Source: Sanghuangporus weigelae (lineage: Eukaryota > Basidiomycota > Agaricomycetes > Hymenochaetales > Hymenochaetaceae). Taken from it: a stretch of DNA of 64,000 nt. The notes below the pieces were generated by a model. The model was not told where the DNA came from. It ran no database searches and saw only the letters and a list, made by a program, of their open reading frames with translations. The stretch's first letter is position 1. Each line of letters starts with the position of its first letter. This document shows positions 1 to 64,000 of this stretch, in pieces. The position numbers were made by a program, and so were the translations under genes. The stretch covers positions 2,108,001 through 2,172,000 of the forward strand of contig CP137319.1 of assembly GCA_033182465.1 (NCBI GenBank), given 5' to 3'.

Positions 1-801
1 ACTAGTGGAATAGGGAGACGAGCGGAGTGGGAGAGAAGTTCTACGTAAAATAAGTAAATAAGCGGAAATAAGTCCCGCGGAGAGTAAGAAGATGGAGTGG
101 TAGAGGGGAGTGAGAGGGATGAGGGATGGGAGCAAGGAAGGATGAGAAGAGATGATGGGTGTTACGAGGCAAGGTGCAAAGTGGGACCCACAATTCTCTT
201 AGAGGGCAGGTCACTCAGCTGCCAGTGAACTGAACAGTCTGTCCCTCCATCTCGTCTCAGAGCCACACGAATTTATCTCTCTTTACTCATTGCCCTTCTG
301 ATGTATTAGATATCTAGCAGACCTCAATCTCTCCTGGCCTATGCCCTTCACATGATTTATTATATCGTTGTTGGACAGATTCAGTGAGTTTTGTGTGGCG
401 AAGAGGCGTTTGGGGGGTGTCGTTCCAGTTTGGGCTGTGCTGAGGCCATTTCCATTTCCGGCCATCAGCGTAACAACGTTCCAGTGCGCGGCTCGTCTGT
501 TTCGTAGTTCAAAACAAATAATTATTCACTCTATTCGAGTGATCTTTCGTCTCATTTGGATTGTAGGACCTTTACTATCATTTTTGAAGCAGTGAGGACG
601 GAGATTATAGGTCCTTTCACGCTTTCTGTGGGACTTGTTGCGAATAAATGGCCCCTACTTATTGTGATACCGCGAGAACGGAATCCCGAAATACTACGAT
701 CGAAATCGACATCGATATTGTCCTATCATGCATTCAAAAAATGCGATCTTTCACTTATGGATCACCCATCTTCCACTCACTTCCTCACTTGCGTATAAAT
801 T
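1..801. other. Intergenic, upstream of SET-domain gene
   Basis: No gene is supported here. Positions about 60-170 are strongly purine-rich (GA-rich). Several short open frames overlap each other and show no family resemblance. A TATAAA-like string lies only a few bases before the ATG at 802, too close to act as a TATA box for that start. Confidence 0.6.
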
Positions 802-2278
802 ATGTCTCTGTCTACTCTAAACAACGAGGATGGACACGTTGGATCCGATGCTCGATACCGTCGAACGCCATCTCTACCCGAGAACTCCGCCCCATTCCTC
901 CGACTCAGACACTCGCCGGATAGCGGGTTCGGTGTCTTTGCATCTCAATTAATCCAATCGGGCACCCGGATCCTAGAGAGCGAGGACGGGCCAGCTATAT
1001 ACGTGATCTACCGTGCATTCCGCAAAGAAGTCTGTGCGTGGTGTTTCCGCTATGATCAAGGCAGAAATTGGAAAATCCGATATGAGCCGCCTAGTGGTGT
1101 TCAAAGAGATAGTGGAGGAGGAAGTGGTGGTGGAGGATCAGGATCAGCTCCAGGCCCTGGTGTAGTATTCTGCCGCGAAGAGTGCAGAGACGCGTGGAAA
1201 GAGGAGTACGGAGAGGTAGGAATTGAGGCATATGCAGCTGTGGAGGCCTTCGTGCAGAAACAGGCTCGCAGTAGAGGATGGTCGGTCGGGATTTCTAATT
1301 CTAACTCTGAGGAGGATGGCGATAAAGTGCCGACTACGAGTGAGATTGAAGAGGTGCGTGAGTGTAATCTGATTTGTCTCAGCCATACAACAAAGTTCTT
1401 CATTTGTGCATATTTTCGCGGACTCTGATTCTCGAATGAAGAAATACTAAACGTATTCCCGTTTCATATTCTCTCTCTCTCTGAATCATTTATAATTTGT
1501 TTCAACCTCTGCTGACAGATTATAGACATGGAAATCGGCTGAAGAACAAGCCTCCCTTATCCGGAGCCAACGATCATCCTCAAGGTCTCCGAATCCAAAC
1601 CTATCATCAGCCATCAAACCCGATCGGTCCTCCAAATCCCAAAAACAGGCCCTTGCTCAAGCTATAGCTCTACCCATCCTCAACACTGACACACTTTCCT
1701 TCCTTCTAAGCGGCGTCCTCTGCGCTTCGTCCTCTTCTCGCTGTCCATCATGGCGAGCCCTCCTCACACTCAGCCCCTCTCTTCATGCCGTTTATGCGAA
1801 CACGGATGCCCTCCAACAAATAACTACCACACTTCTCCACTTCACAGCCATTCTTCCACTCCAACTGCTTCCATACGTAAGTCGGGAGACGTTCGAAGTC
1901 GTCTTGGCGCGCGACGTCGCAAATAGCTTTGGCATCTGGAGTACACAAGAGGAAGCGCAGCGCAAGCTCAATAACTCGTCCTCGGATATGCAAGAAGGCG
2001 CGGAGATGCTAGGCTACGGCACCTGGCCTATCGCTTCCTTCTTCAATCATTCCTGCGAACCCAACGTCGCTAGGCGCCGTATCGGTAGGAGATGGGTCTT
2101 CACCTCTGCCCGAGAAGTATCCGAGGACGAAGAGTTGTGCATAAGCTATATTCGTGGTGAAGAGAACGCGTTGAACTTGACGGAAAGACGAAAGCGGTTA
2201 AGGCGCGTGTGGGGTTTTGAGTGCCAGTGCGTGAAGTGTGTGCGCGAAGAAGAGAATCAAGGTGCACGCGATGAATAG
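802..2278 (+). CDS. SET-domain protein lysine methyltransferase (SET6/SMYD-like)
   Basis: Two exons, 802-1353 and 1526-2278, give a protein of 434 aa. The GT-AG intron (1354-1525) is required because the frame before it closes shortly after. The N-terminal SET segment starts near residue 30 (GFGVFASQLIQSG). A Cys-rich insert (CAWC ... FCREEC) resembles a degenerate MYND-type zinc site, followed by a Gly/Ser-rich linker. The C-terminal half carries the diagnostic NHSCEPN motif, ELCISYI and a post-SET cluster CQCVKC. These split-SET features match fungal SET6 and animal SMYD proteins, which transfer methyl groups from S-adenosylmethionine to lysines. The substrate is unknown. The gene ends 58 bp from the convergent tubulin cofactor B gene. 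The acceptor at 1525 was chosen over one at 1518 because the latter gives an immediate stop. Confidence 0.85.
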
Positions 2279-2336
2279 ATTTTCATGTCGATTTAGACGA
2301 AATAGACTTGTAGCATTCAAATTTTGTTGAAATTCT

Positions 2337-3182
2337 TCACATTTCTTCGAGTTCCTCTTCCAGATCAATAGGTGGGAAGTCTCCGACTCGGACTTTCTCG
2401 GGTCGCACGAAACCACCGTACGGAGCTGGGCAGGAGAAATACCGTTTTCCATTCACGCTGATCCAATCTAATCAGAATGCAAAGAGGCACAAAGGAAAAC
2501 AGCAAATAGACGTACGACCCGTCATTCTTCCCAACAGGTTCATCATACTGCACACCGACCCACACGCCCGTCTTATTCCCAAACTCTGTCGGACCAACGA
2601 ACTGTACAACTCCACGTCTTGCGATCCCACCTTCCGTCGTCGGTTCCACTTCACATCTCTGACCCACTTTGATGCCAATATGCGATTCCGGGGCGATTGG
2701 ATGAGCGAGTGATTCTGATTGATCGGACGAGGCGAAGCGCCCGAGCTTGTTGCGTTGCTTGTATGCAAGGACCGAATCCTGTCTTCTCGCATATTCTGCC
2801 TCGGAGATCTCGAACTTCTCCACTTGAGAGACGTCTGTAAATTGCCCTGTAAGCGAGGCCTCTGGTGGGCTCGTATCTTCTACCTTCAGGCGAGAAACTA
2901 TATGAACATCAAAACCACACATGGACGAGAGAAGTCACGCACCTTTAGCACTTGCCAATCCCGTACACCATAAAACCCGAGTAGTCGACTGTCATCATCA
3001 AGCGTAGCCACAACAGAAGGATCCTCTTCAGAATTTTTTACAGAAATCCACTGCACTGAAACTGGGATTCCGGTGATGGGCTCAAGCTTTGCCTTGAGTT
3101 GTTGTACGGTGAGGTGTAAATCAAACCGTCGCTCCGAACGCGTGTCTGGCGAGACGACGAAAACTGAAACGGTTCCAGACAT
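2337..3182 (-). CDS. ALF1: Tubulin-folding cofactor B (TBCB/Alf1/Alp11)
   Basis: Three exons (3182-2943, 2883-2516, 2457-2337; introns of 59 and 58 bp) give 242 aa. Residues 1-80 form the ubiquitin-like domain ([19 protein letters not shown]...), followed by a linker with [11 protein letters not shown] and NKLGRF. The C-terminal half is a CAP-Gly domain with [30 protein letters not shown] and, after the last intron, VNGKRYFSC and GGFVRP. It ends in an acidic EEELEEM tail, typical of cofactor B. The protein acts in the cytosol in folding and dissociation of alpha-tubulin, together with cofactor E. Domain order and length match the family. The last acceptor (ggatcag) was chosen because it joins GKNDGS to VNGKRY exactly as in homologues. 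The first intron uses the acceptor that gives LK-VEDTSP. Confidence 0.9.
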
Positions 3183-3415
3183 TTACGCTGAGTCTCTTAT
3201 AACCCAGAGGAACCCGATGCTGTAAAAAAATGAGAAAGAAATATGATTGATTGGTCTGCGGAAGAAGATCAGTCTGAGATGAGATTGCAAGTCGAAGCGC
3301 GCGCTTTTGTTGTTTGCCTTTGTTTTCGTCGATCTTCATTGTGATCGGCGCGATTGTCTCACCTCAGATCTTCTCCTTTGGAGCCTTCCTTCCACTAACA
3401 TACGTCCCATCCTCA
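3183..3415. promoter_or_regulatory. Shared divergent promoter region (TBCB / BTB gene)
   Basis: This is the 233-bp gap between two divergent start codons, so both promoters must lie here or overlap the genes. I see no clear TATA box. A BTB-frame ATG at 3314 lies inside it, but the family start is at 3416. Confidence 0.5.
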
Positions 3416-4420
3416 ATGTCGAAATTACCGGCGCATCCGCTAGATGAATTCCATCTACCCTCAGGAGGTATCATCCTCAAATCCTCGGATGGCGTTGATT
3501 TCAAAGTGTACAAGAACATACTCACACTCGGGTCGGCTTTCTTCGAAACAATGTTCAGCCTCCCTCAGCCGCCGGACTCGTACGGCGGAGATTCATCAAA
3601 GCCCAGAGCGGAAGACCATACAACTAAAATGCAAGTTATTGACGTGACGGAATCAAGCGCTATACTCGACCAGCTCCTGCGTTGTATCTACCCTACTCCC
3701 TCACCCTCGTTTCCCGGCATTTCTGATGATGGCGAAATTGCAAAGGAAGAAGAATTTATTAAAGGGATAGAACCTATTCTAGGCGCAGCGGTGAAGTATG
3801 ACGTACAAACCGTTGTCGACAAACTATGTGCTTTGATGCTGGACGCGGCGGAGAGGACACGTCCTAACGGTCATCTTCGTCACGATACTCTTGCCGTTCG
3901 AGTTTATGTGTTAGCCTGCCAATTCGCACTGAAAGGAGTAGCACGTCGGGCTGCGCATATAGCTCTCAAAGGGCGTGTCGCAGGCATCTTTATCGAGGAT
4001 TTCCGCAAGATATCCGCAGCTCAGTACTTCGCACTCGTGACATTTCAAGACAAGATATCCAAAATTATGAGCAAGGCAGTACAAGACAGTTGTCATTCAT
4101 CACATGTCAGATGCAATAGCTGTGGACGTTTGGAAGGAAGCGCCACATCGGTTGCTCGTTGGTGGTATATCTGGATCTATCACGCACGTAGTATCGTAGT
4201 CGAGTCGCCAGCAAGCGAAGAGATATACTCAGCAAGTCTTCTTAAGAATGTGTATTCAAAAGATGACTGTCTCCGCTGCAAGGATCTCTGGACGAGATTA
4301 CCTTTGGTTTCTCAGCCATTAAAGGACAAATTGAAGGAAGCGATTGCCGAGGTACGCTACGTGGATCGAAATCTTGTTTACTGTGCTGACATTCATGCCT
4401 TAGAACGACATTGCTTTTAG
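3416..4420 (+). CDS. BTB/POZ-domain protein, paralogue 1
   Basis: An intronless gene of 334 aa. The start is placed at 3416 (MSKLPAHPLDEF) because the two neighbouring paralogues begin with equivalent sequence. The frame is open 102 bases further upstream to another ATG. Residues about 20-110 form a BTB/POZ fold: ILKSSDGVDFKVYKNIL, FFETMFSLPQ, then LLRCIYPTPSPSFPG. The middle is a helical BACK-like stretch (VLACQFALKGVARRAA). The C-terminal third has a paired-cysteine pattern, CNSCG and CLRC, that recurs in the paralogues and may bind zinc. BTB proteins of this type are common in agaricomycetes; many serve as Cullin-3 adaptors or dimerisation modules, but no target can be inferred here. Codon use and layout match paralogue 2, showing tandem duplication. 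Confidence 0.85.
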   Translation: MSKLPAHPLDEFHLPSGGIILKSSDGVDFKVYKNILTLGSAFFETMFSLPQPPDSYGGDSSKPRAEDHTTKMQVIDVTESSAILDQLLRCIYPTPSPSFPGISDDGEIAKEEEFIKGIEPILGAAVKYDVQTVVDKLCALMLDAAERTRPNGHLRHDTLAVRVYVLACQFALKGVARRAAHIALKGRVAGIFIEDFRKISAAQYFALVTFQDKISKIMSKAVQDSCHSSHVRCNSCGRLEGSATSVARWWYIWIYHARSIVVESPASEEIYSASLLKNVYSKDDCLRCKDLWTRLPLVSQPLKDKLKEAIAEVRYVDRNLVYCADIHALERHCF

Positions 4421-5172
4421 TGAAATTTAGCAACAGTTTCCCCTTTCGTCTATAACATCATGGCTTGATCCAGTCTCAGCATTTATGAAAATTGTGTTCT
4501 CAACAGTAGTCCCATAGCCTGTTTGGACCACTGGAGGGGTGTGCACCAAGCCTCCTTGGGTACGAGACTCCAAGCAGGCCTTTCTTCTACTTCAGTAGTC
4601 TACCATTACTGAACCTACTGTACGGTCCCTTGAAGCCCGATTTCGAACGACAAATTGTTTTAGGCACGTCGATGCGTCAAACACAATATTAATATTACAT
4701 TACTAACAGTCTGCCGAGTCTTCATCGCAGGTCTGTTAGTCCTCTATGCTGAGGATCCCAAGTGATATTCTGTTTCCTTCAAAAGTATATACATAGCAGA
4801 GGCAACCCCATTCCGAGGAGACACGATGGGGATCCATCACCAGTTGAATAGCGTTTCGAGCTGCTGGTCTGCTGCACTATAAGGCGCAAGCCACGCAGGT
4901 CGTTCAGGAGACATTGAGTGGAGAGAATCAGATATTCCGTACCAGATCTATTGGATTCAGTTCTTGTCTATTGGATTCAGTTCTTGAAGCAATAGAATCT
5001 AGAAAGAGAGATTTATTGAGTCTTATACCATATGTGTACCATTTCGTCGATCTTCTCGAAGATCATTGATCAGCGACCTGTTCCAAGTAAGTAATGAGAC
5101 TGAAACAACAGTGACAGTGAAACAACATGTCTGCAAGTTGCTCCCTTCACTAGGCTACAGACAAAACACTCC
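4421..5172. other. Intergenic between BTB paralogues 1 and 2
   Basis: No gene supported. It contains a short perfect tandem duplication (separate entry). The last 60 bases, up to the ATG at 5173, presumably hold the promoter and leader of paralogue 2; I see no clear TATA box. Confidence 0.5.
4947..4986. repeat. Perfect 20-bp tandem duplication
   Basis: Two adjacent identical 20-bp units (4947-4966 and 4967-4986), beginning tctattggattc. It lies about 190 bp upstream of BTB paralogue 2 and looks like a recent replication slip. Confidence 0.9.
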
Positions 5173-6240
5173 ATGTCAGTCCTACCTACGTACCCATTAG
5201 ACGGCTTTCATTTGCGGCCAGAACCTGTCATACTCAAATCCTCAGACGGAGTCGAATTCAAGGTGTACACGAACATACTGGTACTCGCATCGCCTTACTT
5301 CAACACGATGTTCAGTCACCCTCAGCCATCTGAGTCGAAGGACGGCGAATCTTCGAAGATCCCAGCAGAAGACACGACTGGTGTCCAAGTCATCGAGCTA
5401 CCGGAGTTAGGCACGACTCTCGATCATCTTCTGCGTCTCGTCTATCCGATCCCTCCGCCGACTTTTCCTGGCATGTCTGAGTCTGGCGAACTCACAAACT
5501 CTGAAGAATTTGTCAAGGCATTGGAGCCTGTTCTAGCTGCAGCACTCAAGTATGACGTAAAGCTCGTTGTCGAGAAACTGTGTGCGAGCCTGCTGGATGC
5601 GGCGAAGAAAACGTATCCGGATGGGCGTGTGATTCACGATACTCTTGCGGTTCGCGTCTACACAATCGCATGCCAGTATAGATTGAAGGAAATGGCTCGT
5701 CGGGCTGCACATGTATCTTTGAAAGGACGTGTCATCGGTGTCTTTTTCGAGGATTTCCGCAAGATAAATGCAGCTCAGTATTTCTCTCTTGTAAATTTCC
5801 ATCGCAAAATGGTGAAATCTATGGCAAACGCAGTGGAAAATAGCGGCGGTTGGGCCTATTCATACGTCAAATGCAAAAGCTGTGGACGTTATGCAGGTTA
5901 CGTTGAAGATGTCGCTGTCTGGTGGCTCAACTGGTCTGAGCGAGCACGCCCTATCGTATTCGAATCACCAGCAAGCGAGGAAGTATTCTCAGCAAGCTTT
6001 CTCAGCGATATGTATTCGAAGGCAAACGTGTGTCACTCGGCCCAATGCTCTCAGATCTCAGCGAAATGGGACGCCATTACGAAACTGATCAAGGAAAAGA
6101 TGAACGAAGCGATTGAAAAGGCACGTTGCACAAGTTTGGATATTTCATGCTGTAATGACATGGAATTTAGGACGACATTGACCTCAGTGAAATCTAGCAG
6201 TATCTTCCACTGTGTGGGGAATCTGTATAACTGTGATTAG
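5173..6240 (+). CDS. BTB/POZ-domain protein, paralogue 2
   Basis: An intronless gene of 355 aa, clearly homologous to the gene at 3416 along its whole length. BTB/POZ domain at about residues 15-110 (VILKSSDGVEFKVYTNIL, PYFNTMFSHPQ, LLRLVYPIPPPTFPG). A helical middle region contains IACQYRLKEMARRAA and FFEDFRKINAAQYFSL. The C-terminal cysteine pairs are CKSCGR and CHSAQC, so the second pair is spaced differently from paralogue 1. The C-terminus is longer than paralogue 1 because the frame stays open past the point where that gene stops. Likely an adaptor or interaction protein. No catalytic domain is present. Confidence 0.85.
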   Translation: MSVLPTYPLDGFHLRPEPVILKSSDGVEFKVYTNILVLASPYFNTMFSHPQPSESKDGESSKIPAEDTTGVQVIELPELGTTLDHLLRLVYPIPPPTFPGMSESGELTNSEEFVKALEPVLAAALKYDVKLVVEKLCASLLDAAKKTYPDGRVIHDTLAVRVYTIACQYRLKEMARRAAHVSLKGRVIGVFFEDFRKINAAQYFSLVNFHRKMVKSMANAVENSGGWAYSYVKCKSCGRYAGYVEDVAVWWLNWSERARPIVFESPASEEVFSASFLSDMYSKANVCHSAQCSQISAKWDAITKLIKEKMNEAIEKARCTSLDISCCNDMEFRTTLTSVKSSSIFHCVGNLYNCD

Positions 6241-7293
6241 ATCCAATTATCAGCATTAGCGTGAGGTCGTACTTTCCTCTTAGAATTTCTGCGACGCCGA
6301 GGATGTTGCAGGACTACAATTATATTTTCATCATTTGCCAATAGGCCCATCCCGTCTTGCCTTGAAGTGGAGAATATTTATTCAGTCATTGATCCTGCCC
6401 AACGCACCTGTCAGTGCTTGTGCCCTGTTGGATATTTTGTAGGTGAGATTTCCACTGCAAGGCGGGGTTCCCAAGGTGTTTTTTTGCATGGTGTTATCTG
6501 GACCGGAGATGATGTATTCAGTAACCCCTCGTTCGCAGCCTCTGCTACGATAGACTGAGAGAAATCAACTCCTCGCTTAGGGCAGCCCGTGGCAGGCGGT
6601 TTAATTCAACTGCACACGTTCGCCACTGGCACCCATGGAGGCAACTAACATACGCGTAACCAAGCGAGCGACGAACGACTGTATTGCGATGAACACGGAT
6701 GGTGTAAAGGGCGTAGAAAAGAAGAGCAGAAGTTCATGAGTACCGAAATCCCCCCCCCCCCCTCCTCTCGGTCGCGAGAAAGATTTAGGACCACATCTCA
6801 CCGCCGATGTTCTGTGTGCACTATTGGAGGACCAGCCGAAGGAGAGATCCTATGAATAAAAACAGTTGAGAAAGTATGAGACACATGCAGACGCACCTCA
6901 GCCGACGAATGCTACCTGGGCGAATGCTCAATAAAGGTTTTTGTCACTGTCATCTACCCAGTCAGTGGTCCTCCAAGGGATGCGCAGTGCGGTTGGACTA
7001 TCTCAGACTGGGTAGCGAGAAACTTTACGAGCCATTCACTTAATCGTATTTAAGTCATTTTTTCAGAGTCTCATTAGCCCAGTTCATGACGATGTGTTGA
7101 ACACTTGTCGATGTGATTCATAAAAAAAGTGTGATTGGTTTCCTTACAGAGACAGTCCGAGTCAGCGACATTGCGTTTTCGAGGCAAATCACGTGCAAGC
7201 GCCAACATCGTGACCCGTGCCATTAACTTAGCATTTCATTTACAACACACAGTGGCACACACTCTCAATCTCAATCTCAATCTCATCATCATC
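6241..7293. other. Intergenic with C13 tract and simple repeats
   Basis: No gene is supported. A short open frame at 6367-6558 has no recognisable features. A run of 13 C occurs at 6750-6762. Imperfect TCTCAA hexamer repeats followed by TCA repeats (about 7262-7293) lead directly into the ATG of the kinase gene at 7294. Confidence 0.5.
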
Positions 7294-9288
7294 ATGCTTG
7301 TCAGAGACTATCTGAGACAAGAAGGGTATTACCACGCTCCTGAGCCAAGCGGCTATCATCCGAGTACTTCGGATGTCAAGGAGCAAGAAGTTCTTCAGCT
7401 GGCACCCAATTGGAAACCTGTAGCGGCTCGTATTGACCCCAATATGATTGACGCGCTCACTGATGTCCTCCACGACGCTTTGGGCAATGCAGCTCTTCCG
7501 GAAAAAATCAGTGACGCATATTTCTCAATCAAGCGGTTCGAGCAGGAAGAATCAAAGCGCAAAGTGGAATCGGAGCAGGACGTGAGTGCACACTGTGACG
7601 GACGTGCTCACAAGCCTAGGCTAACGTTGTACGGTACACCTAGGTCAGAACCCTCATTTCCGGTTCTTTTCTTACTTCTCTATTCTTCATCAACGGACGC
7701 CTCGAACATCCATTCATTGTTTCAGAGGAGGGAGATTCAACGAGAGATGCCAGATCAAAAGTCGATATAGTTCTTGAATGTGATCCGCAGAAGAGAGCAT
7801 TACTGGAGCTGAAGAACCCTACTGTCTTCTCTGAGGTAAAAATATTGCTTCATGGGTCATTTGTGATGAGACTTGCTTCGGGAGCCCTTACTACGGGGCG
7901 GAAGGTCATCAATAAGGTGCAGTTCGCGTGTATATATCCCACATGGTTTCTCACCGAGTAATATATATCTAGCTGGCTTTATATATGGCATCATACCGAG
8001 CACGATGGGCCGCATTGACATGCCACAACGAATGGGTCTTTTTCAGACTTCACACGGGAACAGAGCAAGTTCAGGCTTACCTAACATTTTCTCCCGTTGT
8101 GTCTCTCCGCACCGGTCCAGATGACAGAACTAAACCGTTGCGGGCATTTTTGGGCATGCTTATCGCCACTGCAAGGAACATCGACGTCACGTCTGGTGCC
8201 GACCTGGGACAACGATTGGAAGCGGTTCCAGAAAACGAATACGAGGATGCAGATGAGGAAGGTGATAGCACCGACGAATCCACTCAAGATAACTCAGATG
8301 AATCATATCATCCTCCGGAAGAGGATACTTCCGAAGGATCCTCTGGATCATATGCACCCAGACATCGGAATCTTCGTGGAGTACCTGACATCCTTGTTAG
8401 CCTTCTTTTCTTAGCCATCATAAACACTATTTTGTTGATGTGAGAAGTGCAGGTTAGCTGGTCGCTGGATGTGACCCCAACAAATACATGGCTCAAATTC
8501 TACGCCACGAACGACGCAAAGCACATTGGCTTACCTCTGAACCCTAAACCAGTTCGATTAAGATTTCAGCGCATTATCGGAGCAGGGTCAACTGGTTGCG
8601 TTTATGAGACCAAAGTCGTCGATAGTACTCAAGAGATTAGACCAGGCGGTCTTACATATGCTATGAAGATAGTTAATAAGGGAACTTCCGGTGAAGAAAG
8701 GGCCCGCATTGCTCGTTTATTCAAAGAGTTCAAGATTTATTCCACTATCGAGGAAACGAGACAGAAAGGCATCCAAATCAACGCAGTGCCTCGTTGCTAT
8801 GGACTTTACGAGACGAAATACACTGTAGCGCTAGTGCTGGATTATGCTGGAGAATCACTTTCTGAGCTTCGATGGGAAAATCTGAAAGCAAACGAAAGGT
8901 GGGTGATTGTCGACCTGATTCGACGGACGCTCACGCGCAGGAAAGGGAAAATATCTTCCAAGCAATAAAGGAAGTCCATGAACTTGGTATCAGTCATGAT
9001 GACCTCGATCCGCGAAACGTCGTGCGTGCATCTGATGGGACATTCAAAATTATCGATTTCACAGCAAGTAAAATTCATCGATGTAAAGGATTCGGAACAG
9101 TCAGTCACTCGTTACCTCCATGAATGACCTGCCGCTCAATATGATTTCAGGCAAACGGTATAAAACGAAATCCGAAGAAGCACGGATGTCCTGAGCTTCG
9201 ACGGATTTGGGAAGAACTTATGCCTCCTTCACGCCAATATATTCTTTCTGGTGTCATCATACCGGGGAGATCGATGGTATCTGTGTAG
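7294..9288 (+). CDS. PD-(D/E)XK-like / protein-kinase fusion protein
   Basis: Seven inferred exons: 7294-7581, 7615-7633, 7726-7916, 7973-8395, 8453-8902, 8941-9099 and 9151-9288, giving 555 aa. Around residues 105-125 the pattern DIVLEC...ALLELKNP resembles the D...E-x-K core of PD-(D/E)XK nucleases. It is followed by a stretch (WAALTCHNEWVFFRL) like those seen after such cores. An acidic Ser/Asp/Glu-rich linker separates this from a protein kinase-like domain: glycine loop IIGAGSTGCVYE, lysine in YAMKIV, catalytic loop HDDLDPRNVV, and IIDFTAS in place of DFG. Family knowledge: fungi have expanded families combining a restriction-endonuclease-like fold with a kinase, some related to Crinkler-type proteins. 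Whether either domain is active is unknown. The intron at 8903-8940 is only 38 bp. The two smallest exons are the least certain part of the model. Confidence 0.68.
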
Positions 9289-10439
9289 GGGTGGGATCCT
9301 TATCGAAGTGAGTCGTGGGGCTATGACAGATAACGTGAACAAGTGGATTGATATCGAAGTTGTACAAGTATTAAGGAATTGCGACATGATCGCTAACACA
9401 TGGATAGGAAAAAAAGGAGAGTTTAAGTATGTTGTTGTTGTGTACCTGGTGCAGGATGCCTCGGCCCTAAATTAGCCAAGGCAATGGGGGCAGGAAAGAT
9501 GCGAGGATACTATAGAAGTGGTTCAACAGGAACTTCTTCGCTATTCCAGGATTCGTCGTTTACGAAAACTACTGGCTCCGACTAGATCATGCGCAATTCG
9601 AGTAATAAGTGGCAATGTAGGCATAAAGAGGCCTATGCTCTAGGCTCGATAGGGTCCTGTGCGAAGAAACCAAAGAAACTGAAATGAAAAATAGAAAAGC
9701 ATAGATATATCTGTTGTTCCATATCAAGCGACTGATGAAGTCTATTGACTGAGTTCACGCAGTTCACCACAGCATCATGATTGTGATGTTGGCGCTGCCC
9801 GGCATTATTGCTTGAGCCGATATTCCTACAAGCTAGAACGGAATGACCTCTTTCACGTCAATCTAAATTCTGACACTGCAGGCGACAGGAAAGGTTACTT
9901 TCGTCATTTTCTGTCAAGCCTCATTGTAATAGTTATTATCTGTTGTAGCCATTCTGATTATATTGCTTATTCTCCAACACGACATAGTTCCGCAAATATG
10001 TTTCCAAGTCACTTTGAAATCCCTCTCGACCTCTCGAAATAGCCAGCCATTGCCTCATGAGCTTATGTGTGTTGTATCCCTACGTTCACAAGTGCATCTC
10101 ACCTGGACATCTGGGATGACGCAACATTTTTACATAAAAACGATGGGAATGCAAGTCATTTGGTAACTTAGGACATCTTGTTGCGACCGGTCTTACGTTT
10201 TGGTCTTTCTAATCAGTTGAGCTTTTCCCAAGAGATTTGGTCATTTAGGACAAGTTTGGAAGTCCAGATCCTTACGGGAAGTCATTCATTAATGGAGTGT
10301 TCGAAACCAAAGTCTACTAAAGTTGGCGTTGTCAAGTTGTCGCTAATGCGGAAGTATTCTCTTATATCTTACTTCAGATCATGATCGCCATCGATCTGAA
10401 GACTAAAGATTCGACCTCTAGAACGAGTCTCAATCCTCG
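9289..10439. other. Intergenic, no gene recognised
   Basis: A stretch of 1.15 kb with only short overlapping open frames and no conserved motif. The last 60 bases precede the broken BTB paralogue. Nothing else noted. Confidence 0.5.
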
Positions 10440-11475
10440 ATGTCGTTGAAAGCTGCACATCCTCTCGACGATTTCTCCCTTCCTACAGGAGGTGTTATCC
10501 TGAAATCTGCAGATGGTGTCGAATTCAAAGCCTACAAGAGCATATTGGCACTCGCATCGCCTTTCTTTCGCGACATGTTCACTTTACCCCAAGCCGACGA
10601 ATCGAATGATGGAGAACACCAGGGGAAAGGAAGTGCAGTCCCAACAGTCGACGTGTAAGCCATCGACGTATCGGAGTCGAGTAGTACGATCGCTACGCTC
10701 TTGCGTCTCGTTTACCCAACATCTCCACCTTCGTTTCCGGGCATATCTGAATCGGGCAAAGTAGCCGATGCGCAGGAACTTGTTAACGGGATAGGACCAG
10801 TTCTAGCTGCGGCGCTCAAGTACGACGTGCAAATCGCTGTGGAGAAGTTATGCACAAAATTGCTCGACGCCGCGGAGACTACATTTCCCGACGGCAGCGT
10901 CATCGATGAGACACTTGCACTACGCGTATTTGTTCTGGCTTGCCGATCTCGAGTTGAAGGAAATGGCCCGTCGTGCTGCGTATGCTTCTCTGAAAGGCAG
11001 CATAGTTGGCGTTTTCATCGAGGACCTTCGCCAAATAAATGCCGCCCAGTACTTGCGCCTCTTACAGTTTCATACAAAGATGGCCGATACAGTGAAAGCT
11101 TTAGTGAATAACTGCAGGGACTTTTCGTCTCTGAGTCTTGCGTGCACCAGTTGCGGAGAAGGCGGTTCATTTTCTCCTCGTACTGCCAAGTGGGTGCTTG
11201 ACTTTGCCGCCAGGTCGCAGCCTATCATTTCTCAGTCCCCGGCAGGATACAAGATACTTACTCGGGAATTCATTGGAGATACGCTCCGAGCGGCGTCGTT
11301 CTGCCGCTCATGCCAACAAGCACCAGCAAAGTGGAATGTGCTTTCTAATGAAATTAGGCAAAGAATTGATATAGCAATTGCTGACCCGGAGGTAGGCTCA
11401 TTGAATAATAGTTTCCAAAATATTCTGAGCTCAAGCACACACGTTCAGAACGACATTGACCTCAGTGAAATTTGA
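10440..11475 (+). pseudogene. Broken BTB/POZ paralogue 3
   Basis: This locus aligns over its full length with the BTB genes at 3416 and 5173: MSLKAAHPLDDF start, BTB core (ILKSADGVEFKAYKSIL, FFRDMFTLPQ, LLRLVYPTSPPSFPG), helical middle (ELKEMARRAAYASLKG) and C-terminal cysteine pairs CTSCG and CRSC. Two lesions break it. A TAA at 10656-10658 stands where the paralogues' VQ position predicts CAA. A one-base gain near 10945 (ten bases where paralogue 2 has nine, between the Cys and Leu-Lys codons) shifts the frame for the rest. No splice pair near either lesion restores the frame. Most likely a recently inactivated tandem copy; assembly error is the alternative. Confidence 0.8.
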
Positions 11476-12222
11476 ATGGAGCGAAAGGTTCCACCGTTGA
11501 CAATAAGACGACAATACTAGGACTTCGAAATGCGTTCTTTGCGATCTCAAGCAGAGTAAATGAGATCAAATATAATAAACTGTATCGATAATTAGGGGAT
11601 GCTTGTAAGATTGTCGACTAAAAATAATCGGACTACAGTACATCCAGTTTGACACCAAACATATATGAAATGCGAGTCTCCTCTCCATGTATATCTGTAC
11701 ATTTTATTACAGTATTGCGATCAAGCTTTAGATACTTAGCGAAAAATAACCGAAGCAACAAGTCATATTCATTTGAAGCGGAGCTTGAACTTGGAGATTT
11801 GCATCAACGTGAATATGACTACTTCCGCTAAGAAGTATCTTGTGTATCTGCATCTTCATCTTCAACGTATGTGTATGTTTATGGTTTCCCGCAGTCAGTT
11901 TTCGTTTGCATTTTTGCTTGTTCTCATAAAGCACAGAACATCTCGGGCAACTGAACTAGGACTGAATTCCAGTGGAATTTGAGACATGGACTTCGATACC
12001 TTCCTTCCTTGCTGTGTTGTGTGTGGAGTACAATAGCACGTACCGTTCAAACTGCAGACAAAGGTTACATCGCCCATCTCTTTCATATTTTCCCCCACGG
12101 AGTCGAAGATGGTCAATCGACTCGGTTATTTGTCTCAGTTCATCCAGAATCGTGCTGTGCAGGAGGAATTGTATGAAGATGGGGATACAGCCCGAGCAGC
12201 TTACCTTGAACGTTTAATCAAC
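11476..12222. other. Intergenic upstream of the Rds1-like gene
   Basis: No gene supported. The frame of the downstream gene is open from 12109, but the signal peptide begins at the ATG at 12223, so 12109-12222 is treated as leader. No clear TATA box was found. Confidence 0.5.
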
Positions 12223-13196
12223 ATGAAATCCTCTCTTCACGTCGCTGCTAGATTAGTTCTCGGCACTGTTTTCGCGCTTGCGACCCCGATCAAGCGCGCT
12301 GCGAACTCATCGTCTATCAGCTCAACGCAGATCCTTCAATTTGCATTGACGCTCGAACACCTCGAGAATACTTTCTACACCGAAGCCCTTGCAAAGTTCG
12401 ATGAGCCTGCTTTCGAAAAAGCAGGGTATGCGCCATGGGTTCGCGGACGTTTCGAGGAAATAGCGGAACATGAGGCGTCGCATGTAGCACTCCTCACACA
12501 GACGCTCGGAAACGACTCCGTTGCTCCTTGTAACTACTCCTTGTATGTCTCATGCTTGTTTGTTCAAGCGAAGTACTCACATGCCTTTTGTTTAGCCCTT
12601 TCCGCGATCCGAAGTCCTTCGCGATCCTATCGAATATGTTGGAAAGTGTCGGAAACGGAGCATACATCGCTGGTTCCCAATATCTGGTGAATGATACCGC
12701 GTCTCTTAGAGTCGCGGGCGCCATTCTATCTATGGAAGCTCGACATGCATCATGGGTGAAATCATCGGTACTGCTTAACCAGCCGTGGTCTAGCTCATAC
12801 GACATTCCGCTCGACGGAAACCTCGTTTACTCCCTGGCGTCCACCTTCATTATCCAATGTCCCGCGTCAAACCCTCCTTTGCCGTTCAAGCCATTCCCGA
12901 GCCTAAATATCTCAGCCGCAGATGCGAATGACAGTATGCCTATGCCCGGCCAGATGGTCAATCTTACTTACGTCAACTCAACCATCTCGGGCAGCGGGCA
13001 ATACCTTGCGTTTTTGCACGGATTAAACACGACTTTCACGAACATCATCAACTCTCAGGCAATTATTCCCTCAGATTTGCAGGGCCTCATTTTTGCGGTT
13101 GTTACGTCCGATAATGCCACTGTTTCGGATAGTACAATTGTTGCTGGGCCTGCGCCGTTAACGTTCGATTTTGACGCGAATGTACCCAATTACTAA
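12223..13196 (+). CDS. rds1: Secreted ferritin-like (Rds1-type) stress protein
   Basis: Two exons, 12223-12542 and 12596-13196, give 306 aa; the 53-bp intron joins CNYS to FPFRDP. The start was chosen at 12223 rather than 12109 because it puts an export signal (MKSSLHVAARLVLGTVFALA) at the N-terminus. The first half is a ferritin-like four-helix domain with ILQFALTLEHLENTFYTEAL and RFEEIAEHEASHVALLTQ; the Glu and His residues there fit a di-metal site. The second half (SMEARHASWVK, then a Ser/Thr/Asn-rich C-terminus) matches the fungal Rds1 family, induced by nutrient and other stress in fission yeast. Several N-x-S/T sites in the tail fit a secreted glycoprotein. The biochemical role of the family is not established. 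Confidence 0.85.
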
Positions 13197-13807
13197 CTAC
13201 TCCTCTCAACCCATGAGTAAATTATTGCTATCTCTGTATTTTTGGAACCAATTGCATCTTCTTTGCGATTTACCCGGATTCATATTCGCTAATCTAATCT
13301 AATTGAATTGATGACCTTTCCGCCAAGCGAATGTTTAAAAACTGATCTGATCCGATCATTGCCTCGGGGACTGTGAAGTTCCAGTTCCGCTGAAAACGTC
13401 GGAGCGCCATAGAAACACGAGCTTCTAGAACGACGGAACGGGATAGTAGCACTACAGCTGTGGATAATGAGGAGAGAAGCATACCGCGGTGTCTCGGCGA
13501 AATATTCTCCCTTCCCACATTCTACATCCGCTGTATCTACGCTTCTTATGTAAGCATCAGTTGATGAGATTCCCTATCTTCTTTATCTCGCTTTGCTGAC
13601 ATCAAGTCCGCGGTTGATTATCATGACTGCGTGGAGCTGGCGAGGACATCAAACTGTAAATAAGGAACGCCGCTTCGCCCTCCCGACGGATTGCAACCAG
13701 CTCATCGAGCAGGCATATAAAGCACCCTCTGGAAGTCGGGGTCCTGCAATCTCTACACCAACTACCAAAAATCTCACCGCTCTCAAACGATCATTCAGTG
13801 CGCAATA
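13197..13807. other. Intergenic between Rds1-like and dehydrogenase genes
   Basis: No coding gene is supported. A minus-strand open frame at 13294-13518 lacks any recognisable feature. The right part holds the promoter of the dehydrogenase gene (see TATA entry). Confidence 0.5.
13714..13721 (+). promoter_or_regulatory. TATA box of the dehydrogenase gene
   Basis: CATATAAA lies 87 bp upstream of the ATG at 13808. Pyrimidine-rich CTCTACACC-type sequence about 35 bp downstream is a reasonable transcription start region. Position and context fit a core promoter; not tested. Confidence 0.55.
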
Positions 13808-15231
13808 ATGGGTTCAATCGAGTACGTTGTATCTTTCTGTCTTTGCTATCAACCGATAGTCTAAAGGGCGCTTCACGATAGGGGAATGCACAAGATCGTC
13901 GTCTCGCGGGACTTGGGAGCCCAAGTCATGCCTATTCTTCAGGAGCGAAAGGAGTTCCACGTAAGTCAAGCTAGTCAAGTCTGGAGTCGGTATGTTGACT
14001 GGTGAATGTAGCTTGTTGTCTGCCCAGACGATGTCAAGGACAGACAAGGGTGGTTGAAGGAACACGTTCCAGGCGCTGAGGGATTACTATGCATGCTCTC
14101 GGACAAGGTTAGCACTGGAAAGCCAGAGACCCTTCCCTATCTAACTCGTCTTCCTTCCAGATTACTGAAGATATACTCGAAGCAGGCGAGTCTGTTCACA
14201 CGGATTCCCGTGCGATGTTTGTTTGCTGACTGTCGAGAAATCCAATAGCCGGTCCTACGCTGAAAGTCGTCTCAACGATGTCCGTCGGATACGGTGTGTT
14301 CGCTGACTCCTTGTTAGTAAATGAGAAACTGAACAGGATCATCGTAGAGCACGTCCATCTTCCCACCCTCAAGAAAAACAATGTCCGACTGGGATATACT
14401 CCTGATATCTTAACAAACGCAGTCGCCGACCTTGCTCTCATGCTTGCCCTCATGGCCTCTCGAAACGCAAAGTACGCGATGCAAGTCGTGCACGACGGCC
14501 AGGCAAGTATTCTCCTCCCGTCCACTCAGAAATATGTAATCATGCATGTCGCATAGTGGCTAAACTGCCCATGGACGCCCTTCGGCTTCTGTGGACCCCA
14601 GATCAGCACAATCCCAAACGAGATTTCACCAGAAAAATCCTCTCCGGGCAAAACGGTGGGGTTCTTCGGCTTTGGACGCATCGCACATGCAACCCTTGCG
14701 CGCCTTATTCCTTTCGGAATCCGCAACCTCATCTACACGAGCAACTCAAGCCCCTCTCCCGAGTCTGCGGAGCGCGATGCAAAGCTCGCTGCCTCGCATG
14801 GCCTGCCTGCTGATGCGATCAAGCGCGTCTCGGTCGAGGAGCTGGCCTCGGAGTCTGACGTGCTTTTCATCCTCGCCCCAGGTGGCCCGACTACCTACCA
14901 TGCTATCGACACTGCATTCCTCTCACGCATGAAGCCGACTTCTGTGCTCGTAAACCCCGGCCGTGGCACCATCGTTGACTCGGACGCGCTCGCCGAGGCG
15001 CTTCGCGAAGGCACCATCTGGGGTGCTGGGCTCGACGTTGTCGAGGGCGAACCAAACATCCCCGCGGATCACCCTCTAGTGCGGGAGCCGCGCTGTGTCG
15101 TGATTCCTCACATCGCTTCTGCGACGACCGAAACGCGAATCGGTATTGGAAGACTCGCAGCGTACAATGCCATTGGTGGTGTCCTTGGGGAGGAGATGCC
15201 CTCAGAGCTCCACCTGTCTGGACGCGCATAG
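13808..15231 (+). CDS. GOR1: D-2-hydroxyacid dehydrogenase (glyoxylate/hydroxypyruvate reductase-like)
   Basis: Seven exons: 13808-13821, 13882-13960, 14012-14107, 14161-14185, 14249-14293, 14348-14502 and 14557-15231, for 362 aa. The order matches GRHPR/GOR1-type enzymes, which reduce glyoxylate or hydroxypyruvate with NAD(P)H. The N-terminal catalytic half has ILEAAGPTLKVVSTMSVGYEH and LGYTPDILTNAVADL. The Rossmann core is GKTVGFFGFGRIA. The catalytic Arg is in NPGRGTIVD, the Glu in VVEGEP, and the His in IPHIASAT. The first coding exon is only 14 bp. Introns 14186-14248 and 14503-14556 begin with GC (gcgagt, gcaagt), not GT; only these choices keep the conserved protein in frame. The gene is convergent with POLD4. 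Substrate preference cannot be told from sequence. Confidence 0.88.
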
Positions 15232-15699
15232 TCTGGTTTAGTCCACCCGCCAGTTCTTCGAAAATTCGTGTAGAATATAGATTCTCAGGTTTGTCGCATC
15301 AGATAGTTTTTTGTAATCAAGCAACTGTTCCAAGTTCCAATAAACTGTATGGGTAAATAGTAAATCATTCGTGAATCTGTCCGGGGATACAGCATGATAG
15401 AGTCAGTAATCACAGCGTAAGAGTAGTCAGTCAGGGAAGAACTGTAAAGAACATAGTGGAGTAGGTATCATTGGGAAGAATTCGGGCAATCGTTACAAAA
15501 GCACAATGATAGAGAAAGGGACAGGTCTGTCGAAACGAAATACAGAGTAAACGAACTGCGTGCAAAATTGAGATCCATCAATTAGCCATGGAAAACGTCG
15601 TCGCGAATGGGTATTCGGCAGATTCACAGAGATTGGTATGCTCGGTTTCCCAAGCACCAATCAGACTTCATGTATTGCTGTTGGGAGCTCGCGTGTCAT
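15232..15699. other. Intergenic between convergent genes
   Basis: The 3' regions of the dehydrogenase gene (plus) and POLD4 (minus) meet here. AATAAA at about 15341-15346 is a plausible polyadenylation signal for the dehydrogenase. Nothing else seen. Confidence 0.5.
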
Positions 15700-16549
15700 T
15701 TAAACGTCGTCGTAGAATACACATTGCCTGTATTCATCTTCCTCCAGACCTTGCCTGCTCGAAAGAATTTCGCGCACCTAACACAGCCATGTCATTGAAT
15801 ACATCGCATAATGACCAAACAGTCACCTACCTCGGAAGGTGGGTTTAAACCGAGAGCATACGCACGCTCCCAACGCTGAAGGCGCGTCATCCCAATACAT
15901 GGACCATACTCATAAGATCTAGCAATGTTTAAGTCTCTAGGTCCCTGATGCATGCATGCATTCAGACTTACGTGTCAAAGGCTCGCAAAATGTGATGAAT
16001 CTTGGTCTGTTTCTCTGCATGAACTGAGAGAACATGTCAATAAGAAGAGCTTGGACGTCCGAGTCCATACGCACCGGGGGGAACATCGCCCATGCGCGTC
16101 CTTGTCTGGTTGTAGAGCCTTTGAATCCGAGGGTTCTTCTCCAAGACTTTGAGGTCTACTTGTTCTTCAGGCTCCTCATCAGACGATGTACCGGAATCAT
16201 TGATTGTTGCATTTCGCACGGCACCTGCTGCTTTGGAGATGCCTTGAGCTTGTCCATTTGCCGTTTTGCGACGTTTCGAGCTGCGCTGCTCGGCAGTTGA
16301 CTTGATCAGGACGACGTCGTCTTCGGTACTTGAACCTGTAGACGACGCATTTACGGTGCTGCTGATGCTTGCAGTTCGCGAGCTTGGTTCTCTCTGCTCG
16401 CCTCCTTGTGGCTTGACTGATGATACAGACGGACTCGCTTTGAGCGTATTTGCCTTGCCAGCCGCTGTTGAACCACGCTTCGCTGACGCGAAAGACAGTG
16501 TTCCTTGTTTCAGTACTGGACCTGAGGACGACTTGCTCTTTGGTGCCAT
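15700..16549 (-). CDS. cdm1: DNA polymerase delta subunit 4 (POLD4/Cdm1)
   Basis: Four exons on the minus strand (16549-16075, 16023-15972, 15918-15831, 15777-15700) with introns of 51-53 bp give 230 aa. The N-terminus carries a PCNA-binding-like motif in a Lys/Ser-rich context (KQGTLSFASAKR). A long low-complexity Ser-rich region with a basic SSKRRK patch follows. The conserved POLD4 core is at the C-terminus: NPRIQRLYNQTRTRMG, then HHILRAFD, YGPCIGMTRLQRWERA and LGLNPP. The protein is the small accessory subunit that stabilises the replicative polymerase delta in the nucleus. It is longer than animal p12 (about 107 aa), mainly through the Ser-rich insert. The unspliced frame closes soon after the first donor, so splicing is required. 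Confidence 0.9.
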
Positions 16550-17009
16550 GGCTCTTGAAGAATATAAATAATAGCGATGCAGTAAAGAATTCAGATTCTG
16601 ACCGGCGAAAGATTGTGGTTCAACGCAAGGAGGTAAGAACTCCCAAGTTCAACTCGACTTCAGATTGGGAAATATATTCTCACAGTCCTCACATCAATTG
16701 CGAGTCACCTGATTTCAGCGCCGATCACAATTAGAAGATAAGGGTGGTATCAATATAATCAATTCATTCAAAACCATCGAGTGGTTCAGTTTGTCGACTT
16801 CAGCGCTGCTCTCCGTGCGTCGCTGTCTGCCAGGTAGACAAAGGGAGTTCCCTTCATGATGTGAGACGCTTTGCCGATTTAGGCAGCGATTTTTTTGGCC
16901 ATTTCCACTTTCGGAAATGGACAATCACGGCAAATACTTACCTCATTGTATTCGTCTTCGATCTGAATAGGGGCTACATCGTAGATCTGGTCTCCTTATT
17001 TCCACTGTG
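16550..17009. other. Intergenic between divergent POLD4 and OST-alpha genes
   Basis: No gene is supported. Most of the middle is one copy of a dispersed ~150-bp repeat (16791-16938). The outer parts must hold the divergent promoters of POLD4 (minus) and the OST-alpha gene (plus). Confidence 0.5.
16791..16938 (-). repeat. Dispersed short repeat, copy 1
   Basis: Nearly identical, in inverted orientation, to 24915-25083. Read on the minus strand it begins with a small hairpin (CCATTTCC ... GGAAATGG) and contains a short open frame starting MKGTPFVYLADS. Copy 2 carries an extra ~20 bases inside this part. Family unknown; it could be a SINE-like or small-MITE relic, or a scrap of a duplicated gene. 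Confidence 0.7.
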
Positions 17010-19873
17010 ATGTCCAACAATGCGACATGCTTTCATAAATCATCAGACACGAAACCTCCGCCTCTTATTCAAAACGGAAAGGTTGTTTTGCAAAGTAAGT
17101 ATTTCCTCTCATCCTTGAGTTGTCGTACTGACGTCGTCACAGCTCATTATGTACTTACTCTATACGTCAAATATGCTTCGGAGTATTCTAACTGTAATGT
17201 AGATCGGATGGATAGTGGCTGGGACATTCGCGCTTGTCTCTACTGCAATATCGTTTTGGCTCGTGAACAAGCACTTACGGTATTACACGAACGTGAGTAC
17301 ATTCATGGCCTTCTTTTTACCAACCTGACGTGATTGCATCAGAAACACGAACAACGATGTACGTTTCAGTTCACCCCAGAAGAGCTCTTGCTTAAAACTA
17401 TTCAGATATCGTTCGTATCCTCTTCATGGTTCCGATCTATTCGCTTGTCAGCTTCGCCTCATACCTCTTCTGGGTACACTGACTCCTCCGCTTCATTTCC
17501 GGATCGTCTGCTGACCTCTCGAATCTCAAACAACAGGACCAATCAACTGCCCTTCTTCTCCTTCGGGACTGCTACGAGTCAACAGTCCTGACCTCTTTCT
17601 TCTATCTCTTGCTATTGTATATCTCTGCGAATCCTGACGAGCAACGAACAATATTTCTCAAGGTCTGTCATATGCAATCAACCTTGGGCTTGATTAGTCG
17701 CTCAATGAATTTCATGTAGGCCGGACTGAGCAAGGAGAATGATCGAAAGGACATTCAGCGGGGAGAACCAGTCAAGAAGTGGATTTTTCCTCTAGGGTCT
17801 GTCAAATCTAAGCCTGCTGTACGGTCACCTTCTTGCATACGCGTGATCAAGGACTGAACCGCTTTGACAGGACGGCCTGTACTTCCTGCAAATGATGAAA
17901 TGGGGCATATTGCAATACTGCGTCATTCGTCCCTTGTTCGTATTTGCTTGGCTTTCATGTCAGTCACTACGGGCTAATGAGACACGGACAGAACTACACT
18001 CGTTGCAGTCATATTGGACTACGTTGGACTATACTGCGAAGATTCTTGGTCACCTGGATGGGGCCACGTCTATGTAGGTCGAGTTCATACTTCTGCGTCT
18101 CTTTTGTTCCGCCGAGCTGATAAGTGCTTACAGATTGTGACCGTTGTTTCTATCTCCGTTTCGATCGCAATGTATTGTCTCATCCAGATATACGTCCCGA
18201 TATCAAAACATCTTGCTCCACATAGGCCACTTCTCAAGTTGTTTGCGATTAAAGCTGTTGGTAAGCTACAAAGATGATGCGATGCCTCTATTATCTCAAG
18301 CAAAAATCAGTCTTCTTGACATTCTGGCAGGCGACGTTCTTGTCCGTGTTGAGTAGTCTGGGAGTAGTCACCGATGTATGTTTTCGTAGCTTCACTCTCA
18401 CACAGATTGCTGATTTTTCTGTCTTGCAGACTAAGTATATGTGCGTGTGAAGTTAGTTACAGCAATTATTTGTTTATCGCTTGTATATTTGATAGGACTG
18501 CGGACGATATAAACATCGGAATTGGCGCGATTCTCGAGACTGTTGAAATGACGTACGTCATTATCTTTGGTCTCTTCCTTTGGATTTAAATCTGACTCGC
18601 TTTCCCCAGAATTTTTGCAATACTTCATATCAAAGCATTCTCCTATAAGCCTTATCAGAGATTGCCTGGCTCCACCGAAAATGGCCAATCGATACCCGAT
18701 TATGCCGGAGAAGATGATCCGCGCATGCCCCGTATGCGATGCCTGCTACATGCATTCGATTTTCGTGAAACACTTCGCGAGATATGGGAAGGCTGCGCGT
18801 ACATTTTTAGGAAGTGGAGAGGTTTCGAGACGGATCCGAAAGCACGCAGACTTATCATCAGAGATGATATATTCGGCGAGAAGGTTCCAAACGAAATTCG
18901 GTCAAAGAAGGACGTTCGAGCTTCTGCGACCGAGAGAGACGTCATGTACCAATCAGTTTCTGTTTCAGTCGAGGTGGAGAAGGAAGTTCATGTCGATGCC
19001 GAACGACAATGGCTTGGAACCGGAGACGATTACATATACGGACTTGAGTTCCCAAGACGTGAGCGTACTGCTGGGTTCGAGGAACAAGTCGAGATCGAGC
19101 TTGAAAGGAGGGGGTTATCTATCCGATCTTCCGGAAACGCTGACGCAATCTCGTCAGAGGGACCAAGCCCTGGATACGACAGGAGACAGAGGTCATGGTG
19201 GAGACGGGCTCTGGAACGGATGTCACATACGAGCATAGATAATGGGTCTATCTCCCGTTCGTCAGACGAACTACGGAGAGAGCGACTAACAAAAGGCGAC
19301 CACGACGACTGCGTAGACCTTGTCAATGATTCACCTTCACTTGATACTCACCGATCGTCTCCACACGATGTCTCGGGTGGTATCCGCCGTCTCTCATCCA
19401 CAGAATTCACCACAAGTCCCGATCCGGTCTTCTCTCGTCTGTTTCTTAGCAAGGCATGTTCGTTGGAATCGGGAGGGCCATCTTCACAGACACACGTTTC
19501 TTCCCGCGGTCATCACATCAGACTTACGACACCGGCTAGCGTGGTACCTGCAAATGAGCTTCGAGCTTTAGAACAGAAACCGGCGTTAACGAATATACCA
19601 GAGGATGCTCCTGGGTCAGGAACGAACGTTATAGAACGCGGGTCTTTCGCGAGAAGAGGGGCAATCAAGCTATACACAAAGTCAGCGAATCGTCAAGTGA
19701 TACGGTTGTCGGCACTCAGGGAGAATCATTCAGGTGCACGACCTACTTGTTTTCCGGACAATGAAGCATCTGGGTTGCACGATTGGGATGCCGGGTTTCG
19801 AAGGAGTAAGCGGAATGGACAGCTCCGGATGACTGGAAGGGATCACTCGGCAAAACATCCTTTTGACCCATGA
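17010..19873 (+). CDS. HFL1: OST-alpha/TMEM184 (DUF300) membrane protein, Hfl1-like
   Basis: Fourteen exons assembled by frame continuity give 720 aa: 17010-17094, 17143-17150, 17203-17292, 17343-17358, 17406-17473, 17537-17662, 17720-17818, 17871-17935, 17992-18073, 18134-18260, 18311-18375, 18430-18440, 18496-18552 and 18610-19873. About seven membrane segments are predicted: IGWIVAGTFALVSTAISFWL, ILFMVPIYSLVSFASYLFW, LTSFFYLLLLYI and later ones. The hallmark QMMKWGILQYCVIRPL is present, as are FLTFWQATFLSVLSS and TKYMTADDINIGIGAILE. The C-terminal ~390 residues are a Ser/Arg-rich cytosolic tail. In yeasts, Hfl1 sits in the vacuole membrane and binds Atg8; animal relatives transport organic solutes. 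Exons 2 and 12 are only 8 and 11 bp. The start is ATG 17010, just after a GTG. Confidence 0.9.
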
Positions 19874-20269
19874 TGCTGATATTAGTCTGGAGACGAGTAG
19901 CAGGCAAATCCTGTGCATCGAGCCTGATTGATTCGTAGCAGGCGTTGAATTTTCTCGTGCGCCGCGTGTACTCTGGTTACGCTGGAGGATATGGCAGAGA
20001 CAATATTAATGACGATCGGGTTACTTTTTTGATCTTATGACACCTACGAATACCTCACGATGATATTGCGTTACGAATTATCTATGATATACATGAGTGT
20101 ATTATAAGTATTTATATTCGTGTGAAAGTGTCGATCATCTTGTTTAGAATGGAACGGCATCGGGTATCGGCGGGACTTTAACTCCCTCATGAACTTGAAC
20201 TTACGCCGCTCGTACGCAATCGCAGTGTCACTACTCCTCAATTTAAAAAATCAAAAAAGGTCAATTGGA
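19874..20269. other. Intergenic, AT-rich
   Basis: No gene seen. It lies downstream of the OST-alpha gene and upstream of the PCMT ATG at 20270. No clear core promoter element. Confidence 0.5.
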
Positions 20270-21201
20270 ATGGCGTATCGTACATCTGGCAACTCAAACG
20301 ATCAGCTCGTCAACAACATGCGTGGATACGGTCTTCTCTCAAATGAAATCGCGGAGGTTAGCAACAAACAACGACCAATCAATCAATCACTCATGATTTT
20401 CCAAGTAGGTCTTCAAGAAAGTAGACAGAAGAAACTATGTCCTTGATGAACGCGATGCATACATTGATGCTCCTCAGCGAGTATTGATCTGCTTCTCGGC
20501 AGCATCTCCTTCCCCTTACACATACACAGGCAAATAAAGTGCAACGCAACAATTTCTGCGCCTCATATGGTTCGTCTCTTCCTTCACAGCTCTATTGCTA
20601 GCTCCCAACTGGTCCTTGATGTCAGCATGCAGAGGCAACCATGAATCTTCTTCCTTTCCTGAAGCCAGGCGCTCGTGTGCTCGATGTCGGCAGCGGCTCA
20701 GGATACACCGCGGCTATCTTCTACCATCTCGTCCGATCCGACAATCCCACAGAGAACGGTCCATCCGGCAAGGTCGTAGGCATCGACCACATGCCAGACC
20801 TGGTTTCTTGGTCCATCGAGAACCTTCGTAAGGACGGTCTCGGCCGCGCTGTCGACAAGGGTGAAATTGAGATAGTCGCCGGTGATGGCAGGAAAGGCTG
20901 GCCTCCCGCTGCTCCATATGATGCAATCCATGTAGGTGCTGCAGCTCCGGCACTGCCAGAGGCACTCGTCGACCAGCTCAAGGCTCCCGGTCGCATGTTT
21001 ATTCCCATCGGTGTAGGAGCGCAGAAGATTTACCAGGTGGACAAGGATGAGGCTGGCAATGTGCAGACCAAGCCGCTTCTTGATGTAATGGTGTGTCTTA
21101 TCGCTACGTTTTCATATGCTGTAGATCTGATCGATAAATCGCCTACAACTTAGTATGTCCCACTAACGGACCAGGAGAAGCAGGCTTCACGATTTTTCTA
21201 A
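20270..21201 (+). CDS. PCMT: Protein-L-isoaspartate O-methyltransferase
   Basis: Five exons (20270-20356, 20409-20476, 20530-20569, 20626-21090, 21154-21201) give 235 aa, the usual length for this repair enzyme. It methylates abnormal L-isoaspartyl residues in damaged proteins using S-adenosylmethionine. Visible motifs: N-terminal LVNNMRGYGLL, VDRRNYVLDERDAYIDAPQ, substrate-loop NATISAPHM, SAM-binding VLDVGSGSGYTAA, GIDHMPDLV, GDGRKGWPPAAPYDAIHVGAAAP, and the C-terminal YVPLTDQEKQ. Intron 2 (20477-20529) starts with GC (ca|gcgagt): only that donor joins IDAPQ to the conserved NATISAPHM exon in frame. A cytosolic housekeeping repair role is expected from the family. Confidence 0.92.
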
Positions 21202-21526
21202 TTTGCGATTACGACTCGATCTAACTACTAATATATTTTACTTCGTGCACATACACGCACAGATCATCTATCAATTGCAAGCGACAATGTATTTGTATCT
21301 TCTGTCTCTGGAATCGTACTGTGTTTAGCAACAGATGCTCGTGTTGGATTGTACGGGGTACGACAAATTCTATTCTGACACGGATTCGCGATGCCAGTAG
21401 TCCTCTGGTTGCATCGATGCCAGACGGAGAAGTTGAACGGAGATTCAATCTTTTATAAACAAATAACAATAATAATACATATGTCGTCGATCATATAAGC
21501 GACAATGTTCTTTTTGTCAGGTTCGA
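21202..21526. other. Intergenic between convergent genes
   Basis: This 325-bp stretch follows the PCMT gene and faces the 3' end of the minus-strand membrane-protein gene. No further features. Confidence 0.5.
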
Positions 21527-22905
21527 TTACGGCGGTCCAATGGTTGGACGAGACTCGACCCCTCCCTTCTCAAGTGCTGCGAGCCAGACATCGTCTTTTG
21601 GAGGCACCATCGGTGGTCTTTCTCGGTCATCACGACGTGGTGTAAAGTCCAATCTTCCGTTCCAAAGGCTCTTGAATCCGATTCGCACAATGACAAGAGA
21701 GGCGACAATTCCCTGAAAGAGAAGATTAGTTGTCAAAGAAAGACTTATCGGCTCGGCTCGGAGTAGATGCCTCACAATTATCTGTGGAATCTGTGGAAGT
21801 ATTATGGTCAAGGGATGAATCGTTAGTGACATATTGTGGCCTTTTCAAGTTTGAGCCTACCCAATCAAGTAGCAAAAGTACAGCGTAATTCTTCGCTAAA
21901 AATACACCAAAAAGGCAAATTAGGCTGGCCGAGTAGATGATCCCCGGGTCAAGAAGAACGACTGTGAACGGGGAAAGCTCTGTCATAGGCCTTGCTGCCA
22001 TTCGTCTCGTCAACCAAATGCGAATTGTAATTGTGACTCAAGAGGTTGAACCATCCTCAGCGTACAAACACAAAGAAAAGTATAAGTCTCACTTGTTCCA
22101 CCGAGATTGATGATAAAACTGAAGAAAAAGAAAGCGAACATCCAGAGATAGGAGGTCGCAGAAGCGAAGGGAGAAACAACTCGTTGCTTTGAAAATCCGA
22201 CTAGCATAACTATGCCGCTCGCTATGCTTTACAAATGAAGGTCAAGAAAATAGGTCCAGTTGGAATGTGTGCGCACCAAAACTTCCGGTCATTAAGATGA
22301 GAGAAGAAATAAGAACTCGTCTATAACCCCTATAGATAATGCCTAGGCGGTATATCTAAGGCTTCGGGTAAGCCACGCTCTTCAGATGAAGGACCTGATG
22401 CTCACCATCAACACGTCACCGAGTAAGCTCTGCAGCGCATAAACGATCAGTTTGCAAATGTCTATACCCCCCTGATTTATGCTGAAGTATTCAGCTCCAT
22501 CGCTGCTTGTAGTAAACCCGTCCAAGGCTCGCTTGAAGTTGATTGCTTCATGCTACATTCTTCACAGTAAGTAATGCTCAGGCTTCTTCCGGAAACAACG
22601 TCACCGTAATTGCTAGGATATACATGACCAATAAGGCACATGCGAACCTCGTTCTCAGTGGACGCGAGACTGTCTCCTTGCAAAACAGCAAATACGATGA
22701 TAACGCGAATAACATCGAGAAGAACCCTATGAAGATTTATTGTTAGGAGAAAACGACCGGTTATGAAAGGGTACGACGTGCCAAAGAGAATCGATTCTAT
22801 CACGACTGAGACAAAGTTCGCTTCGACAATACCAAATGACATGATAGGCACCAAGGTCGAAAGGGTGAGTATGTGTTTGATGAGTTGACGGGCGTGTAAA
22901 GGCAC
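21527..22905 (-). CDS. Multi-pass membrane protein (agaricomycete-type, unnamed)
   Basis: Several minus-strand exons with hydrophobic segments can be read, but I could not fix every splice site. The first exon (about 22905-22480) has ANFVSVVIESILFGTSYPFITG and VLLDVIRVIIVFAVLQGDSL. Later exons have SPFASATSYLWMFAFFFFSF, VVLLDPGIIYSASLICLFGVF, and LTTNLLFQGIVASLVIVRIG. The gene ends in a soluble tail (LWNGRLDFTPRRDD) with stop near 21527. The true start may be an internal ATG (MSFGIVEAN) rather than 22905. The pattern of an opening ESIL-type helix, about six or seven helices and a short charged tail is common among uncharacterised mushroom membrane proteins. No transporter or receptor motif was recognised. 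Confidence 0.5.
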
Positions 22906-24014
22906 TGTTCTGGACGCAGGCTCATTTATAACCGACTGTCGGATTGATATGAATCATTGATGTGCACCGATGTCAGGGAAGTTCAGTGAAGAAACTCCGT
23001 TTACGGCTCGGTGTCTATAGTATACGACAGCCTGAGCAGTATTGCATGCGGATAAATCAACAACACTGCCAATTACGCTGAATTAGATATTTGCCGCTGG
23101 GATCAGATGTCTACACAACCGTATCGGTATTGATATGACATGCAATGATCCTGCACATCTTTTGAGACTCGGTCAATTTGCCATCGACCAGAATAAGTTT
23201 CCAGGATTCTTATGATCTCGATTCATTCGGATTTTTTTTTCGAAATCATCTGATATTGTCCTTTTTGGGCGTGCGACGTATGTGTCCTAAGATCGCAATC
23301 AAAGGAGTATATCTTCAAAAAAAAATCATTCGGACATTACGGACTAAGAAATTCTAAACTTACCACGGAGCAAATATTCCGAAGTGACCGAATATTCCGA
23401 AGTAAGTATATGCTTCATCACCTTCAATAGTCCACCGGACCGGTTGCAGTAAGTCTCAAGTTGTCAAAGATACCGTTTTCGTGATATACGTTACAGGTGT
23501 TTACTTTGTCAGGGAAACTACAGAAGATTGATTCGGGTCCTACAACTTCTTGGGTGGTGATGGAAGTGTTGTCCGTTACTAATCGTTTATAAAGTTACTC
23601 AGAATGTCATTTCCGCACGTTTTGGCACAACTTGAAACCTTTTCTTTTCTTTTGACTTGATTTTTGCCGCTTACATATGCATAATTATTATGTAAAAATA
23701 GCATTTGTCATACATTTGTAGTATATTTGTCATAGCTTTGTCATATTCAAATCAGGAAGTTTTACTTGAAGGACCAGCAAAGCATAGAGTAATCCACCAG
23801 AGACTTCAAACCAGCTCTAGATAGGAAGCCAATCTACATTTGCAGAGCAAAAAAATTATGAGTCTCAAGGGAAATAAAAAAAAAGTCCTGGGATGGGTCA
23901 ACCAGGCCTCACCTCAGATTCTTGCCACAGGGTTCTTCCAAATCGGGTTACATCAGGGTTTATCAGGGTCATTAGTCACAAGTGACAGGTTGGTCGAGTT
24001 TATACTTTCGCTAC
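22906..24014. other. Intergenic, AT-rich with short direct repeats
   Basis: About 1.1 kb without a supported gene. Near 23376-23404 the 13-mer aatattccgaagt occurs twice, 18 bp apart. Around 23690-23745 several variants of CATTTGTCATA follow one another. No terminal repeats of a mobile element were found before 24015. Confidence 0.5.
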
Positions 24015-24911
24015 CACAGCGGGCAAACAGTTATTTAGACACGGACTAAATCCATAACTAGATGACAAATGAAATTTGAAATATAATAATGCATTTAGTC
24101 ACATAATATATTTGATGTCTTTTCCTTAGCTAAATGCTAAACTATATTTAAAATAACAAAAGAGATTTAGATTTGAATTTGGTAAACAAAGAAATAACTA
24201 TACTTTCTAGTTTTAGTAATTATAGTTATTTCTTTGTGTACTAAATCCAAATCTAAGAGCCTGTTCAGCTGCAGCGTGATGTGAGATCGTGATTTCCCTC
24301 AATCGCAACATGCAGCTGTGCAAGTTGAGGCAAGTTGAGTACCTCAACCATGGGAATGGTTTTGCAACCCCCCATCTCGCGGCTGGTCCCAAACCCTCAC
24401 TTTTGCTGAGAGCCCATAGCACCACATTGCAGGCATGTAAAAATTCAATTTCAACTGGGGAGCAGTGCACCCGTATGGATAGATTATTTTTGTGATTTTT
24501 AATTAATTTTTTTGTGGTTGAGTTGTCGTGTATGGATGAGATAGTGGCAGATGATGTGAGATACCGCTATCTGAAAAACAGGTCTGAGCTGTTTTTGAGA
24601 TAGAGGTCCATTTGGCAGGGAAGTGATGTGAGAACGTGATTTCTAAAAGTGCACCGAACGCTCACCTCAACTTCAGATCACACCTCTACATCATCTCAAA
24701 TCACACGGCATTTTTTGGCAGGGAATATCTCAGATCACGCTGCAGCTGAACAGGCCCTAAATCCCTTTTGTTATTTCAAATATAGTTTAGCATTTAGCCA
24801 GGAGCAAACATCAAATATATTATGCACCCAAATGCATTATCAAATCTCAAATTTCATTTGTCATCTAGTTATGGATTTAGTCCGTGTCTAAATAACTGTT
24901 TGCCTGCTGTG
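24015..24911. mobile_element. Fold-back MITE with ~150-bp terminal inverted repeats
   Basis: The left arm (24015-about 24171) and right arm (about 24758-24911) are inverted copies, starting CACAGC[G/A]GGCAAACAGTTA. The element is flanked by a 3-bp duplication TAC (24012-24014 and 24912-24914). Without the nested insertion it would be about 393 bp and almost wholly palindromic. It encodes nothing. The 3-bp duplication and CACAG end suggest a CACTA-like or PIF/Harbinger-like mobilising transposase, but the superfamily is uncertain. Arms differ at several sites, so it is not brand new. Confidence 0.8.
24257..24757. mobile_element. Tourist-like (PIF/Harbinger) MITE nested in the fold-back MITE
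   Basis: It begins GAGCCTGTTCAGCTGCAG and ends with the inverted equivalent (GGGCCTGTTCAGCTGCAG on the other strand). It is flanked by TAA (24254-24256 and 24758-24760). TAA target duplications and GGGCCTGTT ends are typical of PIF/Harbinger Tourist elements. Removing it and one TAA restores right-arm sequence matching the left arm of the host element, confirming the insertion. No coding capacity. Confidence 0.85.
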
Positions 24912-24914
24912 TAC

Positions 24915-25083
24915 CTTATTTGCCGTGATTGTCCATTTCCTGAAGTGGAAATGGCCAAAAAAGTCGCTGCCTAAATCGGCAAAGCGGCTCACATCATGAA
25001 GGGAACTCCCTTTGTCTACCTGGCAGACAGACAGCAACCGCCGCACCTTGCGCACGGAGAGCAGCGCTGAAGTAGCGACAACA
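24915..25083 (+). repeat. Dispersed short repeat, copy 2
   Basis: Inverted, nearly identical partner of 16791-16938. The fold-back MITE lies directly against its left edge. It keeps the MKGTPFVYLAD reading up to an extra ~20 bases absent from copy 1. Confidence 0.7.
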
Positions 25084-25528
25084 GGTGTGCAGCCAATGAA
25101 CAGAAATACTTAAACCCAATAAAAATCCGAATCGCACGGGCCGGCGTCTTCGGGATGTTTCTACGAGTACTGCTTTCTTAAGTATGATGATCGTTTCTAG
25201 TACATCTCGCCGGGCCTAACGCAATCGGCTTCTTCTTGCTTAATTCACACCTGGCTCATAGACGCCCAGCTCTTGTTCTTTCGCTGTCACCATCCCTGCT
25301 GTTCCGCAGTCAACTCGCCTTAGTGCAATACCTACTCCCGGACGTCGGACAACCAGTCAGCTGCAACCGTGTGATAGCGAGGATTTTCCATCGTTTGATG
25401 AAGTGGTGAAGCGTCATGCCTACCCAGTAAGTGGCTGAATACCTCTACCCCGCCGCAACCAACGCTCAAGGTCCTGTCGTTGTGTGCGTTGCAGAGAAGT
25501 GTTCGTGCTCATACCGGTTCCCAGGATC
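25084..25528. other. Upstream region of the zinc-finger-like gene
   Basis: Short open stretches and GT-AG-like signals occur (for example a GTAAGT at 25427), possibly a spliced 5' leader. No coding exon could be joined in frame to the gene that starts at 25529. Confidence 0.45.
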
Positions 25529-27064
25529 ATGAAGACGAAGCAAACTGGGCGCAAATCGCCAGATCCAAGGTAGGCTTACGCTCTCTATATAGCAGCAGAA
25601 TATTCATTATAGTTTCTCTATATGTAGGAGGGGAAACGTGGATGAAGTGACCGCTGATCCTAAGAACCCGAGAACTGGACGTTGTAAGCGTTGTCGAACG
25701 CCGTCCCCATCTACCGATGCTCGAAAGACGCACCAAAAGGCGTCTATAACGTTAGTGACGCCTTCCTTGATCTACACCTATCTGATATGTTAAGCTAATT
25801 CCTCGTTTATGCCTCTAGACCAAATGTCAAGAAGGAAGATCTCCAAGATTCTATCGTGGTAGCAAGAACGTCAGTAACAAATCACTCGGGTCGAAGATAT
25901 ATTGCAAATGAACTCTTAAACAGTGTTCCATCCCGGAAAGGCCAGGCTACTTCGCGTGAGGAATACCTCCGGGCAGATCCTTACGCAGACGTACAGAGTT
26001 CTACGTTGGTGGTCTGCCGTTTGTGCGGAACAAAGATCAAACTTTCCAGCAAAAGCACCTACGGGCCTAATCTCTGGAATAGACACATCAAGCGCTGTAG
26101 AACGAACGCTGACGAAGAGATCGTGCCGAAAGCGAATATTTCTGCTGCGGATACACCGGGAGAGAAAGGCTCGAGTCCGCGAAAGCGGTTACGAGTATCA
26201 CCTGGGACCTCGCCCCTTAAACTCAAAATTTCGCGCAAAACCCGTAGTCAAGATGCTGTTTTCCCGGAAAAGGAAATCAAAGTCATATCCAACATGAGCT
26301 CGTCTCTTTCGGCCACAGAGCAAGCCACAGATTCCGACTCGAAGATGTTACCTGCAGATGGTCTTGTGCAGTCGTCCGTGCACCAGAATCCCTCCTCCGA
26401 GCAGCCACTTGTGAGCCGCGACAGTGCCACGACGCCATCTGACTTGCACGAAGAATCATTGGCAAGTACCGTACAACCGCCTTCCGATACGCACTTAGAA
26501 GAAGTTCAAGGTAGTCTCCTTGATCATGATAAGGAGATGTGGGAACCCGAACTCCAGTGGACAGACGGTCTTCTAACGACCTCACCCCAAGAAACCGTCT
26601 TTGAAGAAAATTTACACTCCCACGGAAGCGCTACGCAAATTGACGCTGCAGGAAGCGGTTCCGCAGTCAAGTCAGATGGCAGAGCTGTGTCCATCGGTCC
26701 CGCTAAAGACCAGCGTAGTATTCCTAAACAAGATCGGGAGGAGAAAATGCAGTCTGACGAAGTCACAAGCCTGGAATCATCTCCTTCAGCTGCGGATACG
26801 GAAGACGGCTCGTTAACCCCCCAGTCCTCCCAAATTACTGCGCATTCCTCTTCTCCACCCCCTTCTCCGGATACGGAGCTGGATCTCGATTTAGAATACC
26901 CTGAATGGGATCCACCTTCAGTTGTAAGCACGTTTGAAGAGGAGCTGCGCAAGGCCGGGATATTCTTGGACAACGCCATTGGCTCCCATAACTTAGTCGG
27001 GGACGAGGTGAAGTCTCTACCTCACGAAGCATCGGAGGCACTCCCTCGCATGGTGGCGATCTAA
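25529..27064 (+). CDS. Zinc-finger-like nuclear protein of unknown function
   Basis: Three exons (25529-25569, 25628-25750, 25819-27064) give 469 aa. The first ATG (MKTKQTGRKS) is the only one that joins in frame to exon 2. The N-terminus is basic, with GRCKRC. Residues around 120-150 carry C-R-L-C-G-T-K-I followed by W-N-R-H-I-K-R-C, a C-x2-C ... H-x4-C arrangement with a tryptophan before the histidine. This resembles degenerate BED/C2H2-type fingers found in many mushroom proteins. Next come a basic SPRKRLRV patch, fit for nuclear import, and a long Ser/Asp/Glu/Thr-rich tail without predicted domains. The C-terminus has an acidic-hydrophobic segment (LDLDLEYPEWDPPSVVSTF) that could be an activation or interaction motif. 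DNA binding is plausible but not shown. Confidence 0.75.
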
Positions 27065-27577
27065 GCGTCTGTCTGGCATTGATGACTGCCATTCGAAAAA
27101 TTTACGACGATCCGCAGCTAGCATCCACATATTGGCCTTTTCCTGTTCCAATCACAACACGTTGATAGCCCATACTCGATATATGACCATCCTTAATCCA
27201 TTCATTGATCCACTTTTGTCACCGATTGTAAATTTCCACCCCTCCATGTTTATTATTTCACGTAACGGCTGACTGGCTATGTAAACTGCTATCGACTTGT
27301 TGTCATGTAACTCTATAGGTAGAAAGTGTATCGGATATACCTCATGTAACGTATGCTTGTGCCGCTGAATTTACTACTAGTACTTCTATTGTTTATCACC
27401 GTAAAATAAGAGTTCTCATATATGGGGCGCGTTGATCTTCGCCGATCTCTAGCGTGCCCCCTGTTCGCGTGGCTTGTTCTCCGCCATCATCTCCCTCACT
27501 ACGCAGTACGACAAGTCTGGTTACTTGGTGTGCAATATGCGTCTATTTTACTAGCTCTATGCTAGTAACTCTTCAAT
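27065..27577. other. Intergenic between zinc-finger-like and F-box genes
   Basis: No gene seen. Both neighbours are on the plus strand, so the right part holds the F-box promoter. No obvious TATA box. Confidence 0.5.
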
Positions 27578-29649
27578 ATGTTCTCAAATCTGGACATTGA
27601 TGTTCTGCTTCATATCTTTTCTTGGCTGCATGCTAAGGACATCTTGTCCTTGAGGAAGGCGAGTTAAATATCCTAATACAGTTCGCTCTGTACTGACTAT
27701 CTTCCTCTATAGACCTCAAGGCGCTTCAATGAAATTACGCGACTGCGGATAGTCTGGCATAATGCGCTGACGAACCTCCTTGCTGACAACCTGCCTATCG
27801 CAAGCGTACCTCTTGGCGCGAACGCTGCTTATCCTAACCTCCATACGCATGGAGTACATCAAGACTTCTCTTCGCTCTCGGCAGAGGAACTTGAAGCGGT
27901 AGTCCTCTCTACATGTCGTCAGACCTCTAGGTGGGAGCAAAGGAAACCTATGAGGACTCGTAGTTGCCGGCTACATGCCCATGTTGGACGAGTGTTCTTG
28001 TTGCGCTTCCTCAGGCTACAGTCAAGTCTATTAGCAGATCAAGAATGCGAGATCGTCTCCGACGGTCGATATCTCTTATCATTTGGGCACACAGCCGCCC
28101 CTACGCTTTGCATGCAGGTATGGGATTTGGATGCAGAAGGAGTGAGTGGACAAGAGGACGAACAGCAGTATGGAGGGCGATCTATTGCTGAATGGGGTGT
28201 GAACGGTCGTGTGATTGGACTCGCTGTCGACGAAGGAAATGGGCTTTATGAGTTTGCTTTGGAAAACAACATAACCAACAACGTAGTAGGATCCCTGATC
28301 GCTCTCTCTGCGAGAGATTTTGACGTGTATGTGCTAAGCTATTGCTTCTCATATATCTGTTGTTCATCAATTTATTTCGCTTTTGTAGACCCGGAGCAGT
28401 TGTCTTCGCTTTTCGAATACTTCTCTTCGCCGCGGCAACTCCTTCTGGCGGCCGCCTCGCAGTGCTGAAATCTTTCCCGCTTCGCGGACCTCTAAACGTA
28501 CGTGCAATGCATGGCAGACTCATGGCTGTCCAAGTTCGTGCAGAAAGTGAAGGGCAGGTCTTCGGACATGGTGTTTTGAAGGTGATCGACTGGCTCAGAA
28601 GCACCGAGATCTATGTCCAAGCTCCGGACGAGCCGATCGCATTTAAAACAGGTATCGCCAATTCTGGGAAAGAATTTGCTGTGAAGCTTGAGCCCTCTGG
28701 ACATGGCATGGTAAATCATACTTACTTGATCTCATAAATCCTTTAATATGAACTGATTTGCATTGCGTTGGTGCTCTCTTAGAACCGCGCCGTGCTTCGT
28801 GTGCAATTTGTGCACGACTGGGTTCTCGTTTTCCGCGAATCGGTGTTGGAATTGTACTTCCTTCCACCTTCCTTGATCACCAACACGCCTCACACAATCT
28901 ATCCAAACGCGTTTCACAAGTGGAATTTCCAGATAAACACCCTCACGGTTACCGAGCGAATATCTTGGGTGCACGATCGCATGGGGAGGCATTGCCGATT
29001 GTGTGACTCGCAAGGCACCGTTTTCGCTCCTGTCGAAGTCGCAGGTGAAATTGGACGAGTAAATATCACTTGTGCTTGTCGCTACCGTCCACTCTCCATT
29101 GTCGCGCGATTTGACAGCTATTATCCCTGGCCAGTCAACTTACTCCACCACTTCGTACTTCACGTCTCTCCTCATCACTTCAATACGCTCGATTCACTAA
29201 TTCCCGAAGTGCCGTACATGCTGCCTCCGCAAATGACGCAGACCATACCATCCGTTGTGCGTCTATTCGGCCATTCTGTGCTGGTTCTGGGTCGGTATGG
29301 GACTCTGGTGTGGACGGATAGCGAAGCGAACAACAGTGAGGAAGCTCAAGGTAGCACGCAGGCGTACTTCGCGGAAGGGACGGGCGAACGCGTTGCTGGG
29401 CGTAGACTTCGACTTCCGCCGTCTCCCGACTATATAACATCTTTGGCATCTGAACCAGCTGCTCCGCAAGAACCGGATCCGAGTACCACTGAAGGTTTGC
29501 CTTCAAGCACACCGGGACAGGGTATGCAAACCTCGGTGTTTTCAACGAGACTGACAGAGGGCTGGTATTCCTTTGCCCTGTCCGAGAGTAGAGGGAGGAT
29601 TGCAATTGGGGACGGGGAGGGTGTCATCGAGCTTTGGGATCATTTTTGA
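27578..29649 (+). CDS. F-box protein with beta-propeller-like C-terminal region
   Basis: Four exons (27578-27658, 27713-28326, 28389-28710, 28783-29649) give 627 aa. The N-terminus is an F-box (LDIDVLLHIFSWLHAKDILSLRK-TSRRFNEITRL), the Skp1-binding module of SCF ubiquitin ligases. It is interrupted by intron 1 exactly between LRK and TSRR. The remainder is a long region with repeating beta-strand-like blocks (CMQVWDLD, GVLKVIDWL, LVWTDSE, GVIELWDHF). It reads like a divergent WD/propeller substrate-recognition domain, common in basidiomycete F-box proteins; blade number cannot be assigned. Intron 1 (27659-27712) begins GC (gcgagt); the GT alternatives do not preserve the F-box. The target is unknown. 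Confidence 0.82.
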
Positions 29650-29879
29650 CATTATACGTATCTTGACGATTAGCTATCTCTCTGAGTCTAGATTTGTTTT
29701 GAATGTTGCTCTGTGACCTTGTTGTTTGTGATACTTGACTGTATTCGTAGATGTGATATACGATCTCAGAATACCTTAACGGCGAATCATGTCGAGTGGT
29801 TATTCAACTAGCCAATGTATTGATTGTTGCATTCTCTGCAAGGTTCCAGTGTATTCATGCGCAGTGAAAGGATGAAATT

Positions 29880-31110
29880 TTACGTGCAGCCCATGACAAT
29901 CGAATCGTACGGACCACTGTGGTCATCTGAATCCGAAACGAAGATGTTCGGAACAGCACCAACGGTGCACCTCTCATCCGTATTATCCTGCCCAGGGCAT
30001 GCTTCCCAAGCATTTGACTCCTGTATGTGTATCTCCCCGCTCGGATGGTGGAAGCCCAATCCCCGTCCCGGTAAGATCGGCACTGGATCTTTTTGGTTAT
30101 TGATTCGCGAGAGTCCTCCGCCGGAGAAGGTGACGTGCGCGTCAACGTAGTCTGCGAATTCTTGGTTGCCTACCCGTGGCATGCCATAGCCGATGGTTTT
30201 GAAGACTGTCGAAGAAGGGAGGTGTAGCGGGAGGTAGACGGCATCGAGGAGTGCGAGGGCTGCGCCGAGAGAATGGCCTATGGTTGTCACAGATGCTCCT
30301 GGATGATCTGTGAGTGTTGTCTGCACTGCAGCGAGAACGTCTGGCGCAGCTCTGTATACATAGCATACGTCAGTCGTAGTTCGTCAGCGATATTGATTCA
30401 AACAATTAAACACGAACCGAGCATGTGCCTCAGAAAAACCATTGTGCACCTTTATGGACGTGTCAATTCCTGGGAAGAGTGTTTGATCCAGCTCATCCTG
30501 GAAGAAATCCGCATCCACGAGGATTGATTGTCTGAATAAGAAGAAGACAAGAAGTTTCATTTCAGAGTTGGATCACATTAATCAAAGGCATGGCACGCCG
30601 GACCCACATGTTGTCCGAGTCTGTTCCCTGGTGACCGACGACGACTGTGTTCAGTGACGGATCGTATCCAACGTACCCTATGAAAGCAGACACGCCAAGA
30701 ACCAGCATCAATCAAGGAAATTCTAGTAAAGTGATGCAACTTACAAAATTGGGTGTCACCACCATCTCCTCCCGACGCTGTTGTTGTAAAGCCGGGATTT
30801 GCGCCGCACTTGGCTGCATCGCATCGCATCAGACAAGCAACGTCAGTATTCCAATGCATCTGGCGCGTGGAATGAAGGAGGGGTGAAAAAGGGACTCACC
30901 ACCACAGCTCCAAGCGAGTGTTACTAGAGGCTCGCAATAGGCGACAGCCGCGAAATAAGTATAAGGCTTGAACGAGGCAACTTGAGCAGAGGATAGCGTG
31001 GTTATTTCATCGCGTGCTTGATGTTGTACATCGACTAGAACCGGAGAGGAAAAGACAGTAACGAGAGAGCATAGCAGGACGATGAGCGAGGGAATTTCAG
31101 CGAACGCCAT
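29880..31110 (-). CDS. Secreted class 3 lipase (alpha/beta hydrolase)
   Basis: Five exons (31110-30900, 30813-30745, 30677-30608, 30531-30418, 30351-29880) give 311 aa. The first ~22 residues form a signal peptide (MAFAEIPSLIVLLCSLVTVF). The body follows the fungal Lipase_3 plan: YTYFAAVAYCEP, WYVGYDPSLNTVVVGHQGT, VDADF, IKVHNGFSEAHARAAPDVLAAV, the nucleophile elbow TIGHSLGAALALL, the aspartate in NQKDPVP and the histidine near the C-terminus (FHHPSGEIHI). Paired cysteines near the C-terminus (CPGQ...CTVG) suit an extracellular enzyme. Relatives hydrolyse triacylglycerols or feruloyl and other esters; substrate cannot be predicted. A 230-bp gap separates its stop from the convergent F-box gene. 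Confidence 0.9.
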
Positions 31111-32663
31111 TGCAATGAGTTAGTTACGCCGCGTCAGCTCAGTCGTAACGGACACGGCAAGCCAGCACGAGAGCAAGGAGCGAAAGAAGGGCAGCCCAAG
31201 TTTGAAAGGAACCATATCAGTCGGATTTTATACGTCTCCAGGTGTCTAATCAGTCTTGGCTAGGCGAGAAAGCAGATGAGTCCGAGGCCATGATCGTCCC
31301 TCATGGCTAGAATTATTGATCAGGCCGCTTCATGCCCATACGGTAGCAGATCCGAAAGAGAATGTCAACTTTCCCAGAACATAGACTCCGGAGCATATAT
31401 GGAACATAAAGTTGTCTGAGGTTCCCCGACGCTCCTAAGGAAGGAACAGAGGTCAATTACTTGAAACCGCAGATAACGAGATGCCCGATCATAGGTCGCT
31501 GCGCATTGGCGTTTTCTTTATTTTCTCTTGACATTTTTACAGTTGAGAAGTTTGTCGTTCCAGGAGATAGTTTGGACTTCATTGCCGTCGAGCATAAATG
31601 CGTTGTTGTCGTCGCCGACATGGTCGGTCAAGGCTATGAGACCCGCGCGTCGGCGATCGGAGGGGACGCGAGTAAATTCAAACTCCGAATCTTGTTGAGC
31701 ACGAAACGCGCCGCACGTGTTGCGCAGACTCTCTCACGCACCATGATGCAGATTTCATCGACGACCAAGCAGTGTCTTTCATCTTTATCACTAAATTCAT
31801 GTGCTGCATTGCCAAGCCTTGAGCTTCTCGAACGTCTTGTTTGCCCATATCGAATCCTATTCGCGCGGTTTCACACACGTCAGCACGGTTTTCTTGCAAT
31901 TCCCGGTCCGAGTACCATGCAGTCGCAACACATCGGTGTAGCATGAGAACAACTGTGTGACCTTGCGACTGATATGACAAGAGGAGATAGACACTTTGTA
32001 TTTAGTATTTGGACGGGCGATTTGCAGGCACAGGAATGACGACTGGGAACACAGGAACGGAACTCTTGGGCATGTTGGTCACATCCCCACGGCACATCGA
32101 AGACCTTGTCTTTCAACCGACCACCCAAACCTAATACAGCATGGTAGCCCAGACGCGAAAAGAGCGAACCGGGAAGCTCTTCAATACTGGCTATTTAACA
32201 CCCACGATGTATCACCGCCCATTGGCGTCAATCTCAGCAAGCATCACAACAAGTGTCTTCAGGCCCAAATCCGCATCTCGCGTGGAGAAGATCATTGTCA
32301 TTGAAGTCCCAAGTGGAGATGCAAGTCGACTGGCTGACGCTCCTTCGCAACACAGCGTGCTCGATGCCATCAAGACTGCGCGCTTCCTGGAGTGTCTTGC
32401 TCGGAACATAGCTACTATCAGCGAGAAAGAATATACACGAGGCGCCGAAGGTGCTAATCGAGTAGAGTTGTTAATATTGCTGCTGGTAAATTCAGGGATC
32501 GAGAGAGAAACGAGCAGTCCATATCGATTATGATTGATACTCCCTTTTCTGCCATTTTTAATCCTTCTGTTTTCTGATTCTTGTTCTCAAGCGCCTTTAT
32601 TGCTTCCCTTTTCGATTGTGAGATATTGGACTTATCTCATCTATATATTTACGTATTCAAGTA
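31111..32663. other. Decayed duplicated flank of the DUF2235 units
   Basis: No intact gene. Positions about 31490-31920 resemble 36540-36900, 45600-45790 and 48710-49030. Positions about 32140-32640 resemble 39540-40070 closely. These are repeated flanks of the duplicated units, with short open frames that shift between copies. A coding origin cannot be excluded, but no frame is conserved. Confidence 0.55.
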
Positions 32664-33131
32664 CAGTTGAAATTGTCATAGTGCATTGAGTCATAATGCA
32701 AAAATCTTATAATGCATTGGGTTTGGGCTTCTCCCGACTTGGGAGAAGGGAAATTATGCAAAAATTTCGTATTGCATAATGCATTGCATTTTGGGCCAAT
32801 TTATGCATTTTAATGTGCTATTTTTGTGAAATTTGTCCATCAGTCACCATATTTGGGCATTTTGTCTCAACATTAGTCACTATTATGTCATACTTCCGAT
32901 CACTGTCAAGTTCTTACAGTTGCAAATAGCTAATTTCCGATGTGATTTATGAAATATTTCATCATCAGCTTACTCAGGTTAGTCCCAGAAAGGCTAATTT
33001 CAAGCAGAAAGAATAAAGTTCATCATTTTACTTAATGCAGAAGGTGATTCCCACGCACCATGTTGCATAATTTTCATAATGCATTAGAAAATGCCTTCTC
33101 CCGACATTATGTGTTATGACAATTTCAACTG
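32664..33131. mobile_element. Mariner-type MITE, 468 bp
   Basis: Ends are inverted copies starting CAGTTGAAATTGTCAT, flanked by the TA dinucleotide (32662-32663 and 33132-33133), as expected of Tc1/mariner-mobilised elements. The interior is AT-rich with repeated AATGCATT-type words and no coding capacity. The homologous flank of the 40.7-kb copy (about 40075) reads straight through with a single TA, so the empty site is present in the same window. Confidence 0.88.
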
Positions 33132-33133
33132 TA

Positions 33134-33691
33134 GGTACGTAAGAGACGCTGGTCAGACCTCCGTTATTTGGAAATAATTATGTGTAAGGTTCCTGACTGA
33201 AGTTGTTCCTACCTATACGCAGTTTCTGAAATACGTGCACGGGATATAATCGGTCATTTGGCCCTTGTCCTCTATGAAATGAAAACTTTACACGGGAAAG
33301 TGCGTCATAATTAGACAAAGCATATCTATATATCACCAGATCGAGGTATCTAAGTGCTTTCTACTTTTACTCCTTTCATTTCGGCACACAGATACACTTT
33401 ACATGTAATTCTCATTCGGAACTTGATATAAGTGTATTCGATGGTAGCTACTAACTCATCTCATTTAAATAAACGTTGATATACTATCTTTATGAAATCG
33501 GCCATTATTATGTAACTGTCAATAATCAGCTTTCAATTATCAATGTGAAAATCAATCGTGTCGAGTCAAGTGGTCAGTATGGTACTAAGTCTAGTAGTAC
33601 TAGTGAAGTGACATTGTCCCCCGTGTCTTAGGAGATGACTTATAAGCCAGAGCTCTCCTCACATTTTGTCTTATAATTCTCTTCCAACGCA
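33134..33691. other. Upstream flank of DUF2235 copy A
   Basis: Similar to 40080-40697 and 46900-47184, upstream of copies B and D. Conserved upstream position suggests promoter-proximal sequence. The TATA-like element is listed separately. Confidence 0.6.
33637..33648 (+). promoter_or_regulatory. TATA-like core promoter of DUF2235 copy A
   Basis: GACTTATAAGCC lies about 50 bp upstream of the ATG at 33692. The same ACTTATAAGC string occupies the same relative position before copies B and D. Confidence 0.65.
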
Positions 33692-34960
33692 ATGGCTCGA
33701 GCCGCTTTTCCCAGTGCGAGTCAGCCATCGCCTTTACAATTCAGACACACTGGTTTCACACACACACTATTCTTCGACCATCCTCTGTCAGCTAACAACG
33801 ATGATCATGTCATTCGAGACTTGAGGTATGCCAGAAGCGGGACAATGCGGGTAAAACAGAGGACGAGAAGTATGGCTTGTATCACTATGTGAGCCCTATG
33901 TAGCTGCGATTCTATTCCTTTGTCTTAATTCTCCGATGATACAGAATGCTCTCAACGAGTCTAGCGAGCGGCGTGTGTGTAACAGTATTCGCAGGCTCAT
34001 TCCAGGGAAATTCGAGCCTATGCGTGATTATTCTAAGCTGATTGAAAAATGTCATAAGAAGATTGTTGATAACTGTGAGCCATGATGGCATCTGTCAGAT
34101 GGCTCTATCCGCTTATTTCACTAATAGATGTGATAGACGAAGAAGAAGAAAGAAGAGACTATATATGCATATTAGGTGTTGGCGAAGGGGCTTATCCTGC
34201 AATTACGATTGCTCAGATTCTTAGCAAGGTTTGCGCTCAAGTCCAATTATTGTATTGACAATTCTATCTACCTACGGGACATAGGTCGGAATCATACAAA
34301 AATGGGCTTTGGAATTGGAAGACAACTTTCCCCTGGTGTTCAAACTCGCCATAAGCAGAAGGCATAATGATAAAGCACGCGATAACTTTGTGAGTACCCC
34401 TTTCCATGTCTTGATAGACGACACGCTCACTTCTGCGTTAGAGGGAGATATGGACACAGTTTGCCCGAGTTGACTTGTTCTGTCTTGACAAAGATATTCC
34501 GGGTAGCGACAAAGTGGGCGAGAACATAGGTTACTGTGAGTTGTTCATCCCAGATGAAGTATACGAAGTGTCGCGAAGAGGTGACAAATATTAGCTAGAC
34601 ACTGCAGCAGAAATAAACTCCCAGATGTATACAAGTCGATTTTCCGAACCTCTGCAAAGAGACACGAACCAAGGATCGTGCCGCAAGTCTCTCCAGAGAG
34701 GGTTATTGAGGTGGAAGCTAAGTTGGCGGAGAATATCCAGAAGCGAGACTAGGACAGAGCTTGCAGTGTTCCGTGGGAGCCATTCCGGTGAGCAGATTCT
34801 TCGGAGTAGCTTGTTGGGAAATGACTTAACAGATATTTCATATAGACATTGGTGGTGAATCTAAAAGCAGTCCCGTTTGATCCCCTTACGATATGCCATC
34901 GGCAAGGCTAACACTACGCATTTTCTAGGGAACATCCAAAGCTTCACACAAGAATCAAAA
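33692..34960 (+). pseudogene. DUF2235-type alpha/beta-hydrolase copy A (decayed)
   Basis: Nearly collinear with copy D. Exon 1 (SGFTHTLFFDHP...) lacks 13 bp relative to copy D just after the Arg-Tyr-Ala codons, so the frame is lost at the end of exon 1. Exon 3 gives DYICILGVGEGAYPAI, matching the IYLFGFSRGAYTAR region of DUF2235 proteins. A later exon gives VFRGSHS followed by DIGG, matching the family's GVHSDVGGG histidine motif. At the elbow the usual G-x-S-R-G is G-V-G-E-G, so the serine nucleophile is missing. DUF2235 proteins belong to the alpha/beta-hydrolase fold and include bacterial Tle1 phospholipases; the fungal role is unknown. Further decay toward the 3' end; no intact product expected. 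Confidence 0.68.
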
Positions 34961-37030
34961 AATAGTTTTATCATTATCGAATAAATATTTATACATTTAT
35001 TAATTTTTATTGGCTTCACAAAATGTACATTATTTGTGTTTAATTTTTCAAAAGTAAAATAGACAGGGTAGAATGCATGGACTTCTCTACTGATGCAGAG
35101 AGACGAAGAATCATCTGCCGACGAAATAACGGAAGCATCCACATGGTGGATGTTCGCCGGCTCGTAAGTGTTCTACTTTTATTTATTTGTCTTCATTTGC
35201 TTAGATCGCGCTCACTGACGTACGCGGATTCAGAGATCCAAAGCAGGTCTACTGGACACTTCATCACTGCGAACAGACCAGACCATATCAACCCAAAGCA
35301 CGTCTTCCGGAGCCGCGTAAATACACGGTTTGAACTACATAGGAACAGAGTTGATCGAGTCTAAGACTAGTGTTTAATGCTCTAATGCGACGTCTTCCGA
35401 TTACCTTGCAAAATATTATCAATACCGTCAGAACTTTCAGTGACTGTTGACCCCGGAAGATTGATACTGCTACCCCAGAATCCTACCTTGTGGATGATCG
35501 ATAATCTATTATTCTATTCCCAGCCAAGTAATAAAGATCGTATCCATAACGAGATTCATCCTGGAGTGGCTATAAGACCCTTCACTAAAAATGACCAGTT
35601 TGGTACAATGATTGTTCGATGCTCGGAATATTCATTGTATTGTGCTTGTATTTACATCAATAAGGGTCATCTGAATTCCAAACTGGGCAGTTGAGTCGGA
35701 GCATGAACACTGCTTCAACAAAACGCGCTGAATATGCTTACTTTCAGACCATACTTGGTGTGCTATGAATCGAATCAGATAAGACTGTTGCCTTTGTTCT
35801 CATTGGACATTGTCAGATGAAAACAATTTGAGACCGCTTTTTTTGTGCACGTTTATGAGTCGCCTGGGAAAGATCATTAAAGCTACGACCGGAAATAAAA
35901 CAAACGGACAATACTTACCTTCATTGGCTATTTTCTGATATCATCAACAATACCATTGCCATAACATACTCATTCAGCGGTAACAAATCGCCGACCAAGC
36001 ATGTGGCATCGAGGCTTTAGGAAGAGCAAGTTTGTTCCACCTATGATAAAGCCAAGAATCGATGAAAATCTTCGTCGGGAGAAGTAATAGACCATAGTCT
36101 TTCGGTCATCATAGTGGGACCTTCTGGGCGAAAATTGAATTATACCTAAGCTTCGTAAACTGATCGTCCGCTCGAGACCCAGCGTCTTCATGGAAAAACT
36201 TGTCAAGCCAGAGTGAGTCACAGATTGAAGCTACGACGGTTACTAGAGCTTAGAGACGCCAAAGATATAGAATGTCAGAACTCCGTTGATTCAGCGCAGT
36301 CAGTCTTCAGAGCATGACCAACACTAAATGTTGTGGGCATTCATGACGTTGATGTGAAAGCCTCAGAACTCAGCCTGAACTGTGATCTGGTGACGTGTCC
36401 TCGCCTAATGGTCGGCGTCCAGGCCAAAGGGAAACACCAGCCCAGAAAACGAAATTTTAGCGATAGGATTGCGTGTCTTCTCCGATGTTCCTTGGGAAGA
36501 AAGATTAGTTTACTTGGACGCGGTAGATAACTGAAAAGCTAATCATAAGTCGCCTTCGCACTATTGGCGAATATCTTCTTTGTTTTCTCTTGAGGATTTT
36601 GCGGTCATGAACTCTGTCTGTCTGAGAGCTCTGACGCCAAGCATAAAGAGGCAACGACACGGCTGACTAAGGCTAAGAGATGCGCCGGCGATCGGAGGAC
36701 ACGAGACAAATTCCAGCTCCGATTCGTGTTACGTGTCGCACGCGTCGCGCAGACTCTCATCTTTCTTTCTTCTCTGACATACCATGACACCAATCTTATC
36801 GACCGCCAAACAGTGTGTCTTCCGTCTTGTCACTAAATTTATGTGCTGCATTCGGTACACATTTACGCGTTGTCTAGCGATTCCCGGTCCGAGTAGCATG
36901 CAGTCGCAATACATCGGTGTAGCTTGAGGACGACTAGATGACCTTGAGTCTGATCTGGCAAGAGGAGACAAGGGCTTCTTCGGAAGATAATTGTATGCTA
37001 TCTTAAAGATTGAGATGGACGATTTGCAGG
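34961..37030. other. Downstream flank of unit A, duplicated at 44.7-45.8 kb
   Basis: No intact gene. About 35655-36540 aligns well with 44745-45600, and 36540-36960 with the flank copies at 31.5, 45.6 and 48.7 kb. 34961-35650 contains only short open frames (for example 35077-35364) without recognisable domains. Confidence 0.55.
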
Positions 37031-39399
37031 CACAGATATGACTTCAATATCATGTCCTTCCAAGATATTATAGTACGTCCATCTAGGTTCAATCGTCATA
37101 TATTCATATTTTGATGTGTTCGTCTAGAATCATGCCGCGAGTCTGAATTGCTGCTGCAGAATCTCATGGTCATGCCGGACATTGGGCAACAATATTGAGG
37201 AATAGTCATCTGATGATCATATGATGCAAGCTTTCTTGGTCCAACTCTACAGACGCCGCCTTGAATGCTGATAACGGAGTCAAGTTGAATATGAAGGCGA
37301 TTGTTCCACCGTCGATTTGATTCCGAACCTAACCCTCGTGCTATTGCATTGCTGTTCCATGTGCGCTGTTTGCTATTTTCACGGATCTCTATCTCTTTAC
37401 TATAATTTATAGACTATTGCAAGGTCGGAAAAGTTACCTCCATACCACGTAGGTCTCGGTGTTCTTAGCTACGTAAGTTACTGTTGTGATCCATTATCAC
37501 CCCCAGTTCGCGACCCACTAAGTGGGCAGCTTAAGGTGGTTAGCAAAGCATTCAGCCTCAGCCTATTCAAGCCGTATTTGATACATATCCGGAGGAACAA
37601 CAATGCAAAGCACTTCCTATTACTGTCTGATTCTGGGCTTTCGCGTCACGATGAAGCGAGTTGGAAGGTTTCGCCCTCGCAGGACATTGCGCTGCTACGC
37701 TCCAATCGGAAATTTGCGCGGATCCACACACATTATTCATGTTCGTTTGCCCGCGAAAGCTCGCGTACGCAAAATATATTCGTCTTGCTTTTCCACGAAC
37801 CCCAAATTTTCCAACTCCAGGAGCTCATTCAATATATATCCCGTTTAATTTAACGTGGAAGTATGTCACGCCTCGAATTTCTTTCCGCGCCAGTCAAAAT
37901 CTACCAGAACTGTGCTGAAGCATCACTCTGTGTATCGGTCATTCATGGTCGCCTTCACGCGAGATAAGAGTAGTTCGGAGAACACCATTCGGATGTCGTT
38001 GAATCTCATGCTGGCTCGCGCGGTCTCCATAATCACCACTTTCAGTACAAAATCGATGAACGTATGCTCCCGCTCCCGGTAGTCCAGACATGAGCAAAGC
38101 AGATCAGAAGAATAGAAAAGAGCCATGTGGTCTTTCAGTTTAGTGGTATGAAAGAACAGCAAAGAAGCGCCATACGGTTTTACAGGTACGCCAACAGGAG
38201 ACTCGGGCACAAAATTTCGTTCAAATTATCCGGATTTGGTAGACCGCTTGTGTAAACTCACGTCCATCAAATGGTTGAAAGAACCTTGATGATATGTGAT
38301 TAAAAAATCTACCTTTCCTCGGCATAGTTCAGAGTGAGTTATTCAGTCCCAGCTTGATCGTCTTGATCTTTTCTGACAGCAGCATACTGAACACTCGTAC
38401 TGCGTGGTTCCGTAAGTAAGTGACCTTATGCCCGTGAGAACACGAGTTAGACTCGATTTATGCGAAAGGTATTCACTGTACTCCTTCTCTATCATCTAGG
38501 AGCCCTATGAATATCCCAGCACCATTCAACGTGGAAGGATTCCACGCCTCGCAGTCCGCCTCGTGGAACTCGAAGTCAACGTGGAGTTCCCGATCTAAGT
38601 AGACGGACGTCTTCGCACACAATATCAGTCGCACTATGTCTTTCCCTGAAAACAAGGATATTCCCACATCGTAGATCTCCAGGGTCGTGCCAGGGTATAG
38701 TCCTCTTTATGTACATCTGTGTACATCTATTCTGGATCTGGATCTGGCTTGACTCTTGGAGTTGCCTGACACCCGAAACTCTTTCCCGTGCTACTCGCGC
38801 TTATACTTCTCTTTCGGTTTGTGGACACGGACCTTTCAGCGTGAAATTGACAACGGGTAGCCACAGATGGGTATTTTACCGATAGCGATTCCTCACAGAA
38901 TTTTCGGGGCATGAAGAAGGCGCAATGAGCACGAGTGCAGAGGACACTAATCATGGTACAGGATGACTTCACCCTTCCGATTAGCAAGTCAGTCTGTATC
39001 GAATGCGAGGGTCAGAGATCAGTCAAGATTGGCCGAGGAAATACACTGAGCGCCTGAACCTCAGAGATAGTCTATATCACTACCGACTGCAGGATATTTT
39101 ACAAGGCTGGGGTCGATTGGGACCGCTGCGACGAAACCTTCATCTTAGGTTCAGGTTCATGGCCTTCGGATGTGCAATTACTAGTGCTTCGATTATCAGG
39201 AAGCCTGAGAACTCTCGTCGTGTGGAATCCGACAATGTCACGCTCGGAGAAATCATGAATCCGGAGTTACATGAGCGCCATAAGTAGGACTGGTGCCAGC
39301 TCAGAAGGTACAGATGCTGCTTGTGTAAGACTAGGAGGAAGATCGGATTCGAATTTGAACTCACTGAAACTTTCCAATAAAAAGCAGGGGATCCTAATA
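37031..39399. other. Accessory stretch without a recognised gene
   Basis: About 37240-37400 resembles 45950-46090 and 56280-56400. On the minus strand, 38667-38473 encodes LHVDFEFHEADCEAWNPSTLN and, near 37890-37850, a weaker FEAWHTSTLN echo. These could be two remnants of one duplicated coding segment. No start, splice structure or domain could be established. Confidence 0.45.
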
Positions 39400-40697
39400 A
39401 ATTAAATGATACGAATAGTGGTGCTCAGACATAGGGCGAGGCTAAACGTCCTGGTTCACCCGTACGTACTAGCTCGGTCGGTCTCTCCCATCTTTATCAC
39501 TCCAATACAAACATACCAAAATGAAAGCAATGCTCATGGCATCCCAAACGTGAGAAATCCCCGAAAGAGCGAATCGGGAAGCTCTTCAATGCATTTCAAG
39601 TCTGGGCATTTCAATAACGCCCACGATATATCACCGCCCATTGGCGCCAATCTCAGCCAGCATCGCAATCAGTGGTTTCGGGCGCGTATCCGCATCTCGC
39701 GTGAGGAAGATCATTGCCATTGAAGTCCTTAATGGAGATGCAAGTCGACCACTTCACGCAATACCGCATGCTCGATGCCGTCAAGACTGCGCGCTTCCTG
39801 GAGTGTCTCGCTCGGCACATAGCTGTTGTCAATGAGAAAGAATATACACGAGGCGCCGAAGGTGCCAAACGAGTAGTGTTGTTGATATTGCCGTTGGTAA
39901 ACTCAGGGATCGAGGGGGAAACGCGCAGTCCATATCGATTCTGATTGATGCTCCCCTTTCTGCCATTCTTAATCCTTCTGTTTTTCTGATTCTTGTTCTC
40001 AAATGCCTTTATTGCTTCCCTTGTTGATCGCAAGATATTGAACTTACCTCATCTATATACTTACCTATCCAAGTAGGTCTGTGCGAATCGTTGGTTCGAC
40101 CTCCTTTATGTGGAAGAATCAAGGTTCCGGACCGAAGTTATTCCCTATCTCCTGTATATAGTCTGTATATAATAATACAGTTTCAGAAGATACATGAACG
40201 GGATGTCACCGGTCGTTTGACTCTCGAATCCACTATGAAATGAAACCTTACATGCACGAGAAAGTGCATCATAATCAGACAAAGCATAAATGTCCCCAGA
40301 TCGAGGTATCCGAGCGCTTTCTACTTTTGTTCCTTTCGTTTCGGGACCCGGACGCACTTAAATTCTCATTACTATATGGAAGTTCAGAAATGATATGTAT
40401 ATATGCATTCAATGATAAGTGAAATATTAATGTTGGTCTACCATGCACAAATATGAAGTCGGCCAATCTTATGTAACTATCAATCAGTTTTATTTTCTTA
40501 CAAGCCTCAGCGCTATGCGTACCCGTAATACGTATATATATGTGCGTCTATTTTTATATATATAATTGAATATCAAGGCGAGCCAAGTCAAAATGCATAT
40601 AATTCTGTGACACTATCGTCATAAGGTCATGGGGGAGACAACTTATAAGCGGGCTTTTATCTCACACATTGCATTGTAAACCTCTCCATCCACTGCT
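39400..40697. other. Upstream flank of DUF2235 copy B
   Basis: Matches the flank of copy A (32140-33690) with the mariner-type MITE absent at about 40075. No intact gene. The frame around 39600-39944 differs between the copies, arguing against a conserved protein. Confidence 0.6.
40641..40650 (+). promoter_or_regulatory. TATA-like core promoter of DUF2235 copy B
   Basis: ACTTATAAGC sits about 50 bp before the ATG at 40698, as in copies A and D, although the sequence around it has diverged. Retention of the core string suggests function. Confidence 0.65.
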
Positions 40698-41650
40698 ATG
40701 GCTGCACCGCCACCGGGTCATTTGAATCCGCCTTCCGAGTTCGAATACTCTGGTTTCACACATATACTATTCTTCAACGGTCCTCAGTCAACTGGCAACA
40801 ACACTCTTGGCCTCAAAGCGTTGAAGAACTCTATAAAGGAGGAGAAGAATAATAGGGGGGAGAAGAGGGAGAGGGAGGTGACGACGCAGGAGGATGATGA
40901 GGAGTATGGCTTGTACTATTTTGTGAGTTCTATGCAGCCGTGGTTCTGTTGCTTTCTCCTGATTTTCCGATAATACAGAGTGTACCTGGCAGGCCTATCG
41001 AGCAGCATCAGGGAACTTTGCAGAGTTTGGCCAAGAGAATTACAGGGAATCAAGAGTCTACGCATGATTACTCTGAGCAGATCAGAAACGGCTACAGGAA
41101 GATTGCCTATAACTGTGAGGCGTGATAACAATTTCAGGTGGCTCCGCTCGCTTATTGCACTAATAGACATGATAGACGAAGAAGAAAGAAAGAGAGACTA
41201 TATATGCATATTTGGTGCTGGTCAAGGGGTTGAGCCCGCGATCGCGGTTGCCCAAATTCTTAGCAAGGTTTGCGTTCAAGTACAATTTTTGTATCGACAA
41301 TCTAATGGACTACGTGACTTAGGTTGGAGTTATACAAGAATGGGCTTTTGAAGAGAACTTTTCCTTGGTGCTCAATCTCGCCACAAGCAAAAAGTACACT
41401 GATGAACAACGCGAGAACTTTGTAAGCATAGTTTCCCATCTGTGATCAGCCACCCGCTCACTTCTGCCTTAGCGGCGTGTGCGGACACAGCATGCTCGGG
41501 TTGACTTATTCTGTCTGTCAAATGACAACGCAATGCTGACGAATGATCAGAACATTAATATGTGTGAGTTGTTCATTCCCGAATGAAGCGTAAGGAGCAT
41601 TTACTGACGCGATGAATTATAATAGGCACACTCTGCCAGGGTAAGACTGA
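40698..41650 (+). pseudogene. DUF2235-type alpha/beta-hydrolase copy B (C-terminally truncated)
   Basis: Open through five inferred exons: MAAPPPGHLNPPSEF and SGFTHILFFNGP; DYSEQIRNGYRKIAYN; MIDEEERKRDYICIFGAGQG; VGVIQEWAFEENFSL; RTQHARVDLFCLSND. The intron before the elbow exon (gtgagg ... ctaatag) is 52 bp and has a good branch-point string ACTAAT. The family's elbow G-F-S-R-G is G-A-G-Q-G here, without serine. The C-terminal half with the HSDIGG histidine motif seen in copies A, C and D is absent; an internally duplicated stretch follows instead. It could still make a short protein, but it lacks two of the three expected catalytic positions. Confidence 0.6.
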
Positions 41651-41651
41651 T

Positions 41652-41789
41652 CATCATAACGCTCAGCTATTGGCCGAATACAACTCGATTTTCCCAGTCC
41701 TGCCACAGAATAATGCTGGTCATCATAACGCTGCAGCTACTGGCTGAATACAACTCGATTTTCCTAGTTCCGACATCACAACCCAAACC
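41652..41789. repeat. Imperfect ~69-bp tandem duplication
   Basis: Two diverged units with a 69-bp period, each starting CATCATAACGCT and sharing GAATACAACTCGATTTTCC. They lie at the 3' end of copy B. Confidence 0.75.
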
Positions 41790-41879
41790 AATGTTGCGGA
41801 TGTTGCGCCGCAAGACACGTCAGTGGAGAACATTGTGCTAGATTCATTGCGGAAGGAGGCTGAACGCAAACTGAATCGA

Positions 41880-42325
41880 TCTTATTTTTAGAGACCTTAT
41901 TGTATCCCCGTATGGTGTTATCGTTGTAACAATACATTCTGTAAACGCGATTGCTCCATTCAATTATCCACACCGATGCTGTCGGAATGTTAAATTGGCC
42001 GATCAGTCAATCAAAGATCCGCGACATGGTTAATTTAGTACTATTTCTGTAGCAGCACGACCCCGATGCGCGCAACCAAACTAGGGTCCGCTTCGTCTGT
42101 GCGCTTTCTTGCCATGTTGCGTTATCCCATTACTTGTGCGACTGCTGGACTGAAGAGGCAATTTGTCAAGGTACGCGGAATCTTCTATGGCGCCTAATAG
42201 CCCCGTGTTAATTAAGATAAAGGTCGAGCTGGCATTTTTTGATGGACAATTACCATTTCACAGCTTCCTCGTCCCCCCCCTCCTCCCCGACTGTTCTTCC
42301 CATTTGACTATCATTGTTCAATCCA
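41880..42325. other. Intergenic between copies B and C
   Basis: No gene or recognised repeat. It includes a C-rich stretch near 42270-42290. Confidence 0.5.
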
Positions 42326-43903
42326 ATGGACCACGAAAGCGACCGTACCCACCACGTCTTCCTGCTGGACGGAACTAGCCATAGGTGCGTCATGTTCAAT
42401 CTCGGCATAAATAATGCAGTTCTGACAGCAATGTTTCGGGTGGGCGTTAGCCTCTTGAGTCTGAAGAAATCCCACATTTATCGATTAAATACTGGTCTCA
42501 TCAACAATAAAACCCGGAGCTTGAACCACCCGCGTCGATGTCAGCAGAGAACCTATTACGAAGTAAGTGTGTCCTCATAAATCTAGGGTCGTCAACTCAT
42601 GATAGTCACATCAGCCTGGAATTGGTGCAGAACCAGGCCTAAGAGACAAAGTTGACTCAGCCCTTGGGTTTACTTTTGATTCTCGCGTCGCCGGAACGTT
42701 GAAGAAGATCGCAAACAAGTGTAAGAGATTTCCTGCACGGTTTTCCTACTCTTCACTCTTACAGCCGATTCTTAGGGCGTGAAGGGGATTACATAACTCT
42801 TATAGGTTATTCCCGCGGGGCCGCCGCAGCTATGGTATTGGCAAGATATATCAAATTAGTGAGTACTACAATTACAAGCCAGAACTTTGTCTGACAATCA
42901 AAACAGATGGGAATCCCGAACCAAGATGAAGGAGAAGAAGAACTTCGTAAGCAAGTCAAGTTATTAATCCGGAAGCATGGTAATAGTACCAATGGATTCG
43001 TGAATATAGTGCGTACTATTCTGCTTTATTTTGAACTATTTTACTCAATTACGTATGAATAGAAAGGAAGTCGCGAGGCAAACCGCCAAAGCGTATTAGT
43101 GAATCGTCTGATCCTATTGCATGTTCAGTCTACTTTTTTGGCCATGGATATTATTCATACATGACTTTCTAGTGATCCAGTCGCGACGACACTAACTTTG
43201 GGCAAGGACAATGTGATCTTTGAAAGCCATGACGCAAGCCAAGTTATTTGCTGTTATTCGGCAGACGAGAGTCGTGCTCTATTTTCTCCAACTCAATACG
43301 TTGTACTTCCTCCGACTGAAGACGTTGTACCGAATATTTCAGAGTTTGCGATTTTCTGCGGAGGCCATAGCGGTAAGCAGATCCTTCAAAATAGCCCTGC
43401 TGGAAAATGACTCATTAAGTGATTCGCCTAGATATTGGTGGTGCCTCTGGCAGTTCCCTCTCTTATATCCCATTGCGGTACGCCATCACCAAGGCACATA
43501 CTATGCAGCCTCAACTGCGTTTCAAGGTGGACTTTTTGTTCGATCATTTCCTAGACCGGCTCGATCCAAGAACTCCCCCTCTTCTTCCTGATAACAAAGT
43601 GGACTATGATCATTGCAGAAGAAATGACCCAGATTTGTTACGGCGGGCCGATCAGTTAGACTCTAAAAGCAACATAACCAAACCGAGGGACATGAAGTGG
43701 AAGATACTGTAAGCATTCGACCCTTTTACATTGCCTTTTGATAGTGCGATTAATTTCGCAGTCCGATTAAACACAGGAGCTTTGGAGATCAAAATAAAAT
43801 CCTAGTCCACTGGACGGTGCGTCACCGCGAAAATGTCAAAGACGTGAAATATGGGTATAAAGTCAAGGCGATACTTCCGCAGAATTGTACATATACGGCT
43901 TGA
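42326..43903 (+). CDS. DUF2235-type alpha/beta-hydrolase, copy C (most complete)
   Basis: The best-preserved member. The start MDHESDRTHHVFLLDGTSH matches the family's opening FDGT motif; exon structure just after it is uncertain. Later exons give RTYYEPGIGAEPG (family YYPGIGT), KWREGDYITLIGYSRGAAAAM with the canonical G-x-S-R-G nucleophile elbow (spliced 42720-42774), SADESRALFSP (family DERRAxF), CGGHSDIGGASGSSLSYIPL with the catalytic-type histidine, and a C-terminal VHWTVRHRENV (family VHxSVxxR). The stop is at 43901-43903. DUF2235 includes phospholipase-type hydrolases in bacteria and large uncharacterised families in mushrooms. Sequence suggests an active serine hydrolase, substrate unknown. 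At least eight exons; the exons around 43010-43170 are unresolved. Confidence 0.72.
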
Positions 43904-45822
43904 CCTGGAGCAATAGAGTTGCCTGAGTTCACAATGAGTATCAAATGTTCTGCAGCAGCGTAGGCACAAGATGAACCCTTGGGTCACATATCTAGGCGAG
44001 CGCTATTGTAAAGGGACTGGAAAACTTCGTGGATGTGTTGTTGTTTGAGCTTTGTGACTCTCGTTTTTAAACATCCGCACAACCTTGAAGCGACTGTAAC
44101 CTGTCTCGTCGAGAGAGAAGCAGCTGAGCCGAGGCATTGCTCAGCCAAGTTGGCAAGCTCAAGATACACTCGATCCTCTCACTCACTATTGCTTGCATAT
44201 ACTTCCTAGAACATTCTTCTCTCGAGATCAGACCGGAGGAAACAAAGCGTAATGTCAGCCGCAAACTGCACTAGAAATGTGCAATCCTCTCTGTATGTCA
44301 TTTTGCTGACATCTCGAGTAAAATAGGGGCTGCGTTACGATATGGTCGCCGACCAACTGTGGAGTCAACCTAATTGGACGAATCTGAGTTCTTTTGGCAC
44401 GATTGTCTGGAAATACCGTACCATGGACAGTAAGATATTCATCTCCGCTTGTTCAAAGTGTATTTGATATGTAACCAGAGGGATAAAGACCGAGTTGAGA
44501 AAGCGAGCTAGGTACGCTATCTATGCTGCACGCGAAGAAGCGAATCGGAAAGTATCGCATTCGCAGGATATTCCAAGATCATAGGCAGGTGCTCATCGTG
44601 CTCCTTCTTCACCAACCCGAATGTTTCGAACGTCGGGAGCGCAGTCAACATCACCCATATCATTCAACGTAGTAGAGTACCTCGCTCGTGAGTCCTTTTC
44701 ATACCAGTCGAGGTCGATAAAGCCTGCTCTGTATTTACATCAATGATGGTTATCTGAAATCCGAACTGGGCAGTTGAATCGAAGCGTGGACACTGCTTCA
44801 ATAAAACGCTGAATATACTAACTTTCAGGCCATACTTGGTGTGCTATGAGCCGAATCAGCTAAGATTGTTGCTTTTGTTCTCATTGGACATTGTCAGATG
44901 AAAACAATTTGAGGCCGCTCTTTTTTCACGGACGTTTATGAGTCGCCTGGGAAAGATCATTAAGAACTATGACTGGAAATAAAACGCACAATACTTACCC
45001 TCATTGACTATTTTCTGATATCCGTCAACAATACCATCGCCGTAACATACCCATTCAGTGGTAACAAGGCGCCGACCAAGCATGTGGCATCGGGGCTTCA
45101 GGAAGACTACGTTAGCCTATGATAAAACCAAGAATCAACGAAAACGTCGTCGCGAAGAAGTCTTTCAACCATTATAGCGGGACCTTCTGGGTAAAACTTG
45201 AGTTATGCCTAGGTTTCGTAAACTTCTGATCGTCCGCTCAAAACCCAGCGTCTTCATGGGAAAGCTTGTCAAGCTATAGTGAGTTGCAGAATGAAGCCAC
45301 GACGGTTACCGGAGCTTATAGATGCCAAAGATATAGAATGTCAGGCAATCTTCAGAGCATGACCAACACTAGATGCTGTGGGCAGTTATGACGTCGATGT
45401 GAAAACTCAGAGCTCAGCTTGAAAAGTGATCTAGTGGCGTGTCCTCGCTTAATGATCAAGTCCAATCCAAAGGGAAATACCAGTCTAGAAAACGAATTTT
45501 GGCCATAGGGTTGCTTGATCTTCTCCGATGTTCCGTAGAAGTGAAGAAGGAAGTAACAAATTAAAGATGAGTTTACTCGGACGGAGATAGCTGAATAACC
45601 AATAATAATTCGGTCATGAACTCTGTCGTGCGTGTCGGAGACCTGTCTGAGATGAGAGCTCTGACGCCAAGCCTAAACGTTTCGCCATCGGCGACATGAT
45701 TGACCAAGGCTAAGAGACGTGCCGGCGATCGGAGAGGACGCGAAACAACTCCAAGCTCCGATTCGTGTTACGTCATACATCTTTCTTCCTTCTCACTAAC
45801 CGCGAGCCATCATACCAACTAC
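43904..45822. other. Downstream flank of unit C
   Basis: 44745-45600 aligns with 35655-36540, and 45600-45790 with other unit flanks. 43904-44740 contains only short minus-strand open frames without recognisable features. Confidence 0.55.
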
Positions 45823-45924
45823 TCGTATCCGTATGAGACCTTGACCACCAAATATACGGTCGTATCCATATAAAGCTCGAGTTATACGGCCGTATCTTCC
45901 GTATACGATACGGTCGGAACCCTA
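45823..45924. mobile_element. Fragment of the ATACGGCCGTAT-rich hAT-type element
   Basis: Inverted relative to, and closely similar with, the left ~110 bp of the element at 50164-50782. It ends in the same ...CGGTCGGAACCCTA terminus at 45924. The other end is missing, so this is a truncated copy. Confidence 0.7.
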
Positions 45925-47128
45925 ATTCTTGGTCGGACTCTATACAAATTGTGCCTACTTGCGTGCGGATAACGGAGCCAAGTTGAATTTAACCACGGTC
46001 TTTATGATCTACTGCATTCCATCATCCGCCATCGACTTGATCCCGAACTTAAGCTCGTGCTATTGCTGTTTCATGCACTCGGTCTGCTGCTTTATCTCTC
46101 CACAGTCAGTCAACGGCAACGGACTCTCGTTCCCGATAGGTTGTCGTCACGTGCACTGAAGTAAAGAGCAGCGATCATCTCCAGCTTCATCTCCAGCAAT
46201 TCACCAATCCAACTTGAAAAGGACCGCTGCGACCTATGCATCCTGTTTTCTATTAGCGACGGGTCGTGGACTGCTTGATTTTCAAGTGCAAATATTTGTG
46301 CATTTACTACAGATAAGTGCTAGCAACAACGTGGTCTCTCTGCCCATCTTCGCTGCAACTTGAAGCCCAGAATTCTGTCTACCTTGAACTATATTTAACC
46401 ATCCTGAATACCATGCCCAAATCAGCCAGAATTCACGTACATTTTATGCCGGAGAGCCATATGCATATGGCTCAACTTCCGATCCTGAATTTGGTGATTG
46501 TCGAACTAGTGCGACAACAGAAAGTTATAAAATACACATCTTTAAGTTGTCGCTTTTATTCTTAACGCTTGCTCTTCTCGTCCTTTTCAATAACTCTTAC
46601 ATGTTATGGTGGTGCTTCGACCTGCTTTTTCTCTTTCGCCCTCGTCATGTCTTTACTGTCGTGAGCTCGGAGCTTATATGCACCAGGATCATCCTTCTTG
46701 AAGCTCGAGGAGCTCGGGGCATGTCTCACTTACTATAGGAAGCGCACGACTCACCCTCCTCATTTGGAAGTTTGTCTTCCCCCCTCTCTTCCTCCAGGGC
46801 TGGTCCTCGATTCAATGCCGTCGGGTCACTACAAACTATTTGCTCATCTGGGACACTTTTCCCGAGCTTGCTCAGAGGATGAACCTGCAGAACAAAGCAT
46901 ACATTGTCTAGGGGGTTCGGAAAGTGCATTCGATGGTAACTCGTCTCTTTTAAACATTGATATACCGTCATACGAAATCGGCTAATATTATGTAACTGTC
47001 AATCAGTTTTTGTAATTATCAATCTGAATCAATGTCGAGTCGAGTCAAGTGAAAGTGGTCAGTGGGGTCAGTATGGTTCTAAGTAGTGGAGTGGTGACAT
47101 TGTCCCCCGTCACAAAGTCTTAGAAGAT
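45925..47128. other. Upstream flank of DUF2235 copy D
   Basis: About 46200-46900 aligns with 61040-61660. About 46900-47128 aligns with the regions upstream of copies A and B. 45950-46090 matches parts of 37.2-37.4 and 56.3 kb. No intact gene. Confidence 0.55.
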
Positions 47129-47140
47129 GACTTATAAGCC
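47129..47140 (+). promoter_or_regulatory. TATA-like core promoter of DUF2235 copy D
   Basis: GACTTATAAGCC lies about 50 bp before the ATG at 47185, identical to copy A at the core. Confidence 0.65.
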
Positions 47141-47184
47141 CAGAGCTCTCCTCACATTTTGTCTTAAAATTCTCTTCCAACGCA

Positions 47185-48470
47185 ATGGCTCGAGCCGCTT
47201 CTCCCAGTGTGAGTCCGACGCCGCCTTCACAACTCAGACACTCTGGTTTCACACACACATTGTTCTTCGACCATCCTCCGTCAGCTAACAACGATGATCG
47301 TGTCCTTCGAGCCCTGAGGTATGCCATAAAGCAGGGGGAGAAGCGGGACAACGCGGGTGAAACGGAGGACGAGAAGTATGGCTTGTATTACTATGTGAGC
47401 CCTATGTAGCTGTGATTCTATTCCTTTGTCTTTATTCTCCGATGATACAGAATGCTCTCAACGAGTCTAGCGAGCGGCGTGTGTGTAACAGTATTCGCAG
47501 GCTCATTCCAGGGAAATTCGAGCCTATGCGTGATTATTCTAAGCTGATTGAAAAATGTCATAAGAAGATTGTCGATAACTGTGAGCCATGATGGAATTTG
47601 TCAGATGGCTCTATCCGCTTGTCTCACTAATAGATGTGATAGACGAAGAAGAAGAAATAAGAGACTATATATGCATATTAGGTGTTGGCGAAGGGGCTTA
47701 TCCTGCAATTGCGATTGCTCAGATTCTTAGCAAAGTTTGTGCTCAAGTCCAATTATTATATTGACAATTCTATCTACCTACGGGACATAGGTCGGAATCA
47801 TACAAAAATGGGCTTTGGAATTGGAAGATAACTTTCCCCTGGTGTTCAAACTCGCCACAAGCAGAAGGTATAATGATAAAGCACGCGATAACTTTGTGAG
47901 TACCCCTTTCCATGTCTTGATAGACCACGCACGCGCTCACTTCTGCTTTAGAGGTTTATACGGACACAGTTTGCCCGAGTTGACTTGTTCTGTCTTGACA
48001 AAGATACTCCGGGCAGCGATAAACTGGGTAAGAACATAGGTTACTGTGAGTTGTTCATCCCAGATGAAGTATACGAAGTGTCGCGAAGAGGTGACAAATA
48101 TTAGCTAGACACTGCAGCAGAAATAAACTCCCAGACGTATACAAGTCGATTTTCCGAACCTCTGCAAAGAGACACGAACCAAGGATCGTGCCGCAAGTCT
48201 CTCCAGAGAGGGTTATTGAGGTGGAAGCTAAGTTGGCGGAGAATATCCAGAAGCGAGACTAGGGCAGAAGCGAGACTAGGGCAGAGCTTGCAGTGTTCCG
48301 TGGGAGCCGTTCCGGTGAGCAGATTCTTCGGAGTAGCTTGTTGGGAAATGACTTAACAGATATTTCATATAGACATTGGTGGTGAATCTAAAAGTCAGCT
48401 CCGTTTGATCCCTTTACGGTATGCCATCGGCAAGGCAAATACTATGGAGCCAAAATTGCGTTTCAGGTTT
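47185..48470 (+). pseudogene. DUF2235-type alpha/beta-hydrolase copy D (5' half intact, 3' end lost)
   Basis: Exons 47185-47394, 47451-47580, 47634-47734 and 47791-47895 join in frame, and a fifth begins at 47952. They encode SGFTHTLFFDHPPSANNDD, RRLIPGKFEPMRDY, VIDEEEEIRDYICILGVGEG, VGIIQKWALELEDNFPLVF and RTQFARVDLFCLDKD. The 3' part still shows VEAKLAENIQKRD followed by a stop, a 17-bp tandem duplication (48251-48284), VFRGSRS and DIGGESKS. At about 48470 it is joined directly to downstream-flank sequence, so the C-terminus is deleted. The elbow is G-V-G-E-G, without serine. Intron 47581-47633 looks at first like a 24-bp intron, but the acceptor at 47633 is the one that keeps frame with copy C. 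Confidence 0.65.
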
Positions 48471-49503
48471 GCCAGAGAACCTCGGACTACATGGGCAGTT
48501 ATGACGTTGACGCGAAAGCTCAAAGCTCAGCCTGAACTGTGATATGGTGGCGTGTCCTCGCCTAATGATCGGTGTCCATCCCAAAAGGAACTATCAGTCC
48601 AGAAAACGCAATTTGGGCGACAGAGTTGCGTGGTCTTCGATGGCCTTGGAAGGGAAGAAGGAAGTAACAAAGAGTAATTTACTTGGATGCGGTAGATAGC
48701 TGAAAGGCTAATCATAAGTCACCTTCGCACTACTGGCGAAAATCTTCTTTATTTTCTCTTGAGTTTTTTGCGGTCATGAATTCTGTCGTCGGGGACCTGT
48801 TTGAGAGCTCTGACATCGTCGAGCATAAAGAGGCAGCGACATGGCTGACCAAGGCTAACGGATGCACTGGCGATATCGGTGAACACGAAATAAATTCAAG
48901 CTCCGCTTCGTGTTACGCGTTGCACCTTTCTTCTTCCTCACGAACCATCACGCCAGCTTCTCGAAAGTCTGGTTTGCCCATATCGAACCCCATTCGCGCG
49001 GTTGTCTCATAATTCCTAGTCCGAGCAAGCAGCATGCAGTCGCAAACGCCTTTCTTTAGCATGGGAATGACCAGATGGCCTTGTCGATGAATTTAAACAT
49101 CTGCTTCTGATACTATCATCTGGGAGATCGAGGCAGACAATCTGCAGGCACGGATGTGACTACAGCGGTAGTTGTCCCCTTTCATGAGAAGTGGAGGATT
49201 GGAACGGGGTATGTTGATTACACTTCCATCCACGATAGATCGCAAACCTTGATTTTCAATTGGTCATCTGGGCCTCGCTGCGTCTCTTCGGACAGTTTCT
49301 CCTTCCATCTCCCAAGAAATTATTGTACGTCCCATCTAGGTTCAATCTCCATGCACTCACATTTTGACGTATTCCACAGTCAGTCAGATCGAGATACCCT
49401 CCCGGCTCACGTAAGTCTGTGGCTGTGGCATCCATATAATAGTGGCGCGCAGCACCAGCACCTTTATTTGATACTCTTTACGACGCTAGCAAGGAGACTC
49501 AGC
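48471..49503. other. Flank between DUF2235 copies D and E
   Basis: 48490-48720 matches 36330-36560, and 48710-49060 matches the other unit flanks. 49156-49500 is open in the frame of the next copy, but I see no conserved motif before the ATG at 49504. Confidence 0.5.
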
Positions 49504-51150
49504 ATGTCCGACCCAAACCTTTACACACTTTATGGTCTCAACGATATCAATCGGGGAAGGGAAATTCGTGCATGTGGCACTCAGCGTGTTGTGCTGTTCG
49601 ATTGTCCCAAAGCCGGAGTAGACGATGCTGTAGATGGTCAGGACGAAACGCAGGGCGAAAATACTAAACGCATCGTCACAAAATTCGGGGCAGTGAATAG
49701 TCCTGCTCTTGCTGGTCTATTGAATAGTTTGCCTTCGGCTCATGCTCTGGACGTCCATGTTGTGGTAAATTTCCACTTATCTCATACAAGGTTGTCCTCA
49801 GAGGTCGAATTGATTCTTTCCTCTTCAGTCCTGGGCAGACCCAGACCAGGAAGAAGAACCCAATAATACGTCCTTTTTTTTTCGTTCATTGTTCCAAATG
49901 GCCAAGCATGTATTGTCCAACAAGTCCAATATACATGTTGACAGTCAGGTTCGTCGCGGATACCATCATCTTGTAAGTCATAGGCGCTTTAGTCATAGCC
50001 CCTTTTCTGGCATCCTCTGATCGACGTATTCCAGACTACGTTAATTCGAGACTTAATGGTGGAGCAAGGGACGCGATATATTTGTTCGGTGATGCAGAAG
50101 GTGCTCGTGCTGCTATCGACGTTGCTCGCATCGTGGCCAACATAAGTAGCGCAACATTGTCCCTAGGGTTCCGACCGTATCGTATACGGATACGGCCGTA
50201 TAACTCGAGTCTTATACGGATACGACCGTATGAAATACGGCCGTATATTTGGTGGTCAAGGTCTCATACGGATACGGAACACCCGTATACGGGAATACGG
50301 CGTATACGGAGGTTCCGTAACTCTACCACATCAGGACATACTAACAAATATTTTTTCAAAGTGTTCAAAGTCTATCTCGATACAATGAAGGTTCTGTTCA
50401 CTGATAATGGTGCTTAGGGATGATTTTCATAGCTGTCTGGGAAGATCAGCGTGTATGTGCTCACCTTGTGTGAATAATCGCTTACCTGGTTGCATATTGC
50501 CAAAATTTTTGCTGACACCAGTCCTGCCGTGCTTGGCAACACTCAAATTATGATTTCCAAAGAAAATAATATGCTCCCTGCATGGAAGGCAGGAACAAAT
50601 ACCCTTCCAAAGGGCATGCGAGGTGGAGTTCCGTATATGGCGCATATGCCGTATACGGCATTTCTTTCCCAACTCTATACGGGATACGGCCGTATATTTT
50701 CTTCTTTTTCTCTTATACGATACGGCCGTATCCCGTATACGGAACGCCGTATACGCATTATACGCATACGGTCGGAACACTAATTGTCCCAAAAGGAATG
50801 CAGACACATTGCTTTTCGTTCCAGGTGGGAATTCTCCAACGTGCCTGGATGAAAACGTTCGACGAAATGCTCAATGCAGGGCTGCGTGGTCAGCTTGAAG
50901 ATTGGGAGTTTTACGTGAGTTGGTCCAAGTTTGCCCTCGCCTGTCTGCTGTAAACTTACCTATCATCTGTCGTAGTCAATTGCCCGAGGATGGGATACTC
51001 GTGTGGAGTTACTTGGTCTCTGGACTGATGAAGCATTACCTCGTCTGGCCCTATCAGAGACCCTACCGGTGTGGGCGTCCAACTCGAGTATTCCAGATCC
51101 ACGTGTATGTTCCCTGAGTATCCCTATTTGCCCGATGATTTGCTGACGGG
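49504..51150 (+). pseudogene. DUF2235-type alpha/beta-hydrolase copy E (divergent, interrupted)
   Basis: The most divergent copy. It starts MSDPNLYTLYGLND; a first exon with RVVLFDCPKAG (family LCFDG-like) ends near 49765 and is followed by WADPDQEEEPNN. The elbow exon at about 50042-50130 reads NGGARDAIYLFGDAEGARAAI, aligning with IYLFGFSRGAYTAR but with alanine in place of the serine. After a hAT-type insertion come VGILQRAWMKTFDEML (50826-50919) and RVELLGLWTDEALPRLA (from about 50980), equivalent to the family's FVGVWDTV. Beyond 51110 the frame becomes uncertain and no HSDIGG motif was found. The product, if any, would be catalytically unusual. Confidence 0.55.
50164..50782. mobile_element. 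Non-autonomous hAT-type element, 619 bp
   Basis: Ends are inverted: TAGGGTTCCGACCGTAT at the left and, on the other strand, TAGTGTTCCGACCGTAT at the right (one mismatch). It is flanked by a perfect 8-bp duplication ATTGTCCC (50156-50163 and 50783-50790). An 8-bp duplication with TAGGG-type ends is characteristic of hAT transposons. The interior is full of ATACGGCCGTAT palindromes and has no transposase. It sits in what is probably an intron of copy E. Confidence 0.88.
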
Positions 51151-51237
51151 CACTTATTTTAGACAGGCAGGCGCTGTGGTCAGTATTTTTACGACGTAAC
51201 TGACGGAGCATGTCGTGGAGTATGCTCCTCGCAGACG

Positions 51238-51885
51238 TTGGTTAGCAAGCTTCGGGACTTGTTCAGCATCGCGGATCCGCTGGCGGCAGACGAGGACGTC
51301 AGCGAACAAAGCGACTCCCATTTTCAGGCTGAAGTGACGTCGCAAGGCAATGCCGGCGTAGATAGCGCTTTGCCTGGTGCTCGTGTCTGCGAAGCGCGGA
51401 AGACCATTGAAGAACCCGTCGTGGCAGATCTGCAGCCGATTGTTGAACAAGAGGAAGTGCGAGACGCGTCTCCATTCACTTTACGAGGCGACTCAACTGC
51501 GGATGATCGATCGACACGTACGCCTGCCGCAGACTCGGAAAGTGCTGTTTCCGCAACTCCTCCCGTCCAGCACGATCCCTTCAGCCAGAAGTAACGAAAA
51601 AAACGAAAATCAGACAAAGACATAAGGGTATCCACCGCAGCCTCGTCGAGCAAGACGTCTAGCGACGAGGTTGATGAGCCTTCAGGACCTGATACCAAGT
51701 CAACGACCTCGGGCGTAGACAGAGGTGGGCGACTGTCGTTAAAAGATGAAGCGCGCTCCGAACCAATATATGGAGATCTGACGATAGTCACGCACGATAC
51801 AGTCGGTTTCGCAGAGCGTGACCTTGGAATACATGGCGGCTTGATCCCAGACGAGTTGATGAATCTAATTTATGTGGCCCTTTGA
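51238..51885 (+). other. Unassigned acidic open frame with one in-frame stop
   Basis: An open frame from 51238 runs to a TAA at 51592-51594 and continues in the same frame to a TGA at 51883-51885 (216 codons in all). Content is Glu/Asp/Ser-rich (VSKLRDLFSIADPLAADEDV, later KSTTSGVDRGGRLSLKDEA) and ends in DELMNLIYVAL. It lies just 3' of copy E and may be its C-terminal extension or an unrelated remnant. No domain recognised. Confidence 0.4.
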
Positions 51886-52479
51886 TATTATACGGACAGG
51901 ACAATATTACGCATGTTTGGGGGGGGGGGGGGGGTTAGATACGTAGCGCCATGTGTAGCTTGCGGAAGCAGATCGTTCATTTCTTCGGGTACTTGTTCCG
52001 TACTCGTCCAAGCCCAATTATTTATAACAACCTGTCTGGCGATCTGCGTCTTGCGTGGTTCATGGCAATTCATCCTACTAGCTACGTATCTTGACGACCT
52101 GTGGTATTTTGACACTCAGGAATATCTCGAGAAGGCGAACGCAGACCATCGCGAGTAGCAATTTGTATATAAGTAAACAATTGTCTCAGTGTTGGCCAGA
52201 CCTCGAAGTGGATTTTCGTTTCTTCCTACGACGGAAGGAATCGTGTTGTACGGTAGTTGCGAATTCAGTTTCTTTTGCTGTCTCGAATCTGATAATATAA
52301 ATAGGCCTAGGTGGTTATTGTAAGGAGTATGCTAAAGGCAAAAGGCCAGTAGGGATTATGCTCGATGATGCATGGTTCCTTCGGTACATTCTCTTCTCCT
52401 TGATACAATGCATTATATGGCTCATTTCCTTGTATCATTAGGATATCGCCCGTAGAGACAGACCGTGCCTCCGATTGCA
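51886..52479. other. Intergenic with G16 tract
   Basis: A run of 16 G at 51919-51934. No gene recognised. This is where the 5' half of the kelch gene would be expected and is not found. Confidence 0.5.
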
Positions 52480-54052
52480 AGAAAGTCATCTGTCAAAGAT
52501 GCAACCCGTCCCTTCACCGTTGGATGGGGAATTTTGGGTATGCTCCTGGTCCACGTGTCGGATGCACTATGGCTCTGTGGAATGTGCGAGGAATGGGTGT
52601 CCTGTTTGGTGGTGCCACATATGAGGAGACGAATGAGGAGACGCTTGAATCAGTGTATCATAACGATCTGTGCGTCTCTTGTAGCTTCAAAACTGACGAA
52701 TCTTTCAGACGGTAGTTTTGGATATCAGCTCAGTGGAAATGGCCGCTGGGTGTCGCTCGCTCTACGTAAACCGAAGAGCAAAGGAAAGAAGACCAGTGGT
52801 CGAAAGGACAGACGAAAGGCCACAGATGTTCGAGGAGCCTGCGATGATAATAATAGTGACAACGATGGTGATTCTGACGAGGAGGGAAAGTTGACGAGTG
52901 CAGACAAGGTATTTTTGCTCACGAGTCACGACGTATGTTTCATCCAGATTGACCACCCGCCTTCATAAGAGGAACCAAAACATAGAAAATGTTCCAGAAA
53001 CGAGCATGAATAGTGAAAATTCTGAGATCGACCCAGACGATCCTATGCTCACTGTTCCCCGTCCACGGTACAATGCGAGGCTCGCAGTGCTACGAAACAC
53101 GTTGTACATATGCATGTCAGTCGCGTCGCCTTTCACAACTCTAAATTATAAATGTTGAATGATTGACTGACATGAAGTTTAGCTATGGCGGCATACTCGA
53201 AATAGGGCTGAAGGAATTCACTCTGGATGATTTTCACTCTCTGTCTCTAGATAAATTCGACCGATACGTTTGTATCAAGCCGTGTGAGATCGATTTGCCA
53301 AAGGAAGGCGAGATTATAGAAAGTAGCAGTGATGATGAGGAGGACGAAGACGATAGCTCCGATGACAATAATACGGAGGACGAACGAGACGACGATGAGA
53401 TCAGAATGAAGAGAAGTGTGCCAGATGAGCCAGATGAGGTCAAGGGCGATGAAGAGCGGACATCCAAGTACAAGAAGTGGGCGCAGAGGCAAGTCGACTC
53501 TGCGGGTGCAGACAGCTCAGAGGATAAACCAGTGTTCAGCGCTGTCTGCTAATGCTATACGCACATAACTAACCTACATGGTCTCAGTCTGAGCGGAAGC
53601 ACGAGCACTCATTTGCACAGGCACTTCTGAATCAGTCGAGCAGTCTGCAGATGACATTCTCAGTACACCTTTGCCAGGGGAAACACTTGCTGCATTCTAC
53701 GCCCGTTCACGTATGTATTTTTTGTCAACTTACTATGTACGCGTGCCTGGTTAAAATTGGATTGTTTGAAGGTGGATATTGGACAGACAAGGCGCATAGA
53801 ACAAGCGACAATCGTGGAAAGTCGCTTCATCGAGACGGGTTTGCCCTTGCTCAGGAGCGATATGGTACGTCAAGTTGCAAATATAGCTTTCTGACCTGCC
53901 GACAATTCGAGCTACCCTCAGCTATGTATAAGCCCACGTTGGAAGAAGTCGAGAAGATTCTTGCAGAGGCGGGACTGGATGAGAGCGAGATCGAGCGGGG
54001 CGTGGCTGCAGGTCCACGGTTGGCACTCGGCGAAAGTCGAAATCGACGTTAA
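52480..54052 (+). pseudogene. KEL3: KEL3/KLHDC4-type kelch protein, 3' portion only
   Basis: Exons recovered by frame: up to 52669, 52716-52908, 52970-53115, 53183 to about 53535, and three short ones to 54052. They read GYAPGPRVGCTMALW, GMGVLFGGATYEETNEETL, HNDLFGYQLSGNGRWVSL, a basic linker, DDPMLTVPRPRYNARLAVL, YGGILEIGLKEFTLDDFHSL, a long acidic Asp/Glu/Ser region, STPLPGETLAAFYARS, DGFALAQERY and YKPTLEEVEKIL. This is the conserved order of the last kelch repeats and C-terminus of KLHDC4/KEL3. The four or so N-terminal kelch repeats expected upstream are absent; island sequence is there instead. The gene therefore appears cut in two by rearrangement. Remaining exons are undamaged, so the break may be recent. 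Confidence 0.75.
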
Positions 54053-54155
54053 AGATGTGTATCAAAATAGTATTTGTACTATGACAAACTGCGTGGGAAG
54101 TGTATCTGAAGACGTGAAAGACGAAATTTCTCTGAACAACGGGATAGAAAATTCA

Positions 54156-55545
54156 TTACTGTTCGTTCGTGAAAATCGCGGCCATCCCCATCCCTGACCC
54201 GATGCACATACTTGTGACGAATAATTTTGCACCCGTCTCTTTCGCGATTGGATAAGCAGTAGCGATCTGACGGGATCCAGCTGAGATAAACGTATCATTA
54301 CAATACCATCAAGAAAACCTTTAATAAGAGAGACGTACTGCATCCCAACGGGTGGCCAATGGCAATCGCACCGCCATGCAGATTGACCTTTTCGAATGGA
54401 ATACCAATCTGCTGGATTGAGAAAACCGCTTGGCTCGCGAATGCCTCATTGATCTCATAAAAGTCAACATCGTCTTTTGATAGGCCGGCCTTGGAAAGGA
54501 GCTTCGGGATGGCAAAAGCAGGACCAACACCCATAATTCTTGGTGGAACACCAATGACGGCTGCAGTGACAAACTTTCCTAGAATAGGGAGGCCGAGGCA
54601 GTTTGCCACTGAGCGTCGTGCGAGTAAGACTGCAGCCGCTCCGTCGGATACCTGGGAGGCATTTCCAGCATGCGTTGAACCGTCCTTAGAGAACGCTGGC
54701 TTGAGTTTCGCGAGACTTGCGGCTGTAACACCATCACGAATGCCATCATCCGAGTCAACAACGACTTCACGTTCTTCTTCCGTCTTCGGGTCGATTCGCT
54801 TGACAGTTACAGGAACGATCTCGCTGACGAACTTGCCCGCTTTTTGCGCTGCTGCAGCACGACGGAAAGATTCAGCGGCGAATGCATCTTGCACCTCACG
54901 TGTGATGTTAAACTCCTTCGCGACATTCTCCGAGGTAATGCCCATCGGAATCAGGCAATCCTCAGCTTCTTGGGTCTCCAGGATTTTATCAGAGTACCTG
55001 GCAGGCCGGGCGGATGGTCCGTAGCCGTGAGTCATTGATTCCACGCCAGCGCCTACAAGACGCGGTAAACACGAGAACAGAATGGGAAAACGAGATTGAA
55101 TAACTCACCAATGCCAATGTCAATTTCCCCTGTCGCGATTTCCATCGCGATCTGGTTTACAGAAGTCAATCCCGATGAGCATTGTCTATTCACGGTATTG
55201 ACAGCAGTGGTATTTGGGATGCCGGCGGCAAGAGCTGCCATACGAGCTGCCGTAGACCCTCCACCAGGGGGAAGCACATTCCCGACAGCGACATCTTCGA
55301 TGAGCTTCGGGTCCAGCTTGACCTTTTCATAAGCAGCACGCAACACTGCTGAGAGAATCTCTTCAGGCAGCGTGTCTTTGAAACCGCCCTTACGCGCCTG
55401 AGAGATGACGAAACGTGAGTTTGATCGGAGCACCACGACAAAATACGATCGATACCTTTGTGACGGCTGTTCTGTATGCGGCGACGATAACGACATCATT
55501 GTCGCTTCTCTGGAAGATCCTTGCTTTTCCTGCGCTCGTCGACAT
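54156..55545 (-). CDS. POT1: 3-ketoacyl-CoA thiolase (peroxisomal POT1 type)
   Basis: Four exons (55545-55456, 55397-55109, 55052-54339, 54280-54156) give 405 aa, the normal thiolase length. It catalyses the last step of beta-oxidation, cleaving 3-ketoacyl-CoA with CoA to acetyl-CoA. Landmarks: DVVIVAAYRTAV, the acyl-accepting cysteine in NRQCSSGLTSV, GVESMTHGY, GNASQVSDGAAAVLLARRS, EINEAFASQA, the histidine in GGAIAIGHPLGCTGSRQ, and the second cysteine in SMCIGSGMGMAAIF. It resembles yeast Pot1 most in the PMGITSENVA and GVPPRIMGVGPAFAIPK stretches. No C-terminal SKL is present (ends TNEQ) and the N-terminus has no clear PTS2, so peroxisomal location is inferred from family only. The gene is convergent with the kelch fragment, 103 bp apart. 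Confidence 0.93.
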
Positions 55546-56386
55546 GATGATGATGATGAGTGGAGGTCATTGGAATGAAATGTGAACCGTGAGCTCAGGC
55601 TCCCGTGCCCGTCAAATGCTATTGAGAATCATCATATGATATGTGTTTTGTGCACGTGACGGACTGCTAAAGTAAAAGGAAATATGACCTGTATTCATCG
55701 TGCATGCATCTTTGATTCTTTCCCTCAGCAGCACATCCATAATCTGTACTGCTGCCTATGGATATTATGGAGAAGTATTGTTTTCGATTGAGAGCAGAAC
55801 TCAAACTTGAGGCTTTTGCAGTATGCGTGTCCAAAACCTTCGGCAAATCAAATCTGTTAGTGTTAACGATGCCCGACCCGCTTACTCACATCAGATACCA
55901 CATGCTTGTATGTCCTGGCCTGACTTCATGGAATAATTTCACACTGACGGCGCTTCATCAACTGACCAGTAAACCATTCTGAGGACTTCCTGGAAATATT
56001 GTAAAGATTTGCTTATGAATATGCTCAATGTACAATTCCAAAATATGCGACTCGCATGGAGCATACCCCGATGATATTAATGATTCTACCCTTTTGTTGA
56101 AGAGATACATGGAGATTTTTCCCTATTCGTCAGATGGAGGCCAGTATCCAACTAACAGCGTGAGTGACTGTTAGGCCCAATGGGTATTCTAGCCTCTATA
56201 GGACTTTTGTCTGCAATTGCCAAAAGGCAACTACTAGTACTGATCTCAACTCGCAAAGCTGATACGTCCGACTCTATAGAGGCTCTGCCTTCTTGCATGA
56301 AGATAAGGGAGCCAAGTCGAATATAAACGAGACCTTGGTGTAGACCTGTATGCTATCATTACCCGCTGTTGCCTTGACTCCGAACT
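55546..56386. other. Upstream region of the thiolase gene
   Basis: A CACGTG E-box lies at 55653-55658, about 110 bp upstream of the thiolase ATG. Pyrimidine-rich sequence surrounds it. From about 56280 the sequence matches island flanks at 37.3 and 46.0 kb. No gene recognised. Confidence 0.55.
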
Positions 56387-58049
56387 TAACCCCTATTAGA
56401 GCTCCGCACGTATCCGTACTTTACGGGTACGGGCCGCATCGTATACGGATACGACCGTGTCCGTACTACTCTCTGGGAGGGGAATATACGGGCCGTATAT
56501 GTGCGGCCGTGTCCGTCCCACAACTTGCCAGAAATTGACGTATACGCCGTATCCGGAGACTACCTATCACTCGGTAAGTCCAACAAGGAAATCGCATAAA
56601 ATCACAGAGTATTTTATCTGGTGCTCATTCATTTCATCCTTATCTAGGCAAAAGGTCCAAATCAAGCATTTCTCGGACCAATTCAGGCCTTGCTAGGGTC
56701 CGACAACAGTTTTCTCATGGTATTAGGTAAATGATTTCTTATCTAATCTCTTTTCAAATCACTAGTACTTACTAACCGGGTTCGAAGTGAACTGATTTTA
56801 TACCAATCTGTGTTGATAATGTAATATAGATCAATCAAAATAATTTTCTAAATGACCCTTCGGTTGAAATGAGATATTATAGATGGATTTGCCGTATACG
56901 GCGTATACGGCGTATCCGGGCATCCCGTAACCATATCAGGTCCCAGAATCCCTTCATACAGTCATTTACCGGTCCTTTAAACAGTACCATTCCTTTGAAC
57001 ACTCGAATTTCCTCCCTCAACTCTTCTTCCCTTGTCACGAAAAAAATCACACAGATGCAGAGAATATGTACCAATGATAATACCAAATTTCAGAAAATTT
57101 GAGTGAGGCGTTCAGTGTAGAGAAATTGTGCACTGGCTAATTTGGTTGTATTTGGTTGAGTTTAATTTGCAACAATTGCTCTTGAGCTTGTTCTGGCCGA
57201 TTTACATAGAAGACAGCTGTACATATCACTAAAGTATTGTCATGGGTGCATCTGTGCAAAGTTTGAAGAGAAAAAAGTTACTCTACGAATTAATGCAGGG
57301 GAAACAAACAGAAAGTGTGACAGATGGGAGGAGGGATTTTTACATGCTAAGATCGGCGGTTGTATTGCCGTACTCGCCGTACCCGAGAACTAGCACCGTG
57401 ACGGCAAACTCTAATGTCATACGGTGTTCAAAGGAGTGGTTTTTGTGACATTCTTGCATCTTTTTTCTTTCACTGATAATTATTTTTCCTGTACAATTTA
57501 CAGCTTGAAAAAAATGTCAAATGTTGCCCTCGTCAAGGGCTATCAGAATATGTACTTGAAATTTATAAATCGGCTGTGTGGTGAGCTGGGCGAGTGCATC
57601 TGTATTGGGTGTTCAAAGGACCGGTAAATGACTGTACGGCCCATAAAAATACGACCGTCCCTGCATGTGGTCTTCCTTTATACGGCTGTCCCCGTATACG
57701 GTTACGCGCTGTAGACTATCAGACCCTCTTAAGCAGCGGCGAAGGCGACGGCGTTCGACCACAGAGAGGCGTCGGCGGTGTCAAAGATCGGAGAGGTAAG
57801 AAGGGACCCAACTCGTGGCTAGACCTCCTGGACAGCTTGGTGCCGTGGCAGACAATTTGACCCAGAAGCACTGCTGCCGATCGGGATACGCGCTCAGTCG
57901 TGGGGAGAGCTCAATCGTAAGGGCTATGGTATGATCCGCGTATAAAGGGGACGCCGCCGATAATGTACGAGACAGAGCCGCCGACGAGTCAAGATGTCGG
58001 CGTCGCGAATAAGCAGTAGAGCGACGGCGCTGTCGAGTCCTGCGAGCAG

Positions 58050-58283
58050 TGGCAATTACTAGTAGAGCGACGGTACCGCCGATTACCAGGAGAGCGACGG
58101 TGTCGCCGATTACCAGGAGAGCGACGGTGTCGCCGATTACCAGGAGAGCGACGGTGTCGCCGATTGTCAAGAGGGCGATGGCGCTGCCGATTCCCAGGAG
58201 AGCGGCGGGGTCGCCGATTACCAGGAGAGCGACGGTGTCGCCGATTGTCAAAAGGGGGATGGCGCTGCCGATTCCCAGGACCG
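58050..58283. repeat. 27-bp minisatellite, about eight units
   Basis: Units of 27 bp (GCCGATTACCAGGAGAGCG plus CGGTGTC and variants). Because 27 is a multiple of three, the array is open as nine-residue repeats on both strands (P-I-T-R-R-A-T-V-S on plus, D-T-V-A-L-L-V-I-G on minus). Both are likely artefacts of the repeat. Confidence 0.9.
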
Positions 58284-58794
58284 GGGATAGCTCTGCCGAT
58301 CACTTGCGCAGTGGCGAGTGAGCACGTGCCCCTGTTATTCCCTTAAACGGGGGCGGCGTCTTGTGTCGGCACACGATCTTCGGCGGAGGCGATAGAGAGC
58401 AAAAGGGCTAATAGAGACGAGAGGAGTGCACTAAGATCTATTCTGAACTACTGCTTCTGAACACTACATACATGAGGTCTATATATACTGGGGAATGCTG
58501 GGGAAGAGCGTCACAGAGACGGCGACAGTGACGGCGCGTCACAGGCGCGCAATCGGTGCGGACCCGAAGATCGGGGCGCGCTGTCGGTCGGCGGTGTTGT
58601 ATCTGAAGGTGCTACAGATGTCCGTCCTACTAAGGGTGCTGAATGTATGAAGGGACCTCCAAAAATGGGATGCCGACGCTATCAGACTCTCAAAGACCTA
58701 CTACCCGGCAGGTGCCAGGAACCGTCGGAGACGTAATGGATGGGTCTAGGGATGCCGCTGGATAAAGGGAATAGGATAACAGGACCGCCGCTTG

Positions 58795-59170
58795 AGAGGG
58801 GGGATCACAGGGGGCTGCCGACGTGGTATAAACTCGGCCACAGGAAGGTATGAAGTGTATAAGATGAATATAAAGGATAAAATGGAGTGAGTGGCTGGAG
58901 AAGGCGCCGCTGGGTCGTCTGATAGGATGCCTGGGTCGTCGGATGGCCGCCGACGTCGAATAGAGGGGTGCCGGACTGAGGGGGAGGCCGCAGGAATCCG
59001 CCGCAGTAGCGTAAACGCGATAGATGAAAGGAAAAGACCGTATAAGATCAATATATGGGATAAACTGGAGTGAAAGGCTGGAAAGGACGCAGAAGGGGAG
59101 TCTGATGAGATGCCTGTGTCGTCGGATGGCCGCCGACGTCGAATAGAGGGGCGCCGGATCACTGAACGTC
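58795..59170. repeat. ~183-bp tandem duplication
   Basis: Two diverged units; GTCGGATGGCCGCCGACGTC recurs at 58938 and 59121, 183 bp apart. Open on the minus strand but without a recognisable protein family. Confidence 0.75.
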
Positions 59171-60966
59171 AGAGCGGCAGAGGCATACCGGAGGCGGCGA
59201 AGGCAAGTAGAATGTGGAGTCAAACAAGAGGAGATGTCAAGGATAGTATATAGTCAAGGGGGAGGCTCAGTACATGAGGGGAGACTCAGAGTGAGGGATA
59301 TCTCGAACTCTGGCGCTCGGTCTGGTACATGCTCTTGGAATCCTTGCTAGGCTTGGAATCCTTTCTAGGCTTGAAATCCCTTTTTTCTACAAGCTAGTAT
59401 AAGCTCTATATATACTCTACTGCTGTCGCCGACACATCCTACTGTCTGAAAACATCTCCTGAGTCATCTGGGTCGCCAAGGGCCGCTGCCGGAGCGCCCA
59501 GGTGAAATCTGAGAGCGGCAACGTGAGGGGGGCATCCAATCACATGAAATATTGAGTATCTGCAATAACACGGGCGCCGGCGGAGTTGGGCCTGGCGGCG
59601 CGAGTCGGTGGCTTGGCACGCCGATGTACCACATGCCTACCTTCCATACATGGTCTAATGGGGGCCGCCGCGTCGGGGGGAAGTCGGGAAACATCGGAAC
59701 CGATGATTGGAGGCTGATATCGCGTATATGAGACAAAGGGCGCATCAGCCGATGTCCCTGAGGTGTCCGATGCATCGGCGGCACTCAATACAGAGTGTGG
59801 GCGATCCCTAGTGACTAATATGAGTGGCCGGAGCGGCAGTGCTGTGGGGGACTGCCGGACTGGTGGCAGATACATCGTAATGAGGCATGTAAGCACATAT
59901 GACAATATATAGCTCCCTAGACAATGGGGGACTGCTTGGTAAGCTGTAGGAGGCGTCGGCGAGGGTACCTGAGGATGTCTGAGTGTCCGCCGCATTGATC
60001 GGCGCCAAGGGGGGCTGACTCGGAGGCATCCAGAGTCGCCGCACGGCTGTACGTATGGTAAATCATAAGATCGGCGGCACGTAGTCACTGAGGGATGTGT
60101 CCTATAGTGCCTGGTGCTGGGTAGGAGCTGTCGGCGGACCTGTCTGAGTGTCGGGGAGCCATCGGCGGATCGATTTGGGTCATAGGAGGGCGCCGCAGTA
60201 CAGTATGTGTGCTGGAATCAATGGATACGTGCTCAAATGATGTCCCGAGTGCAATAGGAGTGTGCCCTCACACTCTCAGGTGTCGGCAGTGCTGGGATAT
60301 GGTATCTGCAGTAAGAGGGAGCCATAGTATGAGTGTACTGGCACAGGAGGAGCCAGTGCGCTACAGCGCCGCGAAGATGCCAAGACATGGGCGCGCGCTG
60401 ATCGGGCTGGCGGTGATTGGCGCGGCGCATCATCATCGGGCACGCTCGGATCGCTAAGTGGTCGCACCACACGAATATGAAACGTCAGGGGAGGCAATAA
60501 TACTAAAAGGGGAATACGCGAGTGGCCGCCGCGTCCGACAATCGGACTCGGCGCACGAAGCAGCATAGTATGAACATGAAACGTGGTACCTGGGACCTTG
60601 TAAAACCACTACCCGACGTCGGATAAGCCAATCAACAGGAGCCGACGAATATTCCATCGGCTATACGGTTCGATATCCTTCCGCCGCCGTAGCCGATACA
60701 TCCGCTGCAACGTTCCCGGCGCCCGCGTATCAGAAAGTGCGGCTGGGCAAGCATACTCAGTTTGGGAAGTCTTCGAAGGACGGGAGGCGGCGGACGTATT
60801 GGTTGAGCCGCGAATCAAGGAGCGGCGGTTTGGAAGGTCTTAAGGAGCAGCGGAGGTGTAGCGGTCGCCGCACGATGGTATACTGTACGGAGTACTGAGG
60901 GGCCTGTACCGACGTACCGGTACAGGCAAGTGCGGCGCACTACAGCGCGGAGCCCTAACCCCTATT

Positions 60967-62098
60967 TATGCACTTCATCTCTCTGCAAAATGTCTCTCAG
61001 ACTCATTCCCGATTTGGAAGGTTATGCATCACGTGCGCTGAATAAACTAGCCTCGCTCAACTTGAAAGGGACCGTTGCGACCTATGCATCCTGTTTTCTA
61101 TTAGCGACGGGTCATGGATTGCTCGATTTACGTGTGCAAATTTTCGTGCACTCACTACAGATAAGCGCTTGCAACAGCGCGGTTTCTCTGCCCATCTTCG
61201 CTGCAAGCCCAGACAGAATTCTGTCTACCTTGAACTATGTTTAACACCACGCAAGCGCCCAAATCGGTCGGCTTTTATGCCGGATGCCATCTGGCTGAAC
61301 TTCCCATCCTCGATTCGGCGGTTGTCGAACTAGTACGACGACAGAAAGCTATAAAATACATCTCTTGTCGCTTTTATTCTTGATGCTTGCTCTTCTCGGC
61401 CTTTTCAGTACCTATTATATGCTATAATCGCGCCTCGATTGACTGTTTCTTTCGCCCTCATATCGTGATCTCGGAGCTTATATGCACCAGTATCATTCCT
61501 CCTGACAGCTCGAGGAGCTCGGGGCATGTCTCACTTGATGTAGGCGCCCGGCTCGCCCTCCTCACTTGGGATATGATCTTCAAATGGTCAGGTAACCAGA
61601 AGCTATTTGATCATCTGGGACGCTTTTTCCGAGTTTGCTCGGAGATGAACAATAAAGCTCAACAAAGTCAAGGCTGACAACCAGTCTCAGTGTTGCAGCG
61701 GTATCGGAATTCTTTTTGTGCCGCAGATATTTGTTATTGCAGGATTTCGGTCATCTCGGTGATAGTCGAGATATAGCACATAGTATGGTCGCATCGAGCC
61801 GCACTTCGCTGGACAAGTATTTGTAGCTGGACCTCTACCGCTTAGAAAATCAAGGGATTATTGTTGATTTTGATTTTCTCTTATTGGATGAGATGGCCAA
61901 GTGAAGTGTGGGAATATATAGATGTGGTTCGGTCGTCCAGTGCAGCACTCAACGGCGCTGCGATGGCCCATGGCGAGCAGTACTAGTCTAATACTAGTGT
62001 TTTTACCCCATTTGAGTAGCATAAATTATATTATTTTTTGCGCCGACGCGATCAATCCGTGACCGTCGCAGATCTCCCTTTTCCCTCCACCACTGCCC
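60967..62098. other. Island-flank copy and promoter of the right-edge gene
   Basis: 61040-61660 aligns with 46200-46900, upstream of DUF2235 copy D. Near 61850-61890 a hairpin-forming GAAAATCAA ... TTGATTTTC pair occurs. The last 100 bases precede the ATG at 62099. Confidence 0.55.
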
Positions 62099-64000
62099 AT
62101 GCAGCGTCCAGAGTCTTCGCTCAGCGACGCCAGCAGCAGCGCAGGCACCAGTGCCAGTGCGGGCGCCAGTGCAGCGACGAGGCAGAGGCAGCGTCCTGTT
62201 CCTGGCGGTCCACGAAAGCCATCGGCTAAAGCGTTGCCGAGCATTCCTTCCCGGACGCAAATACAAGCTCAAGCTCAAGCACAACCTCAGCAGCAGCAAC
62301 AGCCTGAGCAACCTGGGCAAGAACGACGACAAGAACACCGACAGTCGAAGAACGACCAGCCGCCGTCCTACTTACAGTCCCAACATGATTCGCAGACACG
62401 GAGCCAACGACGGTCTTACACGCCCCCGCCAACAAGTGCCGTCACTTCGGACTCATCATGCTCACACCCACCGATGAGTCTCTTCACACGCGCAGATACC
62501 CCTTCGTCCATGTCGGCTCTCTCACCCGTACGCACATCGTCACCCGCACCAGTCCTCGAGCCGCTCGAGGAGCGGTCCCCGCCTCGGCAAGCGTCGCTTC
62601 CCCGTATTCCATCATCATCATACGCACCGCTCAGTGGCCCTGGATCTGCCCCTCAGCCGATACTCAGAACATCAAGTCCGAGCGTCCCGTCGGTATCGAA
62701 ACCGCCGACGCCCGCACCAGAGTCTCCTGTCTCCAGCTCTGCGTACTCGAGGCCGCGCATGGTGACTACCCTATCTACACCGGCACCTCTTCAGCCGCCA
62801 CCCTCGATCGACTTCAGCTCAGCACCCGTGCTATTCAAGGCGCTCACCCTCGATGCGGCGCAATGGACCTTCTCCTCGGCTGAGCTCCAGGCGATCGTCT
62901 CACGCGCAATTCGGGCCAGTGCAGAGCCTTCTTCGATTCGTCTCCTTCCACTTCAAGTGATCGATGATGACCTCGTACAAGAAGCTGAGCGGCTCGAATC
63001 GGAACGCGCTCAAGCTACCGCTCAGTATCGATTTACGATGCATAGACGGAACATGCTCCTTCAATCGCTCAACGCCTCTTCGGGTCCCTCCGTTTCACCT
63101 TCAACTACCTCCTCTACTATCAACTTGTCCCAGAATCCACCTTTGAGTCCAGCGGCGGACCTAGCGCAACGTCTCGCTGAGGTGAGCGCCACGCTGGACC
63201 GCCTCGCAGCGACACTTGTTCGCGTCTCGGACCAGCTCGCGCAAATCCGTTCTCTGCGCGACGTCCATTCCGCAAGTGCGCTAGCCGTCGCGCTTCGCAA
63301 GCTCAACGCGAGTTACGCACGCCGAACGCGCGAGCTTGAAACCGTAAAGGAGAAACTCGTGGCTACAGAGGAGGAGCGCGATGAGGCATGGCGTGTAGCG
63401 GAAGAGATGGCAATGGAATATGACGAGGAGCTCGACGATACGGCTGAAGTGGATGTGGTGAATGGAGAACGTGCAGTTGCTGTGCCTGCGACGCTCGCCC
63501 GCGCAAGCCGGGTTGGGATGAGAATAAGAGTTCCGGGCGTAGGTCCGCGAATACAACATCGACAACCGGATGTCGAAAACCGCGAGGATGGTACCGTCCC
63601 CGAGGATGAGGAAGAAAGAGGGAGGAGAACGGAAGCAAAAAATGCTTCGGGCGACTCGCCTGCTAGTGCTCCCGGGGAGACTACTGGCGAAACGAGCGCG
63701 ACGACTCCAATCACACGACGAAAACGCGCAAATAGCGCGACCTCGCGCGTCACGGCGGCTCGCACGCGATCCGTACGCGCGTCCAAGGCGAGCCTACGCT
63801 TCCCTCGAAGACAACATGAATCCCGACCGCCTTCTACCTATTCAACGCATTCTACGCAATCCGGACCTTCACGTGCGCGCTCGCGGTCCCGGGCGAACTC
63901 TATCAGCTCTGTGCGCGATGGATCGCCGACCTCGGCGCATCCGCATGGTGCGGGAGCGAACGCGCCGATACCCGACGTACCAAAAATGCCGAGTGCGACG
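62099..64000 (+). CDS. Long coiled-coil, low-complexity protein (partial, runs off the edge)
   Basis: Starting at ATG 62099 (MQRPESSLSDASSSAG) the frame stays open to the last base, 634 codons without a stop. The N-terminal ~260 residues are Ser/Pro/Gln-rich, including a Q-rich run (QAQAQAQPQQQQQ). A short ordered segment follows (FKALTLDAAQWTFSSAELQA). From about residue 360 a heptad-like coiled coil runs (LAEVSATLDRLAATLVRVSD, then LRKLNASYARRTRELETVKE and EEERDEAWRVAEEMAM). The rest is Arg/Ser/Thr-rich and basic. No catalytic domain is visible. Such architecture suits a structural or signalling scaffold, but no function can be assigned. The C-terminus is outside the window. Plus-strand open frames in other registers here are shadows. 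Confidence 0.75.
   Translation, partial: MQRPESSLSDASSSAGTSASAGASAATRQRQRPVPGGPRKPSAKALPSIPSRTQIQAQAQAQPQQQQQPEQPGQERRQEHRQSKNDQPPSYLQSQHDSQTRSQRRSYTPPPTSAVTSDSSCSHPPMSLFTRADTPSSMSALSPVRTSSPAPVLEPLEERSPPRQASLPRIPSSSYAPLSGPGSAPQPILRTSSPSVPSVSKPPTPAPESPVSSSAYSRPRMVTTLSTPAPLQPPPSIDFSSAPVLFKALTLDAAQWTFSSAELQAIVSRAIRASAEPSSIRLLPLQVIDDDLVQEAERLESERAQATAQYRFTMHRRNMLLQSLNASSGPSVSPSTTSSTINLSQNPPLSPAADLAQRLAEVSATLDRLAATLVRVSDQLAQIRSLRDVHSASALAVALRKLNASYARRTRELETVKEKLVATEEERDEAWRVAEEMAMEYDEELDDTAEVDVVNGERAVAVPATLARASRVGMRIRVPGVGPRIQHRQPDVENREDGTVPEDEEERGRRTEAKNASGDSPASAPGETTGETSATTPITRRKRANSATSRVTAARTRSVRASKASLRFPRRQHESRPPSTYSTHSTQSGPSRARSRSRANSISSVRDGSPTSAHPHGAGANAPIPDVPKMPSAT

Follow-up and report, generated by a model that had tools for sequence, protein, structure and literature searches.

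Serine-less DUF2235 paralogues beside a full-length hydrolase gene in Sanghuangporus weigelae, a possible pseudoenzyme subfamily

The absence of the nucleophile serine from several neighbouring copies of a hydrolase gene raises the question of whether such copies are spare genes in decay or members of a subfamily that gave up catalysis and is kept as proteins. This question is posed by an island of five PF09994-like (DUF2235) copies in the window, a stretch of 64,000 nucleotides of contig CP137319.1 (Table 1). The elbow reads GYSRG in copy C, GVGEG in A and D, GAGQG in B and GDAEG in E; both the five copies and these residues, as given in the preliminary description, were confirmed when starts and elbows were read from the DNA. 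PF09994 (DUF2235, T6SS_Tle1-like_cat) is the Tox-ABhydrolase-1 of PMC3482391, an excerpt of which already records fungal members of the family.

Table 1. Features of the DUF2235 island, numbered from the first letter of the window.
Feature	Position	Strand	Description
Copy A	33692-34752	+	serine-less DUF2235 paralogue (GVGEG), 6 exons homologous to D, frame broken
Copy A exons	33692-33888, 33945-34074, 34128-34228, 34285-34389, 34442-34535, 34595-34752	+	gene model
Remnant past A stop	34755-34920	+	3′ remnant of C-type gene (HSDIGG exon and its intron), 68% DNA identity to 43340-43507
Copy B	40698-41747	+	serine-less paralogue (GAGQG), 6 exons, 257 aa open, PF09994 29.0 bits
Copy B exons	40698-40922, 40979-41114, 41167-41267, 41323-41421, 41473-41563, 41626-41747	+	gene model
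Copy C	42326-43903	+	putative full-length DUF2235 hydrolase, 9 exons, 378 aa, GYSRG, FDPV, GGHSDIGG
Copy C exons	42326-42384, 42451-42562, 42615-42720, 42776-42858, 42907-43008, 43063-43118, 43173-43372, 43432-43708, 43762-43903	+	gene model
Copy D	47185-48262	+	serine-less paralogue (GVGEG), 6 exons, 265 aa open, PF09994 28.6 bits
Copy D exons	47185-47394, 47451-47580, 47634-47734, 47791-47895, 47952-48045, 48105-48262	+	gene model
Remnant past D stop	48282-48465	+	3′ remnant of C-type gene, 71% DNA identity to 43340-43524
Copy E	49504-51594	+	serine-less paralogue (GDAEG), decayed
Copy E pieces	49504-49761, 49829-49972, 50035-50141, 50825-50914, 50976-51104, 51163-51594	+	model pieces
Repeat upstream of A	32159-32663	.	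partner upstream of B, 39564-40075 (83%)
Repeat upstream of B	39564-40075	.	partner of 32159-32663
Repeat downstream of unit A	35643-36741	.	partners 44725-45773 (77%), 48492-48925 (79%)
Repeat downstream of C	44725-45773	.	partner of 35643-36734
Repeat downstream of unit D	48492-48925	.	partner of 36334-36741

The island is best explained, as the alignments suggest, as a local array from a duplicated unit that would consist of a serine-less short DUF2235 gene followed by a full-length C-type gene. Unit 2 (B and C, with a spacing of 579 bp) has both genes in complete form, whereas in unit 1 (A) and unit 3 (D) the C-type gene is reduced to its HSDIGG part; copy E is a separate, decaying member. 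Growth by unit duplication is proposed because the HSDIGG stretches after A and D are 3′ remnants of C-type genes, which sit past the stop codon of each model and align with the 3′ part of C, intron included. The assignment of HSDIGG to genes A and D was therefore rejected, and this motif, listed in the preliminary description as shared by the copies where present, belongs to the gene in C (GGHSDIGG) but not in A and D; in the remnant after D, its His codon now encodes Arg (RSDIGG). The segments 33430-34916 and 46922-48444 share 90% DNA identity over approximately 1.5 kb, and A and D are evidently one duplication, so that GVGEG counts only once. Parts of the upstream sequence are common to A, B and D, and the regions upstream of C and E gave no match to these stretches; therefore, the suggested promoter shared by all five copies is unsupported. 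The flanking repeats are unlikely to stem from a dispersed transposon, since DNA searches with 35600-37000 and 31480-32680 gave, among the matches listed, copies inside the island only (E ≤ 0.001), and the open frames tested, taken from two repeats, had no Pfam match at E ≤ 0.01.

Spliced copy C scored 89.2 bits against PF09994 (E 4e-25, profile positions 4-285 of 287), which exceeds the curated Pfam cut-off of 27 bits across the domain, and it retains the Ser, Asp and His motifs GYSRG, RLILFDPV and GGHSDIGG, the Asp being assigned by alignment. At the FDPV junction the donor is GC (intron 43119-43172, GC-AG). The spliced exons of B and D also scored above the cut-off, but copy E, scanned as two pieces (exons 4-6 and exon 3), gave no Pfam match. 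The statement that splice sites are kept holds for A, B, D and, apart from the one GC donor, C, but not for E, in which the exon-3 donor is AT and exons 2 and 3 cannot be joined in frame. Intron 3 of E contains about 630 nt more than that of its relative E2 (contig C8), with a repeat inside, and all splice sites of E2 are GT-AG. Thus the frame or the splice signals are destroyed in E and also in A, where a 13-nt deletion relative to D in exon 1 breaks the frame. A 53-bp tandem duplication inside copy B makes its 3′ end uncertain, and another model of the gene ends at 41841.

The serine-less copies of the island are not isolated in this genome. Five more short copies were found on four other contigs, with the elbows GDGEG (three copies), GDAEG and GDEEG, so that the subfamily to which A, B, D and E belong has at least nine short members, spread over five contigs (C1, C2, C7, C8 and C11). 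All nine show the elbow pattern G-[DVA]-[GAE]-[EQ]-G without the nucleophile serine, and GxHxD is absent from every one of their gene models. An intact DG occurs in none (DH in A and D, NG in B, DC in E), and all but B are without the G. The short copies thus differ from the PF09994 family in having no Ser nucleophile, no GxHxD half and no intact DG, and A, B, D and E, examined for the serine in GxSxG, GxHxD in the gene and DG at the first strand, have none of these Tle1-type features; therefore, the short copies cannot work as Ser-Asp-His hydrolases. Six of them (D, B, C11a, C11b, E2 and C1n) are fully open, with six exons, 257-293 aa and identical intron phases of 0,1,0,0,1. The broken ones are A, which is frameshifted, E, in which splicing and frame are both damaged, and C7b, in which no open continuation was found past exon 4. 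An insertion in the linker before the elbow strand is present in six of the seven short copies aligned (A and C11b were left out) and partial in E. The PF09994 cut-off was exceeded by B, C, D, C7a, C7b (exons 1-4), C1n and C2far (partial join), while C11a (23.3 bits) and E2 (25.4 bits) remained below it.

These observations favour, with a probability of about 0.58, the reading that the serine-less genes form a pseudoenzyme subfamily that evolves by birth and death, is retained at the protein level and possibly tunes C-type hydrolases. The serine would have been lost once, and the subfamily would since have been maintained as pseudoenzymes, while tandem duplication added copies and some copies decayed. 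The earlier suggestion of a subfamily that gave up catalysis is thereby strengthened, since the five additional genomic copies share the elbow pattern, the exon-intron plan and the loss of GxHxD. In B, D and their relatives, the catalytic residues are lost and the frame is maintained; for B and D, dN/dS is below 1 and dN is near intron divergence. Over exons 1-5, dN/dS of this pair was 0.55 (bootstrap 0.38-0.82), with 0.35 (0.13-0.67) in exon 1, 1.42 (0.63-3.75) in exon 2 and 0.85 (0.24-4.35) in exon 4. In the elbow exon, for which such a comparison had been proposed, it was 0.33 (0.08-1.08). More distant pairs were set aside, as dS was saturated.

The main alternative is relaxed selection, in which the genes are functionless spare tandem copies at various stages of decay and the open frames are survivors; it appears unlikely. 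As proposed in the preliminary description, it fits the broken copies A, E and C7b, but it does not readily account for the six open ones. The B and D exons are less alike (66.8% identity) than the introns (74.0%), and dN over exons 1-5 (0.347) is close to the intron-core divergence (0.366), so that constraint is weak by the intron yardstick. The dN/dS of C11a and C11b (0.72, 0.20-2.95) is uninformative. On the other hand, the six open members, at 23-48% protein identity (97% for C11a and C11b), are all open over five introns. Under a neutral simulation at the B/D intron distance, D stayed free of stops in a fraction of 0.0005 of 2000 runs (P ≤ 0.001). Moreover, length differences among the open short copies were multiples of three in 57 of 57 comparisons of exons 1-5, against 18 of 66 for introns, although the pairs counted are non-independent and the frame evidence is partly circular, because the splice models were picked with the reading frame in view.

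If the short genes are indeed a maintained pseudoenzyme subfamily, their proteins would work through binding, in the simplest case by attaching to a C-type DUF2235 hydrolase and tuning it, a role that is put forward tentatively. It is proposed because each of the two complete C-type genes found in this genome has a serine-less neighbour within 600 bp, on its own strand. The second, C7a, lies on another contig, 239 bp from the serine-less C7b, so that the pattern of one active-looking hydrolase beside pseudo-hydrolases, noted earlier for the island, recurs; this recurrence makes a regulatory pair more plausible. The gene order differs between the pairs, B preceding C and C7a preceding C7b. A stronger version, in which the half-size serine-less genes are a dispersed family and each forms a two-gene cassette with a full-length hydrolase gene, the cassettes being ones whose dead half inhibits, masks or activates the live neighbour, is doubtful. 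The dead partner would then be derived from the enzyme itself, in an immunity-type or prozyme-type arrangement, and the cassettes would show the rapid duplication and loss of parts that is typical of self/non-self or conflict genes. Five of the nine short copies (E, E2, C11a, C11b and C1n) have no complete C-type neighbour, and pairing is therefore not obligatory.

An improbable alternative is that A/D, B and E lost the serine independently from active ancestors, as the differing pentapeptides GVGEG, GAGQG and GDAEG had suggested. The loop pattern, however, is found in all nine short copies together with the six-exon plan and its phases, the linker insertion and the absence of the GxHxD half, and searches of this genome found no short-form copy with the serine. 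Two tree runs that retained the elbow separate the short copies from the rest at 96.4/92 and 93.8/90, and a run on masked elbows that omitted E and C7b does so at 84/69. The serine-less pairs D with B (98.9/100) and E with E2 (99/99) also group. When the elbow was masked in the full set, the short copies formed a weakly supported grade with C-type genes moved among them, which is compatible with independent losses and leaves the point unsettled. The proposal of independent loss in three different ways was nevertheless rejected as unsupported, because the short copies share their architecture and linker insertion. These shared characters suggest that the serine was lost once, long ago, and that the loop has drifted since, and the data point to such a loss through gene architecture more than through the tree. 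Finally, it is very improbable that the loop has a new binding role, as a ligand-binding turn (strand, glycine-rich loop, often G-x-G-x-x-A, and helix) in place of an empty nucleophile elbow. In favour of such a role, the loop may resemble a dinucleotide-binding turn, position 4 is E or Q in all nine short copies, and among the B/D exons dN is lowest (0.16) in the one that encodes the elbow. Against it, E and E2 have Ala and C1n has Glu in place of the second glycine, and PDB sequence searches found no relative (ribosomal-protein matches only, at E 1.1-1.2, in one and none in the other).

Literature searches for DUF2235 in fungi found no function for the fungal proteins; the papers retrieved for DUF2235 with fungi concern, by title, mostly bacterial secretion systems, and two fungal papers, in the excerpts seen, name DUF2235 only among expression changes. 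Nothing was found for DUF2235 with Agaricomycetes or with pseudoenzyme, for Tle1-like with basidiomycete, or for uncharacterized alpha beta hydrolase with basidiomycete, and the search on pseudoenzyme and catalytic serine gave an unrelated match only. A short subfamily without the catalytic half, mostly open and standing beside a complete hydrolase at two loci, offers a concrete testable pair, with which the targets and the control of DUF2235 enzymes can be asked about. Moreover, if the short genes are a pseudoenzyme clade, the loss of catalysis would be datable with related genomes.

Two known systems can be compared with the maintained pseudoenzyme subfamily proposed here. As an excerpt of PMC5201418 describes it, the trypanosome AdoMetDC prozyme is a catalytically dead paralogue that regulates its active partner. 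Here, too, a dead paralogue occurs alongside an active-looking one, and the two are physically linked at two loci; unlike the prozyme, the short copies are not full-length dead enzymes, as roughly half of the domain is missing from them, and regulation within the pair would be putative. The beetle pectinases, in the excerpted account of PMC6549527, are a multigene family rich in pseudoenzymes, in which, as in the present case, dead copies build up by gene duplication within an enzyme family. Unlike those of the pectinases, the serine-less genes belong to another enzyme family, and the truncation and exon plan that they have in common set them apart as one dead subfamily.

All five DUF2235 (PF09994) copies named in the preliminary description, A to E, were confirmed in the island. 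The introns are about 50 nt long, which together with the gene content suggests a basidiomycete. Spliced models of 265 aa (D), 257 aa (B) and 378 aa (C) are open, with GT-AG sites and a single GC-AG intron in C. In the profile check, these models scored 28.6 (D), 29.0 (B) and 89.2 bits (C) with a cut-off of 27, and the match of C spanned positions 4-285 of the 287 in the profile. The six-frame PF09994 search of the genome (33.87 Mb, 13 contigs, the window being 2108001-2172000 of contig C2) gave 15 matches at E <= 0.001, none of which falls inside the window, because the window exons are read singly in such a search. A is a duplicate of D (90% DNA identity, differing by 4.8% in exons and 4.0% in introns). 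Therefore, the GVGEG elbow of these two copies is a single event. A is decaying, as a 13-nt deletion in exon 1 breaks its frame. E is decayed: its exon-3 donor is AT, the phase at the end of exon 2 is incompatible with exon 3, and intron 3 is swollen to 683 nt vs 54 nt in E2, a relative on contig C8 with GT-AG at every site and a 293-aa open frame. A short inverted-copy repeat rich in TACGGCCGTA was also observed, and a similar-looking stretch lies nearby.

The HSDIGG histidine motif had been attributed to A and D. This assignment was not upheld: the stretches carrying it lie 3' of the stop codons of both genes and align with the 3' part of C, intron included; they belong to another gene, of the C-type (full-length hydrolase). 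The order of the pieces suggests, as the simplest account, that the island comprises three copies of a unit made of a serine-less gene, a C-type gene and a downstream repeat, two of which would now be missing most of the C-type gene. The third unit is without the upstream repeat.

Positions of the described features (window coordinates unless a contig is named)
Feature	Position	Strand	Remark
Starts of A, B, C, D, E	33692, 40698, 42326, 47185, 49504		
A / D duplication	33430-34916 / 46922-48444		
Stop codons of A, D	34752, 48262		
HSDIGG stretch near A	34755-34920		68% to C 43340-43524
HSDIGG stretch near D	48282-48465		71% to C 43340-43524
Upstream repeat, A / B	32159-32663 / 39564-40075		within island only (DNA searches)
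Downstream repeats	35643-36741 / 44725-45773 / 48492-48925		within island only (DNA searches)
Inverted-copy repeat	45824-45924 / 50164-50276		82%; second copy inside E intron 3
Similar-looking stretch	~50630-50790		
C2far, GAGEG	C2:2651218-2652220 (L036)	minus	~0.5 Mb away from island
Tandem duplication, ~9.5 kb	G000 C11:1402500-1419000 (L030, L031)		holds C11a and C11b
BTB/POZ-like genes, repeated	3471-6020 and 10493-11054		67-69% DNA identity; PF00651 in 2/3 open frames tested
Class 3 lipase match (PF01764)	29883-30326	minus	island flank
Thiolase match	54301-55044	minus	island flank
Imperfect tandem repeats	57998-59158		spacings ~81-183 bp; G+C-rich stretch

Genome protein searches, together with reading of the loci, gave five further short copies (serine-less truncated genes): C7b, C11a and C11b with the elbow GDGEG, E2 with GDAEG and C1n, on contig C1, with GDEEG. 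All copy counts mean "at least", since the searches score the best candidates only. C11a and C11b are 97% identical and lie ~9.5 kb apart; in the tandem duplication holding them, a 497-aa open frame of the opposite strand, presumably a multi-pass transporter, was duplicated too. Six of the nine short copies (D, B, C11a, C11b, E2, C1n) are open from start to stop and share intron phases 0,1,0,0,1, and two (A, E) are broken. C7b (phases 0,1,0) is open across exons 1-4, and no open continuation beyond them was found by eye. PF09994 scores were above the cut-off for C1n and C7b exons 1-4 (31.7 bits each) and below it for C11a (23.3 bits) and E2 (25.4 bits). C2far, a serine-less copy longer than these, retains the C-terminal half (partial join, 73.9 bits); it may represent either an intermediate or a loss of its own.

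The elbow pattern G-[DVA]-[GAE]-[EQ]-G is present in all nine short copies, they have a six-exon plan in common over the part that is open in each, and GxHxD is absent from all their gene models. Six of seven aligned short copies carry a linker (as in NYVIDEEEEIRD) ahead of the elbow strand, and E carries part of it; it is missing or much shorter in C-type and ordinary rows, and C2far has a similar one. In two IQ-TREE trees with the elbow kept, the short copies split from all others (SH-aLRT/UFBoot 96.4/92 and 93.8/90). With the elbow masked, the full set gave a weakly supported grade of short copies with C-type genes among them, and D, B, C11a and E2 split from the rest at 84/69 when E and C7b were left out. 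C2far was placed in masked trees with ordinary copies, at 65.6/48 with the C8 copy or at 94/70 beside all five. Therefore, it is chiefly the common architecture that supports a probable single origin of the short form. Several independent losses, as proposed in the preliminary description, are disfavoured by that architecture and by the elbow-kept trees; the differing pentapeptides and the masked full-set grade speak for them.

Relaxed selection on spare copies had also been proposed. When exons 1-5 of the six open copies were compared in every pairing, each of the 57 length differences other than zero was a multiple of three, against 18 of 66 for introns, in pairs that are not independent and with splice sites picked with the frame in view. 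Under neutral simulation at a distance of 0.366 (2000 runs), D stayed stop-free in 0.0005 of runs, and B and C11a in 0/2000 each. The dN/dS of B/D exons 1-5 was 0.55 (bootstrap 0.38-0.82), which is below 1 and speaks against relaxation; however, dN (0.347) nearly equals the intron-core distance (0.366), as relaxation would have it. By exon, B/D values were 0.35 (0.13-0.67) in exon 1, 1.42 (0.63-3.75) in exon 2, 0.33 (0.08-1.08) in the elbow exon, which has the lowest dN (0.164), 0.85 (0.24-4.35) in exon 4, 0.42 (0.15-1.18) in exon 5 and 0.43 (0.19-1.4) in exon 6. Other pairs gave 0.60 (0.26-1.56) for A/D, 0.72 (0.20-2.95) for C11a/C11b and 0.37 (0.26-0.55) for E/E2, of which E is decayed. All in all, the frames appear to be kept open and the residues to be modestly constrained. 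The best explanation would be a pseudoenzyme subfamily that lost the serine once and is kept as proteins under birth-and-death evolution. Its probability is put at roughly 0.58. Against it weighs that exon identity is lower than intron identity in B/D (66.8% vs 74.0%) and close to it in E/E2 (68.7% vs 68.1%).

Only two complete C-type genes were found among the best candidates scored in the genome searches, C and C7a (367 aa; 27.2 bits, just above the cut-off). They share phases 2,0,1,0,0,2,1, with one extra phase-2 intron in C, and retain GYSRG, F-D-P-V and HSDIGG or HADIGG. GFSRG is the elbow of all five ordinary DUF2235 genes in the comparison, which lie on C1 (two), C8, C9 and C13. Each complete C-type gene has a serine-less neighbour in the same orientation (B-C, 579 bp; C7a-C7b, 239 bp), and the two C-type remnants lie 3' of A and D. 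Pairing is not required, since five of nine short copies are without a complete C-type neighbour. Two open frames lie near the C7 pair (L029, 1299-2189 and 66-584); by eye, one seems gag-like and the other resembles the window open frame 58690-59223.

According to PMC13133936, toxicity of Pseudomonas Tle1 needs a Ser-Asp-His triad, and the motif list of the DUF2235 family includes DG and GxHxD (PMC3482391). DG is intact in none of the nine short copies (NG in B; H, C or R for G in the other eight). Because they have no serine, no GxHxD and no intact DG, Ser-Asp-His catalysis would be excluded for all nine, if the gene models are right. A binding role would be the remaining way to explain their maintenance. 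The literature searched on fungal/basidiomycete DUF2235 and Tle1-like proteins gave no description of a serine-less subfamily. In the simplest specific version, a short copy may act as partner of the C-type hydrolase, a role with known analogues (PMC5201418).
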